64,000 bases of DNA from Rhodothermales bacterium (GTDB lineage: Bacteria > Bacteroidota > Rhodothermia > Rhodothermales > JANQRZ01): the NCBI GenBank assembly GCA_039944855.1, contig JBDUXZ010000021.1:1-64000 (forward strand), written 5' to 3'. Position 1 is the first letter of the stretch. Each line of letters starts with the position of its first letter. A model generated the notes under the pieces. It searched no databases, had not been told where the DNA came from, and saw only the letters and a program-made list of their open reading frames with translations. Shown in pieces: positions 1 to 64,000 of the stretch. A program made the position numbers and the translations under genes.

Positions 1-34
1 CCCACTGGGCGTCCGTCAGGTCGGAGCCGTAGCG

Positions 35-307
35 TTGCGAGCGCATGGGTCCGGGCGTCTGGTGAGCGAATCAGGGCTCTTCCAGACGCCGACGGGCGCC
101 CATAGGCTTCCACTGAGCCGTTCCCCAAACAGTCTCTTAGAGGAGGTCGGAGTCCTTGTCCCCGGCACTCAGGGCGCGACGGGTCGCGCACTAGAGGACC
201 GTGTCATCCGCCTCCTCGACTTGGTTGCAGAGGGAAATCCTGAACTTCATGCCGAGGTGGAGAACGCTAAGAACGTAGTTCTTGGGCACATTAGGGGGGA
301 TTCGTAA
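35..307 (+). CDS. possible tail of an unknown protein (weak)
   Basis: An open frame of 90 codons with a TTG as its first possible start; it may instead continue from upstream of the window. The last 55 residues look like a real amphipathic protein (EDRVIRLLDLVAEGNPELH), whereas the first 35 look like random frame. It ends 135 bases before the excisionase-like gene and is on the same strand as the mobile-element block. I recognise no family. It could be the C-terminus of a phage or plasmid protein, or a chance frame; third-position GC is not as strongly biased as in the clear genes nearby. Confidence 0.25.
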   Translation: MRAHGSGRLVSESGLFQTPTGAHRLPLSRSPNSLLEEVGVLVPGTQGATGRALEDRVIRLLDLVAEGNPELHAEVENAKNVVLGHIRGDS

Positions 308-442
308 ATAGGGGTCACATCCGAGCAGCGGCTGACTGCAACCGCTCGCTCGCCCCTACTACCGCCCTGGTCGAAGCCCAAACTTGGGGTCCACATCGGA
401 CCTCCTACGGGTAGCCGCGCCAGAGCAAAAACCCGTCCCTGT

Positions 443-730
443 ATGGAGTGCCGGCCTGCTCCCTCCGATCTGAGCACCGAAGCCCTCGCTTCCGACGTGG
501 CACGCTTGGTTATTGACGAATTCGAGAAACGCTTGGGTTGTGTTCCAGTGCAGCCCCTGCTGGACCTCGACGGCGCCGCGACCCGGCTCAACGTATCGCC
601 GCGGACCGTAGAGAGCCTCGTCGCTCTCGGCGAGATCCCAGTCGTTCGGATCGGCACCGGCCGCGGAGTCCGTCGCTTCGAGCTGACAGCGCTTGATGCG
701 TTCATCCGCCGGAGCACGCGGGCTCTGTAG
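443..730 (+). CDS. small helix-turn-helix / excisionase-like DNA-binding protein
   Basis: A 95-residue protein. The C-terminal 55 residues match the helix-turn-helix 17 / MerR-like excisionase pattern: a hydrophobic lead (LLDLDGAATRLNVS), a recognition segment (PRTVESLVALGEIPVVRIG) and a basic wing ending RRFELTALDAFIRR. Such proteins bind DNA as excisionases or as small regulators of phage and plasmid genes. The N-terminal 40 residues are unassigned. It lies upstream of a filamentous-phage-type replication gene, which fits a control or excision role in the same element. The family assignment is from the motif pattern; the specific function is inference. Confidence 0.75.
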   Translation: MECRPAPSDLSTEALASDVARLVIDEFEKRLGCVPVQPLLDLDGAATRLNVSPRTVESLVALGEIPVVRIGTGRGVRRFELTALDAFIRRSTRAL

Positions 731-1046
731 CCTCACCCAGGTCGCGGTCACGAAATGAGTATGCCCTCGTCTTGGACACGGGCTTAAATGGGCCCACCCC
801 CTACGCGCCGCTTTCCTCTTAAAGCCAAACGACTCCGCATTGAGCATCTGGCCACCCACATCCCCACCTAGATCGTCCGCAGTTGCGCGACAGCCCACGT
901 GGCCGCAGCGATCCAGTAATGCAGACTGTCTTCCGAGTGACGGCCCCCCAAGGCCCCACCGCCCGCTGCTAGACGCTGAGATGCCAGCTTAGTCCCTGTA
1001 ACAACGAGGAATCCACCCCACTAACTGCAACACCCCAGCTATAGCT
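731..1046. other. gap of 316 bases ahead of the replication gene
   Basis: No convincing gene on either strand; the frames crossing it are shadows. It ends with the palindrome AGCTATAGCT immediately before the ATG of the replication protein. As the region between a small DNA-binding protein and a rolling-circle initiator gene it is a natural place for an origin or operator, but I could not identify a nick site or a clear hairpin. Confidence 0.4.
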
Positions 1047-1538
1047 ATGCACAAACCTCATCCCTGCAACGACATCGACACCGTTTCGCTCAACACGCCG
1101 GTGTTGCCCGTCTTGGACGCGCTCTACGACCCCGACCGCTACACGCTGGTGTCCAAGAACGGAGAGTCCGCCTACTACACCGCGAAGCACGGCGGCATGA
1201 AGGTGCTCGTCACGCCGCACTACGCCCGCGTGACGGGGAGCATCGCCAAGTACGTCGCTGGCTCGAACCTCCACGGTTTCGACCCCGCCGCTGTCGGGCC
1301 GGCGCTCTCAGAGATCGAGGAGGCGCTCGGCTTCCCGGAGGGTGAGCTCCTCCTCGCCAAAGTGACGCGGCTCGACGTCGGTGCCAACCTCGTCCTCGAC
1401 CGCCCCGTCTCCGAGTACCTCGACGCTATGTGCACGGCGGGGCGCCTCCACCCGGTGAGGTACCGGCCCGAAACCCTCTACTTCCAGAACACCATGCGGG
1501 AGCTCGCGCTCTACGACAAGATCGCGGAGGCCCGATGA
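1047..1538 (+). CDS. rolling-circle replication initiator, gene II/X family, N-terminal half
   Basis: A 163-residue protein that aligns by eye with the N-terminal and catalytic part of the filamentous phage pII family. It shows the substrate-like stretch HGGMKVLVTPHY, the motif VTRLDVGANL (pII: ISRIDATFSA) and the catalytic-tyrosine segment MRELALYDKIAEA (pII: RTLVAYLKHVE). In phage f1 the tyrosine in that segment nicks the origin. The frame ends with TGA in an ATGA overlap with the next frame, which carries the rest of the family domain. The complete family protein is usually one chain of about 300-410 residues, so this half is unusual: a coupled two-subunit protein, a -1 frameshift product, or a decayed gene. 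Confidence 0.8.
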   Translation: MHKPHPCNDIDTVSLNTPVLPVLDALYDPDRYTLVSKNGESAYYTAKHGGMKVLVTPHYARVTGSIAKYVAGSNLHGFDPAAVGPALSEIEEALGFPEGELLLAKVTRLDVGANLVLDRPVSEYLDAMCTAGRLHPVRYRPETLYFQNTMRELALYDKIAEAR

Positions 1539-1993
1539 GCGTCCCCGACCAACTCGCGGGCGGCTCCATCCTCCGTGCAGAGCTCCGCATCAAGAAGAAG
1601 CTCACGCAGCAGGTAGGCCAGCCTGTCGTCGGTGGACACCTCGGCGACCCCGCCTTCTATCGGCGCCTCGGTGACCTCTGGCTCAAGCACGTCGAGCAGG
1701 TCGAGTTCGACCGCCTCCTCCGCATCACCCACCCAGCAACGATCCCCGAGCTCCGCGACAGCCTGGCCCTCCAACTGATGGAGTCGTACGGAGGGGCAGA
1801 GGCCCTGGTCCGCGCGATCAACGTCGCGCGGGAGGCCGGTCACATCGACCGCGTGCAGGCGTCCCGTCAGCGAGCGTGGGTCCAGAAGCTCGCCACGCAT
1901 CCGCGTCTCACAGCGGAGGTCGATGTCGCCACGGAGTTCCGCGCCGCCATAGCCGCCGTGCACCAGGCCACGCAGGCCTACCGGTCAAACTAG
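1535..1993 (+). CDS. replication initiator, gene II/X family, C-terminal half
   Basis: A 152-residue frame starting at the ATG that overlaps the stop of the preceding frame (ATGA). It begins MSVPDQLAGGSILRAELRIKKK, which matches the segment following the catalytic tyrosine in pII-type proteins (f1: GLVRFEARIKTRYLKSFG). The remainder is helical (LWLKHVEQVEF, LVRAINVAREAGHIDRVQ). A slip of one base back at the junction would join the two frames into one 315-residue protein. In f1 a C-terminal product (pX) is made from an internal start within gene II, so a separately translated C-terminal protein has a precedent, although f1's internal start lies much further downstream. Confidence 0.75.
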   Translation: MSVPDQLAGGSILRAELRIKKKLTQQVGQPVVGGHLGDPAFYRRLGDLWLKHVEQVEFDRLLRITHPATIPELRDSLALQLMESYGGAEALVRAINVAREAGHIDRVQASRQRAWVQKLATHPRLTAEVDVATEFRAAIAAVHQATQAYRSN

Positions 1994-2031
1994 CTAATCA
2001 TCCCCCAACCCCTTTAAAACCCACTCTACCC

Positions 2032-2313
2032 ATGGCAAAGACCCCCAAGTGGTACGTCGTGTTCGTCGGTCGGCGGACGGGCATCTTCACCTCGTGGTAC
2101 GGCCCAGGAGGTGCGCAGGCGCAGATCCACCGCTTCTCCGGCGCCGCCCACGAGTCTTACGAGTCGGCGGCCGCCGCTCGCGAGGCGTGGCAGCGCTGGA
2201 AGCATGGGGAGCCCGCCGACTGCGTCCGCGTCGTCCGCGACGGCCAGGAGGTCGAGTTCCCGCTCGAAGGCCCGCTCTATCAGTTTCTCCGCGCCAACGG
2301 CTTCCTGCCGTAG
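2032..2313 (+). CDS. stand-alone RNase HI N-terminal (viroplasmin-like) domain protein
   Basis: A 93-residue protein that is almost entirely one caulimovirus viroplasmin / RNase HI N-terminal domain: KWYVVFVGRRTGIFTSWY near the N-terminus, then QIHRFSGAAHESYESAAAAREAWQRW. In eukaryotic RNase H1 this domain binds RNA/DNA hybrids and double-stranded RNA. No catalytic RNase H domain follows, since the frame stops 37 residues after the domain. It starts 38 bases after the replication protein, behind an AT-containing leader (TTTAAAA). A role in handling replication intermediates of the element is plausible inference. Confidence 0.8.
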   Translation: MAKTPKWYVVFVGRRTGIFTSWYGPGGAQAQIHRFSGAAHESYESAAAAREAWQRWKHGEPADCVRVVRDGQEVEFPLEGPLYQFLRANGFLP

Positions 2314-2384
2314 CCCTGATCCCAGGGCCTTTCCCAACAATTGTTGGAGCGCACTCCGCGCTACACACCCTAAACGCATCACCT

Positions 2385-3749
2385 GTGAACGGCACCTATC
2401 CCATCTCCTCATCCACGCTCCCGGAGGGCGAGCGGTCGCAGCTCATCGAGGCGGCGCACGACGCCATACGCCGCGGCAACCAGGCCCAGGTCGAGTTCGG
2501 ATACTGCCTCCGTAGTCTCAAGCTTGGCCCGCCCCCCCTCAGCGAGTCCGAGTTCCGCCGCCTGATGCGCATAGAGTTCGACCGCAGCGGCGAGCGCGGC
2601 AACCAGCTCATCGACCTCGCCGAGCTCCACGCCGCCTTCACCGAGGCTGGCGTGGAGCCGCTCGTCGCCGAGGGGCACGCCCGCGCCGTGAAGTCGCTCG
2701 AGTCGCTCGAGCTCCAGGTGCGCGTCGTCATGCGGGGGCGCGAGCTCGCCGCCGCCGAGGGCAAGAGGCTCTTCGCCCGCCACCTCGACGCCGCCGTCGC
2801 CGAGGTGCTCGCGGGGGTTGAGGTCGACCTGGACGACGCCCCGGGGAACACGGAGGAAGCGCGCGAGCCCGTGCACGCCCGGGGCGGCCTCCACGTCGTC
2901 TTACCCAAGGACGCTGCCCCGGGCGACGCCGTGCCATACCTCCCGGGCCGTGTCGTCGCGCCGTGGGAGGGCGGGGCGGCGCTCCCGGAGCCGAGCCGCC
3001 GCGGCCTCGCCCGCGTCGACCTCGACGAGGCCGCCGAGCTCGTCTGGCCCGTCGTCGGACCGGACCCGTGGACCACGGCGGTGGACTGGGAGGCCCCGGC
3101 TGGGCCGTTCGCCGCCACGCTCTTCCCCGACCGGCTCGGCGCGCCCTCGGAGGCGCCGTCTCCCGACGGCGGCGGCCGCGCCCGCACCGTGCTCGTCGCG
3201 CCGGGCGTCGACCTCCTCCACCCCGCGCTCCCCGAGGACGTTGCACAGAAGGTGATCGGCGTGGCGGGCGCGGACCGGCATCGCCTCTACGTCTTCCTCA
3301 CCGCCCACCCCGATCGCGTCGCCCTGTTCGCGTGGCCCGACAACGCCGCCGTCTGCCTCGAAGCCTGCGACGCCGCGTCGGCCAAGGCCGCTGCGCTCGC
3401 CGCGACCCCGGCGAGTGGCGCCCACGACGGAGCGCCGTCCGGCTCGGCGCCCCACTTCGTGCTCCTCCTCCGGGACTGCGCCGAGCCCGTCGCACCGGAG
3501 GCGCTCCGCCCCTTTGCGTGGGTGCTCCTCCGCGGGAAGCGGACGAAGCAGGCCGCCTACGACAGCGTGCTCCGCGCCTTGGCGGCCAACCGCCTCCACG
3601 TCGGCCGCGAGGTCCGCGCCAACCTCAAGGGGAACCCGCTCGTCGCGCCCGTCCTGGCCGAGCCGCGCCCTGAGCGCCGCGCCGTCGCCGTCGTCGCCGT
3701 GGGCGACCGCGCGAAGGGCCCGCTCCGCCCCCCGGCTCGCCAGCAGTAA
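2385..3749 (+). CDS. unknown 454-residue mobile-element protein (DUF3102-like N-terminus?)
   Basis: I chose the GTG at 2385 because upstream in-frame sequence has no Met and overlaps the previous gene in another frame. The N-terminal 120 residues are helical (LPEGERSQLIEAAHDAIRRGNQ, then LRSLKLGPPPLSESEFRRLM). They resemble the DUF3102-type pattern of plasmid and phage proteins, but only loosely. A Pro/Asp-rich linker follows. The last 170 residues form an alpha/beta region (HRLYVFLTAHPDRVALFAWP; HVGREVRANLKGNP). The gene ends 33 bases before the DUF5131 gene and probably shares its transcript. No catalytic motif is recognised. Confidence 0.65.
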   Translation: MNGTYPISSSTLPEGERSQLIEAAHDAIRRGNQAQVEFGYCLRSLKLGPPPLSESEFRRLMRIEFDRSGERGNQLIDLAELHAAFTEAGVEPLVAEGHARAVKSLESLELQVRVVMRGRELAAAEGKRLFARHLDAAVAEVLAGVEVDLDDAPGNTEEAREPVHARGGLHVVLPKDAAPGDAVPYLPGRVVAPWEGGAALPEPSRRGLARVDLDEAAELVWPVVGPDPWTTAVDWEAPAGPFAATLFPDRLGAPSEAPSPDGGGRARTVLVAPGVDLLHPALPEDVAQKVIGVAGADRHRLYVFLTAHPDRVALFAWPDNAAVCLEACDAASAKAAALAATPASGAHDGAPSGSAPHFVLLLRDCAEPVAPEALRPFAWVLLRGKRTKQAAYDSVLRALAANRLHVGREVRANLKGNPLVAPVLAEPRPERRAVAVVAVGDRAKGPLRPPARQQ

Positions 3750-3782
3750 CGCGAACCGACCACCACCAACCAACGAACAACG

Positions 3783-4625
3783 ATGTCAAACCTCTCCGCC
3801 ATCGAGTGGACGGACAAGACGCTCAACCCCATCCGTGGCTGCAGCCGCGTCAGCCCCGGGTGTCTGAACTGCTACATGTTCGACGCGGTCGAGACCCGCC
3901 TCCGCCACAACCCCTCCGGCGCCTACGCCAACGGCACCGCCGTAACGCTCCACCTCGACGTCCTCGACCACCTCGGACGCGACCGCGAACCGAGCCGGTA
4001 CTTCATCTGCTCGATGTCGGACTGGCTGCACGAGGACGTCCCCGACGAGGCCGTCGTCGCCCTCGTCGACGCGCTCCGCCGCCACGACCACCACTGGTAC
4101 TTCCTCCTCACGAAGCGCGCCGAGCGCCTGGCGGAGCTCGGACCCTATCTCGCTTGGCCCGACCACGTCATAGCCTGCGTCTCGGTCGAGAGCGAGGAGC
4201 AGGTCCACCGGATCGACCTCCTCCGCGCGTGCGGGGCGAAGCGGATCGGGGTCTCGGCCGAGCCCCTCATCGGGCGGCTCCCCCTCGGCACCGAGGCCGC
4301 GCGCGCCCGCTACATCCGCGGCCTCGACTACGTGATCGTGGGCGGCGAGACGGCGCCCGAGGGCAAGGTCCGCCCGATGGCGAAGGCGTGGGCGACGGGG
4401 GTCCGCGACGCGTGCCTCGCCGAGGGCGTCCCGTTCCACTTCAAGCAGTGGGGTGACGTCGACGAGCACGGTGACTACGTCGGGCACAAGAAGGCAGGCC
4501 GCCTCCTCGGTGGCCGGACGCACGACGACCTCGCGCGGGGGTGCGCCGAGCACCTCGAGCGCGCCCGGCTCCTCGCCGCAGCCGGGTCCACACGGCGGTC
4601 TGCCTCCCGCTCCGCACGCCCCTAG
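3783..4625 (+). CDS. DUF5131 (phage Gp37/Gp68) family protein
   Basis: A 280-residue protein with the family's hallmarks: SAIEWTDKTLNPIRGCS at the N-terminus, a cysteine cluster CSRVSPGCLNCYM (Cys-x6-Cys-x2-Cys), SMSDWLHEDVP, LLTKRAERL, VSVESEEQ, VSAEPLIGRL, VIVGGET and FHFKQWG near the end. The family occurs in phages and plasmids. The three-cysteine cluster recalls an iron-sulfur or radical-SAM-like site, but the reaction is unknown to me. The ATG at 3783 follows an A/C-rich leader (ACCACCAACCAACGAACAACG). The last 25 residues (RLLAAAGSTRRSASRSARP) are a basic tail outside the usual domain. Confidence 0.85.
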   Translation: MSNLSAIEWTDKTLNPIRGCSRVSPGCLNCYMFDAVETRLRHNPSGAYANGTAVTLHLDVLDHLGRDREPSRYFICSMSDWLHEDVPDEAVVALVDALRRHDHHWYFLLTKRAERLAELGPYLAWPDHVIACVSVESEEQVHRIDLLRACGAKRIGVSAEPLIGRLPLGTEAARARYIRGLDYVIVGGETAPEGKVRPMAKAWATGVRDACLAEGVPFHFKQWGDVDEHGDYVGHKKAGRLLGGRTHDDLARGCAEHLERARLLAAAGSTRRSASRSARP

Positions 4626-4712
4626 GCAGGCGTCGCAGACGTCCGCCGCATGGGCGCTCATCCTACAACCATCCCCTAGCGATACACCCTCATCCCCCAA
4701 ATCAACACTCCC

Positions 4713-5147
4713 ATGACTGACCCCAATACGCCCCGAAGCATGTTCGTCGCCGAGAACGGCAACGTGACCCACGTCGGTTGGCTCGCCAACCTCTATACGG
4801 ACGTGGAGGACTACGACGACGCATCCGGACGCGTGGACTACGTCATCCGCGTCGACTTCGTGGAGGAGCGGGCCCGGCGTCCGGTCTTGACGGGCACGGC
4901 CACCGTCGAGGAGCTCGCCGACCTCACGATCGACCTCCTCTCCGCGATCGTACTGTACCTACGTCGGCTCGAGTGGGGGCGCCCGGCGCCCAACCTCCAC
5001 GCCGTCGACGTCCGCGATGACTGGGCGAAGGCGCTCCGCCCCCTGGGCCTCGACGAGCACAGCCCCGAGGTCCGCGAGTTGATGGACGAGATGGCTCCGG
5101 AGCGAGCCCGGGCCCAGGAGGAACTGCGGGAGTGGATCGACGAGTAA
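4713..5147 (+). CDS. hypothetical acidic protein, 144 aa
   Basis: A soluble acidic protein with no recognised family. It shows a beta-rich N-terminal half (MFVAENGNVTHVGWLANLY; VDYVIRVDFVEE) and a helical C-terminus rich in Glu, Asp and Arg (ELMDEMAPERARAQEELREWIDE). The codon pattern is GC-rich at third positions, as in the neighbours, and the ATG follows a C/A-rich leader with no Shine-Dalgarno. It is the last gene of the element-like block and is convergent with the kinase gene at 5254-7071. Confidence 0.65.
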   Translation: MTDPNTPRSMFVAENGNVTHVGWLANLYTDVEDYDDASGRVDYVIRVDFVEERARRPVLTGTATVEELADLTIDLLSAIVLYLRRLEWGRPAPNLHAVDVRDDWAKALRPLGLDEHSPEVRELMDEMAPERARAQEELREWIDE

Positions 5148-5253
5148 GGCCCCGCTCGGGATGACAATGTGGAGAGCGTTTCGACAGAGCAATGGCGTTT
5201 AAGCCGAGGCACGACAGGCGACAGGCGGTAGCTGATTGGGTTATCTAGAGGAA

Positions 5254-7071
5254 CTACTCGGCTCGGACGATCCTGAAGACGACGCTTTCTGACACCTGCT
5301 CGAAGGACGCCGCGACATCGATGACCTGCACTGGGTCCAGCACGTTATAGCCTTCGCGTTGGACGCTGATACGATGCCGGCCCGGCCCCAGTGTGATCAC
5401 CGTAGGTGTAAACGCGTCGACTGGTCGGCCGTTGACGACGACCGTGGCGAATGGAGCGGGGCCTCCACCGCCTTCGAGCATAGTGCCTACACTGATAGTT
5501 GCCTCGAAGTAGCAGGTGAGCTCTCTCGATTCGCCGGCCACGAGCCGTACGTCGGTGCGCTCGGTGCCGTAGGTAGGATGGGTGAAGCTCACCTCGTACT
5601 TTCCCGGGGGTAGGGTGAATCGCCCGGACTCCAATCGCCGCTCTCCACGAACCGCGACGGTCCCCACCGGTACCGCTTTGGCTACGAGTATAGCCGCAGG
5701 GGGCGCCTCAGCATTCGTCTGGGAAGACGCGGTCTGCTCGCTGGACGTGGTGCTGGAGGGCGCTATCGCCTGGTCGCGGTCCGGCGAGCTGCTCTCGACC
5801 TTCAGCCCTGCGTCGCTCCTGTCCGGAGAGGCCGCCGAAGCGGCACCTTGGGGGTTTGGGTCGCGATGGGAATCCTCGAGACCTGCCGGCTCATGGGCTG
5901 TGGTGCCGATGGCGCTCGGCTCCTTGAATACGGTCCCGATCGTGTCTCCTTGCAGCGGCCCGTCGTCCTGGGAGCCGAGTGGCCCTTCCGAGCGGGAAGG
6001 CTCGGCAGCACGAAGGACGAGGCCTCCGACGAGAACGACGGCAACGAGGACGGCCGCGACCGATCCGTATCGTTTCAACCGTGAAGGAGCCGCCGCACCG
6101 GGAGCAGCGAGAGGGGAGAGCCGGTGCCCCACCGATCGCGGGCCGATGTTGCTCCCCTCTTGCTTCCCATGTGGAACCCGGAGGGGGGCAGCACGCAGCG
6201 GGGCTTCCTCTGCATCCTTCGGAATGCCTCTTGCGTTCACCGGAGGCTCTGATCGGCGCGCTTCAGGAGTCTTCTCGAGGTCGGCCAGCATTCCCTCAAC
6301 GTCGTCATAGCGGTCCTCGGGGCTCTTCGCCAAACAACGCCCTATGACCCGCGCCATGTCAGGTGACGCCACGCCCTCGATCGCGCCGAGTTCAGGTTCG
6401 CCGTAGAGGATGTCGAAGAGGAGGGCCCCTTCGTAGGGGCCATCGAACGGACGCCGCCCCGAGATCATCTCGAAGAGCACGATGCCGAGCGACCACAGAT
6501 CGCTCCGGGCGGTCGCCTCCCCCCGCACTTGCTCCGGGGCCATGTAGGCCGTCGTGCCGAGGGTAGCCCCCGTCTTCGTCAGCGTGCTCCCCGGCATCTT
6601 AGCGATCCCGAAATCTACGAGCTTGACCTGTCCCTCCCGCGTCACGATGACGTTCGAGGGCTTTACGTCGCGGTGCGTCACGTCCCTGGCATGAGCTGCA
6701 GCCAGCCCGCAACCGATCTGGAGCGCGATACCGACGGCTTCCTCCGGTGTGAACACCCCTTCTGAGAGCATGGCGCGGAGCGAGTGCCCGTCGTAGCAGC
6801 CCATGGCGATGAAGACGCGGCCGTCCTCGGTCTCCCCGATCTCGTATATCGTACAGATGTTGGGGTGGTCGAGCCGGGAAGCGGCGCGTGCTTCCGCTAG
6901 CAGGCGCTCCCGGGCATGCGGGTCCTCGCTGAGGCGGGTCGGGAGGAATTTGAGAGCGGCGTCGCGCTCGAGCTTGGTGTCGCGCGCCTTAAACACGATG
7001 CCCATGCCGCCCTCGCCGAGCGGTTCGAGGAGGCGGTACTGATTGATGACGGTGCCCGGCGCGAGGATCAT
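5254..7071 (-). CDS. Ser/Thr protein kinase with transmembrane segment and PEGA-type C-terminus
   Basis: A 605-residue Hanks-type kinase. The glycine loop is GEGGMGIVF at 19-27, the ATP-anchoring lysine K41 (AALKFL), the catalytic loop HRDVKPSN at 133-140 (D135) and DFG at 153-155, followed by GTTAYMAPEQ. The kinase domain ends near residue 270. A low-complexity linker leads to one membrane segment (VAAVLVAVVLVGGLVL) around residue 335. A Ser/Thr-rich stretch and a C-terminal beta region follow, with two PEGA-like repeats (FTLPPGKYEVSFTH; ITLGPGRHRISVQREGY), probably outside the membrane and binding cell-envelope material. It is the last gene of the - strand run from 18364 and starts 66 bases after the cyclase stop. 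Confidence 0.93.
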   Translation of the reverse strand: MILAPGTVINQYRLLEPLGEGGMGIVFKARDTKLERDAALKFLPTRLSEDPHARERLLAEARAASRLDHPNICTIYEIGETEDGRVFIAMGCYDGHSLRAMLSEGVFTPEEAVGIALQIGCGLAAAHARDVTHRDVKPSNVIVTREGQVKLVDFGIAKMPGSTLTKTGATLGTTAYMAPEQVRGEATARSDLWSLGIVLFEMISGRRPFDGPYEGALLFDILYGEPELGAIEGVASPDMARVIGRCLAKSPEDRYDDVEGMLADLEKTPEARRSEPPVNARGIPKDAEEAPLRAAPLRVPHGKQEGSNIGPRSVGHRLSPLAAPGAAAPSRLKRYGSVAAVLVAVVLVGGLVLRAAEPSRSEGPLGSQDDGPLQGDTIGTVFKEPSAIGTTAHEPAGLEDSHRDPNPQGAASAASPDRSDAGLKVESSSPDRDQAIAPSSTTSSEQTASSQTNAEAPPAAILVAKAVPVGTVAVRGERRLESGRFTLPPGKYEVSFTHPTYGTERTDVRLVAGESRELTCYFEATISVGTMLEGGGGPAPFATVVVNGRPVDAFTPTVITLGPGRHRISVQREGYNVLDPVQVIDVAASFEQVSESVVFRIVRAE

Positions 7072-7137
7072 CGGGGGAGCATGAGAACGGCTAGCAGGGA
7101 AGGCTGCGGGTGGGCCGAGCGACAGGTGTCGGGAGAG

Positions 7138-8322
7138 TCAGGCGAGTTCGACGAGGTGGAGGGGCTCCGTACGTCCGCGGATCTCGACGTCGCCGTGCTC
7201 GTGCAGATGGATGCGGGGGTCGCCCGGGTGCAGAGCACTCTTGACCCACACTTCGCCAGAGACGAGGAGGCGGGAGCCGTACGTCTTGTTGAGCTGCTCG
7301 ATTCGGGCGGCCGTATTGACGACGTCGCCGGTCACCTGGTACTCCTTGTGGACGTGGGACCCGATGGTGCCGGCGACGACCTCGCCGGCGTGGAGTCCAA
7401 TCCCGAGGCGGGTGGGGGGGAGCTCTCCAGAGTCGATGCGCTCGTCGAGCTGGGCGAGGATGTCGAGGGAGGCTTCGATAGCGCTCCGGCAGTCGTTCCC
7501 GTGAGAGACAGGAGCACCAAAGATCGCCATGAACCCGTCGCCGAGGAAGTTGTGGAGGATCCCCTTTGCCTCCGACACCGCCTCGATCATAAACCCGAAG
7601 AGGGCGTTGAGGTAGTCGACGACCTCTTCGGGCTCGGCGTGTTCGGAGTACGTGGTGAACCCACGGAGGTCGAGGAACATGATGCACGCGTATACCCGGC
7701 GGCTCGGGGGCTCAGTGTCGTGGCGTAGGAGCTCCTCAACAACGGCAGGCGCGGTGTGGCGACCGAACACGTTCCTGATCCGGTCTCGCTCCTCCTGGGC
7801 CCGCTGCCGCGCCTCGTCTGCCCGCGCTGCTTCAACGATCTGGGCCGACTGACCGGCAATGATCGTGAGGAGCCGGGCATCCTCGTCCGAAAAGCGATCC
7901 CCGTTCGTTTTGTTGTAGAGCGTGATGACGCCTTGGAGCCGGCCGTGTGCTTCGAGCGGCACACAGAGTACGGACTCCACAGCTCCATCCCAGTCGAACT
8001 CATGAAAGACGGCGTGCTTCCGCACGTCATCGATGACGAGGGGTCTTCGGTTCGCGTACATCCAAGCTAGGAGGGCCTCGTCAGGCCGGAATGTGGCCGT
8101 CGAGGCACCGCTGGCGGCTGTGCGAACGAGGGTGACGGCGGGTGCGTCGGCGGCGTCGTCGAGGAGCGTGATGACGCCCTGTTCCGCTCCGAGGGCTCCG
8201 AGCGACCGGCGGACGAGGGTGCGAACGATGGTGTCTACATCGCGCGCTCGGCCGATCGCGAGGGCGAGTTCGTTGAGGAGCGTGAGCTCGGTGATGTGCC
8301 TGCTGGGCCGCTCCTTCCGCAT
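7138..8322 (-). CDS. GAF-domain class III adenylate/guanylate cyclase
   Basis: A 394-residue soluble protein from the chosen ATG (MRKERPSRHITELTLL). In-frame ATGs at 8439 and 8400 would add up to 39 unconserved residues. A GAF domain spans roughly residues 10-170 (SVLCVPLEAHGRLQGVITLYN), then a helical linker (ARADEARQRAQEERDRIRNVF), then the catalytic domain: metal-binding FLDLRGFT, GDGFMAIFGAP, and YQVTGDVVNTAARIEQLNK, the nucleotide and transition-state region. It should make cAMP (or cGMP) in response to whatever the GAF domain senses. A cyclic-nucleotide-binding protein lies at the far end of the same gene run (17816-18364), suggesting a local circuit. Confidence 0.9.
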   Translation of the reverse strand: MRKERPSRHITELTLLNELALAIGRARDVDTIVRTLVRRSLGALGAEQGVITLLDDAADAPAVTLVRTAASGASTATFRPDEALLAWMYANRRPLVIDDVRKHAVFHEFDWDGAVESVLCVPLEAHGRLQGVITLYNKTNGDRFSDEDARLLTIIAGQSAQIVEAARADEARQRAQEERDRIRNVFGRHTAPAVVEELLRHDTEPPSRRVYACIMFLDLRGFTTYSEHAEPEEVVDYLNALFGFMIEAVSEAKGILHNFLGDGFMAIFGAPVSHGNDCRSAIEASLDILAQLDERIDSGELPPTRLGIGLHAGEVVAGTIGSHVHKEYQVTGDVVNTAARIEQLNKTYGSRLLVSGEVWVKSALHPGDPRIHLHEHGDVEIRGRTEPLHLVELA

Positions 8323-8448
8323 CGCGCGCTCCGGGCTGTTAGGGGTCGGATGATCACGAGCTATAGGATAGGAGTTGAGCCGCAGTGAATCCAGTGGCAT
8401 ACGCCGCCGAGTGGGAGGGCCCGGTGCGTAGCTCGCCATGCGGAGGCA

Positions 8449-9564
8449 TCATAGCGACCACCCCACGCCGCCGCCGACGGCGAACCCCGATACGTCGCCG
8501 ACGCTCAGCCGAGCGCGGCCGACGAGCGAGAGGTGGGGCGAGAGACGGACCTCGGGACCGATGCCGAGGTCGGCGATCGTTTTGGCCTCATCGAAGAACT
8601 CGCTCGCGTCGTAGTACCGAGCCTGGATCAAGGCCGAGGCGCGGAGGCGGTCCGTGATGCGGAGGCGGGCGTGGAGGAGGGCGCGGGCCTGGGCGGGAAT
8701 CGTCGTGTCGGCACCGAAGGCCGTTCCCGCCACTACGGGACGTTCGCTCTCGCCTTTGCTGCGGAGCCGGCCGAGGAGGTGGAACTCGTGGAGGCGCCAC
8801 TCGGTCCGGGCTTGCGCCGTGACGGCCACGACATCGCCTGATTCGTAGGCGATGTCGCCCCACGCGTCGGTGCCGAGGGCGACGTACGTGACGTCGAACG
8901 AGAGCCGCGTCGCTGAGCCCAAGAGGTAATCGAGCCCTCCGGTGAAGGTGACTTCGTCGCCGGGGTCGTAGTCGTCGGCGATATCGTTGCGGGGCTGGAA
9001 GGGGCCGCGGTACTGGTAGCTCACGCCGGCCCCGAGTGCGGCGCGCTCGCCGATGGGGAGGGCGTACGTGAGGCCGGGCGAGGCGCTGAACCCCTGGCCG
9101 AGGGTGGGGAGGCTGAACCCGTAGAACCCCTGGCCTAGGAGGAACGCCGTCTCGGCCTCTTCGACCGAAAACGCCCGCTGCCCGCTGGGAACGTTCACGC
9201 CGAGCGTGACGACAGCACTCCCCGCTCCAAGGGCACGGTAGTAGCTCAGCCCGAGTTGGGTATCCGCTAGGCCGTCGATTCCAGCGAGTGAGTCGCCCTC
9301 GGTCGAGACGTACTGTGTGTGGATGGTGAGGCCGAGGTTGCGCGCGAGGGGGAGTGTGACCACGAGGGGGAGCGTGAGCTGACTGAGCTTCCCGTGGTCG
9401 TTGTCGTACTGCTCGTAGGCGGCCGTGGCCCGCACCTGGACCGGCATACGCTGGCTGCCGATGTAGAGCGGGCCGTCCGAGGCGGGGAGGGGGGACTGTG
9501 CGAACGTGGGGGCTACCAGCGCGCCCGCCAGCGCGAGGAGTCCCAGTGCCGTTGCCGTCTTCAT
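8449..9564 (-). CDS. secreted outer-membrane beta-barrel candidate
   Basis: A 371-residue protein that begins with a clear signal peptide (MKTATALGLLALAGALVAPTFAQ), which fixes the start at 9564; upstream in-frame codons overlap the neighbour and are basic nonsense. The mature chain is rich in alternating-hydrophobicity strands (LTLPLVVTLPLARNLGLTIHTQY; VTFTGGLDYLLGSATRLSFDVTY) and ends in an aromatic/Leu-terminated strand (GFAVGGGVGWSL), as expected of a beta-barrel. It resembles generic transporter or phenol-pathway-like outer-membrane proteins, but no substrate can be assigned. It starts 56 bases after the stop of the giant repeat protein and is probably in its transcript. Confidence 0.75.
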   Translation of the reverse strand: MKTATALGLLALAGALVAPTFAQSPLPASDGPLYIGSQRMPVQVRATAAYEQYDNDHGKLSQLTLPLVVTLPLARNLGLTIHTQYVSTEGDSLAGIDGLADTQLGLSYYRALGAGSAVVTLGVNVPSGQRAFSVEEAETAFLLGQGFYGFSLPTLGQGFSASPGLTYALPIGERAALGAGVSYQYRGPFQPRNDIADDYDPGDEVTFTGGLDYLLGSATRLSFDVTYVALGTDAWGDIAYESGDVVAVTAQARTEWRLHEFHLLGRLRSKGESERPVVAGTAFGADTTIPAQARALLHARLRITDRLRASALIQARYYDASEFFDEAKTIADLGIGPEVRLSPHLSLVGRARLSVGDVSGFAVGGGVGWSL

Positions 9565-9620
9565 ATCGCTATTCCTCGATGGTGTTATTGGTTGCTCCTT
9601 CGTGCACGGTGTCCCCGGGG

Positions 9621-12600
9621 TTATCGGACGAGGACGCAGCGGTGGGAGGCGACCTCTGCGCCGGCGCGAAGCCGCACGACGTAGATCCCGCTCGCCACCG
9701 GCGCCCCACCTGCACCGTTGCCCGACCATCGGACGGCGTACCGGCCGGCATCCTGTTCGGCGTCGGCGAGCACGGCGACGCGGCGGCCGAGCACGTCGAA
9801 CACTTCGAGCACGACCCGGGACCGCTCCGCGAGCCCGTACGGGATGGTGGTCGTTTGGGTGAAGGGGTTGGGGTAGGCCGGTTCGAGCGCGAACGCGACG
9901 GGTTCGAGCGCGATGCCGTCGCGAGCTCCGTCGGCGTAGTCCGCCGTCCCGACGATGACGCGGAGGCGGCGCACCGGGGTTGCGGCGTCAAGCGTGAGGT
10001 CGAACGCGGCCTCACCTACGGCTCCGCTGACGGGGTCTCCGGCGGAGGGCTGGTCGAGGGGCACGGGCGCGCCGCGGTCGAGGTCGAGCACCCAGAGCCC
10101 GTAGCCGGGGGGGCGTTCCGTCTCAGCGTCGAGGTGGACGCGGACGGGGAGCGCTGCGCGTAAGAGGGCCTCTGTGGCTGCGACCTCGAGGTCCCACGCG
10201 TTGCCGGCCCCGGTATCGGGTTTGTAGCTGTGGGCGAGGCGGGCGTGGTCGCCGGTGAAGCTGAGGCGGAGGTGCTCGCCCGGCGGGGGCGGCTCGCCGC
10301 GGTCGAGGCGGTCGCGCCCGTCGCGGGACTCGGCGGCGAAGCCGAGGACGTTCTGCGTGTCGCGGATCCGCTCCTCGGGGCTGTATGCGCGGAGGTGGAG
10401 GCGGTATTCGGCGGAGGTTTGCAGCGCGCTCACAGCGTCCTCAACGGCCCGTTCTTGCCCTTGCGAGGCGAGCGTATTCGTGCCGGCGGCGCCCGCAGCG
10501 GGCCGGCCGGGGTCTGCCTCGACGGGGGGGACAGCGAGCTCGACCGGGTTGCCGGTCCGGTTCTCGACGAAGTAGCCCGCCCACGGCTCGAGGGTGGTCT
10601 GGTTGAAGACGTACTCTGAGCCGTCCCAACGGACGGGCGGGTCCACGGACTCGCTTCCCGCGACGGCCGCCCAAGCCACTGGGAAGGCGAACGGGTTGCC
10701 GATCTGGTTCCACCCCGGCGCCAGCGTGACCGTTCGAGGAGCACCGGCGGAAACGGACGTGCCGCTTTCGACCACGAGCGCAACCTCTTCGACAGCGCCG
10801 AGCCAAACGGACGTGCCCGGTGCGAGCTGTACCGCCGGGTCTGGGAGTTCCCTGTACGTCGATGTTGCGGGGTCCCACCGGAAGGCCCGCCACGCCTCCG
10901 GCCCGTACCCCCCGAACTCGTCACCGAAGAGGGCCACGGGGTCCGTATCCGTGTCGAGCGGAACCGACAGCATGAAGTGATCTCCTCCCCCCGCTGTCGT
11001 GCCCGCCACCTGGCTTTGCACGCCGACCTGGACGTGGAGCGGGTTTTCCTCTGGCGTCTCAGGCGGGAAGGTCGCCGTCCGTACACCGTCGGAGAGTACT
11101 ACGTAATAATCGAACCCCCGAACCGTGACGACATCGGGCGGCACCGTGCCCGAGAAGGCGTCACCGTTGGAAGCGAGGGGGACCGTCCCGAACGTGCTCG
11201 CTCCACCACTGCGGTAGAAGAGCTCAGCGGTGTTCGGGCTGAAGCCCTCTACCGTGACCGTGATGGGCGTCGCTTGGCCTCCCGACGGCTGGCCGCCGAC
11301 GCTAGCGTCCACGACGATCGCGGTGACGGTCACGACGACGGAGGCGGCGGCCTCAGCACCGAACACGTCGCGCACGGTGTAGTCGAACGCATCGGTGCCG
11401 GTGAACTCCATGTCTGGCGTGTAGAGGGCCTGCCCGCCTTGGATGGTGACAGTCCCACCTGACGGGTCGGTGACTGCGGCTAGCGTCAGGTCGTCCTCGT
11501 CCGGATCGGAGTCGTTGGCGAGCACGTCGATGAGAATGGGCACGCCCGGATTCGTCTCGGCGACGTCGTCAAGCGGGATGGGCTGCTGGTTCTCGCTCGG
11601 CGCGACCGTGATCGTGACGGTCGCAGTCCCCATCTCTCCGTTGCCGTCACTCGCCGTGTAGGCGAGGGTATCCTCTCCCGTGAAACCGAGCTCGGGAACG
11701 TAGCGGACCTGGTCGCCTTCGATGAATGCCTCTCCGTTGGGAGGGTCTGTCACGCTCACGAGCGAGAGCACGTCACCATCCACATCGGTGTCGTTCGCCA
11801 GAACGGCGATCAGAACGGCCATCTCCTCGACCGTCGTCTCTCCGTCGTCCACGATCACAGGTGGATCGTTGACGGAGTTCACGGTGATCGAGACCGTGCC
11901 ATCCCGCTCGTTACCCCTCCCGTCGCTCACGGTGTAACTGAACCCATCCGTGCCGTTGAAGTCGGGGGCGGGCGTGTAACGAACTTGGTCGTCCTCAATC
12001 GCGGCCGTTCCGTCAGAGGGAACGGTTACGCCGATGAGGATAAGCGGGTCGCCGTCTACGTCGTCGTCGTTGGCGAGTACGTCTAAGAGGATGGTCCCGT
12101 CTTCGTCAACTTCTCCTGTATCGTTGTTCACGTCAGGAGGGGCGTTGCCGACCTCAACGACGGTGAGGGTGAGGGCTCCGTTGGCATCATCGTACGAGGG
12201 CTCCAGGGCTAGGCCGCCGCCGAGTTCGAGCCCTGTGTACGTCTCGAACTCACCTGCACGGTCGCTATAGGTGAGCACATCGAAGGTCTGCCCTACCTCC
12301 GGGACGTAGCCACCAGAGAGCCCCACAATGAGTTCGCCGCCGAGGGTGATATCGCCGACTACGACGAGGCGGTCATACCCCGTGCCTGGTTCTGGCCCAC
12401 CCATGTCAAGCTCGAGGCGCGCCGGAGCCGCAAAGGAAAGAGCTCCTGTGGGTCGCTCTGCAGTGAGAACGCCGGCAGTTTCGCTGACTCCCGGATTGAA
12501 TGCCCCCCTGTTCTCTAGCTGTGCGACACCGAAGGTGAATCGGCCGTCTCCCCCGAGCGTCCCACTGTTCCTCGCGCTTCTCTCGAAGGCGAATACAGCT

Positions 12601-15437
12601 TCCGATCCTACGTTCAACTGGCCCGAGTTATCAACGATGATGGTGGAGCGGAGCGTGCCGCCATCGAGCGTGAGCGCACCGCCGGCGGCCACCCGCAGCG
12701 TGTCGAGGCTGCTGTTGTCGCCGAGGACGAACTCGCCGTCGGGCGGGCCCGAGGCCGTGAGCGGCCCGGCGACCTCAAGTATGGGGGCGGCCCCTCCGAA
12801 CTCGATGGCCGACGTACCCGAAGGGAACGCGAGCGTGTTGTTGCCGAGGAGGCGGAGTGTGCCCCCGAGGACGAGGCCGTCGCCGAAGCCCAGGCCTTCG
12901 GCGAGCTCGATCGAGGCGCCCCCCGCTGCAGTCACTGTCGAGGAGGAGGAGCCACCGATCTCCCCCTGTCCCGCCCACGTTAGCAACCCGTTCACCGTCA
13001 CCGTCGCGCCGGCTTCAACGCCAAGCCGCCCCCCAGCTACGGGGTCCGCTCGGCCCACGCGGAGGTCGCCCCCGAACGTGAGTGGGGCCAGCGCACTGAC
13101 GGACCCGGTCGAGAGGTCGAGGTCGGGCTCCCACGTCCCCCCGCTCATCTGCACGCCAGCCACACCCTCGATGCGCACCTCGCCTGCACCCGTCACTGCT
13201 CCAGTCACCTCACGGTCCCCGCTGCTGGGAAAGACCACGGCGGCCCCGGCAGCCACAGTAATTGCACCCACTCTCAACCGCACACTCTCGAGGCGGATCT
13301 CGCCGGCCATCGCGGCGATGTCGCTGCCCCCGTCGAAGACGGTGCCGAGGCGGAGCGTGCCGCCGTCGAGCGTGAGCGCGCCCACCACCCGCAACGTGTC
13401 GTTCACGGTCGTGCCGCCGCCGACCTCTCCGAGGACGAACTCGCCGTCGGGCGGGCCCGAGGCTGTGAGCGACCCGTCCACCTCGAGCGTGGCACCGCCG
13501 ACGAACTCGATGGCCGACGTACCCGAAGGGAATGCGAGCGTAGTCGCGTCGCCGGGGAGGCGGAGCGTCGTTCCCCCGAGGCTAAGGCGTTGCCCAACTG
13601 GGAGTCCCGCGACGGGCTCGACGGAGGCGCCCCCTGCTGCTACAATGGTGGAGCCGGGAGCTCCGCTGATCCGCCCCTGCCCGGCCCACGTTAGCAGCCC
13701 GTTCACCGTCACCGTCACCGTCACCGTCACGCCCACGCCAGCGGTGAGCCGCCCCCCAGCCACGGGGTCCGCTCGGCCCACGCGGAGGTCGCCCTCGAAC
13801 GTGAGTGGGGTGCTAGCGTTGAGGGATCCGGTCGAGAGGTCGAGGTCGGGTCCCCATGTCCCCCCGCTCATCTGTATCTGTTCATTCCCTTCTAGGCGCA
13901 CCTCGCCCGGGCCCGTCACGGCCCCCGTGACCTCGTACACCCTGTTATTGCCGAAGACGACGGCTGCCCCGGCCGCGGCCGAGACCGCGCCCACGCTCGA
14001 AGAGCGCTCAAGGATGACCTCGCCTGCCGCCGCTGTGACGTCGGCCTCCCCGACGTCGGCATCTAGCACTACCCCCACGCGGAGCGTTCCGCCGCCGTCG
14101 AGGGTGAGCGCGCCGCTGGTCCCCACCCGCAGCGTATCCTCGGCCACAACTCCCTCTAGGATGAACTCGCCGTCGGCCGGGCCCGCAGCCACGAACGAGC
14201 CGTCAACGTCGAGCGTGGCGTCGGTGCCGAACCGGATGCGCGAACTCCCTGACGGGAACGCCACCGTGCCGAGCGCGCCGAGGCGGAGCGTCGCGGTGAC
14301 GAGTGTGAGGCCCTGCGTCTCGGGCAGCCCCGCAGCGGGCTCCACGGCTACCCCGCCCGCCGCCGTCACCGTCGTGACTGCGGAGCCGGATCCTTGAATG
14401 TAGCCTTGCCCGGCCCATGTCAAGAGCCCATTGATGGTCACGTCGGCGCCGGGCGAGGTTACGATGAGCTGCCCGCCGGCCACCGGCGACGCCCGGCCCA
14501 CCTGGAGGTCGCCCTCGAACATGAGTGGGGCGCTCGCATTGAGCCGACTGTTAACGAGGGTGAGGTTGGGCTCCCACGTTCCCCCGCTCATGTCCACCTG
14601 CCCCTCGACGAAAACCTCGCCCGGCCCCGTCACGTCACCGCTGACCTCGTAGGCTCCGCCTTCGCCGAAGACTACGGCGGCCCCGGCCGCCGCCGAGACC
14701 GCGCCCACGCTCGTTGAGGTTTCGAGGACGAGCTCGCCAGCTGTTGCCGCGATGTCAACGTCCCCAGCCTCGCCGTCGAGGATCACCCCGACGCGGAGGG
14801 CACCGCCGTCGAGGGTGAGCGCGCCGCCCACCCGCAGCGTGTCTGTGCCGGCAACAACCCCCTCGAGGATGAACTCGCCGTCGCTCGGACCTGAGGCGGT
14901 GAGCGGCCCGTCGACCTCGAGCGTGGCGTCGGTGCCGAACCGGATGCGCGAACTCCCTGACGGGAACGCCACCGTGCCGAGCGCGCCGAGGCGGAGCGTG
15001 ATGTTGACGAGTGTGAGGCCCTGCGTCTCGGGCAGCCCCGCGGCGGGCTCGACCGACACCCCGCCCGCTGCGGTCACCGTTGTGACTGCGGAGCCGGAGC
15101 CACCGATGTATCCCAGCCCCGCCCACGTCAAGAGCCCATTCACCGTCACGTCGGCGTCGGGCGAACTGATGTTGAGCTGGCCGCCAGCCACCGGCGCCGC
15201 CCGGCCCAGCCGCACATCTCCAACTGTAAGGTCTGTCTCTACGTTTACCGATCCGTCTATGATAATCGCCTCATCAGTAGGTCCAGGCACGCCAGCAGGA
15301 TTCCAGTTGCCTGGCGTCGTCCACAAATTGTCGCCGGGGTCGCTCCCCGTCCACGTATAGGTTGTCTGGGCTCGTACAGGAAGCCCTACTGCGACGATGG
15401 CGAAAAGGATGGGGGCAAGACGCTTCAGCTTAAACAT
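9621..15437 (-). CDS. 1938-aa secreted repeat protein with cadherin-like domains and C-terminal sorting domain
   Basis: Starts with a signal peptide (MFKLKRLAPILFAIVAVGLPVRAQ). Residues about 85-1000 hold four long beta-helix-like repeats of about 237 residues, each with NGLLTWAG, VAGG and LTLDGG..LR motifs (NGLLTWAG near residues 103, 338, 580 and 817). Residues about 1095-1370 are three tandem cadherin-like/Big_9 domains (ILLDVLANDDDVDGDPL; VLANDTDVDGD; LANDSDPDEDDL). A beta-rich region follows. The last 85 residues are a sorting-type domain (YPNPFTQTTTIPYGL; VFDVLGRRVAVL; ASGIYVVRLRAG), of the sort recognised by the type IX secretion pathway in Bacteroidota. A surface adhesin or matrix protein is the likely role. 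It is flanked by CsgG-like and barrel genes. Confidence 0.9.
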   Translation of the reverse strand: MFKLKRLAPILFAIVAVGLPVRAQTTYTWTGSDPGDNLWTTPGNWNPAGVPGPTDEAIIIDGSVNVETDLTVGDVRLGRAAPVAGGQLNISSPDADVTVNGLLTWAGLGYIGGSGSAVTTVTAAGGVSVEPAAGLPETQGLTLVNITLRLGALGTVAFPSGSSRIRFGTDATLEVDGPLTASGPSDGEFILEGVVAGTDTLRVGGALTLDGGALRVGVILDGEAGDVDIAATAGELVLETSTSVGAVSAAAGAAVVFGEGGAYEVSGDVTGPGEVFVEGQVDMSGGTWEPNLTLVNSRLNASAPLMFEGDLQVGRASPVAGGQLIVTSPGADVTINGLLTWAGQGYIQGSGSAVTTVTAAGGVAVEPAAGLPETQGLTLVTATLRLGALGTVAFPSGSSRIRFGTDATLDVDGSFVAAGPADGEFILEGVVAEDTLRVGTSGALTLDGGGTLRVGVVLDADVGEADVTAAAGEVILERSSSVGAVSAAAGAAVVFGNNRVYEVTGAVTGPGEVRLEGNEQIQMSGGTWGPDLDLSTGSLNASTPLTFEGDLRVGRADPVAGGRLTAGVGVTVTVTVTVNGLLTWAGQGRISGAPGSTIVAAGGASVEPVAGLPVGQRLSLGGTTLRLPGDATTLAFPSGTSAIEFVGGATLEVDGSLTASGPPDGEFVLGEVGGGTTVNDTLRVVGALTLDGGTLRLGTVFDGGSDIAAMAGEIRLESVRLRVGAITVAAGAAVVFPSSGDREVTGAVTGAGEVRIEGVAGVQMSGGTWEPDLDLSTGSVSALAPLTFGGDLRVGRADPVAGGRLGVEAGATVTVNGLLTWAGQGEIGGSSSSTVTAAGGASIELAEGLGFGDGLVLGGTLRLLGNNTLAFPSGTSAIEFGGAAPILEVAGPLTASGPPDGEFVLGDNSSLDTLRVAAGGALTLDGGTLRSTIIVDNSGQLNVGSEAVFAFERSARNSGTLGGDGRFTFGVAQLENRGAFNPGVSETAGVLTAERPTGALSFAAPARLELDMGGPEPGTGYDRLVVVGDITLGGELIVGLSGGYVPEVGQTFDVLTYSDRAGEFETYTGLELGGGLALEPSYDDANGALTLTVVEVGNAPPDVNNDTGEVDEDGTILLDVLANDDDVDGDPLILIGVTVPSDGTAAIEDDQVRYTPAPDFNGTDGFSYTVSDGRGNERDGTVSITVNSVNDPPVIVDDGETTVEEMAVLIAVLANDTDVDGDVLSLVSVTDPPNGEAFIEGDQVRYVPELGFTGEDTLAYTASDGNGEMGTATVTITVAPSENQQPIPLDDVAETNPGVPILIDVLANDSDPDEDDLTLAAVTDPSGGTVTIQGGQALYTPDMEFTGTDAFDYTVRDVFGAEAAASVVVTVTAIVVDASVGGQPSGGQATPITVTVEGFSPNTAELFYRSGGASTFGTVPLASNGDAFSGTVPPDVVTVRGFDYYVVLSDGVRTATFPPETPEENPLHVQVGVQSQVAGTTAGGGDHFMLSVPLDTDTDPVALFGDEFGGYGPEAWRAFRWDPATSTYRELPDPAVQLAPGTSVWLGAVEEVALVVESGTSVSAGAPRTVTLAPGWNQIGNPFAFPVAWAAVAGSESVDPPVRWDGSEYVFNQTTLEPWAGYFVENRTGNPVELAVPPVEADPGRPAAGAAGTNTLASQGQERAVEDAVSALQTSAEYRLHLRAYSPEERIRDTQNVLGFAAESRDGRDRLDRGEPPPPGEHLRLSFTGDHARLAHSYKPDTGAGNAWDLEVAATEALLRAALPVRVHLDAETERPPGYGLWVLDLDRGAPVPLDQPSAGDPVSGAVGEAAFDLTLDAATPVRRLRVIVGTADYADGARDGIALEPVAFALEPAYPNPFTQTTTIPYGLAERSRVVLEVFDVLGRRVAVLADAEQDAGRYAVRWSGNGAGGAPVASGIYVVRLRAGAEVASHRCVLVR
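11330..12150 (-). repeat. three tandem cadherin-like/Big_9 domain repeats
   Basis: Within the 1938-residue protein, three consecutive domains of about 90 residues each carry the pattern ILxDVLANDxDxDGDxLxLxxVTxPxxGxxxIxxxQxxYTPxxxFxGTDxFxYTVxD. Acidic DxD clusters suggest calcium binding, as in related bacterial adhesins. Confidence 0.8.
12500..15230 (-). repeat. four approximately 711-bp coding repeats in the giant secreted protein
   Basis: The NGLLTWAG motif recurs at about 15130, 14420, 13690 and 12980 (spacings near 711, 727 and 711 bases). Copies 1 and 2 remain identical over long stretches of DNA, for example around 14226-14290 and 14936-15000. Copy 3 carries a hexanucleotide expansion at 13704-13731. 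Confidence 0.8.
13704..13731 (+). repeat. CACCGT hexanucleotide microsatellite
   Basis: Four perfect CACCGT units plus a partial one. On the coding (-) strand they add alternating Val-Thr to copy 3 of the repeat protein (VGVTVTVTVTVNGLL), where the other copies have a shorter VTVNGLL or VTINGLL. Unit changes stay in frame. Confidence 0.85.
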
Positions 15438-15482
15438 TGGATCTCAGGGCTTTTCGCTCTCACATCACTTCGCGGACGCCTC

Positions 15483-16769
15483 TCAGTTGCCGCTGGGCGG
15501 CGGTGGCGGCGGTTCACCTACAGTCACGGTGATGGATTCCACGACGAGGGTCCGCGTGTCCCATTCGCTGACGAGATGCGCCCCGAGATCGTCGGTGAGC
15601 TGCGAAAGCCGGGTGCCCACGAGCTTGCTCCCGTCGCCCCTCGTGCTCCGCCCCGCGTCGAGTGCGTTCGTCACGGGGCCGGCGACCGAGGCCACCGTCC
15701 GGGCTTGCTGAGCGTTCTCGGCAGCCCGCGTGAACCCCGGGTCGAGGGTAGCGGCTCTCCCAAAGAGCTCCGCCGCCCCTGCGAAGTTGCCGGCGTCCTC
15801 CTCCATCAACCCTCGGCTGTAGCTAAGGAAGGCCTGGAGGTTTCGCGTGGGGATGCGCTCGACGCGCTCTCGCTCGGCGTCGGTCAGCTCGATGCCGAGT
15901 CCGTCGATGATCCCGAACACGATCTCTTTCTCGTGGCGGAAGAGGTCGGCGAGGTCAGCCTCGCGGGAGTTGAGGTCGGGGAGGGCGTCTCGTTCCCACA
16001 CCCACAGGCCCACGTCGCTCTGTATTGCCTCGTCCTCGACCGTCACCGTCCCCCCGACGACGCGTCCGCTACGGAGGATGCGGCCGAGCCGGGGTGCCGT
16101 CGCCGCGTCGAACGCCCCGCCCTGGGCGAGGTCGAGTTCGTCGAGGAGTACGTGGAGGCGGATGCGCTCGACCACCCGGATGCGCTCGACGGCCGCGAGG
16201 TCTTCGGTCACCATCTCGCTCAGCCCGCGCCCGATCGGGCGGTACTGCTCGTCGCTACCTCGGTAGGTGAACGGGAAGACGGCGACGGCCTCGGTGGTGG
16301 TCACGCCCGCGAGGGAGTCCTCGGCGGCGAGGAGGGCAGAGAGCTCGTCTCGGACCATGAGCCGGAGGAGCCACGCGTGTCGTCCCGCCATGAGCCGGCG
16401 GTAGGGCGACGTCCGAGCGATGCCCTCGTACCGGGCGTAGAGGCCGAGGGCCTCGTCGCGCCGCCCCAGCCCCTCACTCACGACGCCGCGGTAGTAGAGG
16501 GCTTTGGGGTGCTGCGGCTGGAGGGCGAGCGCGCGGTCGAGCGGTTCGTGGGCTTCGAGGAGGTGACCGGCCTGGGCGCGGGCCTCGCCGAGCGCCACGA
16601 GGGCGTCGACGTCCTGGGGGGACTGAGCGACGCGGGCTTCGAGGGCGGGCAGGCGGTCGCGGTAGTCGTCCGGCGTGAGCGCGCGGTCCGTCACGCAGGC
16701 GCCGAGCGATACGAGCAAGCCGAGGAGAGCGGCACGGAGCACGGAGGGTCGGAGGAGACGGGGAGGCAT
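15483..16769 (-). CDS. TPR lipoprotein with CsgG/FlgO-like domain
   Basis: A 428-residue protein with a lipoprotein signal (LRAALLGLLVSLGAC, lipobox Cys near residue 25). TPR-like helices follow (residues about 45-140: AQSPQDVDALVALGEARAQAGHLLEAHEPLDRAL). Then comes a CsgG/FlgO-like region (VAVFPFTYRGSDEQYRPIGRGLSEMVTEDLA; VVERIRLHVLLDELDL; RILRSGRVVGGTVTV) and another TPR-like part (LFGRAATLDPGFTRAAENAQQ). The tail is proline-rich. CsgG proteins form envelope secretion pores, and this subtype also acts as an accessory regulator of surface protein export. It starts 16 bases after the stop of a related CsgG-like gene and is 45 bases from the giant secreted protein, so a role in exporting that protein is a reasonable inference. 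Confidence 0.8.
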   Translation of the reverse strand: MPPRLLRPSVLRAALLGLLVSLGACVTDRALTPDDYRDRLPALEARVAQSPQDVDALVALGEARAQAGHLLEAHEPLDRALALQPQHPKALYYRGVVSEGLGRRDEALGLYARYEGIARTSPYRRLMAGRHAWLLRLMVRDELSALLAAEDSLAGVTTTEAVAVFPFTYRGSDEQYRPIGRGLSEMVTEDLAAVERIRVVERIRLHVLLDELDLAQGGAFDAATAPRLGRILRSGRVVGGTVTVEDEAIQSDVGLWVWERDALPDLNSREADLADLFRHEKEIVFGIIDGLGIELTDAERERVERIPTRNLQAFLSYSRGLMEEDAGNFAGAAELFGRAATLDPGFTRAAENAQQARTVASVAGPVTNALDAGRSTRGDGSKLVGTRLSQLTDDLGAHLVSEWDTRTLVVESITVTVGEPPPPPPSGN

Positions 16770-16785
16770 CGGCGTCGGGTGCTCG

Positions 16786-17814
16786 TCAGCGGGAGCTTGC
16801 GAGGAGGGGGCGGAGGCTCTCGGCGCGCTGCCGGGCCTGCGTGTAGTCCGGATCGTATTCAGCCGCCTGCTCGAACCGGGCGTGGGCCTCGTCGAAACGG
16901 TCTCGTTCGAGGAGGACGAGCCCCTCGGAGTAGGCGAGCATGGCGTCGAGGGAGCGGGTGGCGCGGCGGCCCTGGACGTCGGAGCGTTCGAGCGTCACGT
17001 TGACAGCCTGGGCCACCTGGAGGCTAAGGCGCTCGATGAGCTCGAAGAAGTCGTCGGGCTTCCCGAAGAGGTGCTCCGAGAGGATCACCTCGCTCGTCTC
17101 TACCTTCACGAGGCGGGCCCCTATGCGCATCGTGTTTTCGTGGACGGTGTACGAGCCGAAGAGCACGACGTGGACGCCGAGGACCTTCCCCGTACGCACG
17201 GCCGTCGCCTCATCGACGACGGTCGTGTCGCGCTGGAGCTGGAGCTCGTCGAGCAGCCACTGCACGCGCTCCCGCTCGACGACCTTGAGGTCGGTCGCTC
17301 CGCCGAGGTAGTGGCCCATCATCGAGGCGAACCCCTCCTCGAGCGGCTCGTAGGTGGCGCGCTCGTGGAGGGAGCTGTTCGAGAAGTCCATGATGGCGAG
17401 CGTCTTCATGCCCGGGTCGGGCCGCTCGACGTCATAGCCCTGCCTGTCGCGGCGGGCCTCGTAGTAGAGCCGGACGAGGTGGGGGTTCTCGATCTCCGGG
17501 TCGAGCTCGACGAGCGGCGGTTCCAGGCTCAAGAGCGCGTCGAGGGCGCGGCGAGCGTCGTCGTAGGCACGCTTGGCCGTGCAGGCTCGGGCGAGGTACC
17601 GTAGCGCCTCACGGCGCGTGGCGGGATCGGACCCGGCTCCGGTGTTCACCTCGTGTAAGAGTTCGATCGCCCGGTCGTACTGGGCGGCGTCGTAGACCGC
17701 GACGGCTTCGCGAAGGGCGTCCTGCTGCGCCACGGCTGGGGCGGCACCGACCGCCGTGAAGAGGAGGGCGGCGAGGACGCCGCCGAGGGTCGTTATCGTC
17801 CGGTCAACGCGCAT
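16786..17814 (-). CDS. periplasmic CsgG-like / TPR protein
   Basis: A 342-residue protein. I chose the ATG at 17814 because it opens a signal peptide (MRVDRTITTLGGVLAALLFTAVGAAPAVAQQ) and lies one base past the stop of the upstream gene (TGACATG on the coding strand). Helical repeats (VYDAAQYDRAIELLHEV; ARRALDALLSLEP) are followed by a CsgG-type core (KTLAIMDFSNSSLHERATYEPLEEGFASMM; LKVVERERVQWLLDELQL; GKVLGVHVVLFGSYTVHENTMRIGARLVKVETSEVI). TPR-like helices close the chain. It is paralogous in architecture to the lipoprotein encoded next. Confidence 0.8.
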   Translation of the reverse strand: MRVDRTITTLGGVLAALLFTAVGAAPAVAQQDALREAVAVYDAAQYDRAIELLHEVNTGAGSDPATRREALRYLARACTAKRAYDDARRALDALLSLEPPLVELDPEIENPHLVRLYYEARRDRQGYDVERPDPGMKTLAIMDFSNSSLHERATYEPLEEGFASMMGHYLGGATDLKVVERERVQWLLDELQLQRDTTVVDEATAVRTGKVLGVHVVLFGSYTVHENTMRIGARLVKVETSEVILSEHLFGKPDDFFELIERLSLQVAQAVNVTLERSDVQGRRATRSLDAMLAYSEGLVLLERDRFDEAHARFEQAAEYDPDYTQARQRAESLRPLLASSR

Positions 17815-17815
17815 G

Positions 17816-18364
17816 TCACGACCTGGAGGGTGGTGGATCGGGGCGCTCGCTCGGGTCGCGCCCATTGGATTGGACGAGGGCGTCGAGGGCGTTGCCGGTA
17901 TGAATCTGGCGGACGCCCATGATGCGGGCCAGTGCGATGAGGAGCTTCACGCCGAGGCGGGGGTGCCTGTCGATGAGGGCGTCGAACGCGGGCTGGAAGA
18001 GGATGATGAGCTCGCTCTCGGTCTTGGCCCGCGCCGTCGCCATCCGTGTCACCTCGTTGAGGAGGGCGATCTCGCCGAAGAACGTTCCTACTCCGAGCTG
18101 AGCTACGGAGCGGCCTGATTCGCAGCGGAGGATCTCGACCTCTCCGCTCGCGACCACGTACATCCCGAGCCCCGGCTCGCCCTCCTGGAACACGCGCTCG
18201 CCTGCGTGGAAGCGACGGCCTACGACGGCGCGACGGAGCGCCTGCTCCTCGCGGTCGTTGAGCTCGGAGAAGAGGGCTAACTCGCGGAGGTCGTCGGGGA
18301 GCTCGCACTCCAGTCCCAGCCGGTACAGGCTCGCTTGGACCAGCATCGTGAGGGGCTTGATCAT
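17816..18364 (-). CDS. cyclic-nucleotide-binding domain protein without an HTH
   Basis: A 182-residue protein from MIKPLTMLVQ (an in-frame ATG at 18400 would add 12 residues). Residues about 35-150 form a CRP-type beta-roll: FSELNDREEQALRRAV, FHAGERVFQEGEPGLGMYVV, SGEVEIL, and the phosphate-binding cassette FGEIALLNEVTRMATARA. No DNA-binding winged helix follows; the C-terminus is a short helix and a Pro/Arg tail. It probably acts by protein contact rather than as a transcription factor. It is the first gene of a - strand run that ends in a cyclase and a kinase. Confidence 0.85.
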   Translation of the reverse strand: MIKPLTMLVQASLYRLGLECELPDDLRELALFSELNDREEQALRRAVVGRRFHAGERVFQEGEPGLGMYVVASGEVEILRCESGRSVAQLGVGTFFGEIALLNEVTRMATARAKTESELIILFQPAFDALIDRHPRLGVKLLIALARIMGVRQIHTGNALDALVQSNGRDPSERPDPPPSRS

Positions 18365-18537
18365 CGCTCTACTCAGGTAATCATATGGGCCCCCGCACAA
18401 GATGTAAGGGGCGGGTATGTCTAGATAGGCGATGAACAGCGGGCGTACATAACCAGAAACTGGCCATTTACGCTTGGCTTTTCTTGAGGGCGCTATTATG
18501 TTTACAGGCGGTTAGTGCCCTGTAGGCTCAGCCGGGC
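18365..18537. promoter_or_regulatory. divergent promoter region, 173 bases
   Basis: It lies between the start of the - strand signalling run and the + strand hydrolase gene, so it should hold promoters in both directions. It is relatively AT-rich, with TATTAT at 18494 and TTGGCT at 18474. The 14-base spacing is too short for a standard sigma-70 promoter, so I do not assign boxes. Confidence 0.4.
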
Positions 18538-19416
18538 ATGCTAATGCGTCTAACCCTCCGTGGTATGCCTCACGCCACCGACTCCGTCGACCTCTTCGTC
18601 AGCGTACATGGCGAGGGCCCGCCCCTCGTCGTTATGCACGGGGGGCTCGGGCTCGACCACACCTACCTCCGCCCCTGGCTGGACAGGCTCGGCGAAGTCG
18701 TGACCCTCGTGTACTACGACCACCGAGGGCACGGGCGCTCCCCGGCCCCTGATGACTGGGACGCGGTGACCCATGCGACGTGGGTGGCCGATGCCGACGC
18801 GCTCCGAGAATGTCTCGGGTACAAGCAATGGTTTGTGTTCGGACACTCCTACGGTGGGTTCCTCGCCCTCGAATACGCTCTCGCCTATCCTGACCGCATC
18901 GCGGGCGTCGTTCTGTGTTGCACGTCCGCGGCATTCGACCATGGCGAGGCGGCTTTCGCACGTGCTGAGCGGCGGGCAACGCCCGAGCAACTCGCCGTTC
19001 TAGCAGGCGCTTTCTCAGCGCCGCTACCGAACGACGGGGCCATGAGGGAGGGGTTCAGCGCGGTGCTCCCCGTCTACCTCTGCGACCCAGACCCTAGCAC
19101 GTGTGAGGCGCTCAAGGCCGGCGTCCGCTTCAGCGCAGACGGGTTCAATCGCGCTTTCTTCGGGTGCCTCTCCGACTACGACGTGCGCGGCCGGCTTAGC
19201 GAGATCGATGCGCCGGTGCTCGTCCTCTCGGGTCGGCACGACTGGCTCTTCGCACCTGAGGACGGCGGGGACGTGCTCGCCGCCGGTCTGCCCCACACTG
19301 AGCACGTCGTGTTCGAACACAGTGGTCACTATCCTTTCGTTGAGGAGCCCGAGCCGTTCGTTCACGCCGTCACGACGTGGCTTGAGTCGCATGAGCGTGC
19401 ATTCCCTTCCGCATGA
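18538..19416 (+). CDS. alpha/beta hydrolase (proline-iminopeptidase/lactonase-like)
   Basis: A 292-residue alpha/beta-hydrolase: oxyanion motif HGGLGLDHTY, YYDHRGHGRS, nucleophile elbow GHSYGG (Ser104 from this start), acid in VLVLSGRHDWLF and histidine in EHSGHYPFVEEPE. ATGs at 18538, 18544 and 18565 are all possible; MPHATDSVDLFVSVHGEG (18565) gives the usual family N-terminus. The substrate cannot be told from sequence; proline iminopeptidases, haloperoxidase-like enzymes and AHL lactonases share this pattern. It is 15 bases upstream of a LuxR-type gene, which makes a link to signal sensing possible. Confidence 0.88.
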   Translation: MLMRLTLRGMPHATDSVDLFVSVHGEGPPLVVMHGGLGLDHTYLRPWLDRLGEVVTLVYYDHRGHGRSPAPDDWDAVTHATWVADADALRECLGYKQWFVFGHSYGGFLALEYALAYPDRIAGVVLCCTSAAFDHGEAAFARAERRATPEQLAVLAGAFSAPLPNDGAMREGFSAVLPVYLCDPDPSTCEALKAGVRFSADGFNRAFFGCLSDYDVRGRLSEIDAPVLVLSGRHDWLFAPEDGGDVLAAGLPHTEHVVFEHSGHYPFVEEPEPFVHAVTTWLESHERAFPSA

Positions 19417-19431
19417 GACGCGCGGTACGTC

Positions 19432-20595
19432 GTGGACGTTACGCCCCTACATGACCACCGGCTAACAGCCGCGCTCGAGACGCTCCTGTCTCCGCTCGCG
19501 TATCCGGACGTAGACGGGTGGCGGAAGGCGGTTTGTAATGCGCTGAAGGATCTTCTCGACGCCGACATCGCTCTCGTCAAGCTGCCGGCGGACGTGCTCA
19601 ACGGGGCTGCACCCGCTTACAGCGATGACGTAGACATGGAGCACCTCAACCGCTACGGCGAGGCCCTCGGCCCGCTCGACGCCCGGTTCGATGCGTGGAC
19701 CCGGGCCGCTGCGCTCGGTGTCTGCGACCGGCGCGGGCTGTGGGGGGACGCGCTCGCCGCGTACTACGACTCCGCGTACTTCCACGAGTTCATACGCCCG
19801 ATCCAGTTCTACGGGTCGGCCCTGCTCACCTTCGACGCACACAGGGCGTGCCGAGCCTCCCTGCGCCCCCGATCTCGACCCGATGCTCCTGTGCGGTATG
19901 ACGACGCGCTGCAGTTCGTCGTCGCCCGCAGCGACCGCCGCGCCGAATTCGACGGCTGTGGAGAAGCCGTCTTCCAGTTCGGCGAGGGCCATCTTCGGAC
20001 GCTCGCGCTACTCCGTCCCGCGGCTCGGGCCGGCGTCGAGTTCCTCCGCCACTTCTCGCAGTACCGTTCGGCGCTGGTGGATGCCGTAGACGCAACGGGC
20101 GTGGCGCTCCTCCTCACCGACGAGCGCGGCCGAGAACAGCACCGAACGCCATCGCTCATCGACCTGTTGGGCTCAGCTCAGGCCCCCTTCAGCGGCTCCG
20201 TACTGCTGGGCGCCGCACGTAGATGCGCACGATCGGCGGTGACACCGACTGGCACTCCGTGTGCCTGTCGCTTGGGACCATACCGACTCGCTTGCACGCT
20301 CCTCGACGGAGTAGGTCGGGCCCACGGTGGAAAGGGAGGCGAGCGTTTGATCGCCGTCACGATCTCCCACGACCGTAGCCTCCCCACGCCGGGCGACATC
20401 GTGAAGCGGCACGGCCTGACGCGGCAGCAGGCGCGTGTGGCGCTGCTACTGGCCGAGCGGCGGACGAACGAGGAGGTGGCCGAGGCGCTGTGCATCAGCC
20501 CGCACACGGCCCACCGCCACACCACCGCCGTCCTCGCCGGGCTCGGGCTGAGCTCCCGGCGCGACGTCCGCCGCATGTTGCTCGATGCTGAGTGA
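19432..20595 (+). CDS. LuxR-type transcriptional regulator 1
   Basis: A 387-residue protein with a GTG start, 15 bases after the hydrolase. Residues about 1-300 are an undefined sensory region (ALETLLSPLAYPDVDGWRKAV; AAYYDSAYFHEFIRP) shared with the next gene. The C-terminal 65 residues are a LuxR/FixJ HTH: LTRQQARVALLLAERRTNEEVAEAL, ISPHTAHRHTTAVLAGLGL. There is no receiver aspartate pattern and no clear autoinducer pocket. The last 167 bases are nearly identical in DNA to the end of the next gene, a sign of recent conversion or shuffling. Confidence 0.85.
   Translation: MDVTPLHDHRLTAALETLLSPLAYPDVDGWRKAVCNALKDLLDADIALVKLPADVLNGAAPAYSDDVDMEHLNRYGEALGPLDARFDAWTRAAALGVCDRRGLWGDALAAYYDSAYFHEFIRPIQFYGSALLTFDAHRACRASLRPRSRPDAPVRYDDALQFVVARSDRRAEFDGCGEAVFQFGEGHLRTLALLRPAARAGVEFLRHFSQYRSALVDAVDATGVALLLTDERGREQHRTPSLIDLLGSAQAPFSGSVLLGAARRCARSAVTPTGTPCACRLGPYRLACTLLDGVGRAHGGKGGERLIAVTISHDRSLPTPGDIVKRHGLTRQQARVALLLAERRTNEEVAEALCISPHTAHRHTTAVLAGLGLSSRRDVRRMLLDAE
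20405..20571 (+). repeat. 167-bp direct repeat, copy 1 (LuxR HTH)
   Basis: Encodes the HTH output domain of LuxR-type regulator 1. It matches 21542-21708 with about three single-base differences, while the flanking coding sequence of the two genes is strongly diverged. Confidence 0.9.
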
Positions 20596-20619
20596 TCCAC
20601 GGAATTCATAGGAGGGACC

Positions 20620-21729
20620 ATGCTCACGCTCACCGATCGCGACGCTGCGCATCTGAGCACCGCCTTGAGCGCGCTGCTCGCCCCGCTCGACTACGCCCAT
20701 GACCGTGCGTGGCGGCGTGCGGTTAACCGCTCGCTCAAGCCGCTCTTCCGCGCCGATCAGGTCTCATTCATGGTGCCTGCCAACGGGAAGCCGGACTTCT
20801 TTTCCGAGGACTACGATGAGGTGACCGCTCAGACGTACCCCGAGGAGATCGCTCCGGTCGCATCTCGGTACGCCTTCTGGTCACGGTGCCGACGTTTCCC
20901 CGTGGGGAACCGCTCCATGTTGTGGGGCCGCCACGTCGATGCCTATTTCAAGAGCGCGTACTGGCACGAGTTCGCCAAGCCGCGCCGGGCCTACGACGCG
21001 CTCCTCGTCACGGCTTCTCTCGGGCCGGCGGCCTTTAGGGGTTACGAGAACGCCGCGCAGTTCATGTTCCACCACGCATCGCCCCACGCCTCCTCGTTTG
21101 GAGACCGCGGCCTCGGCCTCGGACGGCTCCTCCTCCCGGCACTGAAGACAGGCGCGACGGCGTACTTGCACCTGGCCGCGGTCCGCGAGGCGTTTGCCCG
21201 GCTCGTGGACGAACTCGACTCCGCACTCCTCCTGTTCGGAAGGGACGGCGAACTGCTGCATCGAAATCGGCGTCTCAACGTCGTGCTCGAACGAGATCGC
21301 CAGGGGGTCCTCGTCGAAGCAGCAGCGGCTGCGCTCGTGGCCCGTTGCGCCTGCACACCGTTTGGCAGAGGCTCCGACGCCCTCGGAGAGGCGGCCTGCG
21401 TGAGGTCGGTGCGGACGGGCACCTGCACATACACGTTGCGGGCCATCCGAGTGGATGCCGAAGTCACCGGTCATCGCAGCGCGGTGGTCGTCCTGGTAGA
21501 GGGAAGAGCTGGGCGCCTGCCAACGCGCGAGGCGATCCAAGAGCGGCACGGCCTGACACGGCAGCAGGCGCGCGTGGCGCTGCTACTGGCCGAGCGGCGG
21601 ACGAACGAGGAGGTGGCCGAGGCGCTGTGCATCAGCCCCCACACGGCCCACCGCCACACCACCGCCGTCCTCGCCGGGCTCGGGCTGAGCTCCCGGCGCG
21701 ACGTCCGCGACCACCTTCTTTGTTATTGA
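20620..21729 (+). CDS. LuxR-type transcriptional regulator 2 (paralogue)
   Basis: A 369-residue protein, 24 bases after regulator 1. The N-terminal 300 residues align with regulator 1 in pattern only (LSALLAPLDYAHDRAWRRAV; VDAYFKSAYWHEFAKPRRAYDALL; FARLVDELDSALLLFGRDGELLHRNRRL). They carry a PAS-like stretch around residues 195-225. The C-terminal HTH is essentially the same protein as in regulator 1 (RHGLTRQQARVALLLAERRTNEEV). Tandem duplicates with one output and diverged inputs suggest two signals feeding the same target sites. Its end is followed by about 800 bases without a clear gene. Confidence 0.85.
   Translation: MLTLTDRDAAHLSTALSALLAPLDYAHDRAWRRAVNRSLKPLFRADQVSFMVPANGKPDFFSEDYDEVTAQTYPEEIAPVASRYAFWSRCRRFPVGNRSMLWGRHVDAYFKSAYWHEFAKPRRAYDALLVTASLGPAAFRGYENAAQFMFHHASPHASSFGDRGLGLGRLLLPALKTGATAYLHLAAVREAFARLVDELDSALLLFGRDGELLHRNRRLNVVLERDRQGVLVEAAAAALVARCACTPFGRGSDALGEAACVRSVRTGTCTYTLRAIRVDAEVTGHRSAVVVLVEGRAGRLPTREAIQERHGLTRQQARVALLLAERRTNEEVAEALCISPHTAHRHTTAVLAGLGLSSRRDVRDHLLCY
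21542..21708 (+). repeat. 167-bp direct repeat, copy 2 (LuxR HTH)
   Basis: Second copy of the HTH-coding repeat at 20405-20571. Identity stops abruptly after GACGTCCGC, where the two genes continue with different C-terminal codons. Confidence 0.9.
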
Positions 21730-22540
21730 CCCGCTTTGTCATTGACTCGACCAAGTAGACCCGGCGGATGGCTCAACGTCCTGGACTCAGGCGGAGCTAG
21801 TGGCTCAGGCGCGAATAGCCGTCGGCGATCGGCCCCGTAGTCCCCGATCGGGCCCGGATTCGGTACCGTCGACGCCTCCCCACCCCCCTCTCGCACGCCG
21901 CTCCCGTAAGCGCTTGCTCCCGTAGGCGTCGCGCCTCGGACCCGGCACGGAACCGTCCTCCACGCCCTCCCACGCGCGATCGGAACGTAGAATAGTCGAC
22001 CTCACTCGAAAGTCGTGAGTCCCCCGCCACTATAGTCGTGACGAACCTCACCTGTCCTTCCACCGAGTCCGAGACGCCGGCTCCGTCTGCCGCTCTCCAG
22101 GGGTCCGCGGGCGGTCTGCCGGCCGCCCATTAACGGCCTGATAGGGCGGCCCGAAATCCGGTTCATCGTCCGGAGACGGTCGAAGTCCCTCCACGGACGA
22201 GGCCGTTCGGGTTTCGATGCCCGGGGGGTCTCTCAGGGGGAGGGCGAACGTCGCCCGCCCCCCACCGCCTGCGTGCTCGTTCGCCGCGTCCCCCAATCCG
22301 GGGCGGTCCCGGTACGGGCTGGCCCGAGGCGGCCGGTCCCACTCCTCACCCATCAAACCCGAGGGATACCCATGCCCACACGCTCACGATCTCCACCCCA
22401 GAGCGATGCCTGCACCGCAGGCTAACCTCCGCCTACACCTAGCGAACGAAGCCCGCTCCCTCACCGGGGGCGGGCTTCGTCCTTTCAACCCGGTGCTGCT
22501 TCTACAGCGCCGGGCCTCACACGAAGACCACAGGATCATC
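21730..22540. other. 811-base region with no convincing gene
   Basis: Short frames exist on both strands but lack plausible protein character. The sequence is GC-rich with several small inverted repeats (CCGATCGG near 21845; GGGCGG...CCGCCC near 22109) and AGTCGTGA twice near 22011-22040. It ends in the hairpin at 22446-22480 ahead of the next gene. It separates core-like genes from the second mobile block, so an attachment site or plasmid origin could lie here; I cannot identify one. Confidence 0.4.
22446..22480 (+). promoter_or_regulatory. 15-bp-stem hairpin upstream of the DUF6166-like gene
   Basis: ACGAAGCCCGCTCCC pairs with GGGGGCGGGCTTCGT around a five-base loop (TCACC), with a single G-T pair. 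It lies 60 bases before the ATG at 22541 and is followed by CCTTTC rather than a T-run. It could be a terminator of upstream transcription or a 5' leader structure. Confidence 0.6.
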
Positions 22541-23656
22541 ATGCACAACGCAGTCAATCTACTCCACGGACTCCGCCCCGCCCATCCCCGCCCCGCACCC
22601 GGTTTCGCACCCCGTTACCTCGCCTGCGGCCTTCTCGTCGAGCGACCGACGCTTGTCGAGCGACCGACGCTCGTCGCCGACGGCGGAACGGGCTACGAGC
22701 TCCCCGACGCCGACGCGTACGCCCGCCGCCTCGGCGAGGCGGCGGAGGCGTGGCTCGCCCACGCCCGCGCCCGCTCGCGGATGAGGGACGAGACCCTCGT
22801 GCGGAAGACGCTCGCGGCGCTCGCCTTCACCATGCGTTTCCGCGCCCACGACTTCGCCGTGCCCTCGAAGCTCGCGGGGACGTCGAAGCACCAGCCCGTG
22901 CTCTGGCAGATGGTGAAGGACCACGTCGGATTCGGTACCCCGCTCGACGTCGAGGAGGTGCCTACGGACAACGCCACGGACAACCGCCCCCGGCTCGTCG
23001 TCTCCTACGAGGGCGAGGAGCTCGGGGCGGTGCAACCGAAGCACGTCCCGTGGCTGCGGCCGCTCATCCCGTTCGGCGCCGGCATCTACCTCGTCCGCGT
23101 GACGGGGCAGGAGCGTGACTTCACGCTCGGGCTGAACTGTTGCTTCTCGCGGGTGGGGAACGCCGTGGCGGCCTTGAACCACGCGCTCGGCACGGACCTC
23201 GGAGACGACGGCCACGGCGGCGACGGGGCTTCTCAGACGCCCACAGGAGCCGCTCTCGTCGAGGCCCAACCCCGCCCGGATCACGGTGGGGACGGCGCGG
23301 CAGGGGGACTCCGGCTCGTCTCTCCAGGTCTGTGTGTGGCTAAGTCTCAGGCCGCCAGTCTTGCCCATCCCGACGACGTCGTGCTCTTCCGCGCGCTCGA
23401 CGGGACGGCACAGGCCACGGTGAAGCACGTCGTCCGCCACAGCCCGAGCGGCATCGAATGGGGCTACGACGGCTCCGGACCGGCCGACCTCGCCCGGAGC
23501 GTGCTCCTCGCCCACACCGACGAGGCCACGGCGGACCGCGTCTACCAGGACTTCAAAGCAGAGGTCGTGGCGCTCGTGCCAAAGGCCGGTGGCGTGATCC
23601 GCGCCGCTGACGTTCGGGCATGGCTCGCCGCACACGGCGGGGACGCCCAGCGGTAG
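22541..23656 (+). CDS. mobile-element protein with DUF6166-like C-terminus
   Basis: A 371-residue protein from the ATG at 22541 (MHNAVNLLHGLRPAHP); a longer frame upstream runs through the hairpin and is not plausible. The N-terminal 230 residues are unassigned and include an in-frame duplication VERPTLVERPTLV. A Gly/Ala/His-rich linker covers about 228-265. The C-terminal 100 residues match the DUF6166 pattern: VKHVVRHSPSGIEWGYDGSGPADLARSVLL, then VYQDFKAEVVALVP. That domain is found in plasmid and phage proteins of unknown function. Neighbours are RadC- and SprT-like genes, the usual cargo of such elements. Confidence 0.7.
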   Translation: MHNAVNLLHGLRPAHPRPAPGFAPRYLACGLLVERPTLVERPTLVADGGTGYELPDADAYARRLGEAAEAWLAHARARSRMRDETLVRKTLAALAFTMRFRAHDFAVPSKLAGTSKHQPVLWQMVKDHVGFGTPLDVEEVPTDNATDNRPRLVVSYEGEELGAVQPKHVPWLRPLIPFGAGIYLVRVTGQERDFTLGLNCCFSRVGNAVAALNHALGTDLGDDGHGGDGASQTPTGAALVEAQPRPDHGGDGAAGGLRLVSPGLCVAKSQAASLAHPDDVVLFRALDGTAQATVKHVVRHSPSGIEWGYDGSGPADLARSVLLAHTDEATADRVYQDFKAEVVALVPKAGGVIRAADVRAWLAAHGGDAQR

Positions 23657-23725
23657 CCCGAGAGGGATAGCGCTCCACCCCGAGCCCCAGCGGCTCGACT
23701 CACATACTGACAACCACCGACCGAG

Positions 23726-23770
23726 AGGCCGGCGCTCCCCTGAGGACTTCCTCGGCGGGGGCGCCGGCCT
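23726..23770 (+). promoter_or_regulatory. hairpin upstream of the RadC-like gene
   Basis: AGGCCGGCGC and GCGCCGGCCT are perfect 10-base arms, extended inward by TCCC/GGGG pairing and by an inner GAGG/CCTC stem. A short TTT follows. It sits 27 bases before the ATG at 23798. Position and composition mirror the hairpin before the preceding gene. Confidence 0.6.
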
Positions 23771-23797
23771 TTCGGCGTTAATACCGGACTACACACG

Positions 23798-24460
23798 ATG
23801 AAAACCAACTCGAAGAACCACACCCTCGACCTCTTCTTCAACACGAATGCCGCTACTCCAGCGGCTGATACGAGCGCGACCACGGGTCCCAACGGGAACC
23901 CCTCGACGGACTCGGCCACGCAACCGCCTACGGGTGACGGCCTGCCCGAGGCGGCCCTGCCCGCGCTCGCCGACATCGTCGTCCACCGGACGGAGCCGTT
24001 CAAGGTGCCGGGGCTGAAGTCGCTCGTGCTCCCCGTGCCCGTTTTCCGCGTTCAACTCGTCCGCGAGCGGGACCACCTCACGCGGATGGTGCAGAGCCCG
24101 GCCGACGCGGCGCGGCTGTGCTCGGAGATGCTCGACGGCTACGACCGGGAGATCTTCCTCGTCCTCGCCTTGAGCACGGCGAACCGCGTCATCGGCGCCC
24201 ACGTCGCCCACGTCGGGACGGTGGACGCGTCGATTGCAAGCCCGAGGGAGGTGTTCAAGTTCGCGCTGCTCGTGAACGCCCGGAGCGTGATCGTGGCCCA
24301 CAACCACCCCAGTGGAAACCTGGAACCGTCGAAGGCTGACGTCGCGGTGTCGAAGCAGCTTCAGAAGGCGGGGGAGGCCCTCGGCGTGAGGTTGCTGGAC
24401 TCGCTCGTCGTCGGCTTCGATGGGCGGTACACGTCGCTCTCTGAGCGGGGGCTCATCTGA
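23798..24460 (+). CDS. RadC-like JAB/MPN domain protein
   Basis: A 220-residue protein. The N-terminal 60 residues are low-complexity and Thr/Pro/Ala-rich. Residues about 85-220 are a RadC JAB domain: EIFLVLALSTANRVIGAHVAHVGTVDASIASPREVFKFALL, the metal motif HNHPSGNLEPSKAD (H168, H170, D in PSKAD), then LLDSLVVGFDGRYTSL. The usual N-terminal HhH part of chromosomal RadC is absent, as is common in plasmid and phage copies. Despite the name, a DNA-repair role is not established. It is a typical anti-restriction-region gene of mobile elements. Confidence 0.9.
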   Translation: MKTNSKNHTLDLFFNTNAATPAADTSATTGPNGNPSTDSATQPPTGDGLPEAALPALADIVVHRTEPFKVPGLKSLVLPVPVFRVQLVRERDHLTRMVQSPADAARLCSEMLDGYDREIFLVLALSTANRVIGAHVAHVGTVDASIASPREVFKFALLVNARSVIVAHNHPSGNLEPSKADVAVSKQLQKAGEALGVRLLDSLVVGFDGRYTSLSERGLI

Positions 24461-24614
24461 CGATGTCGCTCTGCCATATCTGGGTGGGGGGTGGACTACG
24501 TGGCTCGATGTGTAAGCGCCACACGAGGACGTCCAGAGCGACGCACCGATGTCGCCGCCGGGCACGATCTTGCCACCTCCCACCCCACTGCCACATCCGT
24601 CTGGCCCACCGACC

Positions 24615-25337
24615 ATGCACGAACTAGAGGCCATCGCAGCCAACACGCGAGTGCTGATGGAGGAGCTCGGCCGCGAGCACCTCGGCCGCCCGCTCCAGGA
24701 CCTCGGCTGGTCGTTCCGCTTCGACGGCGCCCGCCGCCGCCTCGGCCTCTGCCTCTGGGAGAAGGGCGGCCGCCCTGTGAAGACGATCTCGCTCTCGCGG
24801 CACCTCGCCGCGCGCGAGGGGTGGGCGCTCATGGAGGACGTCGCCCGCCACGAGGTCGCCCACGCCCTCGACTTCGAGACGCGGGGCCGCTCGGCCCACG
24901 ACCGGGCGTGGAAGGCGTGGGCGCGCCGGTGCGGGGCCGACCCCACGCGGTGCTACGAGGGGGCGCTCGCCGACGACCCGGACTCACCCTACGTCGGCCG
25001 CTGCCCGGCCGCCGGCTGCGGCCACGTCCGCCCGTTCTACCGCGCCGTCACGGCGTCGTACTTCTGCCCCCGCTGCGAAGAGGCTCCCGAGAGGACCCGC
25101 TCGTACCTCCGCGTGACCGAGCGCTGGTCGGGCCGCGTCCTGCACGAGGGGGGAGGGGACCCGCGCCGGCCCACCCACTCGAAGCGCCCGCCGAAGTACG
25201 TCGGCCGGTGCCCCCGGTGCGGGGCCGCGCGAGGGTTCGCCCGCCGCCCTAAGCGCCGCTACGCCTGCGCGGCCTGCTGCCGAGCGTACGCAAGCGGCCG
25301 CTTCGACCCGCGCTTCGAGTTGGGGATCGAGCAGTGA
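24615..25337 (+). CDS. SprT-like zinc metalloprotease-type protein
   Basis: A 240-residue protein starting at MHELEAIAANTRVLM (24615). An upstream ATG at 24549 would add a Pro-rich stretch. It has the SprT pattern: WSFRFDGARRRLGLCLW, the zinc site HEVAH at 79-83 and a third histidine in GRSAHDRAWKAWARRCG (H95). Two zinc-ribbon-like pairs follow (CPAAGCG...CPRC and CPRCGAARGF...CAAC). SprT/Spartan proteins act on DNA-protein crosslinks in other organisms; for this plasmid-type form the role is unknown. It is convergent with mcrC. Confidence 0.85.
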   Translation: MHELEAIAANTRVLMEELGREHLGRPLQDLGWSFRFDGARRRLGLCLWEKGGRPVKTISLSRHLAAREGWALMEDVARHEVAHALDFETRGRSAHDRAWKAWARRCGADPTRCYEGALADDPDSPYVGRCPAAGCGHVRPFYRAVTASYFCPRCEEAPERTRSYLRVTERWSGRVLHEGGGDPRRPTHSKRPPKYVGRCPRCGAARGFARRPKRRYACAACCRAYASGRFDPRFELGIEQ

Positions 25338-25666
25338 CGGTGTCGGCACGGCGACCTCGCCGCGGAGCGCCCCGTGATGGTCGACTCGTCCGTTGCGGCG
25401 CATGCACACAGCGGCGTCTGTGGCTCTGCCTCCTTCACAACCTGCAGTGAATGGGGCAAGAGGCGCGTCTGCACGCGCGGATCTTTGCCTCCTCCAGTGT
25501 CGCATTGCACGCCGCAACGGTCGTCGCGCGCATGAGTCATCACTGAGGGCGCTGTTCGTCCCAACCGTGCTTGAGTGTGTCTAGGCGTCTGCTGCGCTCG
25601 GCAGACGCCTAGACGGGTCGTTCGGCTACGACCTCGAGACGGTCGGCAATAACCCCTCGATAGCCA
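25338..25666. other. intergenic region between convergent genes
   Basis: 329 bases with no gene-like frame. It contains the perfect inverted repeat at 25579-25614. It also holds an imperfect one spanning the mcrC stop codon (TAACCCCTCG at 25650 with CGAGGGGGTTA ending at 25691). Confidence 0.5.
25579..25614. terminator. perfect 14-bp inverted repeat, probable bidirectional terminator
   Basis: GTCTAGGCGTCTGC and GCAGACGCCTAGAC flank an eight-base loop. It lies between the SprT-like gene (+) and mcrC (-). No T-run follows on either side, so an intrinsic terminator is only likely, not certain; a boundary element is the alternative. Confidence 0.55.
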
Positions 25667-26746
25667 CTAAAATGGGGCTTCGAGGGGGTTAGCGCTCGAC
25701 GGTGAAAGCTCACTCCACGAAGCCAGATCAAGCAAAGTCGATTCAATCTCCGGCCAGGGCCTGGTGAGGTCCAACGTCAGCAGGCGGACTCGGTGCGGGC
25801 CCACTCGGTACGTGTGGTCGAATGTGCCCTCAACGACGGGATACAAGAGGACCCCATCGGCTCCGCCGTCCGCTCCGCCGTTCGATTCCAGCGTGCGGAG
25901 ATAGGCGGTGATCTGGTACAAGTTCGACGCGTCAAACGTCCCATCCTCATGCCATCGACTGAGAGCGGCCCGGTAGTACTTTGCGTCTATCACACAGGTC
26001 CAATCCGCACCGCGCAACGTCACATCGGTGCGCATTCCGGGGAGCTGCCCCGGACCCAAGGTCGAGATCGGCTCGGCGATCCAAGCCATCGATTCGGGGC
26101 GCGCAGTCAGGTCGGGCCGCTCGCGTTGGTAGAACCGGAGGAGGAACGCCTCGAAGAGCCGGGCCATCTGCGTGTCATCGCGCGCGAAGTCGCGGAAGTG
26201 GTATCCCTGTCCATCATCTCGTGGGAATAGATTCTCGTGGGCCAGCGCACACGCGCTCAGCAGGAAGCGGTAGAAGGCGTTGCCGGCATGGAGGCGAACC
26301 CGCTTGAACGAGGCGCGCGTGAGGTGGATCTCCCCCACGCCTCCCAGTTCCCGGTATACCCCCCGGAGGTCACGGCGATGCTGATCGCTTAAGGCGTCGA
26401 CGCGCATCAGGCGGCCGATCGTCGTCCGGAGGATTCGGTTCGTAAGCACGTCGGGCGTGAGCTCGTCGAACGTGCACACGGCCCTCGCCTGAGGCAAGAG
26501 CATTCGGCGGACCGACGGCGCGAACGCGACGCGGCCCCGGAGCCGGGACGTGGTTTCGAAGTGCTCCACGTAGCCCCGATCCAGTCCGCGCCGAAGTACG
26601 TGCCGGGTGCCTTTGACTAGGATCCGCGCAAGGAGATCGGCGGTCGTACGGTGTTCCAAGCCTCCCACGGCCACAACACGCCCTTCCTCTAAGCGGTCCC
26701 ACGCGTAGAGCAGCAGATAGTAGAGGTTGAGGACGGGGATGTCCAT
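25667..26746 (-). CDS. mcrC: McrC, nuclease subunit of the McrBC type IV restriction system
   Basis: A 359-residue protein with the McrC layout: an N-terminal region (MDIPVLNLYYLLLYAWDRLEE), a conserved middle (TSRLRGRVAF; FDELTPDVLTNRILRTTI; LFEAFLLRFY) and a C-terminal PD-(D/E)xK nuclease core (GMRTDVTLRG...VIDAKYY near residues 235-256; NLYQITAYLR). It should be the cleaving subunit recruited by McrB onto modified DNA. Its ATG overlaps the McrB stop by one base (TGATG), showing coupled translation. It is the last gene of the defence run. Confidence 0.93.
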   Translation of the reverse strand: MDIPVLNLYYLLLYAWDRLEEGRVVAVGGLEHRTTADLLARILVKGTRHVLRRGLDRGYVEHFETTSRLRGRVAFAPSVRRMLLPQARAVCTFDELTPDVLTNRILRTTIGRLMRVDALSDQHRRDLRGVYRELGGVGEIHLTRASFKRVRLHAGNAFYRFLLSACALAHENLFPRDDGQGYHFRDFARDDTQMARLFEAFLLRFYQRERPDLTARPESMAWIAEPISTLGPGQLPGMRTDVTLRGADWTCVIDAKYYRAALSRWHEDGTFDASNLYQITAYLRTLESNGGADGGADGVLLYPVVEGTFDHTYRVGPHRVRLLTLDLTRPWPEIESTLLDLASWSELSPSSANPLEAPF

Positions 26747-29700
26747 CAGGCTAGAAGGGCTGCGACGGCTGCCTCGGCCTCGGAGGGACGGTCGAACCAG
26801 TACTCACGGAGCAGCGGACCCACTTCGGTTCGTATCACGCGCTCGTACCAGGCCGTGCTGACGTCGTCACCAGCGGAGGGGCAGAAGTAACTGTGCCCGA
26901 CGCAGAAGCCAGCTCCAAGATCGCCATCCGAAGCGATCTTAGCGTTGAGGGCACGGATGCGATTGGCGATGAGCGAGATGAGCGAGGCGTCCGCTCCCCG
27001 CTCCTGGAGGAACTGCTGGAACGGCTCGCGGCCCATGGCTGGCGCCAGCGTGACGAAGGCGAACCTCCGGCGGAGTGCGTAGTCGACCACGGCGAGCGAG
27101 CGGTCCGCCGTGTTCATCATCCCGAGGAGGTGGACGTTGTCGGGCACGTAGAATTGCTGCTTCGGCCCTTTCGAGTAGGTCAGGGGAATCGCGAACTCCC
27201 GGCCGCGCTTGTCGGGCTCGATCAGCATCATGAGCTCGCCGAAGATCTTCGAGAGGTTGCCCCGATTGACCTCGTCGATGATGAACACGTGGGGCTCCTC
27301 AGGCCGCTCTTTGGCCGCCTGGACGAACTCGTAGAACAGGCCGTCTTTGAGTTCGAAGCCACCGGTGTCACCTGGGCGATACCCCTGGACGAAATCCTCG
27401 TACGCGTACGACTGGTGGAACTGGACGAAGCGCACCCGCTCGGGGTCACGCACCCCCATGAGCGCCCACGCCAGCCGGCGCGCTAGGAACGTCTTGCCCA
27501 CACCGGGCGGCCCCTGGAGAATCAGGTTCTTGCGACGCCGCAACAGCTCCACCCATGCTTCCACCTCTGCTGGATCCGCAAACGCTTCGCTCGCTAAGTC
27601 AGCAACGGTGTAGGGCTCTGACGTGGGAGACTCTTCTGTGTCCACGACCTCCGCCTCACCTCCTACGTCGAGCAGAGCTACAATCTCTGCATACGCGTCG
27701 GGCGAGAGGGAGAACAGGCTACCCTGGTTGTTCTGGATGGGCTCAGCCTCTTCCAGAGCCGGCATCGCCCTAAGGTCCGTCCATGTCGGCCCGTCTGTTA
27801 CAGCCGCCGTCTTCTCAAACTCAATCGCCTCTCGCCCATCAGCGGTCGCGTGGAGCCCACGCGTCACGCTGCACAGACCGACGATGCGCTTGGCGGGTGT
27901 CGACTCATATCCTATCACGAGGTCGCCTGGCTCAACCGATTGGAAGTGTGCGTACTTCTGCCGGTTGTTTCCCGCTTCGTTCTGCGCAGTGTAGAGCTGG
28001 GTGTGCCCAACGTCAGCGTCTGCGAGGCTCCACACGGCCGGGCTGAAGTTGAGCCACCAGTGCCGCACGGTGTGCTGGGGCTGCTCGCCGCCCTTGATGC
28101 CTACGAGCTCCTTGAGCTCGGCCACCATGTCGGGGTACTTCGAAATGCCGGTCAGCGTCTTCGTTGGAAGTTGGCGTTCCCCAGTACCCCACTCGCCCTT
28201 GAGGGTCCAATCTACCCGCCGAACGTGGCAGTATTCCCCCCGCGCGGGCTCGTACTCGTAGTCCGACGTCACGGTCCCAGCGCCGACGATGGCAGATCGC
28301 CCTCGTTTCGCGAAGACGAGATCCCCCTTCCGGATCACATGGGCGAACTCCCAACACGCACGGGCATCGTTGGTGGGGGTGGGCCCTGCTGGATCTTTCT
28401 CGTGTAACCGAGCCGCCATTTCGGTGGTGCTCGAATAGGAGTGGAGATCGCCAAGGGAGGGCCACCCGATGGCAACTTCGCCCGCTTCGAAGTTCGCCTT
28501 CCAGTGCTTGGCCCCGGGCCCCGGTGAGATCAGCCAGACAGAGCGGGTCTTGTCCTCGACCTCTACGTCTTCCGATTCACGGTACGTCTCGTATACCCAG
28601 GAAAGGAACTGATCCACTTCGAGGCGGATCGGCCAATCGGTCCGTTGCCCCACGACGTCTCGGTAGAGGGGTATGAGGGTAGCAACAGCTTCACTGAAGG
28701 CAACAAACCGTGCACCGAACGATTGGCCCGCGCTCTCATCGTGCGAGATGCCAAGGAAGTCGAGCGCCCACCGGCTCCGTTCATTGAACAGGGAGTATTC
28801 ATCGGCGAAATACTGCCCCGCCATCTCGCCTAGCGCACTCTCTCCGAGGTACTTCAGACGGACCTCCTCGTCCGTCCGCAGCCGGTCGAGCCGGACGGCC
28901 AACGGACCCTCGCCTCGCGCGAAGTACTCGAACGCGCGGCGGTAGTGCTCGATCTCGTGGTTCGGCCGGCCAAACGCGTTCCCTCGCGCGAGGGCCATGC
29001 TCTGCATCGAGTGGAGGTGCCGCCCGACTTCCTGGGTGTCTTCCCACTCAAGTGAAGAGAGGTGGTCGGGCTCGAAGAACCGCCTGAAGAAGTCGTGGTA
29101 CGTCCCGAGTTCGTTCCACTGATCGAACCAAGCGTTAGCGATCGTCGCAAACTCGTGCAGGTGCGCTCTGACATCCTCTTCTAGTTTGCCTACTAGCGAA
29201 GAAGCTTCCTGCTCCTCCTGTGCCTCTTCGTCAGGGTCATAGCCCCCGCCTGTAATCCAGATCAGGCTCTGGACGTCGATCATCGTGCGCACGCCATAGT
29301 CTTCCATCGCGTCGCGGAGCTCGTGGGCGAGGGCCCGGACGTGGCCGTAGTCTTCGCCGTTGAGCGTACCGAGCTCGACCGGGGATCCCACGACCTTCAG
29401 GAACGACCGCACCTTCTCAGGCTTGATGAAGACCTCCGATTCTGGGTACACGAAGTAGAGGAAGTACGTTGCGAGCGGCCAGTTACGGTGCAGGCCGTGC
29501 GCGGGGAGGAACTCGGCGAATGCGCTCACTCGCTCCACCACGTCGCCGTCTCCGTATAAGAGCTCGACAAGAGCTCCACAGGTAGCGGCGCGGACGGCGG
29601 GATCGTGGAGCGGTGCGAGGTCGCCCTGCCGGGCCGCTGCCTTGTAGAGAAGGTTGGTAGCCTTCCCGACCTCGATGAACCGGCTCGCCACTTCGTCGGC

Positions 29701-29883
29701 CTGACCTTCGGCTAGCAGGCGCCTGAGGGAGCCTTCCGCTAAGCGCTCCTTCGCCAGTTGGGACGCGGCCTTCTTGTAGCGTAATTCCTTGGCGACGAAC
29801 AGATCGTCGTCGACGCCTTCCCACTCCGGAAAGTGCGTGCGGACCTGGGCAACGATAAGCGCGACGGCGTCGGGGATAGTCAT
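26746..29883 (-). CDS. mcrB: McrB-type AAA+ GTPase with EVE-like reader modules
   Basis: A 1045-residue protein, much longer than E. coli McrB (459). Residues 1-440 are unassigned. Residues about 445-600 (WLISPGPGAKHWKANFEAGEVAIGW) and 606-735 (HWWLNFSPAVW...FQSVEPGDLVIGYE...IVGLCSV) look like two EVE/PUA-type modified-base-reading modules. The AAA+ motor follows: GPPGVGKT near 790, the McrB-type FHQSYAYEDFVQGYRP, DEVNRGN near 870 and MNTADRSLAVVDYALRRRF. It should recognise modified DNA and drive McrC cleavage. It starts 48 bases after the HATPase-DUF4325 gene. Confidence 0.92.
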   Translation of the reverse strand: MTIPDAVALIVAQVRTHFPEWEGVDDDLFVAKELRYKKAASQLAKERLAEGSLRRLLAEGQADEVASRFIEVGKATNLLYKAAARQGDLAPLHDPAVRAATCGALVELLYGDGDVVERVSAFAEFLPAHGLHRNWPLATYFLYFVYPESEVFIKPEKVRSFLKVVGSPVELGTLNGEDYGHVRALAHELRDAMEDYGVRTMIDVQSLIWITGGGYDPDEEAQEEQEASSLVGKLEEDVRAHLHEFATIANAWFDQWNELGTYHDFFRRFFEPDHLSSLEWEDTQEVGRHLHSMQSMALARGNAFGRPNHEIEHYRRAFEYFARGEGPLAVRLDRLRTDEEVRLKYLGESALGEMAGQYFADEYSLFNERSRWALDFLGISHDESAGQSFGARFVAFSEAVATLIPLYRDVVGQRTDWPIRLEVDQFLSWVYETYRESEDVEVEDKTRSVWLISPGPGAKHWKANFEAGEVAIGWPSLGDLHSYSSTTEMAARLHEKDPAGPTPTNDARACWEFAHVIRKGDLVFAKRGRSAIVGAGTVTSDYEYEPARGEYCHVRRVDWTLKGEWGTGERQLPTKTLTGISKYPDMVAELKELVGIKGGEQPQHTVRHWWLNFSPAVWSLADADVGHTQLYTAQNEAGNNRQKYAHFQSVEPGDLVIGYESTPAKRIVGLCSVTRGLHATADGREAIEFEKTAAVTDGPTWTDLRAMPALEEAEPIQNNQGSLFSLSPDAYAEIVALLDVGGEAEVVDTEESPTSEPYTVADLASEAFADPAEVEAWVELLRRRKNLILQGPPGVGKTFLARRLAWALMGVRDPERVRFVQFHQSYAYEDFVQGYRPGDTGGFELKDGLFYEFVQAAKERPEEPHVFIIDEVNRGNLSKIFGELMMLIEPDKRGREFAIPLTYSKGPKQQFYVPDNVHLLGMMNTADRSLAVVDYALRRRFAFVTLAPAMGREPFQQFLQERGADASLISLIANRIRALNAKIASDGDLGAGFCVGHSYFCPSAGDDVSTAWYERVIRTEVGPLLREYWFDRPSEAEAAVAALLA

Positions 29884-29931
29884 GGGGCTGTGGAGTCCAT
29901 ATCAGTCGGGAAGGGAGCGCTCGGTGCGGGA

Positions 29932-31128
29932 TCAGTTGGTGGGACCCGTACGGCCAAGCCGTTGGGTCGTGACGACGTTGGCCATGTCGAGAAGCCGCGG
30001 GGAGAGATTCACCAGGCGGACCCGCTCCCGGAAGGCGTCGTCGCCGAGCTCGTCGGCCAAGCGCCCGATGAGCTCGTCGAGAAATGAGCTCGACGCCCGG
30101 TTCACCCCCTCGAAGTCGAGCACGAGAGGCCCTTCTAAGTCGGGCAACAGGTTCAGCGCCTTCGTCCGCAGCCGGCGAGCCGGTGCTCGCGTCCCCGTAT
30201 TGCTCACCTCCTGCCGCACGAGCAGACCGTCCTCCGCCTGTTCTGCTGCAGCCTCGAGGTAGCTCCACCCTGGCTCGCCGATGAAGGTGTCCGCAAGATC
30301 TACGGGACGGCGGAGATCGAGACGGAACGAAGCTCCAGTCCCGGGCACCGCCGACGGGAGCACCTCGAACCCCCTGTCCTGCCCGTTCTCCATGCGGAGC
30401 ACGGCGTCGCCCGTCCAGAGGTCGAAGCCACCCCGGTTGCGCTCGGTGATCTGTCGCGCACCAGCGAGGCCATTGCCTTGTCCCACCGCTGGATCCCGCG
30501 TGACGCCGCGCTGTACAGCCTTCTTCAAGGCCTGCCCCGCCGTCTGCTCCCATGGTTCGAGGACGGGCGACAGCGACGCTTGCAGCCCGCGGCCTACATC
30601 CACGATCCCCACATCGAGCACGTGCGTCCGTGGGTCGAGACGGGCGCAAACGGCCCCGGGAACGGGGGCTTCGGCGTGGAGCTCGATGTTGTCGATCGTC
30701 TCGTTGATGGCCCACTCCAGGGCTGGAACGAACGAACGAGCGTCGGATACCTCCTGCACGACGAGATCGAGGATCGCATTCGTTGCCTCGAACACGTCCG
30801 TGCCGTCGGCGATGAAGCGGACAGGTACGAAGAGCGAGCCGTTGGAGCGGACCCCACCCGAGGGGCTCTCGCGCCCCAGCGACTCCATCACGCCTAGCCG
30901 GTCGAGAAGAGCTACCTGTTGGCGGTCGCCGTCGAGCGTGACGAGCACGCCGCGCTCGCGGGCCCATCGCCCCCACGTCGCGAGGAGCGCGGCCCCAGCG
31001 GTCGGGAGTCCACCGCTGTCGACGCGGATCGTCACGCTCCGTACCTCGGGTGAGAAGACGCCAGCCTCAACCATCGATCGGACGACGTCGGCGGCGTGGG
31101 CGGCAGACGGAAAACGGACGAGGGCCAT
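29932..31128 (-). CDS. HATPase-DUF4325 (STAS-like) putative regulator
   Basis: A 398-residue protein; I chose MALVRFPSAAHAAD (31128) because the longer frame overlaps the helicase gene. Residues about 1-105 are a STAS-like alpha/beta fold (VTIRVDSGGLPTAGAALLATWGRW). Residues about 130-280 form a histidine-kinase-type ATPase: N-box NETIDNIELH, G1-like VGIVDVGRGL and G2-like GQGNGLAGARQI. Residues about 310-390 match DUF4325: LVLDFEGVNRASSSFLDELIGRLADELG. There is no phospho-acceptor histidine domain. Such proteins may switch partners in a nucleotide-dependent way. It sits between a helicase gene (16 bases) and mcrB (48 bases), so it may regulate one or both. Confidence 0.8.
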   Translation of the reverse strand: MALVRFPSAAHAADVVRSMVEAGVFSPEVRSVTIRVDSGGLPTAGAALLATWGRWARERGVLVTLDGDRQQVALLDRLGVMESLGRESPSGGVRSNGSLFVPVRFIADGTDVFEATNAILDLVVQEVSDARSFVPALEWAINETIDNIELHAEAPVPGAVCARLDPRTHVLDVGIVDVGRGLQASLSPVLEPWEQTAGQALKKAVQRGVTRDPAVGQGNGLAGARQITERNRGGFDLWTGDAVLRMENGQDRGFEVLPSAVPGTGASFRLDLRRPVDLADTFIGEPGWSYLEAAAEQAEDGLLVRQEVSNTGTRAPARRLRTKALNLLPDLEGPLVLDFEGVNRASSSFLDELIGRLADELGDDAFRERVRLVNLSPRLLDMANVVTTQRLGRTGPTN

Positions 31129-31144
31129 AAAGATGCGGTTTGAT

Positions 31145-33838
31145 TCAGGTGGTAGCGGCGTGGGAGACGAGCGCGCCCAAGGGACCGCCAGCGGCTCGGC
31201 AGGCTTCAGCATCACCAACTACGTGGAGACCGGCCCGCGCACGGGTGACGGCGACGTTGAGCAGGGCCTCGGTGGTAGCGGCCCAGCGCCGCGTTCCGTC
31301 ACGCATTCCCTCCGAAACCACCGGCGAGAACACGATCACGTCGCGCTCGTCGCCTTGAAACGTGTGAGCGGTGCCCGTGCCGACGCGCTCGCGGAAGCTG
31401 TCGTACCACGGTGCCTCTCGAATCCGGCGCTTGATCCGATCGGACTGCGCACGGAACGGAGTGACGACACCGACGGTGGCCTCGGCCCCCAGCGTTTCGA
31501 GGAGCAGCCGGACGTGTTCGAGCACAGCGTCGAGCTCGGGCTCGTTGTAGGCGCTCCGCGCGGCCTGAGGTACGCGCCCCCGTACGTCATGCCAGAAAAC
31601 GCCCTGCTGGGCAGTAGGAACGATTTGGGCGAGCCTGCCGAGGTCTGTCCGGACCTTGAGCTGTCCTCCGTAGAACTGCCGGTTGGAGAACGCGATGATC
31701 GAGGGGTGGCTGCGGTAGTGCTCGTCGAGAAACAGGGGCTCGCCGCGTCCTGCGTCACGGTTCGCGCGCGCCGTCGCGTCGAAGAGCGAGTGGCGGACGT
31801 ACGACCAGGCAGGGAGCAGGGCGGAGGAAGAGGCGAGCCCAGCCTCTTGCTTCACGTCGATGCCGGGGATGTGGCGGAGCTGGTTGGGGTCTCCGATGAC
31901 AGCCGCACGGCGCGCGCGGTACAGCAGGGGCACCGCGGAGGCGAGATCGCACTGACTCGCCTCGTCGATCACGACGAGGTCGAAGAGCGACGGCCGGAGC
32001 GGGAGAGCATTCTTGACCGATAGTGCAGTCGTGATCCAGATGGGGAAGCAGGCAGCGAGCCGCTCCTGTGCAGCGCTGAACACGTCAAGCGACCGTGCGA
32101 AGGCGGCCCCCTTCCCGCTCACGCCCTCTCGCGCTCGCTGATAGGCACGGAGGGCCGCCCGGGCTTCGTCAGCGTTGTCGTAGAGGCGGCGGGCCCAGAC
32201 GGCGCGGCAGAGTCGGGTGGTGGCGTCCGCCAGTTCCGTCTTCAGCGCCGCTCGCTCCTCCTCGGGCGTGTCAGCGCGAGAAAGCGCACCGCGGAGGGCC
32301 TCCTTTGCCTTCTGAGCTTCGGCTCGCGCCCCGAGCCATCCATGGTACGCAATGGACAGGCGGAGGGCTCGGATGATGGGCGCGTACCCATCCTCCTGCA
32401 TCACGTCGAGCGATACGTTTTCGCGTACCTCCGCCGGCGCGGCGGCGAGTGCCGCGTCGAGCCCATCGGTGAGCTCGCGGCGGACGGCCGAGCCCCGGAA
32501 CAGCCGCCGGAGCCAACGGACCAAGCCGAGCGGGGTCTCGCCGCCATATGCGCGAGCCTCTTCGAGGAGGTCGCGGAGCGTACGCAGGTCCAGCGGAGGT
32601 CTCGCATCGGCCGGTGTGGCCGACCGCCAAAGCTCCGGCACCGGCTCAGCGGCACTGCGCTCCGCCACCGTCGCCTCCCGGACGTCACTTTCGAGGCGGT
32701 CAAGACGGGCCAGCTTGGCTTTCACGCCCTGCACGGCGGCCCGCGCCTCCTCGTCATCGCCTGGTGGGCCGGTCTCTTCGAGCCGCGCGAGGCGTTCGAG
32801 AAGCTCGGGGGCGAGAGCGTCCATCGCTTCCTTGTTACCGAGGCGCAGGCTGAAATCATAGGGCTCGCCGAGCGCCTCGCGGAGCCTCTCCCGGACGACA
32901 TCGATGGCCTGGTTGTTCTTGCTCGCAAAGAGGACCGGGCGTGCCTCGAGGATGGCCGTCGCGAGAAGGTCGATGACGACCTGCGATTTCCCTGTTCCGG
33001 GGGGGCCGGTGATGACCGTCAGCGGCTGGCGTAGGGCGGCCTCCGCCGCCTGCTCTTGGGATGGGTTGAGTGGGCGGATCTCGGCCGGGTCAATACCCTC
33101 TCCGGGTGTAGCCGCTTCTCCCATTAGGACGCCGAGGGCCGTCCCCCGCGTCCCTGCCTGGACCGAATCGTACCGTTTGAGGGCAGAGAGCTCCTGCCGG
33201 AGATTGTACGTGAACGGCCCCCGGGCGTCACGTAGGAATACCGGCGTCCGGACCCATCGGACGCCTGTATCGCTCGGGAACGGCTCCAACTGAGGGCTCG
33301 CTGCATCCTCGAACGGGGAGTCGTCGAAGTAGGCGAGGGCAGCCTTCAGCCGCGCGGCAAACGTCGCGAACTCGTCGCCCTCCAACTCAGCCTGGATGTG
33401 ATCGCGTTCCTCGTCGGTGTAGCCAGTGAGGAGGTAGCGGTTAAGGAGAAGGTCGCCGGTACGATGGACACGGTAGACTGGCGCGCCTCCCCTATCGCCG
33501 AGATCTTCGACCGAGACGGGAAGCACGAAGAGCGGCGCGAGTCGGCCGCGGCCGTCGAAGCGGAGCGGGTACCCGTAGTAGCCGGTGTCGGGGCCTGACG
33601 GGCCCGCGGCCCCCTTGGCGAGGTACGCGCGCTCGGATGCCGTCGTAGGAGCGAGGCGCTCTGCGTCAGCTCCAGGATGCAGCAGGGGTTCCGTGCCCGA
33701 CCACGGGGCAACGAAGCTCTTGCCTCGATCCTGCGTGCGGAGCTGGAGCGCACGGCGGTCCTCCGCCTCGATGCAATCGAGGTAGAAGGCAGCCAGGCGG
33801 CCTGAGAACGCGCCGATGTCTTTCCGATCGGTGCTCAT
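31145..33838 (-). CDS. SF1 helicase (DNA2/NAM7, COG1112-like)
   Basis: An 897-residue protein. A 250-residue N-terminal region of unknown fold precedes the motor. Motor motifs: LNPSQEQAAEAAL, Walker A GPPGTGKSQVVIDLL near 280, a long helical insertion about 370-590, then VVIDEASQCD near 622, GDPNQLRHIPG, FLDEHYRSHPSIIAF near 703, GVVTPFRAQ, GTAHTFQGDERDVIVFS near 825 and NVAVTRARAGLHVVGD. These are AAA_11/AAA_12 signatures. The gene is coupled to the upstream PLD-fold gene by an ATGA overlap, as in Mokosh-type helicase/PLD systems, but no kinase domain is fused here. Confidence 0.9.
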   Translation of the reverse strand: MSTDRKDIGAFSGRLAAFYLDCIEAEDRRALQLRTQDRGKSFVAPWSGTEPLLHPGADAERLAPTTASERAYLAKGAAGPSGPDTGYYGYPLRFDGRGRLAPLFVLPVSVEDLGDRGGAPVYRVHRTGDLLLNRYLLTGYTDEERDHIQAELEGDEFATFAARLKAALAYFDDSPFEDAASPQLEPFPSDTGVRWVRTPVFLRDARGPFTYNLRQELSALKRYDSVQAGTRGTALGVLMGEAATPGEGIDPAEIRPLNPSQEQAAEAALRQPLTVITGPPGTGKSQVVIDLLATAILEARPVLFASKNNQAIDVVRERLREALGEPYDFSLRLGNKEAMDALAPELLERLARLEETGPPGDDEEARAAVQGVKAKLARLDRLESDVREATVAERSAAEPVPELWRSATPADARPPLDLRTLRDLLEEARAYGGETPLGLVRWLRRLFRGSAVRRELTDGLDAALAAAPAEVRENVSLDVMQEDGYAPIIRALRLSIAYHGWLGARAEAQKAKEALRGALSRADTPEEERAALKTELADATTRLCRAVWARRLYDNADEARAALRAYQRAREGVSGKGAAFARSLDVFSAAQERLAACFPIWITTALSVKNALPLRPSLFDLVVIDEASQCDLASAVPLLYRARRAAVIGDPNQLRHIPGIDVKQEAGLASSSALLPAWSYVRHSLFDATARANRDAGRGEPLFLDEHYRSHPSIIAFSNRQFYGGQLKVRTDLGRLAQIVPTAQQGVFWHDVRGRVPQAARSAYNEPELDAVLEHVRLLLETLGAEATVGVVTPFRAQSDRIKRRIREAPWYDSFRERVGTGTAHTFQGDERDVIVFSPVVSEGMRDGTRRWAATTEALLNVAVTRARAGLHVVGDAEACRAAGGPLGALVSHAATT

Positions 33839-35127
33839 GAAGGCTTGGCTTCGAAGGCAGACCTGAGGTGGCGGAGTTCGTCGGCGCTTGTCCGGTCGAT
33901 GATCTCTGCTTCGTACAACTCACGGATGAACTCCTCGTCGTCGAAGTCCTCCCATGTCATGTCGTAGAAGTGGACAGCCAGTTCGATCCGTTCCAGCACC
34001 TCAGCCGGGTCCGGGAAAGAGATCTTGGAAACGATGTGCCGTGCCCTCCTCTCGGCCATCTTGGCGAGGTCGTCGGGCCGATCTCGAAACAGACCGAAGT
34101 CTGCTGGCGGATTGTCCTGCAGAAGTCGCGTTGCTTCTTTCACGAGGACGCGCTCGGCTTCGTCAATGGAGTGCATTACGTCACTGGCCATCTCGGATAC
34201 GAGCGATGGAATCTGCTTCCGCAAGCGTTCTACCTCGTCGAGGATGGCCTGCTTGTCCTTCGTTGCGAAGACCCGCTTCTTGCGGGAGGCGAGGTACGTA
34301 GTCCACTTCTCCCGAAGCGCGTCCACCTCGCGCTTGAACGCCCGGAACGACTCAAGCACGTCACTATCGAAGACCCTCATCCGCGTTCGGAGCAAGTCGC
34401 CGAGCTGCTCGCTCACCCCCAACGGAATGTCTGTGGGCAGCGAGACGGTCCGTTCACCGAACGCCCCACCCTTCAGCGTGATCTCCACAAACTGCAGCCG
34501 GTTGGTGTAGACGTTGAGTCGGCGCGTCAGGTCGGGGTCACGTGGTGGATTCCGCTCCAGCGCTTCCTTGGCGTCCACTAAGCGCTGCTCGTCGACGGGA
34601 GCGACGCCTGACACAGGCGCGTCCACCTCGGCCGCGTTGCGGAGCGCCTGGGGGTTCGAGAGCGCCGTATCAAGGCGTGCCTCGGCCTCTTGTTCTTCCG
34701 CCTCGGAGCGAGGAGGAAAGAAGGCGCGGACAAGTCGGGCGGTGCTCAAGGGGTCGAGGCGGACAGCGTCGAGGCCCTCTCCGTCGGCCACGAACATCCG
34801 GCTTCGTGCGAAGTGGAGGTAGCCCTCACCGTCGGCGACGACAAGGCCGATGGCATTACCAAGCAATTGACGGACTTCCGCTCCCGCGCCGCGCAGCAGA
34901 TCGACCGTGCGGAGCGAGCCCATACCGAAGCGCTCCGTCTCCTCAGAGGGATCCAAGACGACGCGCACGTCGGCACCTCGGTGGGCCGCCTCTGCAAGGG
35001 CATGCGCGCGGGGCTCGTCGAGTCCAGGGGCCACAATGCGGATCTCGTCAGCACTATCGATGAGGTCGATAAGTGTCCGGTGGTCCGCGGCGAAGACGAG
35101 GGAGCGTTCGGATTTCGGATCTTGCAT
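33835..35127 (-). CDS. PLD-fold protein lacking the HKD motif, with coiled coil
   Basis: A 430-residue protein. Residues about 8-125 follow a phospholipase-D/helicase-associated pattern (LIDLIDSADEIRIVAPGLD; RGADVRVVLDPSE; LLRGAGAEVRQLLGNAIGLVVADGEGYLHFARSRM). The expected HxKxxxxD is replaced, so it is probably not a nuclease. A central domain (FVEITLKGGAFGERTVSLP) leads to a helical/coiled-coil part (FRAFKREVDALREKWTTYLASRKK). The C-terminus is acidic with paired helices. Its stop overlaps the start of the SF1 helicase (ATGA). It may be a structural partner of that helicase; the PLD assignment rests on pattern only. Confidence 0.6.
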   Translation of the reverse strand: MQDPKSERSLVFAADHRTLIDLIDSADEIRIVAPGLDEPRAHALAEAAHRGADVRVVLDPSEETERFGMGSLRTVDLLRGAGAEVRQLLGNAIGLVVADGEGYLHFARSRMFVADGEGLDAVRLDPLSTARLVRAFFPPRSEAEEQEAEARLDTALSNPQALRNAAEVDAPVSGVAPVDEQRLVDAKEALERNPPRDPDLTRRLNVYTNRLQFVEITLKGGAFGERTVSLPTDIPLGVSEQLGDLLRTRMRVFDSDVLESFRAFKREVDALREKWTTYLASRKKRVFATKDKQAILDEVERLRKQIPSLVSEMASDVMHSIDEAERVLVKEATRLLQDNPPADFGLFRDRPDDLAKMAERRARHIVSKISFPDPAEVLERIELAVHFYDMTWEDFDDEEFIRELYEAEIIDRTSADELRHLRSAFEAKPS

Positions 35128-35133
35128 CGACGA

Positions 35134-35739
35134 TTACCTAGAGCGGAGGAGGGGGAGGGCGCGGGTGAGGAGGAAGGCGGCCACAGGCGGTCGAGGGTCG
35201 TTCGCGTCGAAGACGACACACGGCCATGACCGATACTTGTGCGTCTCGCCGTAGACATCCTCACGGATGCCGCAGGCCCGCGCTCCCAGCCTGGCGAACT
35301 CGATTTCCACATTACAACCGGCCAAGTCGCTTAGCTCTTTCACAGCGACCGAAGCTAGTTTGGGGCGTACCTCCGGGCCAGGCGGTACGTCCACCCCTCG
35401 GAGCACAGCGTAGGAGCGGCCTCGGTGCGCGTGGGCTTTCTCAGGGATGGACTGAACATCGAGCCGGAGGCGACCACAGTTGAGCCGCGAGAACGGGACG
35501 CCTCCGCCTTCAGCGAAGTGGGGCCGCACGTCGCGCTCGCCGTTCTCCCAGTGGGCGTAGTGGATCTCGATCGTGGCTCCTCGCCTTGTCCTAGCCTCGA
35601 ACGAGTACAGCCGGCCCTCGCAGGCGACGCGGTTCGTTGTCTTGCCCTCAGGCGCTCGTACGGGTAGCTCATGCGGGACGACTTGGAACGGGCCGACTTG
35701 GAAGGGCACCCACTTATGATCGGCAAAGGGAGCGGTCAT
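35134..35739 (-). CDS. unknown 201-aa protein in the defence cluster
   Basis: No family recognised. It has a beta-rich central part (RLYSFEARTRRGATIEIHYAHWENGERDVRPHF) and a hydrophobic C-terminus (PVAAFLLTRALPLLR), though not long enough for a confident membrane helix. Its ATG overlaps the stop of a 35-codon frame (ATGA), and it ends six bases before the PLD-fold gene. It is therefore tightly embedded in the operon and likely functions with the PLD/helicase pair. Confidence 0.7.
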   Translation of the reverse strand: MTAPFADHKWVPFQVGPFQVVPHELPVRAPEGKTTNRVACEGRLYSFEARTRRGATIEIHYAHWENGERDVRPHFAEGGGVPFSRLNCGRLRLDVQSIPEKAHAHRGRSYAVLRGVDVPPGPEVRPKLASVAVKELSDLAGCNVEIEFARLGARACGIREDVYGETHKYRSWPCVVFDANDPRPPVAAFLLTRALPLLRSR

Positions 35740-35843
35740 GCTCCCACCCCCCGCTGTAGGTGGGCGACGGCGGGGCTGGCGGGGGAAGGAGGGGTCGGAT
35801 GCTGCGGAGTGGAAGGCCCCTCGATCCGTCTGAGATTATTCAT
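35736..35843 (-). CDS. coupled 35-aa mini-ORF, remnant or leader peptide
   Basis: Starts at an ATG inside the last codons of the AlbA_2 gene (coding-strand ATGAATAA) and stops at TGA overlapping the ATG of the 201-residue gene. It encodes MNNLRRIEGPSTPQHP then a tail ending ASPAVAHLQRGVGA. The tail resembles the methyltransferase C-terminus (ASPAVAHPPREVEA) in protein and DNA. It bridges two genes with no translational gap. It may be a relic of an insertion event rather than a functional peptide. Confidence 0.5.
   Translation of the reverse strand: MNNLRRIEGPSTPQHPTPPSPASPAVAHLQRGVGA
35741..35783 (-). repeat. direct repeat flanking the AlbA_2 gene, left copy
   Basis: About 43 bases, imperfect at the left (14 of 20) and identical over the last 23-25 bases (TGGGCGACGG, CGGGGCTGGCGGG) with 37841-37883. 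The offset is exactly 2100 bases, and the stop codons of the two flanked reading frames occupy the same position in both copies. Confidence 0.75.
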
Positions 35844-37797
35844 AGCTCTCCTCGTCTCGGGTCCGATAGGCTTGGCGAGGATCGCTTTTGGTGGGGTATT
35901 TCTGTTCGAGGCGGCCTTCGGAGACTAGCTCCGGGATGTAGTGCGTGCGCAGGGTTCGGGGGTCCCGATTGAGCAGGTCGGCCAGCTCCTGGAGCGTCAG
36001 GTAGCGTCCTGTGCAGAGCTCCAAGATCGTCCGGCGTACGAGCTTTCGAGGAGCAGTCTTGCGTGTGCTGACGGGCTTTGCGATGGCTCGGAGACGTTCA
36101 TCTTGCTCGACGTCCTGCTCCTCTTGGGTAGAGCCCCCTTCGGAATGTGTAGAGCTCTCGGCCGGATGTGTAGAGCTCCCTTCGGAGTCTATAGAAGGAG
36201 GCTCCGAGGGCGTGGTGTAGACGAGGGCGCCCGTAGAGTGTGTAGAGTTCCAATCGAACAGAGAGAGCGACTCCTCTCTTGGCTTGGGTTCAATCTCATC
36301 TCCATCCTGGGCCAGTGAGTAGTAGGTGCCCCGGCCCGTTCCATCGGAGAGGAGCAACCCCCGGTCAACCAGCTCCCGCAGCCAGCGCGTGAGGTCACGG
36401 GGGTGCTCGTCGGAGAGCTCGCGGAGCCGGTGGTTGGTGACCTTACCCTCGATGAGCGCCGTGGCTAGCGCGAGGCGCTGAATTTCCGGGAGGTGATCAA
36501 ACACGCCGGCGTAGAGCTCTTGTAGCTGCGCAATGGCCTCTTGAGGGATCAGGCTCATCATGGAGAGTTCGAGCACGGTGAACTCCGGATCGAACGATTC
36601 GCGGAGCAGCGGCTTCCGCCAGTGTTTCTCTCGCCAAGCACGGAGGATCTTGGGGAAGCCCGACCCCGCCTGCTCGGCCGCGCCGATCATCTGGAACATC
36701 TTCTGCAGGTTCCGATTGCGGCAGTCGCTGTTCCCTCCATCGAAGACCTGCTCCAGCGGGATGCGGAGCCCGCCGGGGTTGCGAAAGATGAAGCGGTCCG
36801 GCTTTTTGATGACCAGGATGCCCGTGCTGCCTGCGTAGTCCGCATGGATGAGCGTGTTGACGAGGGCCTCACGTAGCGCCTCGTGCACGTGGCTCTCGTC
36901 GACGCGCTTGTGACCGTGCTCGAGGCGGAAGGGCACCCGTAGGCCCGACGTCAGGCGCGGGTAGACCCGGCGGTAGAAGCCGTACAGGTTGCCCGACCAC
37001 GTGCCGTCCGTCGTGACGCGGTCGGTCCAGCGTGTATCGGGGTCGGCGTCGCTCCCTTCCCGTTCTTGGTAGTCCACGAGGTAGTGCGGGACGGCCTCCA
37101 AAATGGAGGCCAGCTTGCCGAACATCAGCAATCCGGCAAGGGTCAGCCCCTCCTCGCCGGTCTGGCGGTCGCGGCGCCAGCCGCCGAGGGACTGAAGCAG
37201 CATCTGGTCGTCCTGAGCGAGCCAGGGGTGGCCGGGGCGGGTGCTCTTAAAGTCGTTCCGGAAGGCGGCCAGGCTGTCCGCGTCGATGTCCTCTAACGTG
37301 TAGCCCTCAAGCAGCCGGGCGTCGCGGTCGTCGGCCTCGGCCTCGGCGATCATGCGGCGCACCGTAGCGTCGTCACAGCGGTAGTCGCCCTCGTGACCGC
37401 GCCGGTACGTGCCGGTGAACGGGTTATCGCCGGTGTGGACGGGCCGGCGCTTGCGGGGCGCCCGCGGGACGTGCACGAGCAGGAGCTGGCGCCCCTCGAT
37501 CTCGACGACGCGCACGTCGTCGTTCTCAAGAAGGTTGACGTTGACGAGCTGGGTGTTGTTGACGCCGTTCCAGAAGTCTCGTCGGACCCGCTCCATGTCC
37601 CCGAGCCCGACGAAGTCGAGAGTCCCGTCATCACGCTCGGCGGCTCCCAGCAGGATGTACCCGCCCTGCGTGTTGGCGAAGGCGGAGTATGTAGGCCAGA
37701 TGCTCCCGGGCACGGCGCCGTCACCGTCGCGCCCTTGCGCGGCCTTCGCCTCGAAGTCGTAGGCTTCCCGATAGCTCAGGAGTTCCTCTGGGGTCAT
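35836..37797 (-). CDS. AlbA_2 / RecG-like ATP-binding putative regulator
   Basis: A 653-residue protein starting at MTPEELLSYREAYDFEAK (37797). The N-terminal 130 residues match the Schlafen AlbA_2 domain (FEAKAAQGRD...WPTYSAFANTQGGYILLGAAERDDG; FWNGVNNTQLVNVNLL). Residues about 290-370 match the GHKL ATPase region of COG2865 proteins (VHEALREALVNTLIHADYAGSTGILVIKKPDRFIFRNPGGL). Winged-helix parts follow. A Ser/Thr/His-rich linker with repeated SSTHSEG-like units lies near 535-570, then a final HTH (LTLQELADLLNRDPRTLRTHYIPELV). It may regulate or assist the defence genes. Direct repeats flank it, suggesting it was inserted as a module. Confidence 0.85.
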   Translation of the reverse strand: MTPEELLSYREAYDFEAKAAQGRDGDGAVPGSIWPTYSAFANTQGGYILLGAAERDDGTLDFVGLGDMERVRRDFWNGVNNTQLVNVNLLENDDVRVVEIEGRQLLLVHVPRAPRKRRPVHTGDNPFTGTYRRGHEGDYRCDDATVRRMIAEAEADDRDARLLEGYTLEDIDADSLAAFRNDFKSTRPGHPWLAQDDQMLLQSLGGWRRDRQTGEEGLTLAGLLMFGKLASILEAVPHYLVDYQEREGSDADPDTRWTDRVTTDGTWSGNLYGFYRRVYPRLTSGLRVPFRLEHGHKRVDESHVHEALREALVNTLIHADYAGSTGILVIKKPDRFIFRNPGGLRIPLEQVFDGGNSDCRNRNLQKMFQMIGAAEQAGSGFPKILRAWREKHWRKPLLRESFDPEFTVLELSMMSLIPQEAIAQLQELYAGVFDHLPEIQRLALATALIEGKVTNHRLRELSDEHPRDLTRWLRELVDRGLLLSDGTGRGTYYSLAQDGDEIEPKPREESLSLFDWNSTHSTGALVYTTPSEPPSIDSEGSSTHPAESSTHSEGGSTQEEQDVEQDERLRAIAKPVSTRKTAPRKLVRRTILELCTGRYLTLQELADLLNRDPRTLRTHYIPELVSEGRLEQKYPTKSDPRQAYRTRDEESYE

Positions 37798-37835
37798 GCG
37801 CGGACTCGTGGGTACGGGGGATGCAGGATGAGAAC

Positions 37836-40800
37836 CTACGCCTCCACCTCCCGTGGTGGGTGGGCGACGGCGGGGCTGGCGGGCGGCGGGTCGAGGATGG
37901 TCTCGTAGGCCGCGCCGGCCTCGGCGGCTTGCTGGAGCCGGTCGTAGACGGCGAGGATCATGTCCTTCGTGCGGTAGCTCCCGTGCGCCTTCTCGTCCTT
38001 CCGCTTGACGATGGGGAACGTGTCCATAACGTAGGCGACGGCGGCGCGCGGAGTGGGGAACGACTGGCGGAGCGCCTCGGGCTCCTCGGCCCAGGCCTCC
38101 GGCGTGCCGAGGTAGAGATGGAAGAAGGCGGCGTCCAGCTCGGCGCGGAGCTTCTCCCGGCGGGCCTCGTCCCAGACGAACGGCGGGCCGTCGTAGCCGA
38201 CGTCGCGGGCGAAGGGTTGGAGGTCCCAGGCGGTGTAGGTCAGCTCGAGGACGCGGGGGCGGATCCAATCGGCAAGCATCTGCTCCGGCAACCAGGGGCA
38301 GGGGTGGAGATAGGTTTCAGGCGGGAGGACAGGGAGCTGTTTGAGGATGAAATGAGAGAAGTTGGTCCCCCCGAGACTCTGGCGCGTGGCATAATCGAAC
38401 ACAAAGCTATTCAGGCAACTGAGCAGTAGGGTGCTCTCTGTCCATTCACATTCAGGCTCGATAAGCTGACATGCATGATTCGCCGCGACGAGAGGCAGTA
38501 CGGTAAAGACAGCTGTTCTTCGATTGGTTGTCGTATTAACAATGTTTCTAAAGGTGATTAGGCCCGCCGGTGCCTTATCTAGCTTGGATATGACCTCCTT
38601 CCGCTCCACCCAGTATCTCGGCAGAGGGACAACATTCGGATTCTTAAGCTCACCACTTAAACTGACCGCCTGAGCCTTAACTCGGAAGCGGCTGTCCGCG
38701 GAAACTTGGTCAAAGGTGTTGTACCGATGATTGTACTGGTGAAATAGCTTCGGCTCGTAAAGGGGGAGGTACCGATCCTCGGCTTCGCCCACAAAGCGGT
38801 TACCCTCCATCCGATAGCCCTCGGACTCTAGCACTTCGCGAGCGCGGAATAGGTCAGAGTCGTTCGCCATATGGAACATTGTGCTGAACCGGATGCGCCA
38901 AGGATTTTCCTCGGGCGAACCCTCTACGATAAAGACAGGCACGCGACGGTAGAGCGCCTTGGTCAACTCCGCGTCGCGTCGCCATCTAAACAGAGGTGCT
39001 GTCTTAGTATTGGGGTTCAGCAAGACAATATCTTCGGCAGATAAGTCACTAATCCTGTCCGCATCCCTTGCCGCGCCGACGGAGTCCAAGTCGAACCCGA
39101 ACTCGAAGGTAGAGCGCGCAACCGAGGAGTTTCTGCCTCGGATTGTCAGTAGGCAAAACGGGTCGGGGCTCTTCGTCCCACGGAAGAAAGCCGAGATGCG
39201 AGTGAAGCTTAGTATGCTCTCAATCCGCTGATTCTGCACCAGCTCGTCGAAGAATGCCTTAGTCGTGTCGGACGTCACCAGAACTGTAGGTGTGACGATA
39301 CCTGCCCTTCCAGCCTCGGAGACAAGTTGCATGAAGCGCTCAGCGAAGACGGCATAGGTGTTAACATCGCCGCGCCCGCAGAGCGGGTATACACCGCTGT
39401 CGCGGAGCAGTGTGCTCTCGCCCTCAGCCTGCCGCTGCGCCTCGCGGAACGCCTCGAACAACGCGGGGTCCTCCGTCTCTAGCTGCTTGATGAGCGTCGT
39501 CCGTGCGGCCTTGTTGCGCGCCCCAGCGATATCCGGCCGGACGCCCGCAAAGAACTCCTTCTCCTGCAGCTTGACCCGCTCCCACGGTGGGTTACCGAGG
39601 ACGCAGTCGAAGCCGCCGCGCCAGCCTGCCGTCTCGTCGGTCGGCGTCTCGTCCGGACCGGGCACGCGGAAAACGTCGGGGAAGGCGAGGTGCCAGTGGA
39701 GGAACCGGTACCGCTCGGCTAGCCGTTGGACCTCGCGCCGCATCCAGTCGGGTGTTGCGTGCGGGTTGCGCTCGATCTTGCGGTAGACCTCCTCGTGGAT
39801 CGGGTAGGCGAGGTCGTCGCTCGGCCACTTGGGCCACACGAATGCCGCGCACCACGCGTCAGCCAGCAGCCGGGCATGCTCGTACGCCTGCGAGTGGACG
39901 GCGGCGGCGTACCGCTTGGCCTTGTCCTGCACGGCCTCCACCGAGTCGTTCGGCAGCGCGTCCAGCTCGGCGATGACCTGCGGCATGTTGCCCAGCCGCT
40001 CCCACGGCATCGCCTCGGCCGCGAACAGGTCGTGCTGGCGCTTCTTCCTAAAGGTCCGGTTCTGCGCCTTGTACTCGTTCGCGTACGCCTTCACATCGCC
40101 CGTGATGGGCTTGAACGCCTCGTCCGGGATGCCCTCGCGGAGCGCGGCGGGCGTGGCCCCGAGGAGCCCGTTGCCCACCTGGAGGTGGTGGTCGAGGAAC
40201 GAGAGCGGCTTGCCCGGCTCCAGCGACTCCAGCCACAGGTTCACCTTGCACAGCTCCAGCGCCATCGGGTTGAGGTCCACGCCGTAGACGCACCGCGCGA
40301 TGACGTCGCGGAGGGCGTGCTGCCGCTGCTCGGGCGTGGGCTCGCCGCCGTCGGCCTTCGCCGCCCGCACCCGCGCCAGCCGCCCGGCGATGCGGTGCGC
40401 CGCCGCGATGAGGAAGTGCCCGCTGCCCACGGCCGGATCGCACACCTTCAGCGCCAGCAGCGACGCTTCGGGGTCGTCGGCCTTCTCGGCCCGGTCAAGC
40501 ACGGGGTCGAGCGCGGTGTCGAGGAGGGCCTGGATGAGCCCCTCCGGCGTGTAGTACGAGCCCGTCGTCTTCCGCTCACTCCCGGCCACCGCTTCCAGCA
40601 CAAACGCGTGGGCGTCGAGGTTCAGCTGCGGCTGGAGTTCGAGCAGGCTCTCGTAGATGCCGCCCAACTCCTCCGGCCCGAGGTGCTTGTAGTCTACGCT
40701 CCGTCGCACGCGGTCCTGCTCCACGAGCGAGAGCGCCCGCACAGCCTCCAGGAACGGCTCGTTCGCCAGCTTGGATTGTGCGAGCGTTCCAATGGCATCG

Positions 40801-41930
40801 TCGCTCCAGAGAAAGGAGCCCAGCGCCGGCAGCGCGAGGCGGGGCTCGCCCGTCTCGCCGAGGGCGCGCATGATGAGCTTGAGCTGCTCCCAGCGGTCGC
40901 CGTGGCGGGCGCTTCCCCGCCGCTTCTCCGCCAGGGCGCGGAGTGCCGCCGTCGAGTAGTACTTCGCGTACCGCTCTTTGGCTGCGTCGTCCCCCTTCGG
41001 GTCGAGCAGGGCCTCGCGGTCCTCGGCGGTGAACAGGAAGATGAGGCGGTAGACAAGCCGGAGCAGCTGGCGGTAGTAGTCCTGCGGGTCGAGGTCGCCA
41101 CTGCGGAGCGCCTCCCGCAGCGCCTCGTTCTCGCGGTGGGCGATGAACCCGGCGCCGAGGTGCTCGATGGCCTGCTGTACCCCGTCACGCAGGGCGTCCA
41201 ACGCCCGCGTGCCCTGTTCGTGGGCCTGCACGCTCCACCGCTCCAGCCAGCAGGCCTCCGGCGTCGCGCCCTCGGTCCGGCTCGCGTGCGCCGTCAGCCA
41301 GAGGACCGCGAAGTCCGCATACGCCTCGCCCTCGAACATCGCCTCCAGGTCGAACTCCACGTACGCTTGCCGCGTGAGGCTCGCGTTGTCGCGGAGCAGC
41401 CGGAGCTTGAGCCCGTTCGTGAGAATCGCCCACAAGTGCTCGTCGGAGCGGTTGAGCAGCTCCTGCGTCATCGCGTGCGGCGCATACGTCGCCGCCCCCG
41501 CCACGCCCGCCGACTTCCGGTCGAGGTCGACCTTGTACGAGAGCAGATGGACCGGCAGGTGCCTGTACCCGTGGGAGACGGGGTAGCGCTTCCCCTCGAT
41601 CTCGTACGTCTCCGTCTTCAGCCGCCCGTACCCCAGCTCCTCGAAGAGCGGGAGCAGCCAACCCTCTCGCGTCTCCGTCGTCCCGCGGGCGTCCTCCAGA
41701 GCGTCGAGGCGGAGCCGCTCGTCGCGGAAGGCGGCCCACAACCCCTGCAGCCGGTTCCAGCTCCGGCTGGCCGCCTCGCCCAGCTTCTCGTTCTTGGCCA
41801 GCCCATAGTCCTGCGGCCGGAGCCCCCCGAGGTCCGCGTCCTGGTCGGCCACGCGCTGGAGGAGGTCCATCGGCAGGATAGCCCCCTCGGTCTTGACGGA
41901 TTGGAAGGGTGTGCGGGTGCGGGTAGACAT
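37836..41930 (-). CDS. Eco57I/PglX-like adenine-specific DNA methyltransferase
   Basis: A 1364-residue protein. The N-terminal 440 residues are a helical and specificity-like region with a possible degenerate nuclease core. Methyltransferase motifs: TGSYYTPEGLIQALLD near 456, SAM-binding DPAVGSGHFLIAAAHRIAG near 498, VYGVDLNPMALELCKVNLWLESLEPG and catalytic NPPWERVK near 779. A target-recognition region covers roughly 855-1200, and its DNA (about 38330-39370) is clearly poorer in GC than the rest. The tail is DPPPASPAVAHPPREVEA. The size and layout fit DISARM DrmMI or BREX PglX type enzymes. It starts 60 bases after the 731-residue gene. Confidence 0.92.
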   Translation of the reverse strand: MSTRTRTPFQSVKTEGAILPMDLLQRVADQDADLGGLRPQDYGLAKNEKLGEAASRSWNRLQGLWAAFRDERLRLDALEDARGTTETREGWLLPLFEELGYGRLKTETYEIEGKRYPVSHGYRHLPVHLLSYKVDLDRKSAGVAGAATYAPHAMTQELLNRSDEHLWAILTNGLKLRLLRDNASLTRQAYVEFDLEAMFEGEAYADFAVLWLTAHASRTEGATPEACWLERWSVQAHEQGTRALDALRDGVQQAIEHLGAGFIAHRENEALREALRSGDLDPQDYYRQLLRLVYRLIFLFTAEDREALLDPKGDDAAKERYAKYYSTAALRALAEKRRGSARHGDRWEQLKLIMRALGETGEPRLALPALGSFLWSDDAIGTLAQSKLANEPFLEAVRALSLVEQDRVRRSVDYKHLGPEELGGIYESLLELQPQLNLDAHAFVLEAVAGSERKTTGSYYTPEGLIQALLDTALDPVLDRAEKADDPEASLLALKVCDPAVGSGHFLIAAAHRIAGRLARVRAAKADGGEPTPEQRQHALRDVIARCVYGVDLNPMALELCKVNLWLESLEPGKPLSFLDHHLQVGNGLLGATPAALREGIPDEAFKPITGDVKAYANEYKAQNRTFRKKRQHDLFAAEAMPWERLGNMPQVIAELDALPNDSVEAVQDKAKRYAAAVHSQAYEHARLLADAWCAAFVWPKWPSDDLAYPIHEEVYRKIERNPHATPDWMRREVQRLAERYRFLHWHLAFPDVFRVPGPDETPTDETAGWRGGFDCVLGNPPWERVKLQEKEFFAGVRPDIAGARNKAARTTLIKQLETEDPALFEAFREAQRQAEGESTLLRDSGVYPLCGRGDVNTYAVFAERFMQLVSEAGRAGIVTPTVLVTSDTTKAFFDELVQNQRIESILSFTRISAFFRGTKSPDPFCLLTIRGRNSSVARSTFEFGFDLDSVGAARDADRISDLSAEDIVLLNPNTKTAPLFRWRRDAELTKALYRRVPVFIVEGSPEENPWRIRFSTMFHMANDSDLFRAREVLESEGYRMEGNRFVGEAEDRYLPLYEPKLFHQYNHRYNTFDQVSADSRFRVKAQAVSLSGELKNPNVVPLPRYWVERKEVISKLDKAPAGLITFRNIVNTTTNRRTAVFTVLPLVAANHACQLIEPECEWTESTLLLSCLNSFVFDYATRQSLGGTNFSHFILKQLPVLPPETYLHPCPWLPEQMLADWIRPRVLELTYTAWDLQPFARDVGYDGPPFVWDEARREKLRAELDAAFFHLYLGTPEAWAEEPEALRQSFPTPRAAVAYVMDTFPIVKRKDEKAHGSYRTKDMILAVYDRLQQAAEAGAAYETILDPPPASPAVAHPPREVEA
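37841..37883 (-). repeat. direct repeat flanking the AlbA_2 gene, right copy
   Basis: Lies inside the last codons of the methyltransferase gene; partner of 35741-35783. Confidence 0.75.
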
Positions 41931-41990
41931 GGGGGGTTAGATTAAGAGGGACGCAGTTGACGCGGCGGGACGGCTGGGTGCTCTATCTAT

Positions 41991-44186
41991 TTAATCCCAG
42001 TAGTCATCGTCGTCTTCGCGGGCCGCTTCGTCATCTGCGCGTTCGCGCTCGAACAAGACGTGAGCGCCCTCGGCGGCTTGCGCGAGAGCGACTGGACGGC
42101 CGGCGACAGCGAGGGGTGAGCCTACAAAGTGGATGTCCGCAGCGTATCCGCGCCCAGTGAGGTAGAGGGATGGGAGCGCAGCGCTCGTCGTGGCCGATCC
42201 GTAGCCTTCGGTGGTATAAACGGCCGCCGCGCGGTAGGCGATGCGGTCCCCGTCAGCTAACAGGCTAGCGCGCACGGAATCGTAGGCGGCGTTTTCGAAA
42301 GCCCGCACGCTGATCTCGGCGAAGAGGCCCGAGGCGACGTGGAGCAGTACCCGTCCGTCCGGCATGCGAATGTGAGAGGGGGCGGCGAGCGCGCGTCGCA
42401 GGCTCCACCAAGCCGCGGCTACCTGCCGGTCGGCCTCCTCCCAAACCTCGGGCGTGACGACGGCTTCCCGAACTTGGTCCTTTTCCGGCCGCCTGCCTGA
42501 CAGCAGGAAGCTCCCCTCATCCTCGTATTTGCTGAAGCTCGACTTGATCGGCGGATCAGGGTCGGTGGGCAGCGGATACCGAAAGGTTGGGTAGTCTTCC
42601 GGGCGGCTATTACCTAGTCGACGGGTCTCCCATTCGGCAGGAGGAGAAACCAGCACGATGGATTGCCTCCGCTCCCGGATGACCCGCCCGAGCGGGGCCT
42701 CGGCATTCAGGTTGTAGGCGAATTGAGCGGAGTCGTACGGCAGGTCGGGAGGATCGTGGGCGTCGTCTCGGGACGTTACCATTCGGGACGTTCCCATGTT
42801 TTGCAGGGCCTCCCTGGGGCACACGAGCAGCGGCTTTGTGTATCGGTCGTGGTGTCGATTCCAGTACTGGTCCCAGTGGAGGGCGGCGGCTGGACATGGC
42901 GCGGAGAGGAGCGCTCTCACCGCGGCCTCCCAGTCCTCGGCCGGTATGGGTGCCGAACGTGGAAGCTCGTCGCAGGCCCGTAGACGGGACAACTCGAACC
43001 GCAGCATGTCGCGAGGCTCGCCTTCCGGGGCGAGCCGTTCGATCAAACGCTGGCCGAGCGGGTCTTCAGCATAGTGGTCTACCGTCCAGCCTCGGAGCGC
43101 CTGGTGGAGGCGGCGAGCGTGCGCGTGGGGCGTCTGCGAGGGAAGGTTGACCTGCTTCAAGTCGGCCGCCTCCGGCAGCCGGCGGAGCAGTTCGGGCAGG
43201 TTGATGCCGTACGATTGCTCCGGCTCGAACGTGTGCTCGCCCCACCGGCAGGACTCGGCGACGGAGATGCGGGCGTACTCGTTGGGATCGACCGCGATGC
43301 GGTCCAGGAGGAGCGCGAGGCTCTTGGGCGTGAGCTGGAGGTAGGTACGCTCTTCGAGCTGACGCCGCTTTGGCCGGTCAGCGAGCCATTGCTGCTGGTC
43401 GGCGAGCCATTGGCTCTCTTCCTCGGTGGCTGCGGCCGTGAGTCCATACCGGGAGGCCAGGGCCAGGCGCTCGATGGCCGTTAGCGCGAGGGCGGGCACA
43501 CGACGCGCCGACACGGTGGCAAGTAGTAGGCCGCGTTCCTCGCCTGGGGACCCCGACGATCTGTCTCTCTCTCGTTCGATTTCCACAATCCGGTCAAGGG
43601 TGAGTGAGCCACGGTGACCCACGCGATGGCTCTGCACTCGTTGGCTCTTATAGTCGTATACGCCTGTCGCGTACGCAGCCTTCGAAAGTTCAAAGCCCCA
43701 GGAGGCAAGCGCTCTGGTACTCTCTTCTTCTTGGCGCCACGCGGCGAGCACCTGACGCAGCACGTCTTCGAGAGCAACCCCGTCGATGGGCGTCTCCGTC
43801 TGTCCGTACTCGAGAAACAGGTGGGTCTCTAAGTCGGGTGTGATGACTGAGGCGTCATCATTGGGGTCGAGCGTTGCGAAGAAGGGTGTGTTGATGGCGT
43901 TCTGATTGGCCACCAGCATAATCCTGCGAGGATCGAAGGCGTTCAGCCGCTCAAGGGCGGCTTCCTCGTCTTCGACGACTTCTAGGCTGATCGCGGTCTC
44001 AAGGCTGCGAGGGAAGACATCGAAGGAGGGCTGTGTGAGCAAAACGATCGTCTCCTCGAACTGCTGGGCGTTCAGGAGGCCGGGGCCTTCATCGGAGAAG
44101 TGCTCCTGGAGATGGCGGACAACCCGCTCCTGGATGAGCGCATTAGTCCACGACGTGAGATCGACGACGAGTTGACTGGGAAGCAT
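41991..44186 (-). CDS. unknown 731-aa protein in the defence cluster
   Basis: No family recognised. The protein is soluble, with no signal or membrane segments. Features: N-terminal VDLTSWTNALIQERVVRHLQEHF, two adjoining helical sequences of similar kind (QWLADQQQWLADRPKRRQLEERTYLQL), a central LLRRLPEAADLKQVNLPSQTPHAHARRLHQALRGW, repeated Trp-containing segments, and an extremely acidic end (ERADDEAAREDDDDYWD). It lies between the SNF2 helicase (69 bases) and the methyltransferase (60 bases). In class 1 DISARM-like loci this place can hold accessory genes. Its third-position GC is lower than in the flanking helicase genes. Confidence 0.75.
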   Translation of the reverse strand: MLPSQLVVDLTSWTNALIQERVVRHLQEHFSDEGPGLLNAQQFEETIVLLTQPSFDVFPRSLETAISLEVVEDEEAALERLNAFDPRRIMLVANQNAINTPFFATLDPNDDASVITPDLETHLFLEYGQTETPIDGVALEDVLRQVLAAWRQEEESTRALASWGFELSKAAYATGVYDYKSQRVQSHRVGHRGSLTLDRIVEIERERDRSSGSPGEERGLLLATVSARRVPALALTAIERLALASRYGLTAAATEEESQWLADQQQWLADRPKRRQLEERTYLQLTPKSLALLLDRIAVDPNEYARISVAESCRWGEHTFEPEQSYGINLPELLRRLPEAADLKQVNLPSQTPHAHARRLHQALRGWTVDHYAEDPLGQRLIERLAPEGEPRDMLRFELSRLRACDELPRSAPIPAEDWEAAVRALLSAPCPAAALHWDQYWNRHHDRYTKPLLVCPREALQNMGTSRMVTSRDDAHDPPDLPYDSAQFAYNLNAEAPLGRVIRERRQSIVLVSPPAEWETRRLGNSRPEDYPTFRYPLPTDPDPPIKSSFSKYEDEGSFLLSGRRPEKDQVREAVVTPEVWEEADRQVAAAWWSLRRALAAPSHIRMPDGRVLLHVASGLFAEISVRAFENAAYDSVRASLLADGDRIAYRAAAVYTTEGYGSATTSAALPSLYLTGRGYAADIHFVGSPLAVAGRPVALAQAAEGAHVLFERERADDEAAREDDDDYWD

Positions 44187-44255
44187 GGCGGCAGGACCTC
44201 AGGCTGAACTGATTGGCAGTGCATGCGCAACACCGGCAGGGAAAGGTGGTCGCTT

Positions 44256-47075
44256 TCAGGCGGCTGGAAGGAGGATGAACACCCCAAGTACGTCTGGCTC
44301 GTCCTGGTGCTGGACCGTATAGCGACCCGTCGCTTTGGCCGCATCGCGGACGCGCCGGTGGGCATCGAGAAGGTCGTCTCCCCTTCGCTTCGCCTCGGCC
44401 TCGATCTTTGGTCGGAGCGCGTCGAACTCGTCGGTCACCCGCTGGAGGAAGTGCCGTGCCTGGTCGGGGCCAATGTTGGCGTCGGGCGTGGCGGAGAGGC
44501 TCGCCGCCGCCAGCCCTTCGGGCAGCCACGTCGGATCCGACGGCGCCCCTTGGAAGCCGAGCACGCCGACGTCTTCCGCGAGCATGGCGCGCTCCTCGCC
44601 CTCACGCGTGACGACGAGGTGGAATCGGAAGCGCACCAGCAGCACGGTCGTTCGCGTTGTGACAGCCTGGGTCCGGACGACGCCCGATCGCCGGGCCACG
44701 CCCTCGCCGTCGAGCGCAGCGTCGAGCACGTGACTCGCGAGGCCCTCCACGAACGGGTGCGTCCGTACGAGACGAACTTCGCCGTCATCCACAGGCCCTT
44801 CGAACCGGACTCGCAGCTCTTGGCGCCCCCCGACCGCATCCTGAAGGCTCCGCGGGGTCTCCGTCAGATCGAGTCGGACGACCTCGCCACCGTGGTCTTG
44901 AGCCACGACTCCACCGTGCGTTCGGATCGCGTCGGTCACGAACCGTCGGACGTCGAGCGGGCCGCCGATCGCCGACCGGATCGCCTCCAGCTCGCGGACC
45001 ACGTCGTCCGTCTTGATCCGCTCCTGGGCGAACATCGTCCGGGAGCGCGTCTCTTTCGTCGCGCTTTCTTCCCACTCCGTATGAACGTCCTCAAACTGCT
45101 CTTTCGTGAGGTCGTCAAAGAGGCCCATCTGCTGGCTCGACACCCGGGCCCCGCGGAGCACCAGGCCCTCGAACACGGCTTCGACGAGCGCGTCCGAGCC
45201 CGTGGGGACCGGCACAGAGATGCCGAGCTGGCTCCGGATCGTCTTGTGCTTACGGAGCAGCACGTCGAGGACGAGCCCGTCAATCTGGTTGTCCTTCCCG
45301 AACAGCGTCACCACGCGCACCTCCTTCCGGGGCTGCCCGTAGCGGTCCACGCGCCCCTCGCGCTGCTCGTGCCGCGTCGGGTTCCACGCGAGGTCGTAGT
45401 GCAGCACGGCGTCGAACGCTTCCTGCAGGTTGATCCCCTCAGAGAGGCAGTCGGTGGCTACGAGCACGCGCTTATCCGCCTGGGCCAGCTCGGCCACGCG
45501 GGCCTCACGCTCGGTCGGGGCCAGCAGGCCCGTCACCGCGGCGACTTCCACGCCTCGTAGCGCGGTGCGCAGCGCTTCGGCCACGTACTCCGCCGTCTGG
45601 ATGAAGCGGCAGAACACGATAGGCTGGTGCCCATCCTTCAGCAGTCGCTTTACGAGGCTGATGCCCTTGGTGAGCTTCGCGTCTGCCGTGCCGCCGAGTG
45701 CCTCCGCCCGGCGGGCCAGTGCCCGCAGCCGCGCTTGGTCGGTCGAGCGCGTGTCGTCCTCAAGCGTCACGAGTGCGCCGTGCACGAGGTCGGCCCCCTC
45801 CGCGTCGTCGTCCACTGCCATGTCCATCACGCGATGCCGGCCAATCGCATCGGCCTCTGCTACGGTCTTAGCCTCTGCCGACGCGGCCCGGTTCGTGAGG
45901 GTCGCGGCGGCGGCGGCCGGACTGGAGGCCAGCGCCCGCAGCAGGCTGAGCGCGCTCCACCAGCGCACCCGCTGATCCCGGCTCCCCGATTCCGCCGACC
46001 CGACGCTCTCGCGGGTGTAGTCCAGTACGTCGTTGAAAAGCGTGGCGTACTCCGGGGTAAGCGTGTAGGCCCCCTCGCTCTCCTCGACCTCGATCCGCGT
46101 GGGGAACGGCGTGTCCTCGTCGGCGAAGTGCTTGATGTCTGCCCGGCGGCGTTGTACGAACTGCCCCGCGAGCTTCCGCCGGACGGGCTCCTGTGAGGGG
46201 CCGGTCAGGTCGGCCGGAAGATTTACGTAGCTCGTGTCCAACAGCGTCAGCAAGGACCGAAACGCCTCTTCCTTCCCACTGTGGGGCGTTGCCGTTACGA
46301 GGATGAGGTGGCGATGCGCGCCTTCCGCGAGCTTTTTGACCAGTTCGTGTCGCTGGTGCTGGGCGCCGCGGCCGTCCGCCTGGGCGCACGTGTGGGCCTC
46401 GTCCACGATGACGAGATCGGGGCACGAACGGACGAACTCGTCCCGCCGCCGGTCGCTCTTGACGTAGTCCATCGAGACAACGGTGTAGGGAAACACCTCA
46501 AAGATGGACTGCCGTGCGCTCGCGAACTTCTCCAGCCGCCGCGCCGTGCTCGGCAGCACCAGCTCTGCCTCAATGTGGAACTTCTCGGCCAGCTCGCGCT
46601 GCCACTGCTCGGCCAACTGGGGCGGGCAGAGCACGGTCAGTCCCCCTGCGTCACCGCGGGCAAGCAGTTCCTTTGCGATGAGCCCGGACTCGACCGTCTT
46701 TCCGATCCCTACGTCGTCGGCGATCAGGAGTCGCACGGGGTCCATCTTCAGGGCCATCAGGAGCGGCACAAGCTGGTACGACCGGGGCTCCACGCCCAGG
46801 CTCGCGAACGACCGGAACGGGCCGGCGCTGGCGCGGAAGCCCAACCGCACGGCGTCGTAGAGCATCCGCGCCGATCGGAAATCCCCGGCCCGAGCTGGGT
46901 CCGGCAGCGCGAACGTAGCGGAGCGGGCGTCCTCGAGGAGCGTGTCGAGCCCCGTGATCTCGTCGTCGGTCCCGCCGAGCGGGCGGAGCACGAGGAGCTC
47001 GTCTTGGCTTTCGGGGAGAACGACCCACTCGCGGCCGCGAGCGTGGACGAGGGAGCCTATGGCGAAGTCGGTCAT
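44256..47075 (-). CDS. SNF2-family helicase (DrmD-like)
   Basis: A 939-residue SF2 motor: Q-like SYQLVPLLMAL, Walker A DDVGIGKTVESGLIAKELL near 118, PPQLAEQWQREL, DEAH in VIVDEAHTCAQ near 222, LVTATPHSGKEEAFRSLL, a long spacer with helical insert, and then VFCRFIQTAEYVAEALR, VLVATDCLSEGINLQEAFDAVLHYDLAWNPTRHEQREGRVDRYGQ (motif VI near 575). The C-terminal 330 residues are helicase-associated. It resembles RapA/SNF2-like proteins such as DISARM DrmD. It starts 11 bases after the stop of the DUF1998 helicase. Confidence 0.92.
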   Translation of the reverse strand: MTDFAIGSLVHARGREWVVLPESQDELLVLRPLGGTDDEITGLDTLLEDARSATFALPDPARAGDFRSARMLYDAVRLGFRASAGPFRSFASLGVEPRSYQLVPLLMALKMDPVRLLIADDVGIGKTVESGLIAKELLARGDAGGLTVLCPPQLAEQWQRELAEKFHIEAELVLPSTARRLEKFASARQSIFEVFPYTVVSMDYVKSDRRRDEFVRSCPDLVIVDEAHTCAQADGRGAQHQRHELVKKLAEGAHRHLILVTATPHSGKEEAFRSLLTLLDTSYVNLPADLTGPSQEPVRRKLAGQFVQRRRADIKHFADEDTPFPTRIEVEESEGAYTLTPEYATLFNDVLDYTRESVGSAESGSRDQRVRWWSALSLLRALASSPAAAAATLTNRAASAEAKTVAEADAIGRHRVMDMAVDDDAEGADLVHGALVTLEDDTRSTDQARLRALARRAEALGGTADAKLTKGISLVKRLLKDGHQPIVFCRFIQTAEYVAEALRTALRGVEVAAVTGLLAPTEREARVAELAQADKRVLVATDCLSEGINLQEAFDAVLHYDLAWNPTRHEQREGRVDRYGQPRKEVRVVTLFGKDNQIDGLVLDVLLRKHKTIRSQLGISVPVPTGSDALVEAVFEGLVLRGARVSSQQMGLFDDLTKEQFEDVHTEWEESATKETRSRTMFAQERIKTDDVVRELEAIRSAIGGPLDVRRFVTDAIRTHGGVVAQDHGGEVVRLDLTETPRSLQDAVGGRQELRVRFEGPVDDGEVRLVRTHPFVEGLASHVLDAALDGEGVARRSGVVRTQAVTTRTTVLLVRFRFHLVVTREGEERAMLAEDVGVLGFQGAPSDPTWLPEGLAAASLSATPDANIGPDQARHFLQRVTDEFDALRPKIEAEAKRRGDDLLDAHRRVRDAAKATGRYTVQHQDEPDVLGVFILLPAA

Positions 47076-47086
47076 CAGAGAAGCAT

Positions 47087-50000
47087 TCAGGAGAGGGAGC
47101 CGAACACCGAGGGGTAGCGCCCCACGATGTCGCGCCAGTCGTCCTCGTGGTGGAAGCGGATGACCCAGTACCCGGCGTCTTCCAGTGCCGACGTCATCGC
47201 CTCGTCGCGACGCTGGCGGTCGGGGTAATCGTGGGGGGGACCGTCGACATACACGAGAGCATGGTGGTCCCGGTAGACGAAATCGGGGCGCGTGCCGTGC
47301 TCAGCCAGAAGAGGCTGCGCCTCCGACGGCAGCCGGAGCCCATGCCGCTCGAGGAACTCTAGCCACCGGCGCTCAAGACCGGAATCCGCCAGCCGGTCGA
47401 GCACGTCCCGGTGCTCCGCACGAGGTGCCACGGTAGGTGAGGCCTCGACGCGTGCCTTGGCAAGCTCTAGGAGTACGTCGCGAATCGCCAGCCGATCAAG
47501 AAGCGCGTGGTCTCGCTGGTTGCGGTAGCTCATGAGGCAGTCGTAGCAGGCCGCCTCGCAGCGCTCCTCCGCGCCCGGCGCCTGCCCGAGGTCGTCGCCG
47601 GTATCGGGGTCGAAATGGCACAGCCGGAGCGCCTCCCGTGCCACGAGCGCGAGGTCGTCCGGCGCGTCGAGCAGGCGGCGGAGCACGCCGGCCCCGCCTT
47701 CGGCCGCCTCGTAGATGAGGAGCTGGCGGCGGTCCCCAGCATTGGGTAGAGGCTCCGCGGCGAGCTCATCGTCCTCGAGCTGATAGTGCACCTGGAGGGC
47801 TTGCTTGAGCGCAGCCTGGAGCGAGGCCATCTGGTCCGGTTCCAGCGCTCGCCGCGGCGTTACGAGGAGGGCGTTGCGGCGGTCCTCGACGTACGGGATC
47901 ACGCGTTGTGTCCGCTTCGACATGGCGTCGCCCGGGTCCTCGGCAGCCTGCTCGTTCGTGGCCCAGTACCCCCGCTCGGTGTCGAGCACGAACCCCATTT
48001 GGTGCTTGTCCTTCCGCCGCGCCCAGCCCGTGTTGATCCGCCAGAGCGTCGCGGCGTTACCATACGCTACCTCGGCGATGTCGTGGCCGTCTGCGCGAAC
48101 GGACCCCATGCGCGCCGTAGGGCGCCCGTCCTGCTCCCCGAACCGGACACCGGTAACGATCTCGTATCCGAGCCGCATCCGCTCCTCCTCGTCGGAGGTG
48201 ATGCGCTCGCGTCGCTTCGTGGAGACGTTCTCGAGCCGGAACAGCTGGGTCAGCGCAACCGACAGCTCCTCCCCACACCGCTCGCACACGTCGTAAGCGT
48301 CGACGTCGCCGGCGAGGGGGTGGAGGTAGCCACACTGCTCGCACCGCTTGGCCCGATGGGTGAGCACGCCGTCGTCTTGGCCGGGCGTCTCGGCAGCCAC
48401 CGGGAGGATCACCTTGTTGATGACGTACTGCGACCCCTCGTGGTAGACGATAGCCCGAGGTCCGAACTCGCTGATGGCGAGGAACCGCGGTCGCGAGAGG
48501 AACTCGTCGTGCTGGCGTTTCCGCCGGGCGGGGATGTAGGCCGACAGGGGGAGGCGCGGGAAGTTGTAGCCGGGGAGGAACCCCTCGCTGGCGAAGTAGC
48601 GGTAGCTGTAGAAATCGCTCTGCCCCACGCTGTCGACCTGCGTCAGCAGCTCGAGCTGCTGCTCGGCCTCGCGCCGGAGCCGTTTGGCTTCGTTCTTATC
48701 ACGGAGCCCGCGGGAGGCGTCCTTCACAATGGCCGTCTGCGCAGTGAACTGCGCGAGCGCCGAGCGGTAGAGGGAGCGCCACCGGTCGCACGCCTTGTCG
48801 AACTGCCGCGGCGCCTGGCGGAGCACGTCGTCGACCCAACTGGAACTATACCAGTCTGCATCGCCTAGCGCCTCTTGGACGGCACCGAGGATGTGACGGA
48901 CCCGTTGCCCCGCCCGTTCGCGCGGCCCGTCGCCCTCGATCTGAGCACGCACGCGCTCGTGGAGCTCTAGGGAGGGCGTCTCGCCTTCCACGTCGAGCAC
49001 GTCGAGGAGCGACTTACCAAGACTCAGGCGCGTCTCGGCCAACCACACAGCGTGGACGTGGGAGCGCACGAGGTCCTCATTGGCGAGGTCAAGCCGGGGA
49101 GGCGAGACGGCCCCCGCGACCATCCGCTCGGGCCGCCGGAAGAAGTATTGGTCGTGCGAGGAGCCGGTCGTGCAGTAGGTGAAGACGAGGGCAGGCTGGC
49201 CGCTTCGGCCGGCGCGGCCGCTCCGCTGGGCGTAGTTGGCCGGGGTGGGCGGGACGTTGCGGAGGTTGACGACGTTGAGGCTGCCGATGTCGACCCCCAG
49301 CTCCATCGTCGGCGAGCAGTAGAGGATGGGCAGGCGGGCGTCCTCGAAGCGCTCCTCGCGCTCCTCGCGCTCGGCGTAGGGCACCTGCGCGGTATGTTCA
49401 CGGGCCTCCATCCCATGCAGTCCCTGAGCGACATGTCGGTAGAAGTCGACGAAGAAGGCGTTCGTCTGACCGCCCTCCTCGGGCAGTGCCGGCACGCGGA
49501 TGGGGTCGTGGAACGATCGCTCTCCGCTCCCGGCCCGCCACACGAGTGCTGCAGCGGGGACCTGGTACCCAGGCACCTCGTCGTCTCCGTCCGGCTCCAG
49601 CACGCGCTCCACGAGCCCCGCCGTCCGCAGCGCCTCGAACAGCTGGCGGATGATCTCCTCCCGATCTTTCAGCGAAGGGCGCTCGTTTAGGTGCCCGAAC
49701 GTAGTCGGACGGCCGAGCAGCAGCCCAAACCCGCCTCGGGCTGAGAGGAATGTGTGCCCGCGCCAGTCGCCCTTTTTACGCGATCGGGGCAGCACGGTCG
49801 TGGCCACCTCTAACTTCTCGTCCTCGTCCATGGCCCACGCGCCTGAGAGCCGCTGTGCGCTCTGCTGTTGCATCCGCTCCTGGAAGCGGGCATCGAGGTA
49901 ATCGACCTTCACGGCGAGCTCGCGCCGCATGTAGTCGAGAAGGGCACGCGCCACGTGGCACCGCGTCGCCGCGTTGGCCTCGGCGAGGGCGGGGTGCAGC

Positions 50001-52276
50001 CCCGACCAGATATCGTCGGCATCACACAGCTCGTCGAGCGAGCGGTAGTCGATCTCGAGCAGGCCGGCTTGCTCCAGGTTCGGAGCCGTCACGCGCCATC
50101 CGCGCCGGAGATCGCGGTAGAGCCGGTAACCCAGCACTTGTCGGAATGCGTGCTCCGTGTCCTCCTTAGCGGCGAACCGGACGGTGGGGTCGGCGGCGTA
50201 GTCATCGAAGGGGAGCCGCATCGCATCCGCTACTCGCTGCGTAAGCTCGTCGTGGCGAATACCCCGCGCGCCGGCGTCCTCCACGGCTCGGTAGAGCGCG
50301 CCGCGGAGCAGGCCCACTTCGACGAAATCGTTGAAATGCCCAGCCTGGAGAGCGGCGTCCTGTCGGTTGTCCGTGAACGAGAGGAGCTTGCGGGCTTCCG
50401 CCTTGAGCGTCTGCTCCGTGCGAAGCCGTCGTACCGCCGAGAGACTTAGGATCGTCGTCGCAGTGCTCCGCCCCTCCGAGCCGAGCGTGGTGAGCTTGGC
50501 GAAGTCGCTGCGTTGGCGGCTCCCGTACGCGACCCCGCACCGTAAGCAGAATCTGAACGGAGCGGTGAGGAACGCGGCCCGTTGGCCGATTGGGTCTTCC
50601 AACCCATCTGCCGTCACGGCGACGGAGGACGGGAGGTACTTGCGCCGGTCTTTGCGCAGTCGCGCCCCCCCAGCAGTCTCCTCTAGCCAATCGTCCGGAA
50701 GCCGCATGGCGATTGCGGCATCGTCCTCTGGCCACGGCTGCGAGGTGCTCAAGTAGAGGAAGCCGGCCTCTCCTTCGAGCTCGTCGTTGTACTGGTCCCG
50801 GAGGTCGCGCGGCACGTACTGGACCCGGCCCGTGGCGGGGTCGGCCGTGCGACGGATGGTGTAGTACTCCTGCCCGCACTCGCGGCAGAAGGCGAGCGGG
50901 AGCAGCACCTTGTCGCGATTGCCGGGTACGTATTGTTGCTTGTGGACGGTGACGTACCGATCCCCCTCGCGCTCTGGCGATGCATGAACGGTGTCGCCCC
51001 GGCTGATGAACTGGTGAAGCCGGAAAGCGAAGGGGCGGAAGCCGGACGTGGGGTCGCGCCCAGCGTTATAGCCGGCCATAAGCCCCGCCTCCAGCTCGTG
51101 CGCGCACTGCTCTACCGAGACACCCGTGAGAACGCTCAGCTCTTGGGCAGCCCCGTCGTTACCGAGCAGGCTTCGCGGCGTCACCCGCGCAAGCCGCGAA
51201 GCCTCTTCGTCCCATCTGACGCCGAACACGCTCTCGATCCACCGAGAGAGCGGGTCGGCGATGAAGTCTTCGTAGCTCGGCGGCGCCTCCTTGCGACCCT
51301 CGTTCAAGCGCGTCGTGAGGGCGTCGATGAACGCCCCATCGTCAGATGACCAAGCACGAGTAGCCCGGCGTAGGGTCTCGCCGATGACGTCCTCGGTACG
51401 AACCTCACTCCCGAACAGCCGCGTCGCAACGTCGGCGACGGCCGCCTGCTGCTCGGCGTAGCTCCCCCCACTCGCCATTGTCGCCGACGTCCCGACGCAC
51501 CGGAGGCCAGCCCCCCCCATCCGGTCGCGGACGCGTCGGACCAGGAGGGCGACATCCGCTCCCTGTCGGCCTCGGTACGTGTGGAGCTCGTCTAGCACGA
51601 GGAAGCGCAGCCCCTCTGCGGCTTTGATCAGGTTCCGCTCCTGGGGGCGGGTCATCAGGAGTTCCAGCATCACGTAGTTCGTGAGCAGGATGTCCGGCGG
51701 GTTCGCGACGATCGCCTTCTTTTGCGCATCGTTTTCCTGCCCCGTGTAACGTGCGAAGGTCGCCGGCGCGTTGCCAGTGGTCGGGTCGCCCAGAAACTTC
51801 TCGAGCTCGCCGTACTGGCTGTTCGCCAGCGCGTTCATGGGGTATACGACGATCGCCTTAATCCCTTGTCCGCTACCCGCGCGAAGGACGTGGTCCACAA
51901 TGGGGACGATGTAGGAGAGGCTCTTCCCCGAGCCCGTCCCCGTAGTCAGGACGTAGTTGCGGCCCGCCTGAGCGACGCGGATGGCGTCGGCCTGGTGGCG
52001 GTACAACCGCAAGGATCGCCTGCCTCCGGTGTCTTGGTCGAGGCGGAAGATGTCAGCGCATGTCGGGTGAAGTACTCCCTCGTTGACTAGGTCATCCACG
52101 CGCTCGGCAGGTTCGAACGATGGATTGAGCTGGATCAGCGGGTCAGGCCAGAGCAGCCCGGACCGTAGCTCGTCCTCGACACGCTCTGCGATGCGCTCGT
52201 CCTCGATGCGAATGAAGCTGCGGATGTAGGAGGCGTAATCCCCCACCAGCGCCTCGCGTAACCCGAACACGTCCAT
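47087..52276 (-). CDS. DEAD/DEAH helicase-DUF1998 protein with C-terminal VSR/DUF559-like nuclease
   Basis: A 1729-residue protein and first gene of the operon. The SF2 motor has [27 protein letters not shown] at 111-127, [67 protein letters not shown] and [18 protein letters not shown] (near 1020). Zinc-type cysteine pairs occur at [27 protein letters not shown]...CERCGEE, and in the DUF1998 part at CEAACYDC near 1577. The last 120 residues resemble a Vsr/DUF559 endonuclease ([35 protein letters not shown]). DruE, DpdJ, MrfA and split DrmA/DrmB share the helicase-DUF1998 layout. The nuclease tail is unusual. Confidence 0.9.
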
Positions 52277-52541
52277 AGAGTGGCCCCTACCTCTTTCTTT
52301 GAATCCCTGAACAGAGGGCTAATTCTGCTTGCCTCAACTCAACTGTGATACTGTTAGGAAGATAACCCATAGCATAGTCTGCTAGCCAAGTATCCTCTGG
52401 AGCAGCGGTGAGTCGCTTTGACAGGCTTGAGGGGAAGCGCTGTTCTTGAGAGAGCGTAGCCGCGATCGAGAGGAACGGATGATCGGTCCCTGGATTAGCA
52501 CGTGCGAGTTAGCTTGTGGCCTTCCCAGGGACTAGAAGCGT
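52277..52541. promoter_or_regulatory. divergent control region of the defence cluster
   Basis: 265 bases between the first defence gene (-) and the HNH nuclease gene (+). It is visibly AT-richer than its surroundings, especially 52318-52400. It should contain the main promoter of the 26-kb run, since downstream gaps are all under 100 bases. I could not assign confident -35/-10 or Bacteroidota-type boxes. Confidence 0.45.
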
Positions 52542-53549
52542 ATGCGCGTCTATATCGCCATCACCGATGCCAACTGGTTCAGCCACCTCTTCCAGCTGGC
52601 CCTGCGCCCCGAGGGGCTCGACGAGGCCAATTTCTGGAAGCCATCGGGGCGCACGGGCTTCCGGGCCTTGTCATTCGGCGAGCCTCTCCTGTTCAAGCTC
52701 CGCGTCGCTGACGGTGACGCCATCGCCGGCTTCGGTCTCTTCGCCGCCTTCCGCCACCTCAGCGTCCGCGAGGCGTGGCGAGCATTCGGCGAGGCCAACG
52801 GCGCAGCGTCCCTCGAGGAGATGGCCGCTCGCGTCGCTCAATACGTTGCTGGCGTGGAACTCGGATACGGAGCACTCCAGCACCGTGTCGGTTGCCTTCT
52901 TCTCGCCGCGCCCGTTCTCTTCCCCCGAGAGATGTGGATCCGAAAGCCCGACGACTGGGCTCCGTCGATCCAAGTGGGCAAGGGATACGACTCGACGCGA
53001 GGGGAAGGCCGCCGGATCTGGCAGGCATGCCTCGAGCGCACAGCCACGCTCGGCCAAGCCCTCGACCTGGGCGATCCGATGGACATTCCCACCGGCACGA
53101 GCCGTGAACTTGGAGCGCAGCGGACGCTCTTCAACGTCGACCCCGGCGAGCGCTATGGTGCCCCGAAGACCATCCGCCCCCGCCTCGGCCAGGGCACGTT
53201 CCGCTACGCCCTCGAACAGGCTTATGGCCGGTGCGCCGTCACGGGCGAACACTCGCTCCCCGCCCTCGACGCCGCCCACATCGTCCCCTACGGCGAGGGC
53301 GGCGACCACGCCCTCGAGAACGGACTCCTCCTCCGCGCCGACGTCCACCGCCTCTTCGACAGCGGCTACGTCACCGTCACCCCAGACTACGAGTTCCGCG
53401 TGAGCCGCCGCCTCCGCGACGACTACGACAATGGGAAAGTCTACTACCAACACGACGGCCAGACCATCTGGACGCCAGGCGCCCCGTACCCGAAGCCGGA
53501 CCCCGAGCGGCTCGAACTCCATTCCACGAAGCGGTTCCTAGATGCGTAA
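52542..53549 (+). CDS. HNH endonuclease
   Basis: A 335-residue protein starting MRVYIAITDANWFSHLFQLAL. The N-terminal 200 residues form a region common to a family of HNH restriction-type proteins (GFRALSFGEPLLFKL; LGYGALQHRVGCLLLAAPVLF). The C-terminal HNH domain is RYALEQAYGRCAVTGEH, AAHIVPYGEGGDHALENGLLLRADVHRLFDSGYVTV, in which His-Ile-Val, Asn and His supply the ββα-metal site. It is transcribed away from the defence cluster. It may be a further restriction enzyme of the island or an independent selfish nuclease. Confidence 0.9.
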   Translation: MRVYIAITDANWFSHLFQLALRPEGLDEANFWKPSGRTGFRALSFGEPLLFKLRVADGDAIAGFGLFAAFRHLSVREAWRAFGEANGAASLEEMAARVAQYVAGVELGYGALQHRVGCLLLAAPVLFPREMWIRKPDDWAPSIQVGKGYDSTRGEGRRIWQACLERTATLGQALDLGDPMDIPTGTSRELGAQRTLFNVDPGERYGAPKTIRPRLGQGTFRYALEQAYGRCAVTGEHSLPALDAAHIVPYGEGGDHALENGLLLRADVHRLFDSGYVTVTPDYEFRVSRRLRDDYDNGKVYYQHDGQTIWTPGAPYPKPDPERLELHSTKRFLDA

Positions 53550-53857
53550 GGGCAGCGCTAGTAAGGTGCATTCAGACGGCAGCCCCCGCGCATTCACGGC
53601 GCGCACGCTCGTCGAGCGAGCGGCGGGCCTCAACCGTAACACCCGCGGTGAGCGCCTCCCGTACGTCGCCGTGGAGCCCGGCCCCACGGAGCGAGGTACG
53701 CTCTGACTGTTGCAGCCACGCCAGTACGAACGAAGGCGAAGCAATGCGCACTGATTTGTCGGATATATGCCGTACCGGGTATCCAGGGGCGCACTGCATA
53801 ATCAAACAAGCGGCCCAGAATCAGCGTTTCCGCTTCGTCTGGGCCGCTTTAGGGGCG
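53550..53857. other. intergenic region between the HNH gene and tRNA-Ala
   Basis: 308 bases with no gene-like frame; it holds the tRNA terminator hairpin at 53808-53849. No integrase or second copy of the tRNA 3' end is seen here. Confidence 0.5.
53808..53849 (-). terminator. rho-independent terminator of tRNA-Ala
   Basis: On the - strand, 12-base arms AAGCGGCCCAGA and TCTGGGCCGCTT flank an 18-base loop and are followed by a T-rich stretch (GTTTGATTATG). It begins nine bases beyond the tRNA 3' end. Confidence 0.8.
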
Positions 53858-53930
53858 TGGAGCTAAGGAGATTCGAACTCCTGACCTCTGCAGTGCGATT
53901 GCAGCGCTCTACCAACTGAGCTATAGCCCC
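53858..53930 (-). tRNA. tRNA-Ala (anticodon CGC)
   Basis: Read on the - strand it folds perfectly: acceptor GGGGCTA/TAGCTCC with the G3-U70 pair that identifies alanine tRNA, D arm GCTC/GAGC, anticodon stem CTGCA/TGCAG with loop ATCGCAC (anticodon CGC, codon GCG), T arm AGGAG/CTCCT with loop TTCGAAT, and discriminator A. The 3' CCA is not encoded. Its 3' end points toward the accessory region, the usual orientation of an integration target. Confidence 0.95.
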
Positions 53931-54007
53931 GGTGGAGCACCCAATATACAACGCCGCGCAGGCGGTTCAAGACGGTGTCCCCGCGCGCCGGCGTCCTAAT
54001 CCGCTTT

Positions 54008-55012
54008 TCACTCAGCGTCCGCCAGCACGCACGCGAAGAGCAGCGGCGCCACGATCGTCGCGTCGCTCTCGACGACGTACTTCGGCGTGTCGGGGCCGAG
54101 CTTGCCCCACGTGATCTTCTCGTTCGGCACGGCGCCGGAGTACGAGCCGAAGCTCGTCGTGGAGTCGGAGATCTGGCAGAAGTAAGCCCACAGCGGCGTC
54201 CGCCGGTCCATGTCCTGCTCCAGCATCGGGACGACGCAGATGGGGAAGTCACCCGCGATGCCACCGCCGATCTGGAAGAAGCCGATGCCGCCGTCGGCGC
54301 TCGTCTCGGTGTACCAGTCGGCCAGCCAGGTCATGTACTCGATCCCGGTCTTGACGGTGTGCGGGCTCTTCACGTCGCCCAGCAGGACGTGAGCGGCGAA
54401 GATGTTGCCCGACGTGGAGTCCTCCCAACCCGGGACGACGATGGGGAGGCCCTTCTCAGCCGCGGCGACGAGCCACGAGTCCTTCGGATCGATCTGGTAG
54501 TACCCCTCCAACTCGCCCGAGCGGATGATCCGGTAGAGGTACTCGTGCGGGAAGTAGCGCTCGCCGTCGGCCTCGGCCTGCGTCCACTGCCCGACGAGGG
54601 CTTTTTCGAGTCGGCGGAACGCTTCTTCCTCGGGGATGCAGGTGTCGGTGACGCGGTTCATCCCGCGCTCCAGAAGCGCCTGCTCGTCGGCCGGGCTGAG
54701 GTCGCGGTAGTGGGGGACGCGCTCGTAAAAGTCGTGGGCGACGAGGTTGAAGAGGTCCTCTTCGAGGTTCGCGCCGGTGCAGGAGATGATGTGGACCTTG
54801 TCCTGCCGGATCATCTCGGCGAGGCTGAGCCCGAGCTCGGCCGTGCTCATCGCCCCGGCGAGGGAGACCAGCATCCGCCCGCCGCCGTCGAGGTGGGCGC
54901 GGTAGCCGTCGGCGGCGTCGACGAGCGCGGCGGCGTTGAAGTGGCGGTAGTGGTGCCGGACGAAGCGGGCGACGGCGGCGTAGTCGGTGGCGGTCTGGGT
55001 GTCGACGGGCAT
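54008..55012 (-). CDS. deoxyhypusine synthase-like protein
   Basis: A 334-residue protein starting MPVDTQTATDYAAVARFV; upstream frame sequence is purine-repeat junk. Family features: LVSLAGAMSTAELGLSLAEMI, HIISCTGANLEEDLFNLV, YYQIDPKDSWLVAAAEKGLPIVVPGWEDSTSGN (NAD-binding region), GIGFFQIGGGIAGDFPICVVPML, and the WGK motif with K304 at the place of the catalytic lysine (ITWGKL). In eukaryotes the enzyme modifies eIF5A with spermidine. Bacteria lack eIF5A, so bacterial members probably act on free polyamines (homospermidine-synthase-type reactions have been proposed). Divergently placed next to speA-aguB-aguA, which supports a polyamine role. Confidence 0.88.
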   Translation of the reverse strand: MPVDTQTATDYAAVARFVRHHYRHFNAAALVDAADGYRAHLDGGGRMLVSLAGAMSTAELGLSLAEMIRQDKVHIISCTGANLEEDLFNLVAHDFYERVPHYRDLSPADEQALLERGMNRVTDTCIPEEEAFRRLEKALVGQWTQAEADGERYFPHEYLYRIIRSGELEGYYQIDPKDSWLVAAAEKGLPIVVPGWEDSTSGNIFAAHVLLGDVKSPHTVKTGIEYMTWLADWYTETSADGGIGFFQIGGGIAGDFPICVVPMLEQDMDRRTPLWAYFCQISDSTTSFGSYSGAVPNEKITWGKLGPDTPKYVVESDATIVAPLLFACVLADAE

Positions 55013-55339
55013 GGGCTTCAGAGAATGGAGGAGGCGAGGAATCGAAGGGTCGAGGATCGGGGAGGCGAAGAATCGGGGAGACGAGGAATCGAAGACGGCG
55101 ACACGGCGGGCGGGCTCTGCGTCTCTTCCGCTCTTCGACTCTTCCGTTCTTCGTCTCTTTGCGAGTGGGGCGGCGCGAACCGGAGGCGTCGCGCGGGGTT
55201 CCAACGGACAGCCGCTGGTGGCCGCGCGCGTATCCGAAGTTTACGCAAGACGCGCCGGCTATCGGAACTGCCCCAGCGTCGTTCCGTTTAGCGCGCCGTG
55301 TCCCGACCCCGTGCTTTCCGCCTCTAGCCCACCGTTCTA
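55013..55339. promoter_or_regulatory. divergent region with purine-rich imperfect repeats
   Basis: 327 bases between the divergent DHS-like and speA genes. Units of the type GAGGCGAGGAATCGAAG occur at 55031, 55062 and 55078. A pyrimidine-rich block follows (CTCTTCC, CTCTTCG and similar, about 55120-55160) that is partly complementary and could fold back. Promoters for both genes are expected nearer the ends. Confidence 0.5.
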
Positions 55340-57337
55340 TTGAGCCCTGACACCCTCGCCCCCACGCCCGACGCCGTCGCCGCCGAACTCACCGAAGCGG
55401 AAGCTTGGACCCCGGCCGACGCCGAGCGGCTCTACCACGTCCCGTCCTGGGGCGAGCGCTACTTCCACGTCAACGAGCGTGGGCACGCGGCCGTCCGCCC
55501 GTGCTACGGCAGCGACCTCTCCGTCGACATCCACGCCGTCGCCGAGGAGCTCGGGCGGCAGGGCGTCGAGTTCCCCGCCCTTATCCGGTTCCAGGACCTC
55601 CTCGCCACGCGCGTCACCGAGCTGAACGAGGCGTTCCGCTCGGCCATCTCCGAGGCGGGGTACGAGGGGCGCTACACCGGCGTCTACCCGATCAAGGTCA
55701 ACCAGCTCCGCGAGGTCGTCGAGGACATCGTCGAGGCGGGGAAGCCGTACGACTTCGGGCTGGAGTGTGGGTCGAAGGCCGAGCTCGTCGCCACGCTCTC
55801 GCACCTCGAAGACGACGAGACGCTGCTGATCTGCAACGGCTATAAGGACAATGAAATGCTCCGGCTGATGCTGACCTTCCAGCGGCTCGGCAAGAACGTC
55901 ATCCCCGTCGTCGAGAAGCTGGCCGAGTTCGAAGCGATCGAGCGGCTGGCGAACGAGATGGGCGTCGAGCCCCGGTTCGGCCTCCGCGTCCGCCTCGCGG
56001 CGAGCGGCTCCGGCAAGTGGGCCGAGTCCGGCGGCGACCACTCGAAGTTCGGCGTCTCGACGCCGGACCTCCTCGACATCGTGGACCGGCTGGAGGCGAC
56101 GGGGCGGACCGAGGCGCTGCACCTGCTCCACTTCCACCTCGGCAGCCAGATCGCCGACATCAACAACCTCAAGGCGGCCGTCCGCGAGATCTCCCGCGTC
56201 TACGCCTACCTCCGCCACCGCGGCCTCCCCGTCCGCTACATCGACTGCGGCGGCGGGCTCGGCGTGAACTACGAGGCCGGCGCGCTCGGCTCCCACGGCG
56301 CCGTCGATTACTCGGTGCAGGAGTACGCCAACGCCATCGTCTTCGCCGTGAAGGAGATTTGCGACGCCGAGGAGGTCCCGCACCCCACGCTCGTGAGCGA
56401 GAACGGCCGCGCCCTCACCGCCCACCACTCCGTCCTCATCGTCGAGGTCTTCGGCGCGACGACGAAGCCGGAGGCCGACCCGGATTGGACGCCTGCGAAG
56501 GGCGATCACGCCATCCTCCACGAGCTCCACCGCATCCACGACCTCGTCCGCTCGAACGGCCGCGGGCTCCGCCTCGCCGAGATCCTCGAAGCCTACCACG
56601 ACGCCGCCGAGCAGCGCCAGCAGGCCGACACCCTCTTCTCGTTCGGCTACCTCGACCTCGCCGAGAAGGCCCGCGCCGAGCGGCTCTACTGGAGCGTCTG
56701 CCGCGCCATCAACCAGCGCGTCCACCGCGCCGACCCCGAGTGGCTCCCGCCCGACCTCGACGCGCTCGACGACCACCTCGTCGACCAGTACCTCTGCGCG
56801 TTCTCCGTCTTCCAGTCGATCCTCGATCACTGGGCGATCGGCCAGCGCTTCCCGATCATGCCGATCCACCGGCTCGACGAGGAGCCCACGAGACGCGCCA
56901 CGCTCGTCGACCTCACGTGTGACTCCGACGGGAAGGTGAGCCACTTCGTCGCGCCCGACCACGACAAGCGCTTCCTCGAAGTCCACCCGCTCGAGAAGGA
57001 CGGCCGCTACTTCCTCGGCTTCTTCCTGATGGGGGCCTACCAGGACATCCTCGGCGACACGCACAACCTGTTCGGCGGCGTCACCGAGGCCCACGTCTAC
57101 GCCGACGACGAGGAGCCGGAGAACTTCTACGTCGAGACCGTGATTCGGGGCACGACGGTGCAGGAGATGCTCGGGCGCGTCCAGTACTTCCCGCAGGGTC
57201 TGGAGAAGAAGATGGAACTGCTCCTCCGCAAGAAGTCGAAGGACGGCACGATCCGCCCCCGCGAGGCCACGGCCGTGCTCGACGCGTACCGCCGCGTCCT
57301 CGGCACGTATACCTACTACGACACGCAGTTCGAGTAG
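55340..57337 (+). CDS. speA: biosynthetic arginine decarboxylase
   Basis: A 665-residue PLP enzyme converting arginine to agmatine. A TTG at 55340 is the best start; no in-frame ATG gives a full N-terminus (LYHVPSWGERYFHVNERGHAAVRP follows). Motifs: PLP lysine K119 in YPIKVNQLREVV, LECGSKAELVATL, LLHFHLGSQIADI, the glycine-rich phosphate loop DCGGGLGVNYEAG, SENGRALTAHHSVLI, and C-terminal LTCDSDGKV and FFLMGAYQDILGDTHNLFGG. The length is typical of SpeA (about 630-660). First gene of the speA-aguB-aguA series. Confidence 0.96.
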   Translation: MSPDTLAPTPDAVAAELTEAEAWTPADAERLYHVPSWGERYFHVNERGHAAVRPCYGSDLSVDIHAVAEELGRQGVEFPALIRFQDLLATRVTELNEAFRSAISEAGYEGRYTGVYPIKVNQLREVVEDIVEAGKPYDFGLECGSKAELVATLSHLEDDETLLICNGYKDNEMLRLMLTFQRLGKNVIPVVEKLAEFEAIERLANEMGVEPRFGLRVRLAASGSGKWAESGGDHSKFGVSTPDLLDIVDRLEATGRTEALHLLHFHLGSQIADINNLKAAVREISRVYAYLRHRGLPVRYIDCGGGLGVNYEAGALGSHGAVDYSVQEYANAIVFAVKEICDAEEVPHPTLVSENGRALTAHHSVLIVEVFGATTKPEADPDWTPAKGDHAILHELHRIHDLVRSNGRGLRLAEILEAYHDAAEQRQQADTLFSFGYLDLAEKARAERLYWSVCRAINQRVHRADPEWLPPDLDALDDHLVDQYLCAFSVFQSILDHWAIGQRFPIMPIHRLDEEPTRRATLVDLTCDSDGKVSHFVAPDHDKRFLEVHPLEKDGRYFLGFFLMGAYQDILGDTHNLFGGVTEAHVYADDEEPENFYVETVIRGTTVQEMLGRVQYFPQGLEKKMELLLRKKSKDGTIRPREATAVLDAYRRVLGTYTYYDTQFE

Positions 57338-57376
57338 CGCCGCGCCACCGCCCGAACCATCAGCGCCCGCATAGCC

Positions 57377-58279
57377 ATGCCTGATTCCACGATGAAGCTC
57401 GGCCTCGTTCAAATGGCGATGGGCGAGGACCCCGACGCCAACATGGCGAAGGCCGTTGACGGCGTACGTGAAGCCGCTTCCGGCGGGGCCGAGGTGATCT
57501 GCCTGCCCGAGCTCTTCCGCTCGCGCTACTTCTGCCAGACCGAAGACGCCGCCCTCTTCGCCCTCGCCGAGCCCATCCCCGGCCCGAGCACGGAGACCTT
57601 CGCCGAGCTCTCCGCCGAACTCGACGTGACGATCGTGGCGAGCCTGTTCGAGCGGCGGGCCGCCGGGCTCTACCACAACACCGCGGCCGTGCTCGACGGC
57701 TCGCGCGGCTACGTCGGGAAGTACCGCAAGATGCACATCCCCGACGACCCCCGCTTCTACGAGAAGTTCTACTTCACGCCCGGCGACCTCGGCTTCAAGA
57801 GCTTCGCGACCGACCACGGCGACCTCGGCGTGCTGATCTGCTGGGACCAGTGGTACCCCGAGGCCGCGCGGCTGACGGCGCTCCAGGGCGCCCAAGTTCT
57901 GTTTTATCCCACAGCCATCGGCTGGCAGCGGTACGAGAAAGAGAGCCACGGCGGCCCGCAGCGCGATGCGTGGATCACCTCGCAGCGCGCCCACGCGATC
58001 GCGAATGGCTGCTACGTCGTCTCCGTCAACCGCACCGGCTTCGAGCCAGCACCGGATGCCGCCGACGCCGACGATGGCATCGAGTTCTGGGGCAGCAGCT
58101 TCGTCGTCGCGCCGAACGGGCAGATCCTCGCGCAGGCGGGGACTGACGAGGAAACCGTGCTGCTCGTCGACGCCGAACTCGGCGAGATCGAGGCGCTCCG
58201 CCACGGCTGGCCGTTCTTCCGCGACCGCCGCATCGACGCCTACGCGCCGCTCACCCGCCGCTTCATCGACTCGGACTGA
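57377..58279 (+). CDS. aguB: N-carbamoylputrescine amidase
   Basis: A 300-residue nitrilase-family enzyme hydrolysing N-carbamoylputrescine to putrescine, CO2 and ammonia. The catalytic triad is visible: E45 in ICLPELFRSRYF, K118 in KYRKMHIPDD and C155 in LGVLICWDQWYPEAAR. Other conserved parts are GFKSFATDHGDLG, FYPTAIGWQ and QRAHAIANGCYVVSVNR. It is 39 bases after speA and followed by aguA, so it belongs to the agmatine-to-putrescine pathway. Confidence 0.95.
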   Translation: MPDSTMKLGLVQMAMGEDPDANMAKAVDGVREAASGGAEVICLPELFRSRYFCQTEDAALFALAEPIPGPSTETFAELSAELDVTIVASLFERRAAGLYHNTAAVLDGSRGYVGKYRKMHIPDDPRFYEKFYFTPGDLGFKSFATDHGDLGVLICWDQWYPEAARLTALQGAQVLFYPTAIGWQRYEKESHGGPQRDAWITSQRAHAIANGCYVVSVNRTGFEPAPDAADADDGIEFWGSSFVVAPNGQILAQAGTDEETVLLVDAELGEIEALRHGWPFFRDRRIDAYAPLTRRFIDSD

Positions 58280-58307
58280 CCCGCCGGGCGCTCGCTTCCC
58301 GCCGTAC

Positions 58308-58327
58308 AGACGCAGCATGCTGCGTCT
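58308..58327. repeat. 20-bp perfect palindrome between aguB and aguA
   Basis: AGACGCAGCATGCTGCGTCT, perfectly self-complementary. It shares the core CGCAGCnnGCTGCG with the palindrome at 59406-59433 on the other side of aguA. A dispersed REP-like element or a regulator site. Confidence 0.75.
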
Positions 58328-58341
58328 CTGCCTCTCGCTTC

Positions 58342-59409
58342 ATGTCCACTGATTCTCCCCTTTTCACTCCCGGCAGTCCTGCCGCCCGCGGCTACCGGAT
58401 GCCCGCCGAGTGGGAGCCCCACGCCGGCACGTGGATCACCTGGCCCCACTTCGAGGGCACGTGGCCCGGCAAGCTCGACGCCGTCGTCCCCACGTACGTC
58501 GAGATCGCGAGGGCACTTTCGGCGGGCGAGACGGTCCACATCAACGTGCTCGACGAGGCGGCCGAAGAGGTCGTCGGCTCACTCCTCCGGCTCGCTGGGA
58601 TTGGCGGCGACGTCCGCCTCCACCGGATCCCGACGGACAACGAGTGGGTCCGCGACTACGGCGCGATCTTCGTCACGAACGGCGCGGGCGAGCGCCTCGC
58701 GACGGATTGGCGGTTCAACAACTGGGGCGAGAAATACCCCGACTTCGCCCTCGACAACCTCGTCCCCGAGCGGATGGCCGAGCTCGTCGGCACGCCGCGC
58801 GAGGCGTTCGACTTCATCCTCGAAGGCGGCTCGATCGAAGTCAACGGCGACGGGCTGCTGCTGACGACGGAGGCGTGCCTGCTCAACCCGAATCGCAACC
58901 CCGGCACGTCGAAGGAAGAGATCGAGCGGCGGCTTCGCGATGCGTTCGGCGTGCGCGAGATCCTCTGGCTCGGCGACGGCATCGTCGGCGACGACACCGA
59001 CGGCCACATCGACGACCTCACGCGGTTCTTGAATCCGAACACCGTCGTGACGGTCGTGGAGGACGACCCGAGCGACGTGAACTACGAACCGCTCCGCGAG
59101 AATCTGGGCCGACTCCGCGCCCTCAACCGTTTCGAAGTCGTCGAGCTGCCGATGCCCGCGCCGGTGCAGTGGGAGGGCGAGCGGCTGCCCGCGTCGTACG
59201 CCAACTTCTACATCGGCAACCGCGCCGTCCTCCTCCCCGCCTTCGATGACCCCGCCGACCGCGTCGCGCAGGAGACCCTGCAACGGTACTTCCCCGACCG
59301 CGTCGTCACGCCCATCGACTGCCGCGATCTCGTGTGGGGGCTCGGCGCATTCCACTGCCTCACGCAGCAAATCCCCGCCGGGAACGACGCTACGCTGAGG
59401 CAACGGTAG
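58342..59409 (+). CDS. aguA: agmatine deiminase
   Basis: A 355-residue peptidyl-arginine-deiminase-family enzyme converting agmatine to N-carbamoylputrescine. Conserved parts: RMPAEWEPHAGTWITWPH, NEWVRDYGAIFV, FILEGGSIEVNGDGLLLTTEACLLNPNRNP, GDDTDGHIDDLTRF, SYANFYIGN and the catalytic cysteine C339 in GAFHCLTQQIPAG. Its product is the substrate of AguB encoded upstream, completing arginine to putrescine with speA. Palindromes lie on both sides of the gene. Confidence 0.96.
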   Translation: MSTDSPLFTPGSPAARGYRMPAEWEPHAGTWITWPHFEGTWPGKLDAVVPTYVEIARALSAGETVHINVLDEAAEEVVGSLLRLAGIGGDVRLHRIPTDNEWVRDYGAIFVTNGAGERLATDWRFNNWGEKYPDFALDNLVPERMAELVGTPREAFDFILEGGSIEVNGDGLLLTTEACLLNPNRNPGTSKEEIERRLRDAFGVREILWLGDGIVGDDTDGHIDDLTRFLNPNTVVTVVEDDPSDVNYEPLRENLGRLRALNRFEVVELPMPAPVQWEGERLPASYANFYIGNRAVLLPAFDDPADRVAQETLQRYFPDRVVTPIDCRDLVWGLGAFHCLTQQIPAGNDATLRQR

Positions 59410-59433
59410 AGTCGCAGCGCGCTGCGACCCTAC
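59406..59433. repeat. palindrome covering the stop codons of aguA and the P450 gene
   Basis: GTCGCAGCGCGCTGCGAC is a perfect 18-base palindrome at 59411-59428, extended by GTAG/CTAC with one mismatch to 28 bases. Both convergent stop codons (59407-59409 and 59430-59432) fall within it. It probably acts as a bidirectional terminator and shares its core with 58308-58327. Confidence 0.75.
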
Positions 59434-60818
59434 GGCGACGTGCTCTGCTGCAGGGTCTGGGACTCCTCCGTGGAGACCGGTTCGCGGCGGTGCGCGATGA
59501 CGGGGACGGAGCGGCCCGGCCGCAGCGTAACGCTCGGCTGGAGTGGGATCGGCTGATCGTCGGCGAGGCGGAGCCGCCACCGCTGGGCCAGCGTTGCGGT
59601 GACGAGCACGCCTTCCATCCACGCGAACTGCTCGCCGATGCAGCCGCGCGGGCCGGCGCTGAAGGGGAGGAAGGCGAACTTGTGCCGCTTGATGTCGGCC
59701 TCGGGCGCAAAGCGGTCGGGGTCGAAGGTCTCCGGGTTGGCCCAGAGCCGGGCGTCGTGGTGGAGGACGTAGGGGCTGATCGTGAGGATGGACCCCTCGG
59801 GGATGCGGTGGCCGCCGAGGACCGTGTCGCGCACGGCGAGGCGGCTGATGGCCCACGCGGGAGGGTAGAGCCGGAGCGCTTCGCTGAACACTTGGCGCGT
59901 GAATCCCAGCTCGCGGAGGTCGTCGAACGTCGCGGGGCGGTCGCCGAGCACGGCGTCGACCTCGGCGTGGAGGCGGGCGGCGACGTCGGGATGGCGGGCG
60001 AGGAGGACGTGGGTCCACGTGAGCGCGTTCGCCGTCGTCTCGTGGCCGGCGAGGAACAGCGTCATCACCTCGTCGCGGACCTCAGCGTCGGTGAGGTGGG
60101 CGCCGGTGTCCTCATCCTGCGCTTCGAGGAGGAGGCCGAGGAGGTCGGGGCGCGGGCGGCGCTCGGCGCGGCGCGCCTCGATGATGCCGTAGACGACGCG
60201 GTCGAGGTCGGCGCGGGCGCGGCGGACGCGGCGGCTATCGGGGAGCGGGAGCTTGAGGAGAGCGTCGGCGAACGGGTTCATCATCCGGCGTCGGAAGACA
60301 CGCATCGCCGTGTCGAGCGCGCGGCTGATCCGCGTCACGGCCCACTCGACGTGGGCGCCGAAGAGGGTCTCGGCGGCGATCTCGAGCGTGAGCCGCATCA
60401 TCTCGCGGTCGAGCGCGAAGACCTCGCCGTCGTGCCAGCCCGCGGCGGTCCGCTCGGTGAGGCGCGTCATCGTATCGGCGTAGGCGCGGAGCCGGTGATG
60501 GTGGAACGCCGGGAGGATGAGCTTGCGGTGCTGCCGGTGCAGCGGGTCCTCGCTCGTCAGCAGGCCCTCGCCGAGCACGACCTTCGTCCGCTGGAGGATG
60601 GGGCTTTTGGTGAACGCGTCGGTCGGCGTCGTGAGGAGCTCCTTGACGAGTTCCGGGTCGGCGACGAGGTAGAACGGCCGGAGGCCGGTGTCGGCCTGGA
60701 CGAGGGCGCCGCCGGTCGCCGCCATCCGTCCGAACGTGCCGAGCGGGTCACGCTGCATCTCCAGGAGCAGCTGGCCGGGGAAGCGCGCGGGGTACGTCGT
60801 CTTGGTGAAGAACGGCAT
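59430..60818 (-). CDS. cytochrome P450
   Basis: A 462-residue P450; I chose [21 protein letters not shown] (60818), which gives the normal family N-terminus. I-helix motif [15 protein letters not shown], ExxR in [12 protein letters not shown], the meander [39 protein letters not shown] with heme-ligating C393. No membrane anchor, so a soluble bacterial enzyme. It resembles CYP102-like or fatty-acid/terpenoid hydroxylases in general pattern. No redox partner gene is adjacent, and the substrate is unknown. Convergent with aguA. Confidence 0.95.
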
Positions 60819-61014
60819 GGGAGCAGGGGCTGAGGATGGGGCATTGTACGCACGGGACGGCTCGTTATGTCCGCGCTCGGAGGGCAAAAAACGAGCGCAT
60901 CGTTCTGTCATCGCCTGCCGGCGCCTCGACGAGCGGGATCCGGCTCCACCGATTATTAGTGCACAGAGTACCTTCTGTTTTCTCCGCCCCTCTGCACTTC
61001 AACAGGACCCCGCG

Positions 61015-63000
<1,986 letters not shown>

Positions 63001-63006
63001 CTCGGC

Positions 63007-64000
63007 CTACTCGGGCAGCAGCCGGCCGCTGAGGGCGAGCAACTCGACCTCGGCCTGCTTCGCCTCGAACACGGCAGCGACGAGACGGCTCTGCGCGTCG
63101 ATGAGGGCACGTTGTACCTCGCGTAGCTCCAGCGACGTGCTCACGCCGAGCCGGAACCGTTCGAGCGCGACGGTCACGTTCTGCCGCGCCGCGTCGGCGT
63201 TCGCCTCTTCGAGCGCGACGAGGAGCAGGCTCCGCTCGTACACGGCGAAGGTGCTTTCCAGCGCTGTCAGGAGCGCCGTCCGCGTCTGATCCACGACGAG
63301 CGCCTGCTGCCGCTGCCGGAGCGCGGCGTTCCCGAGCCGCCGCCGCCGCTGGAACCCGTCGAAGAGATCGAACGTGGCGGTGAGCCCGTACGTGAAGCCG
63401 CCGGCCTGGCCGGGCGTGAGGCCGATGGGGTCGGTGACCTGGTCGAACACGTAGCCGGCGGTGAGGTCGACGCGGGGCCAGAACTCGCGGCGGACGGCCG
63501 TGCGGTCTAGCTCGGCCGCCTCTTCCGACGCGCGCGCGGCGCGGAGGTCGGGCGCGTCGAGCGCGTCGGCTTCGAGCATCCCGAGCGCGAGCGTCGTGTC
63601 GACGGCGACGGAATCGGTCACGCGGAAGGCGGCGTCGGTGCGGTCGATGAGTTGGTTGAGGAGGGCCTTCGACTGCGCGAGCGCGTTCTGCTGGCGGAGG
63701 AGGACGGCGCGGTCGGCATTGAGATCGACGAGCGCGCGGCGGACTTCGAGGTCGGATGCGGCGCCCACGTCGCGGCGGCGTGTGGCGATCTGCAAGCGCT
63801 CCTCGGAGAGCGCGACGGCTTCGCGCAGCACGAGGAGCTGGTCCTGCTGCCGGGCGATGTCGAAGTACGTCACGTACGCGTCGGCGAGCACGGCCTCGGC
63901 CGTGGCCTCGGCATCGAAGGCGCGCGCCTCGGCGAGGGATTGGAGCCGGCGGTAGCGGGCGACGCGGGCGAGCCCCTCGAAGACCGTCACGCGCGCGCCC
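63007..64000 (-). CDS. TolC-family outer-membrane efflux protein (partial, N-terminus beyond window)
   Basis: The frame runs off the right edge. The visible 331 residues have the TolC/OEP pattern of long alternating helices and strands: YVTYFDIARQQDQLLVLREAVALSEERLQIATRRRDVGAASDLEVRRALVDLNADRAVLLRQQNALAQSK, WPRVDLTAGYVFD, then TYGLTATFDLFDG and LRLGVSTSLELREVQRALIDAQSRLVAAVFEAKQAEVELLALSG. This is the trimeric outer-membrane channel of RND or ABC exporters or type I secretion. Partner genes would lie beyond the window. Confidence 0.9.
   Translation of the reverse strand, partial: GARVTVFEGLARVARYRRLQSLAEARAFDAEATAEAVLADAYVTYFDIARQQDQLLVLREAVALSEERLQIATRRRDVGAASDLEVRRALVDLNADRAVLLRQQNALAQSKALLNQLIDRTDAAFRVTDSVAVDTTLALGMLEADALDAPDLRAARASEEAAELDRTAVRREFWPRVDLTAGYVFDQVTDPIGLTPGQAGGFTYGLTATFDLFDGFQRRRRLGNAALRQRQQALVVDQTRTALLTALESTFAVYERSLLLVALEEANADAARQNVTVALERFRLGVSTSLELREVQRALIDAQSRLVAAVFEAKQAEVELLALSGRLLPE

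What the first reader, a model, noticed from the sequence alone, without database searches (positions are those of the whole stretch)
35736..37884. Insertion scar around the AlbA_2 gene and a perfectly coupled 35-codon ORF
Seen: a roughly 43-base direct repeat lies at 35741 and 37841, exactly 2100 bases apart, flanking the AlbA_2 gene. The right copy is the methyltransferase C-terminus. The left copy is the end of a 35-codon frame that starts inside the AlbA_2 stop (ATGAATAA) and stops on the next gene's ATG (ATGA). Both frames end in the same place within the repeat and share ASPAVAH. Inference: AlbA_2 was inserted by duplication of the methyltransferase tail, preserving coupling to the 201-aa gene; homologous recombination would excise it cleanly.
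Basis: partly seen in the sequence, partly recalled or inferred. Interest (0 to 1): 0.65.

Follow-up and report, generated by a model that had tools for sequence, protein, structure and literature searches.

The report
Defence-gene insertion with copied gene tail
A Schlafen-type defence gene was added inside an ARMADA-like anti-phage operon next to a second copy of the preceding gene's last 48 bases, and that copy forms a short relay reading frame holding the next gene's ribosome-binding site; the same kind of scar recurs in unrelated bacteria and archaea, so it looks like a repeatable way of adding genes to tightly packed operons.

Summary
A 48-nt block (39/48 identical, 25 nt of it perfect) ends the methyltransferase at 37836-37883 and recurs at 35736-35783; its core occurs twice in the whole genome. 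The second copy is the in-frame end of a 35-codon ORF that starts in the AlbA_2 stop and ends on the ATGA start of the 201-aa gene. The host operon fits ARMADA type I (YprA-like helicase, BrxHII-like helicase, PglX-like methyltransferase). AlbA_2 is a Schlafen-HATPase protein, a class reported as auxiliary effectors. No exact empty site was found, but the pattern recurs: direct repeats flank 8 of 69 related AlbA_2 genes against 7 of 412 control genes (p=3e-4); mini-ORFs ending in a copy of an upstream gene's tail occur in five other R-M loci; the nearest methyltransferase relative (L052) has its own copied tail. Copies diverge mostly at synonymous sites, so they look like alleles joined by recombination. 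The tail copy carries a strong Shine-Dalgarno sequence for the next gene, a likely reason for its retention. [quoted passage not shown] New here: a non-R-M accessory gene, the relay ORF, and a reason for retention.

The parts
35736..35843 (-). ORF35, 35-codon relay frame: about 20 novel codons plus the last 15 codons of a methyltransferase tail; starts in the AlbA_2 stop, stops on the p201 start
35736..35783 (-). second copy of the methyltransferase 3' end (48 nt including stop)
35740..35755 (-). purine-rich Shine-Dalgarno stretch (ggggggtgggagc) for p201, inside the tail copy; duplex energy -14.2 kcal/mol
35134..35739 (-). p201, 201-aa gene of unknown function; only relative found is the N-terminal part of a Sel1-repeat protein in an ARMADA-like locus (L004/L007)
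35836..37797 (-). AlbA_2 gene: SLFN_AlbA_2 + HATPase_c_4, 653 aa (ATG start 37797)
36125..36256 (-). 21-nt repeat units in the AlbA_2 linker (AGCTCTACACAT...)
37836..37883 (-). methyltransferase 3' end, first copy of the repeat
37836..41930 (-). PglX/DrmMI-like N6-adenine methyltransferase, 1364 aa
41991..44186 (-). 731-aa gene of unknown function between helicase and methyltransferase
44256..47075 (-). BrxHII/DpdE/DrmD-like SNF2 helicase
47087..52276 (-). YprA/DruE-like helicase, first gene of the ARMADA-type-I-like core
33835..35127 (-). PLD-like 430-aa gene downstream of p201
25667..33838 (-). rest of the downstream cargo: AAA_11/12 helicase, DrmA-N/STAS-like protein, EVE-McrB and McrC

Best explanation
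An ARMADA type-I-like operon in which the methyltransferase once overlapped the 201-aa gene (stop/start ATGA) acquired AlbA_2 by illegitimate or one-sided recombination with a second version of the locus (inferred). The event left two copies of the methyltransferase 3' end (shown): the live gene upstream of AlbA_2 keeps one, the other remains between AlbA_2 and the 201-aa gene. The second copy was kept because, in an overlapping gene pair, the downstream gene's ribosome-binding site and start lie inside the upstream gene's coding tail (sequence shown; function inferred). Its frame is open back to an ATG in the AlbA_2 stop, so ribosomes ending AlbA_2 can re-initiate, translate the 35-codon relay and end on the next start, preserving coupling (inferred). 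AlbA_2 itself probably acts as an auxiliary effector added to the operon, by analogy with Schlafen RNases linked to BREX systems.
For: Repeat and frame. AlbA_2 relatives lie between direct repeats more often than control genes: 8/69 vs 7/412, p=3e-4, window excluded (cases). Sister-genus genome G414: AlbA_2 between clpB and a 223-nt, 93% copy of the clpB tail; G340 has one clpB tail and no AlbA_2. Relay ORFs made of an upstream gene's tail: L102 (after AlbA_2 and after a DUF4357 gene, both starting ATGA on the cargo stop), L120 (hsdM tail twice, each ending ATGA on the next gene), L064, L083, L131; 6 of 11 end in a 4-nt overlap with the next start against a 9% base rate, 5 of 11 start on a stop against 3.6%. 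L052, nearest methyltransferase relative: tail copied at 99% after a YprA-helicase head fragment, its end holding the next gene's SD and ATG. Strong SD (-9.6 to -14.2 kcal/mol; background 5th percentile -8.8) in 5 of 6 tail copies that overlap the next start. Synonymous-biased divergence of copies.
Against: No locus with this methyltransferase directly abutting the 201-aa gene was found; only one other p201 relative is known. The window's own two tails differ by 4 synonymous and 5 non-synonymous changes over 48 nt, uninformative about allele origin. Locus-level enrichment of tail/head copies against random chromosome regions is not significant (9/86 vs 2/38, p=0.5; events 12 in 1.01 Mb vs 2 in 0.76 Mb). 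Several comparison loci are metagenome bins. L102 relay ORFs have no SD. Translation of ORF35 is untested.
Confidence: 0.65

Rival explanations
1. Plain insertion with long target duplication: AlbA_2 moved in as a unit and a 48-nt stretch of the target was duplicated, as described for restriction-modification genes.
For: Variable-length flanking repeats (34-223 nt) around AlbA_2 genes, including outside operons, e.g. clpB. Known for R-M genes (PMC3031569, PMC3874152, PMC1643837).
Against: Copies diverged mainly at synonymous sites, and head|tail fusion junctions in L131 and L052 are not expected from a simple local duplication.
Confidence: 0.22
2. Remnant of a tandem second copy of the operon: two operon versions stood side by side and internal deletion removed all of the second except its methyltransferase tail.
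For: L052 carries a YprA-helicase head fused to a methyltransferase tail, as such a deletion would leave.
Against: No other remnant of a second core gene is seen in the window; the 20-codon head of ORF35 matches no gene start in the loci held.
Confidence: 0.1
3. Convergent or chance similarity of two proline/alanine-rich tails.
For: The tails are short, and five of the last seven codons encode different residues.
Against: 25 perfect nt, only two sites in the genome, same frame and same stop position.
Confidence: 0.03

Closest known systems
Insertion with long target duplication of restriction-modification genes (Nobusato 2000; Furuta 2010; as cited in PMC3031569, PMC3874152, PMC1643837)
   Same: A defence gene is inserted between direct copies of a target stretch, of variable length in the order of 100 bp.
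   Different: Here the inserted gene is a Schlafen-type accessory gene, not an R-M gene; the copy is a gene tail kept in frame as a relay ORF holding the next gene's SD; some comparable junctions fuse fragments of two genes.
ARMADA type I (PMC12458937)
   Same: Gene order YprA-like helicase, BrxHII/RapA-like helicase, PglX-like methyltransferase.
   Different: A 731-aa gene interrupts the core, and AlbA_2, p201, PLD, helicase, STAS and McrBC genes follow the methyltransferase.
Schlafen-family RNase with minimal histidine kinase and wHTH as auxiliary effector of BREX (PMC12839542)
   Same: SLFN_AlbA_2 plus HATPase-type domain, placed inside a defence operon.
   Different: Linked here to an ARMADA-like core; RNase activity untested; the wHTH was not detected by Pfam.
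Satellite/prophage-like islands carrying ARMADA (PMC12458937)
   Same: Defence cargo added in waves; direct repeats.
   Different: Those repeats are 16-20 nt att-like sites of integrases at tRNA genes; here the repeats are gene tails and no integrase lies between them.

Membership tests
Insertion with long target duplication | inserted gene flanked by direct copies of target sequence | tested here: met
   40-nt 90% repeat 2100 apart around AlbA_2; unique in genome
Insertion with long target duplication | related genome shows the empty site with one copy | tested here: inconclusive
   no relative with the same methyltransferase-p201 junction; for the clpB case G340 has one tail and no AlbA_2 but a different outer flank
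Insertion with long target duplication | inserted unit is a restriction-modification gene (as in the published cases) | tested here: not met
   the insert is SLFN_AlbA_2/HATPase
ARMADA type I | YprA-like helicase gene first | tested here: met
   DruE-like 1729-aa helicase upstream, E 9.6e-103; the position in the YprA tree was not tested
[quoted passage not shown]
   DpdE/DrmD/BrxHII hits and DrmMI hit in that order, with one extra gene between
Schlafen auxiliary effector (SLFN + HATPase + wHTH) | SLFN_AlbA_2 and HATPase-type domains in one protein | tested here: met
   PF04326 14-134 and PF13749 332-402 above cut-offs
Schlafen auxiliary effector (SLFN + HATPase + wHTH) | C-terminal wHTH | tested here: inconclusive
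   conserved C-terminal segment in the alignment, no Pfam hit
Schlafen auxiliary effector (SLFN + HATPase + wHTH) | RNase activity | not testable with these tools
   needs biochemistry

The most novel reading that the evidence does not exclude
Copied gene tails are portable translation-coupling cassettes: accessory genes can enter overlapping gene pairs of defence operons only together with a second in-frame copy of the upstream gene's tail, which keeps the next gene's SD and stop-start overlap. Repeated rounds stack cargo, leaving relay ORFs as a readable record of operon assembly.
Probability: 0.45. Interest if true: 0.75.

Novelty: new variant of a known kind. Interest (0 to 1): 0.6.

Why it matters
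How defence operons with overlapping genes gain new genes without losing expression of their neighbours is little explained. A gene-tail copy carrying the next gene's ribosome-binding site, readable as a short relay ORF, would be a simple rule and a marker that can be searched for genome-wide to find recently added accessory effectors and to order their additions.

Tried and rejected
No relatives of the methyltransferase or of p201 in viral contigs; no DNA-level relatives of the insert in phages; p201 absent from plasmids. A DNA search of E. coli genomes with the Salmonella AlbA_2 relative gave one insertion next to dinD in 8 genomes; I did not look for its empty site. G340 clpB did not give an exact empty site because the sequence beyond the stop is not alignable. 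The idea that the scar reflects mobility peculiar to AlbA_2 was dropped because the same scars surround YhcG, DUF4357 and DUF3800 genes. The ORF35 head MNNLRRIEGPSTPQHPTPP matches no gene start in the loci held. GC3 differs only mildly between core (0.83-0.85), AlbA_2 (0.81) and downstream cargo (0.74-0.79). Repeats in L079 (frameshifted in my alignment) and L083 (frame not resolved) were left out of the synonymous count. L060, L080 and L119 repeats are not clean coding tails.

Full report
Observation. Two copies of a 40-nt sequence, 36/40 identical and exactly 2100 nt apart, flank AlbA_2. In register they extend to both stop codons (48 nt). The perfect 25-nt core, with up to three mismatches allowed, occurs nowhere else in the window or the 4.6-Mb genome. 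The right copy is the end of the methyltransferase (37836-41930, minus strand). The left copy is the end of a 35-codon ORF (35736-35843) that starts in the AlbA_2 stop (ATGAATAA) and whose stop overlaps the start of the 201-aa gene (ATGA).

What the locus is. PADLOC and Pfam models place a DruE-like YprA helicase (47087-52276), a DpdE/DrmD/BrxHII-like helicase (44256-47075) and a DrmMI/PglX-like methyltransferase in one operon. This is the gene order given for ARMADA type I (PMC12458937). Relatives with a similar core carry different genes behind the methyltransferase: McrB-McrC in Nocardioides with a 4-nt overlap, a restriction-endonuclease-like gene in L007, an 852-aa gene and a PLD gene in L194. 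So the methyltransferase 3' end is a variable junction. AlbA_2 (SLFN_AlbA_2 plus HATPase_c_4) belongs to the Schlafen-histidine-kinase-like class reported as auxiliary effectors of BREX systems (PMC12839542). Its relatives occur on plasmids, in satellites, in type I R-M operons and alone.

Recurrence. I fetched 80 further AlbA_2 loci. Within 400 nt of either side, strong direct repeats flank 8 of 69 AlbA_2 genes but only 7 of 412 other genes in the same loci (Fisher p=3e-4, window excluded; first version). In the sister-genus genome G414 the gene lies between clpB and a 223-nt, 93% copy of the clpB tail, whereas G340 has a single clpB tail and no AlbA_2. In L091 and L134 the repeated element is the start of hsdR, in L102 the end of hsdM.

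Relay ORFs. In L102 a type I R-M operon holds AlbA_2 followed, with ATGA overlap, by a 41-codon ORF that is the hsdM tail; a DUF4357 gene followed, with ATGA overlap, by a 57-codon ORF of novel head plus hsdS tail; and a YhcG gene between two copied mini-ORFs. In L120 the hsdM tail is present three times, each ending ATGA on the next gene. L064, L083 and L131 have further cases. A systematic scan found 35 mini-ORFs scoring at least 38 against an upstream gene's tail, versus 5 of 12,933 in a matched null. By my reading 11 of the 35 are genuine tail copies; the rest are low-complexity or repeat matches. Six of the 11 end in a 4-nt overlap with the next gene (base rate 9%, p=1.7e-4) and five begin on a gene's stop (base rate 3.6%, p=2e-5). 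The window's ORF35 is one of them; without it the values are p=0.001 and 0.0003.

The same gene in another genome. In G155 (L052), the nearest relative of this methyltransferase in its order, the tail is copied 5 kb downstream (122 nt, 99.2%). It sits directly behind a fragment of a YprA-helicase start, and its end contains the SD and ATG of a RAMP-family gene. L131 shows an hsdR fragment fused to an hsdS tail in front of AlbA_2.

Why the tail is kept. In overlapping gene pairs the downstream ribosome-binding site lies in the upstream coding tail. The p201 SD lies inside the tail copy and is the strongest measured (-14.2 kcal/mol; random 5th percentile -8.8). L120 (two), L131 hsdS and L052 are also strong (-9.6 to -12.0), L131 AlbA_2 is moderate (-6.0), and L102 has none. 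Retention by selection for this context is inferred.

How the copies arose. Across twelve coding pairs, 60.5 of 100 changes are synonymous where about 24 are expected under neutrality; clpB shows 15:1. A copy that decays after a local duplication should not look like this, so the copies were probably functional alleles joined by recombination. Part of the bias could instead reflect translation of the copies. The window's own pair is too short to decide.

Limits. There is no exact empty site for this locus. Against random chromosome regions the locus-level excess of tail or head copies is not significant (9/86 vs 2/38, p=0.5; event rate 11.8 vs 2.6 per Mb). Several comparison contigs are metagenome bins. 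Whether ORF35 is translated, and what AlbA_2 does here, is untested. The two primary papers on insertion with long target duplication were not held, so they are cited through papers that describe them.

A separate observation. The AlbA_2 linker carries tandem repeats, nearly always of 21 nt, in 76 of 87 relatives including the window, with a shared nucleotide consensus nnCTCCnnACATWWS. In units matching S-x-H, serine is TCC in 152 of 172 (186 of 1193 in the rest of the genes) and histidine CAT in 151 of 172 (318 of 543 in the rest). The motif CTCCnnACAT occurs 113 times in the linkers, and never elsewhere on the coding strand or in the 400 nt upstream. This points to a constraint on the nucleic acid, not only on the protein. 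Two literature searches found no description.

Noticed in passing
window 36125-36256 (AlbA_2 linker) and the same linker in 76 of 87 AlbA_2 genes examined: 21-nt (7-codon) tandem repeats, 2-11 copies, with a nucleotide-level consensus nnCTCCnnACATWWS kept across many phyla and through amino-acid changes; serine codon TCC 88% in the units vs 16% elsewhere. Suggests an intragenic DNA or RNA element.
   Followed up: partly
window 19432-20595 and 20620-21729: Two adjacent proteins with LuxR/GerE domains at their C-termini, 41% identical overall, that share a 167-nt stretch near their ends (the HTH) at 98% identity: tail exchange or gene conversion.
   Followed up: partly
L102:829-8582: A single type I R-M operon with three accessory genes (AlbA_2, YhcG, DUF4357), each next to a copied mini-ORF or gene tail.
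   Followed up: partly
L052:15743-17368: YprA-helicase head fragment fused to a methyltransferase tail directly in front of RAMP-family (type III CRISPR-like) genes, one with a PDZ insert.
   Followed up: partly
window 29932-31218: 428-aa protein matching only residues 33-395 of a 1750-aa DrmA model plus a STAS-like DUF4325 domain, overlapping the preceding helicase gene.
   Followed up: no
L007:14113-17310: p201-like domain fused to Sel1 repeats in an ARMADA-like locus of another family.
   Followed up: partly
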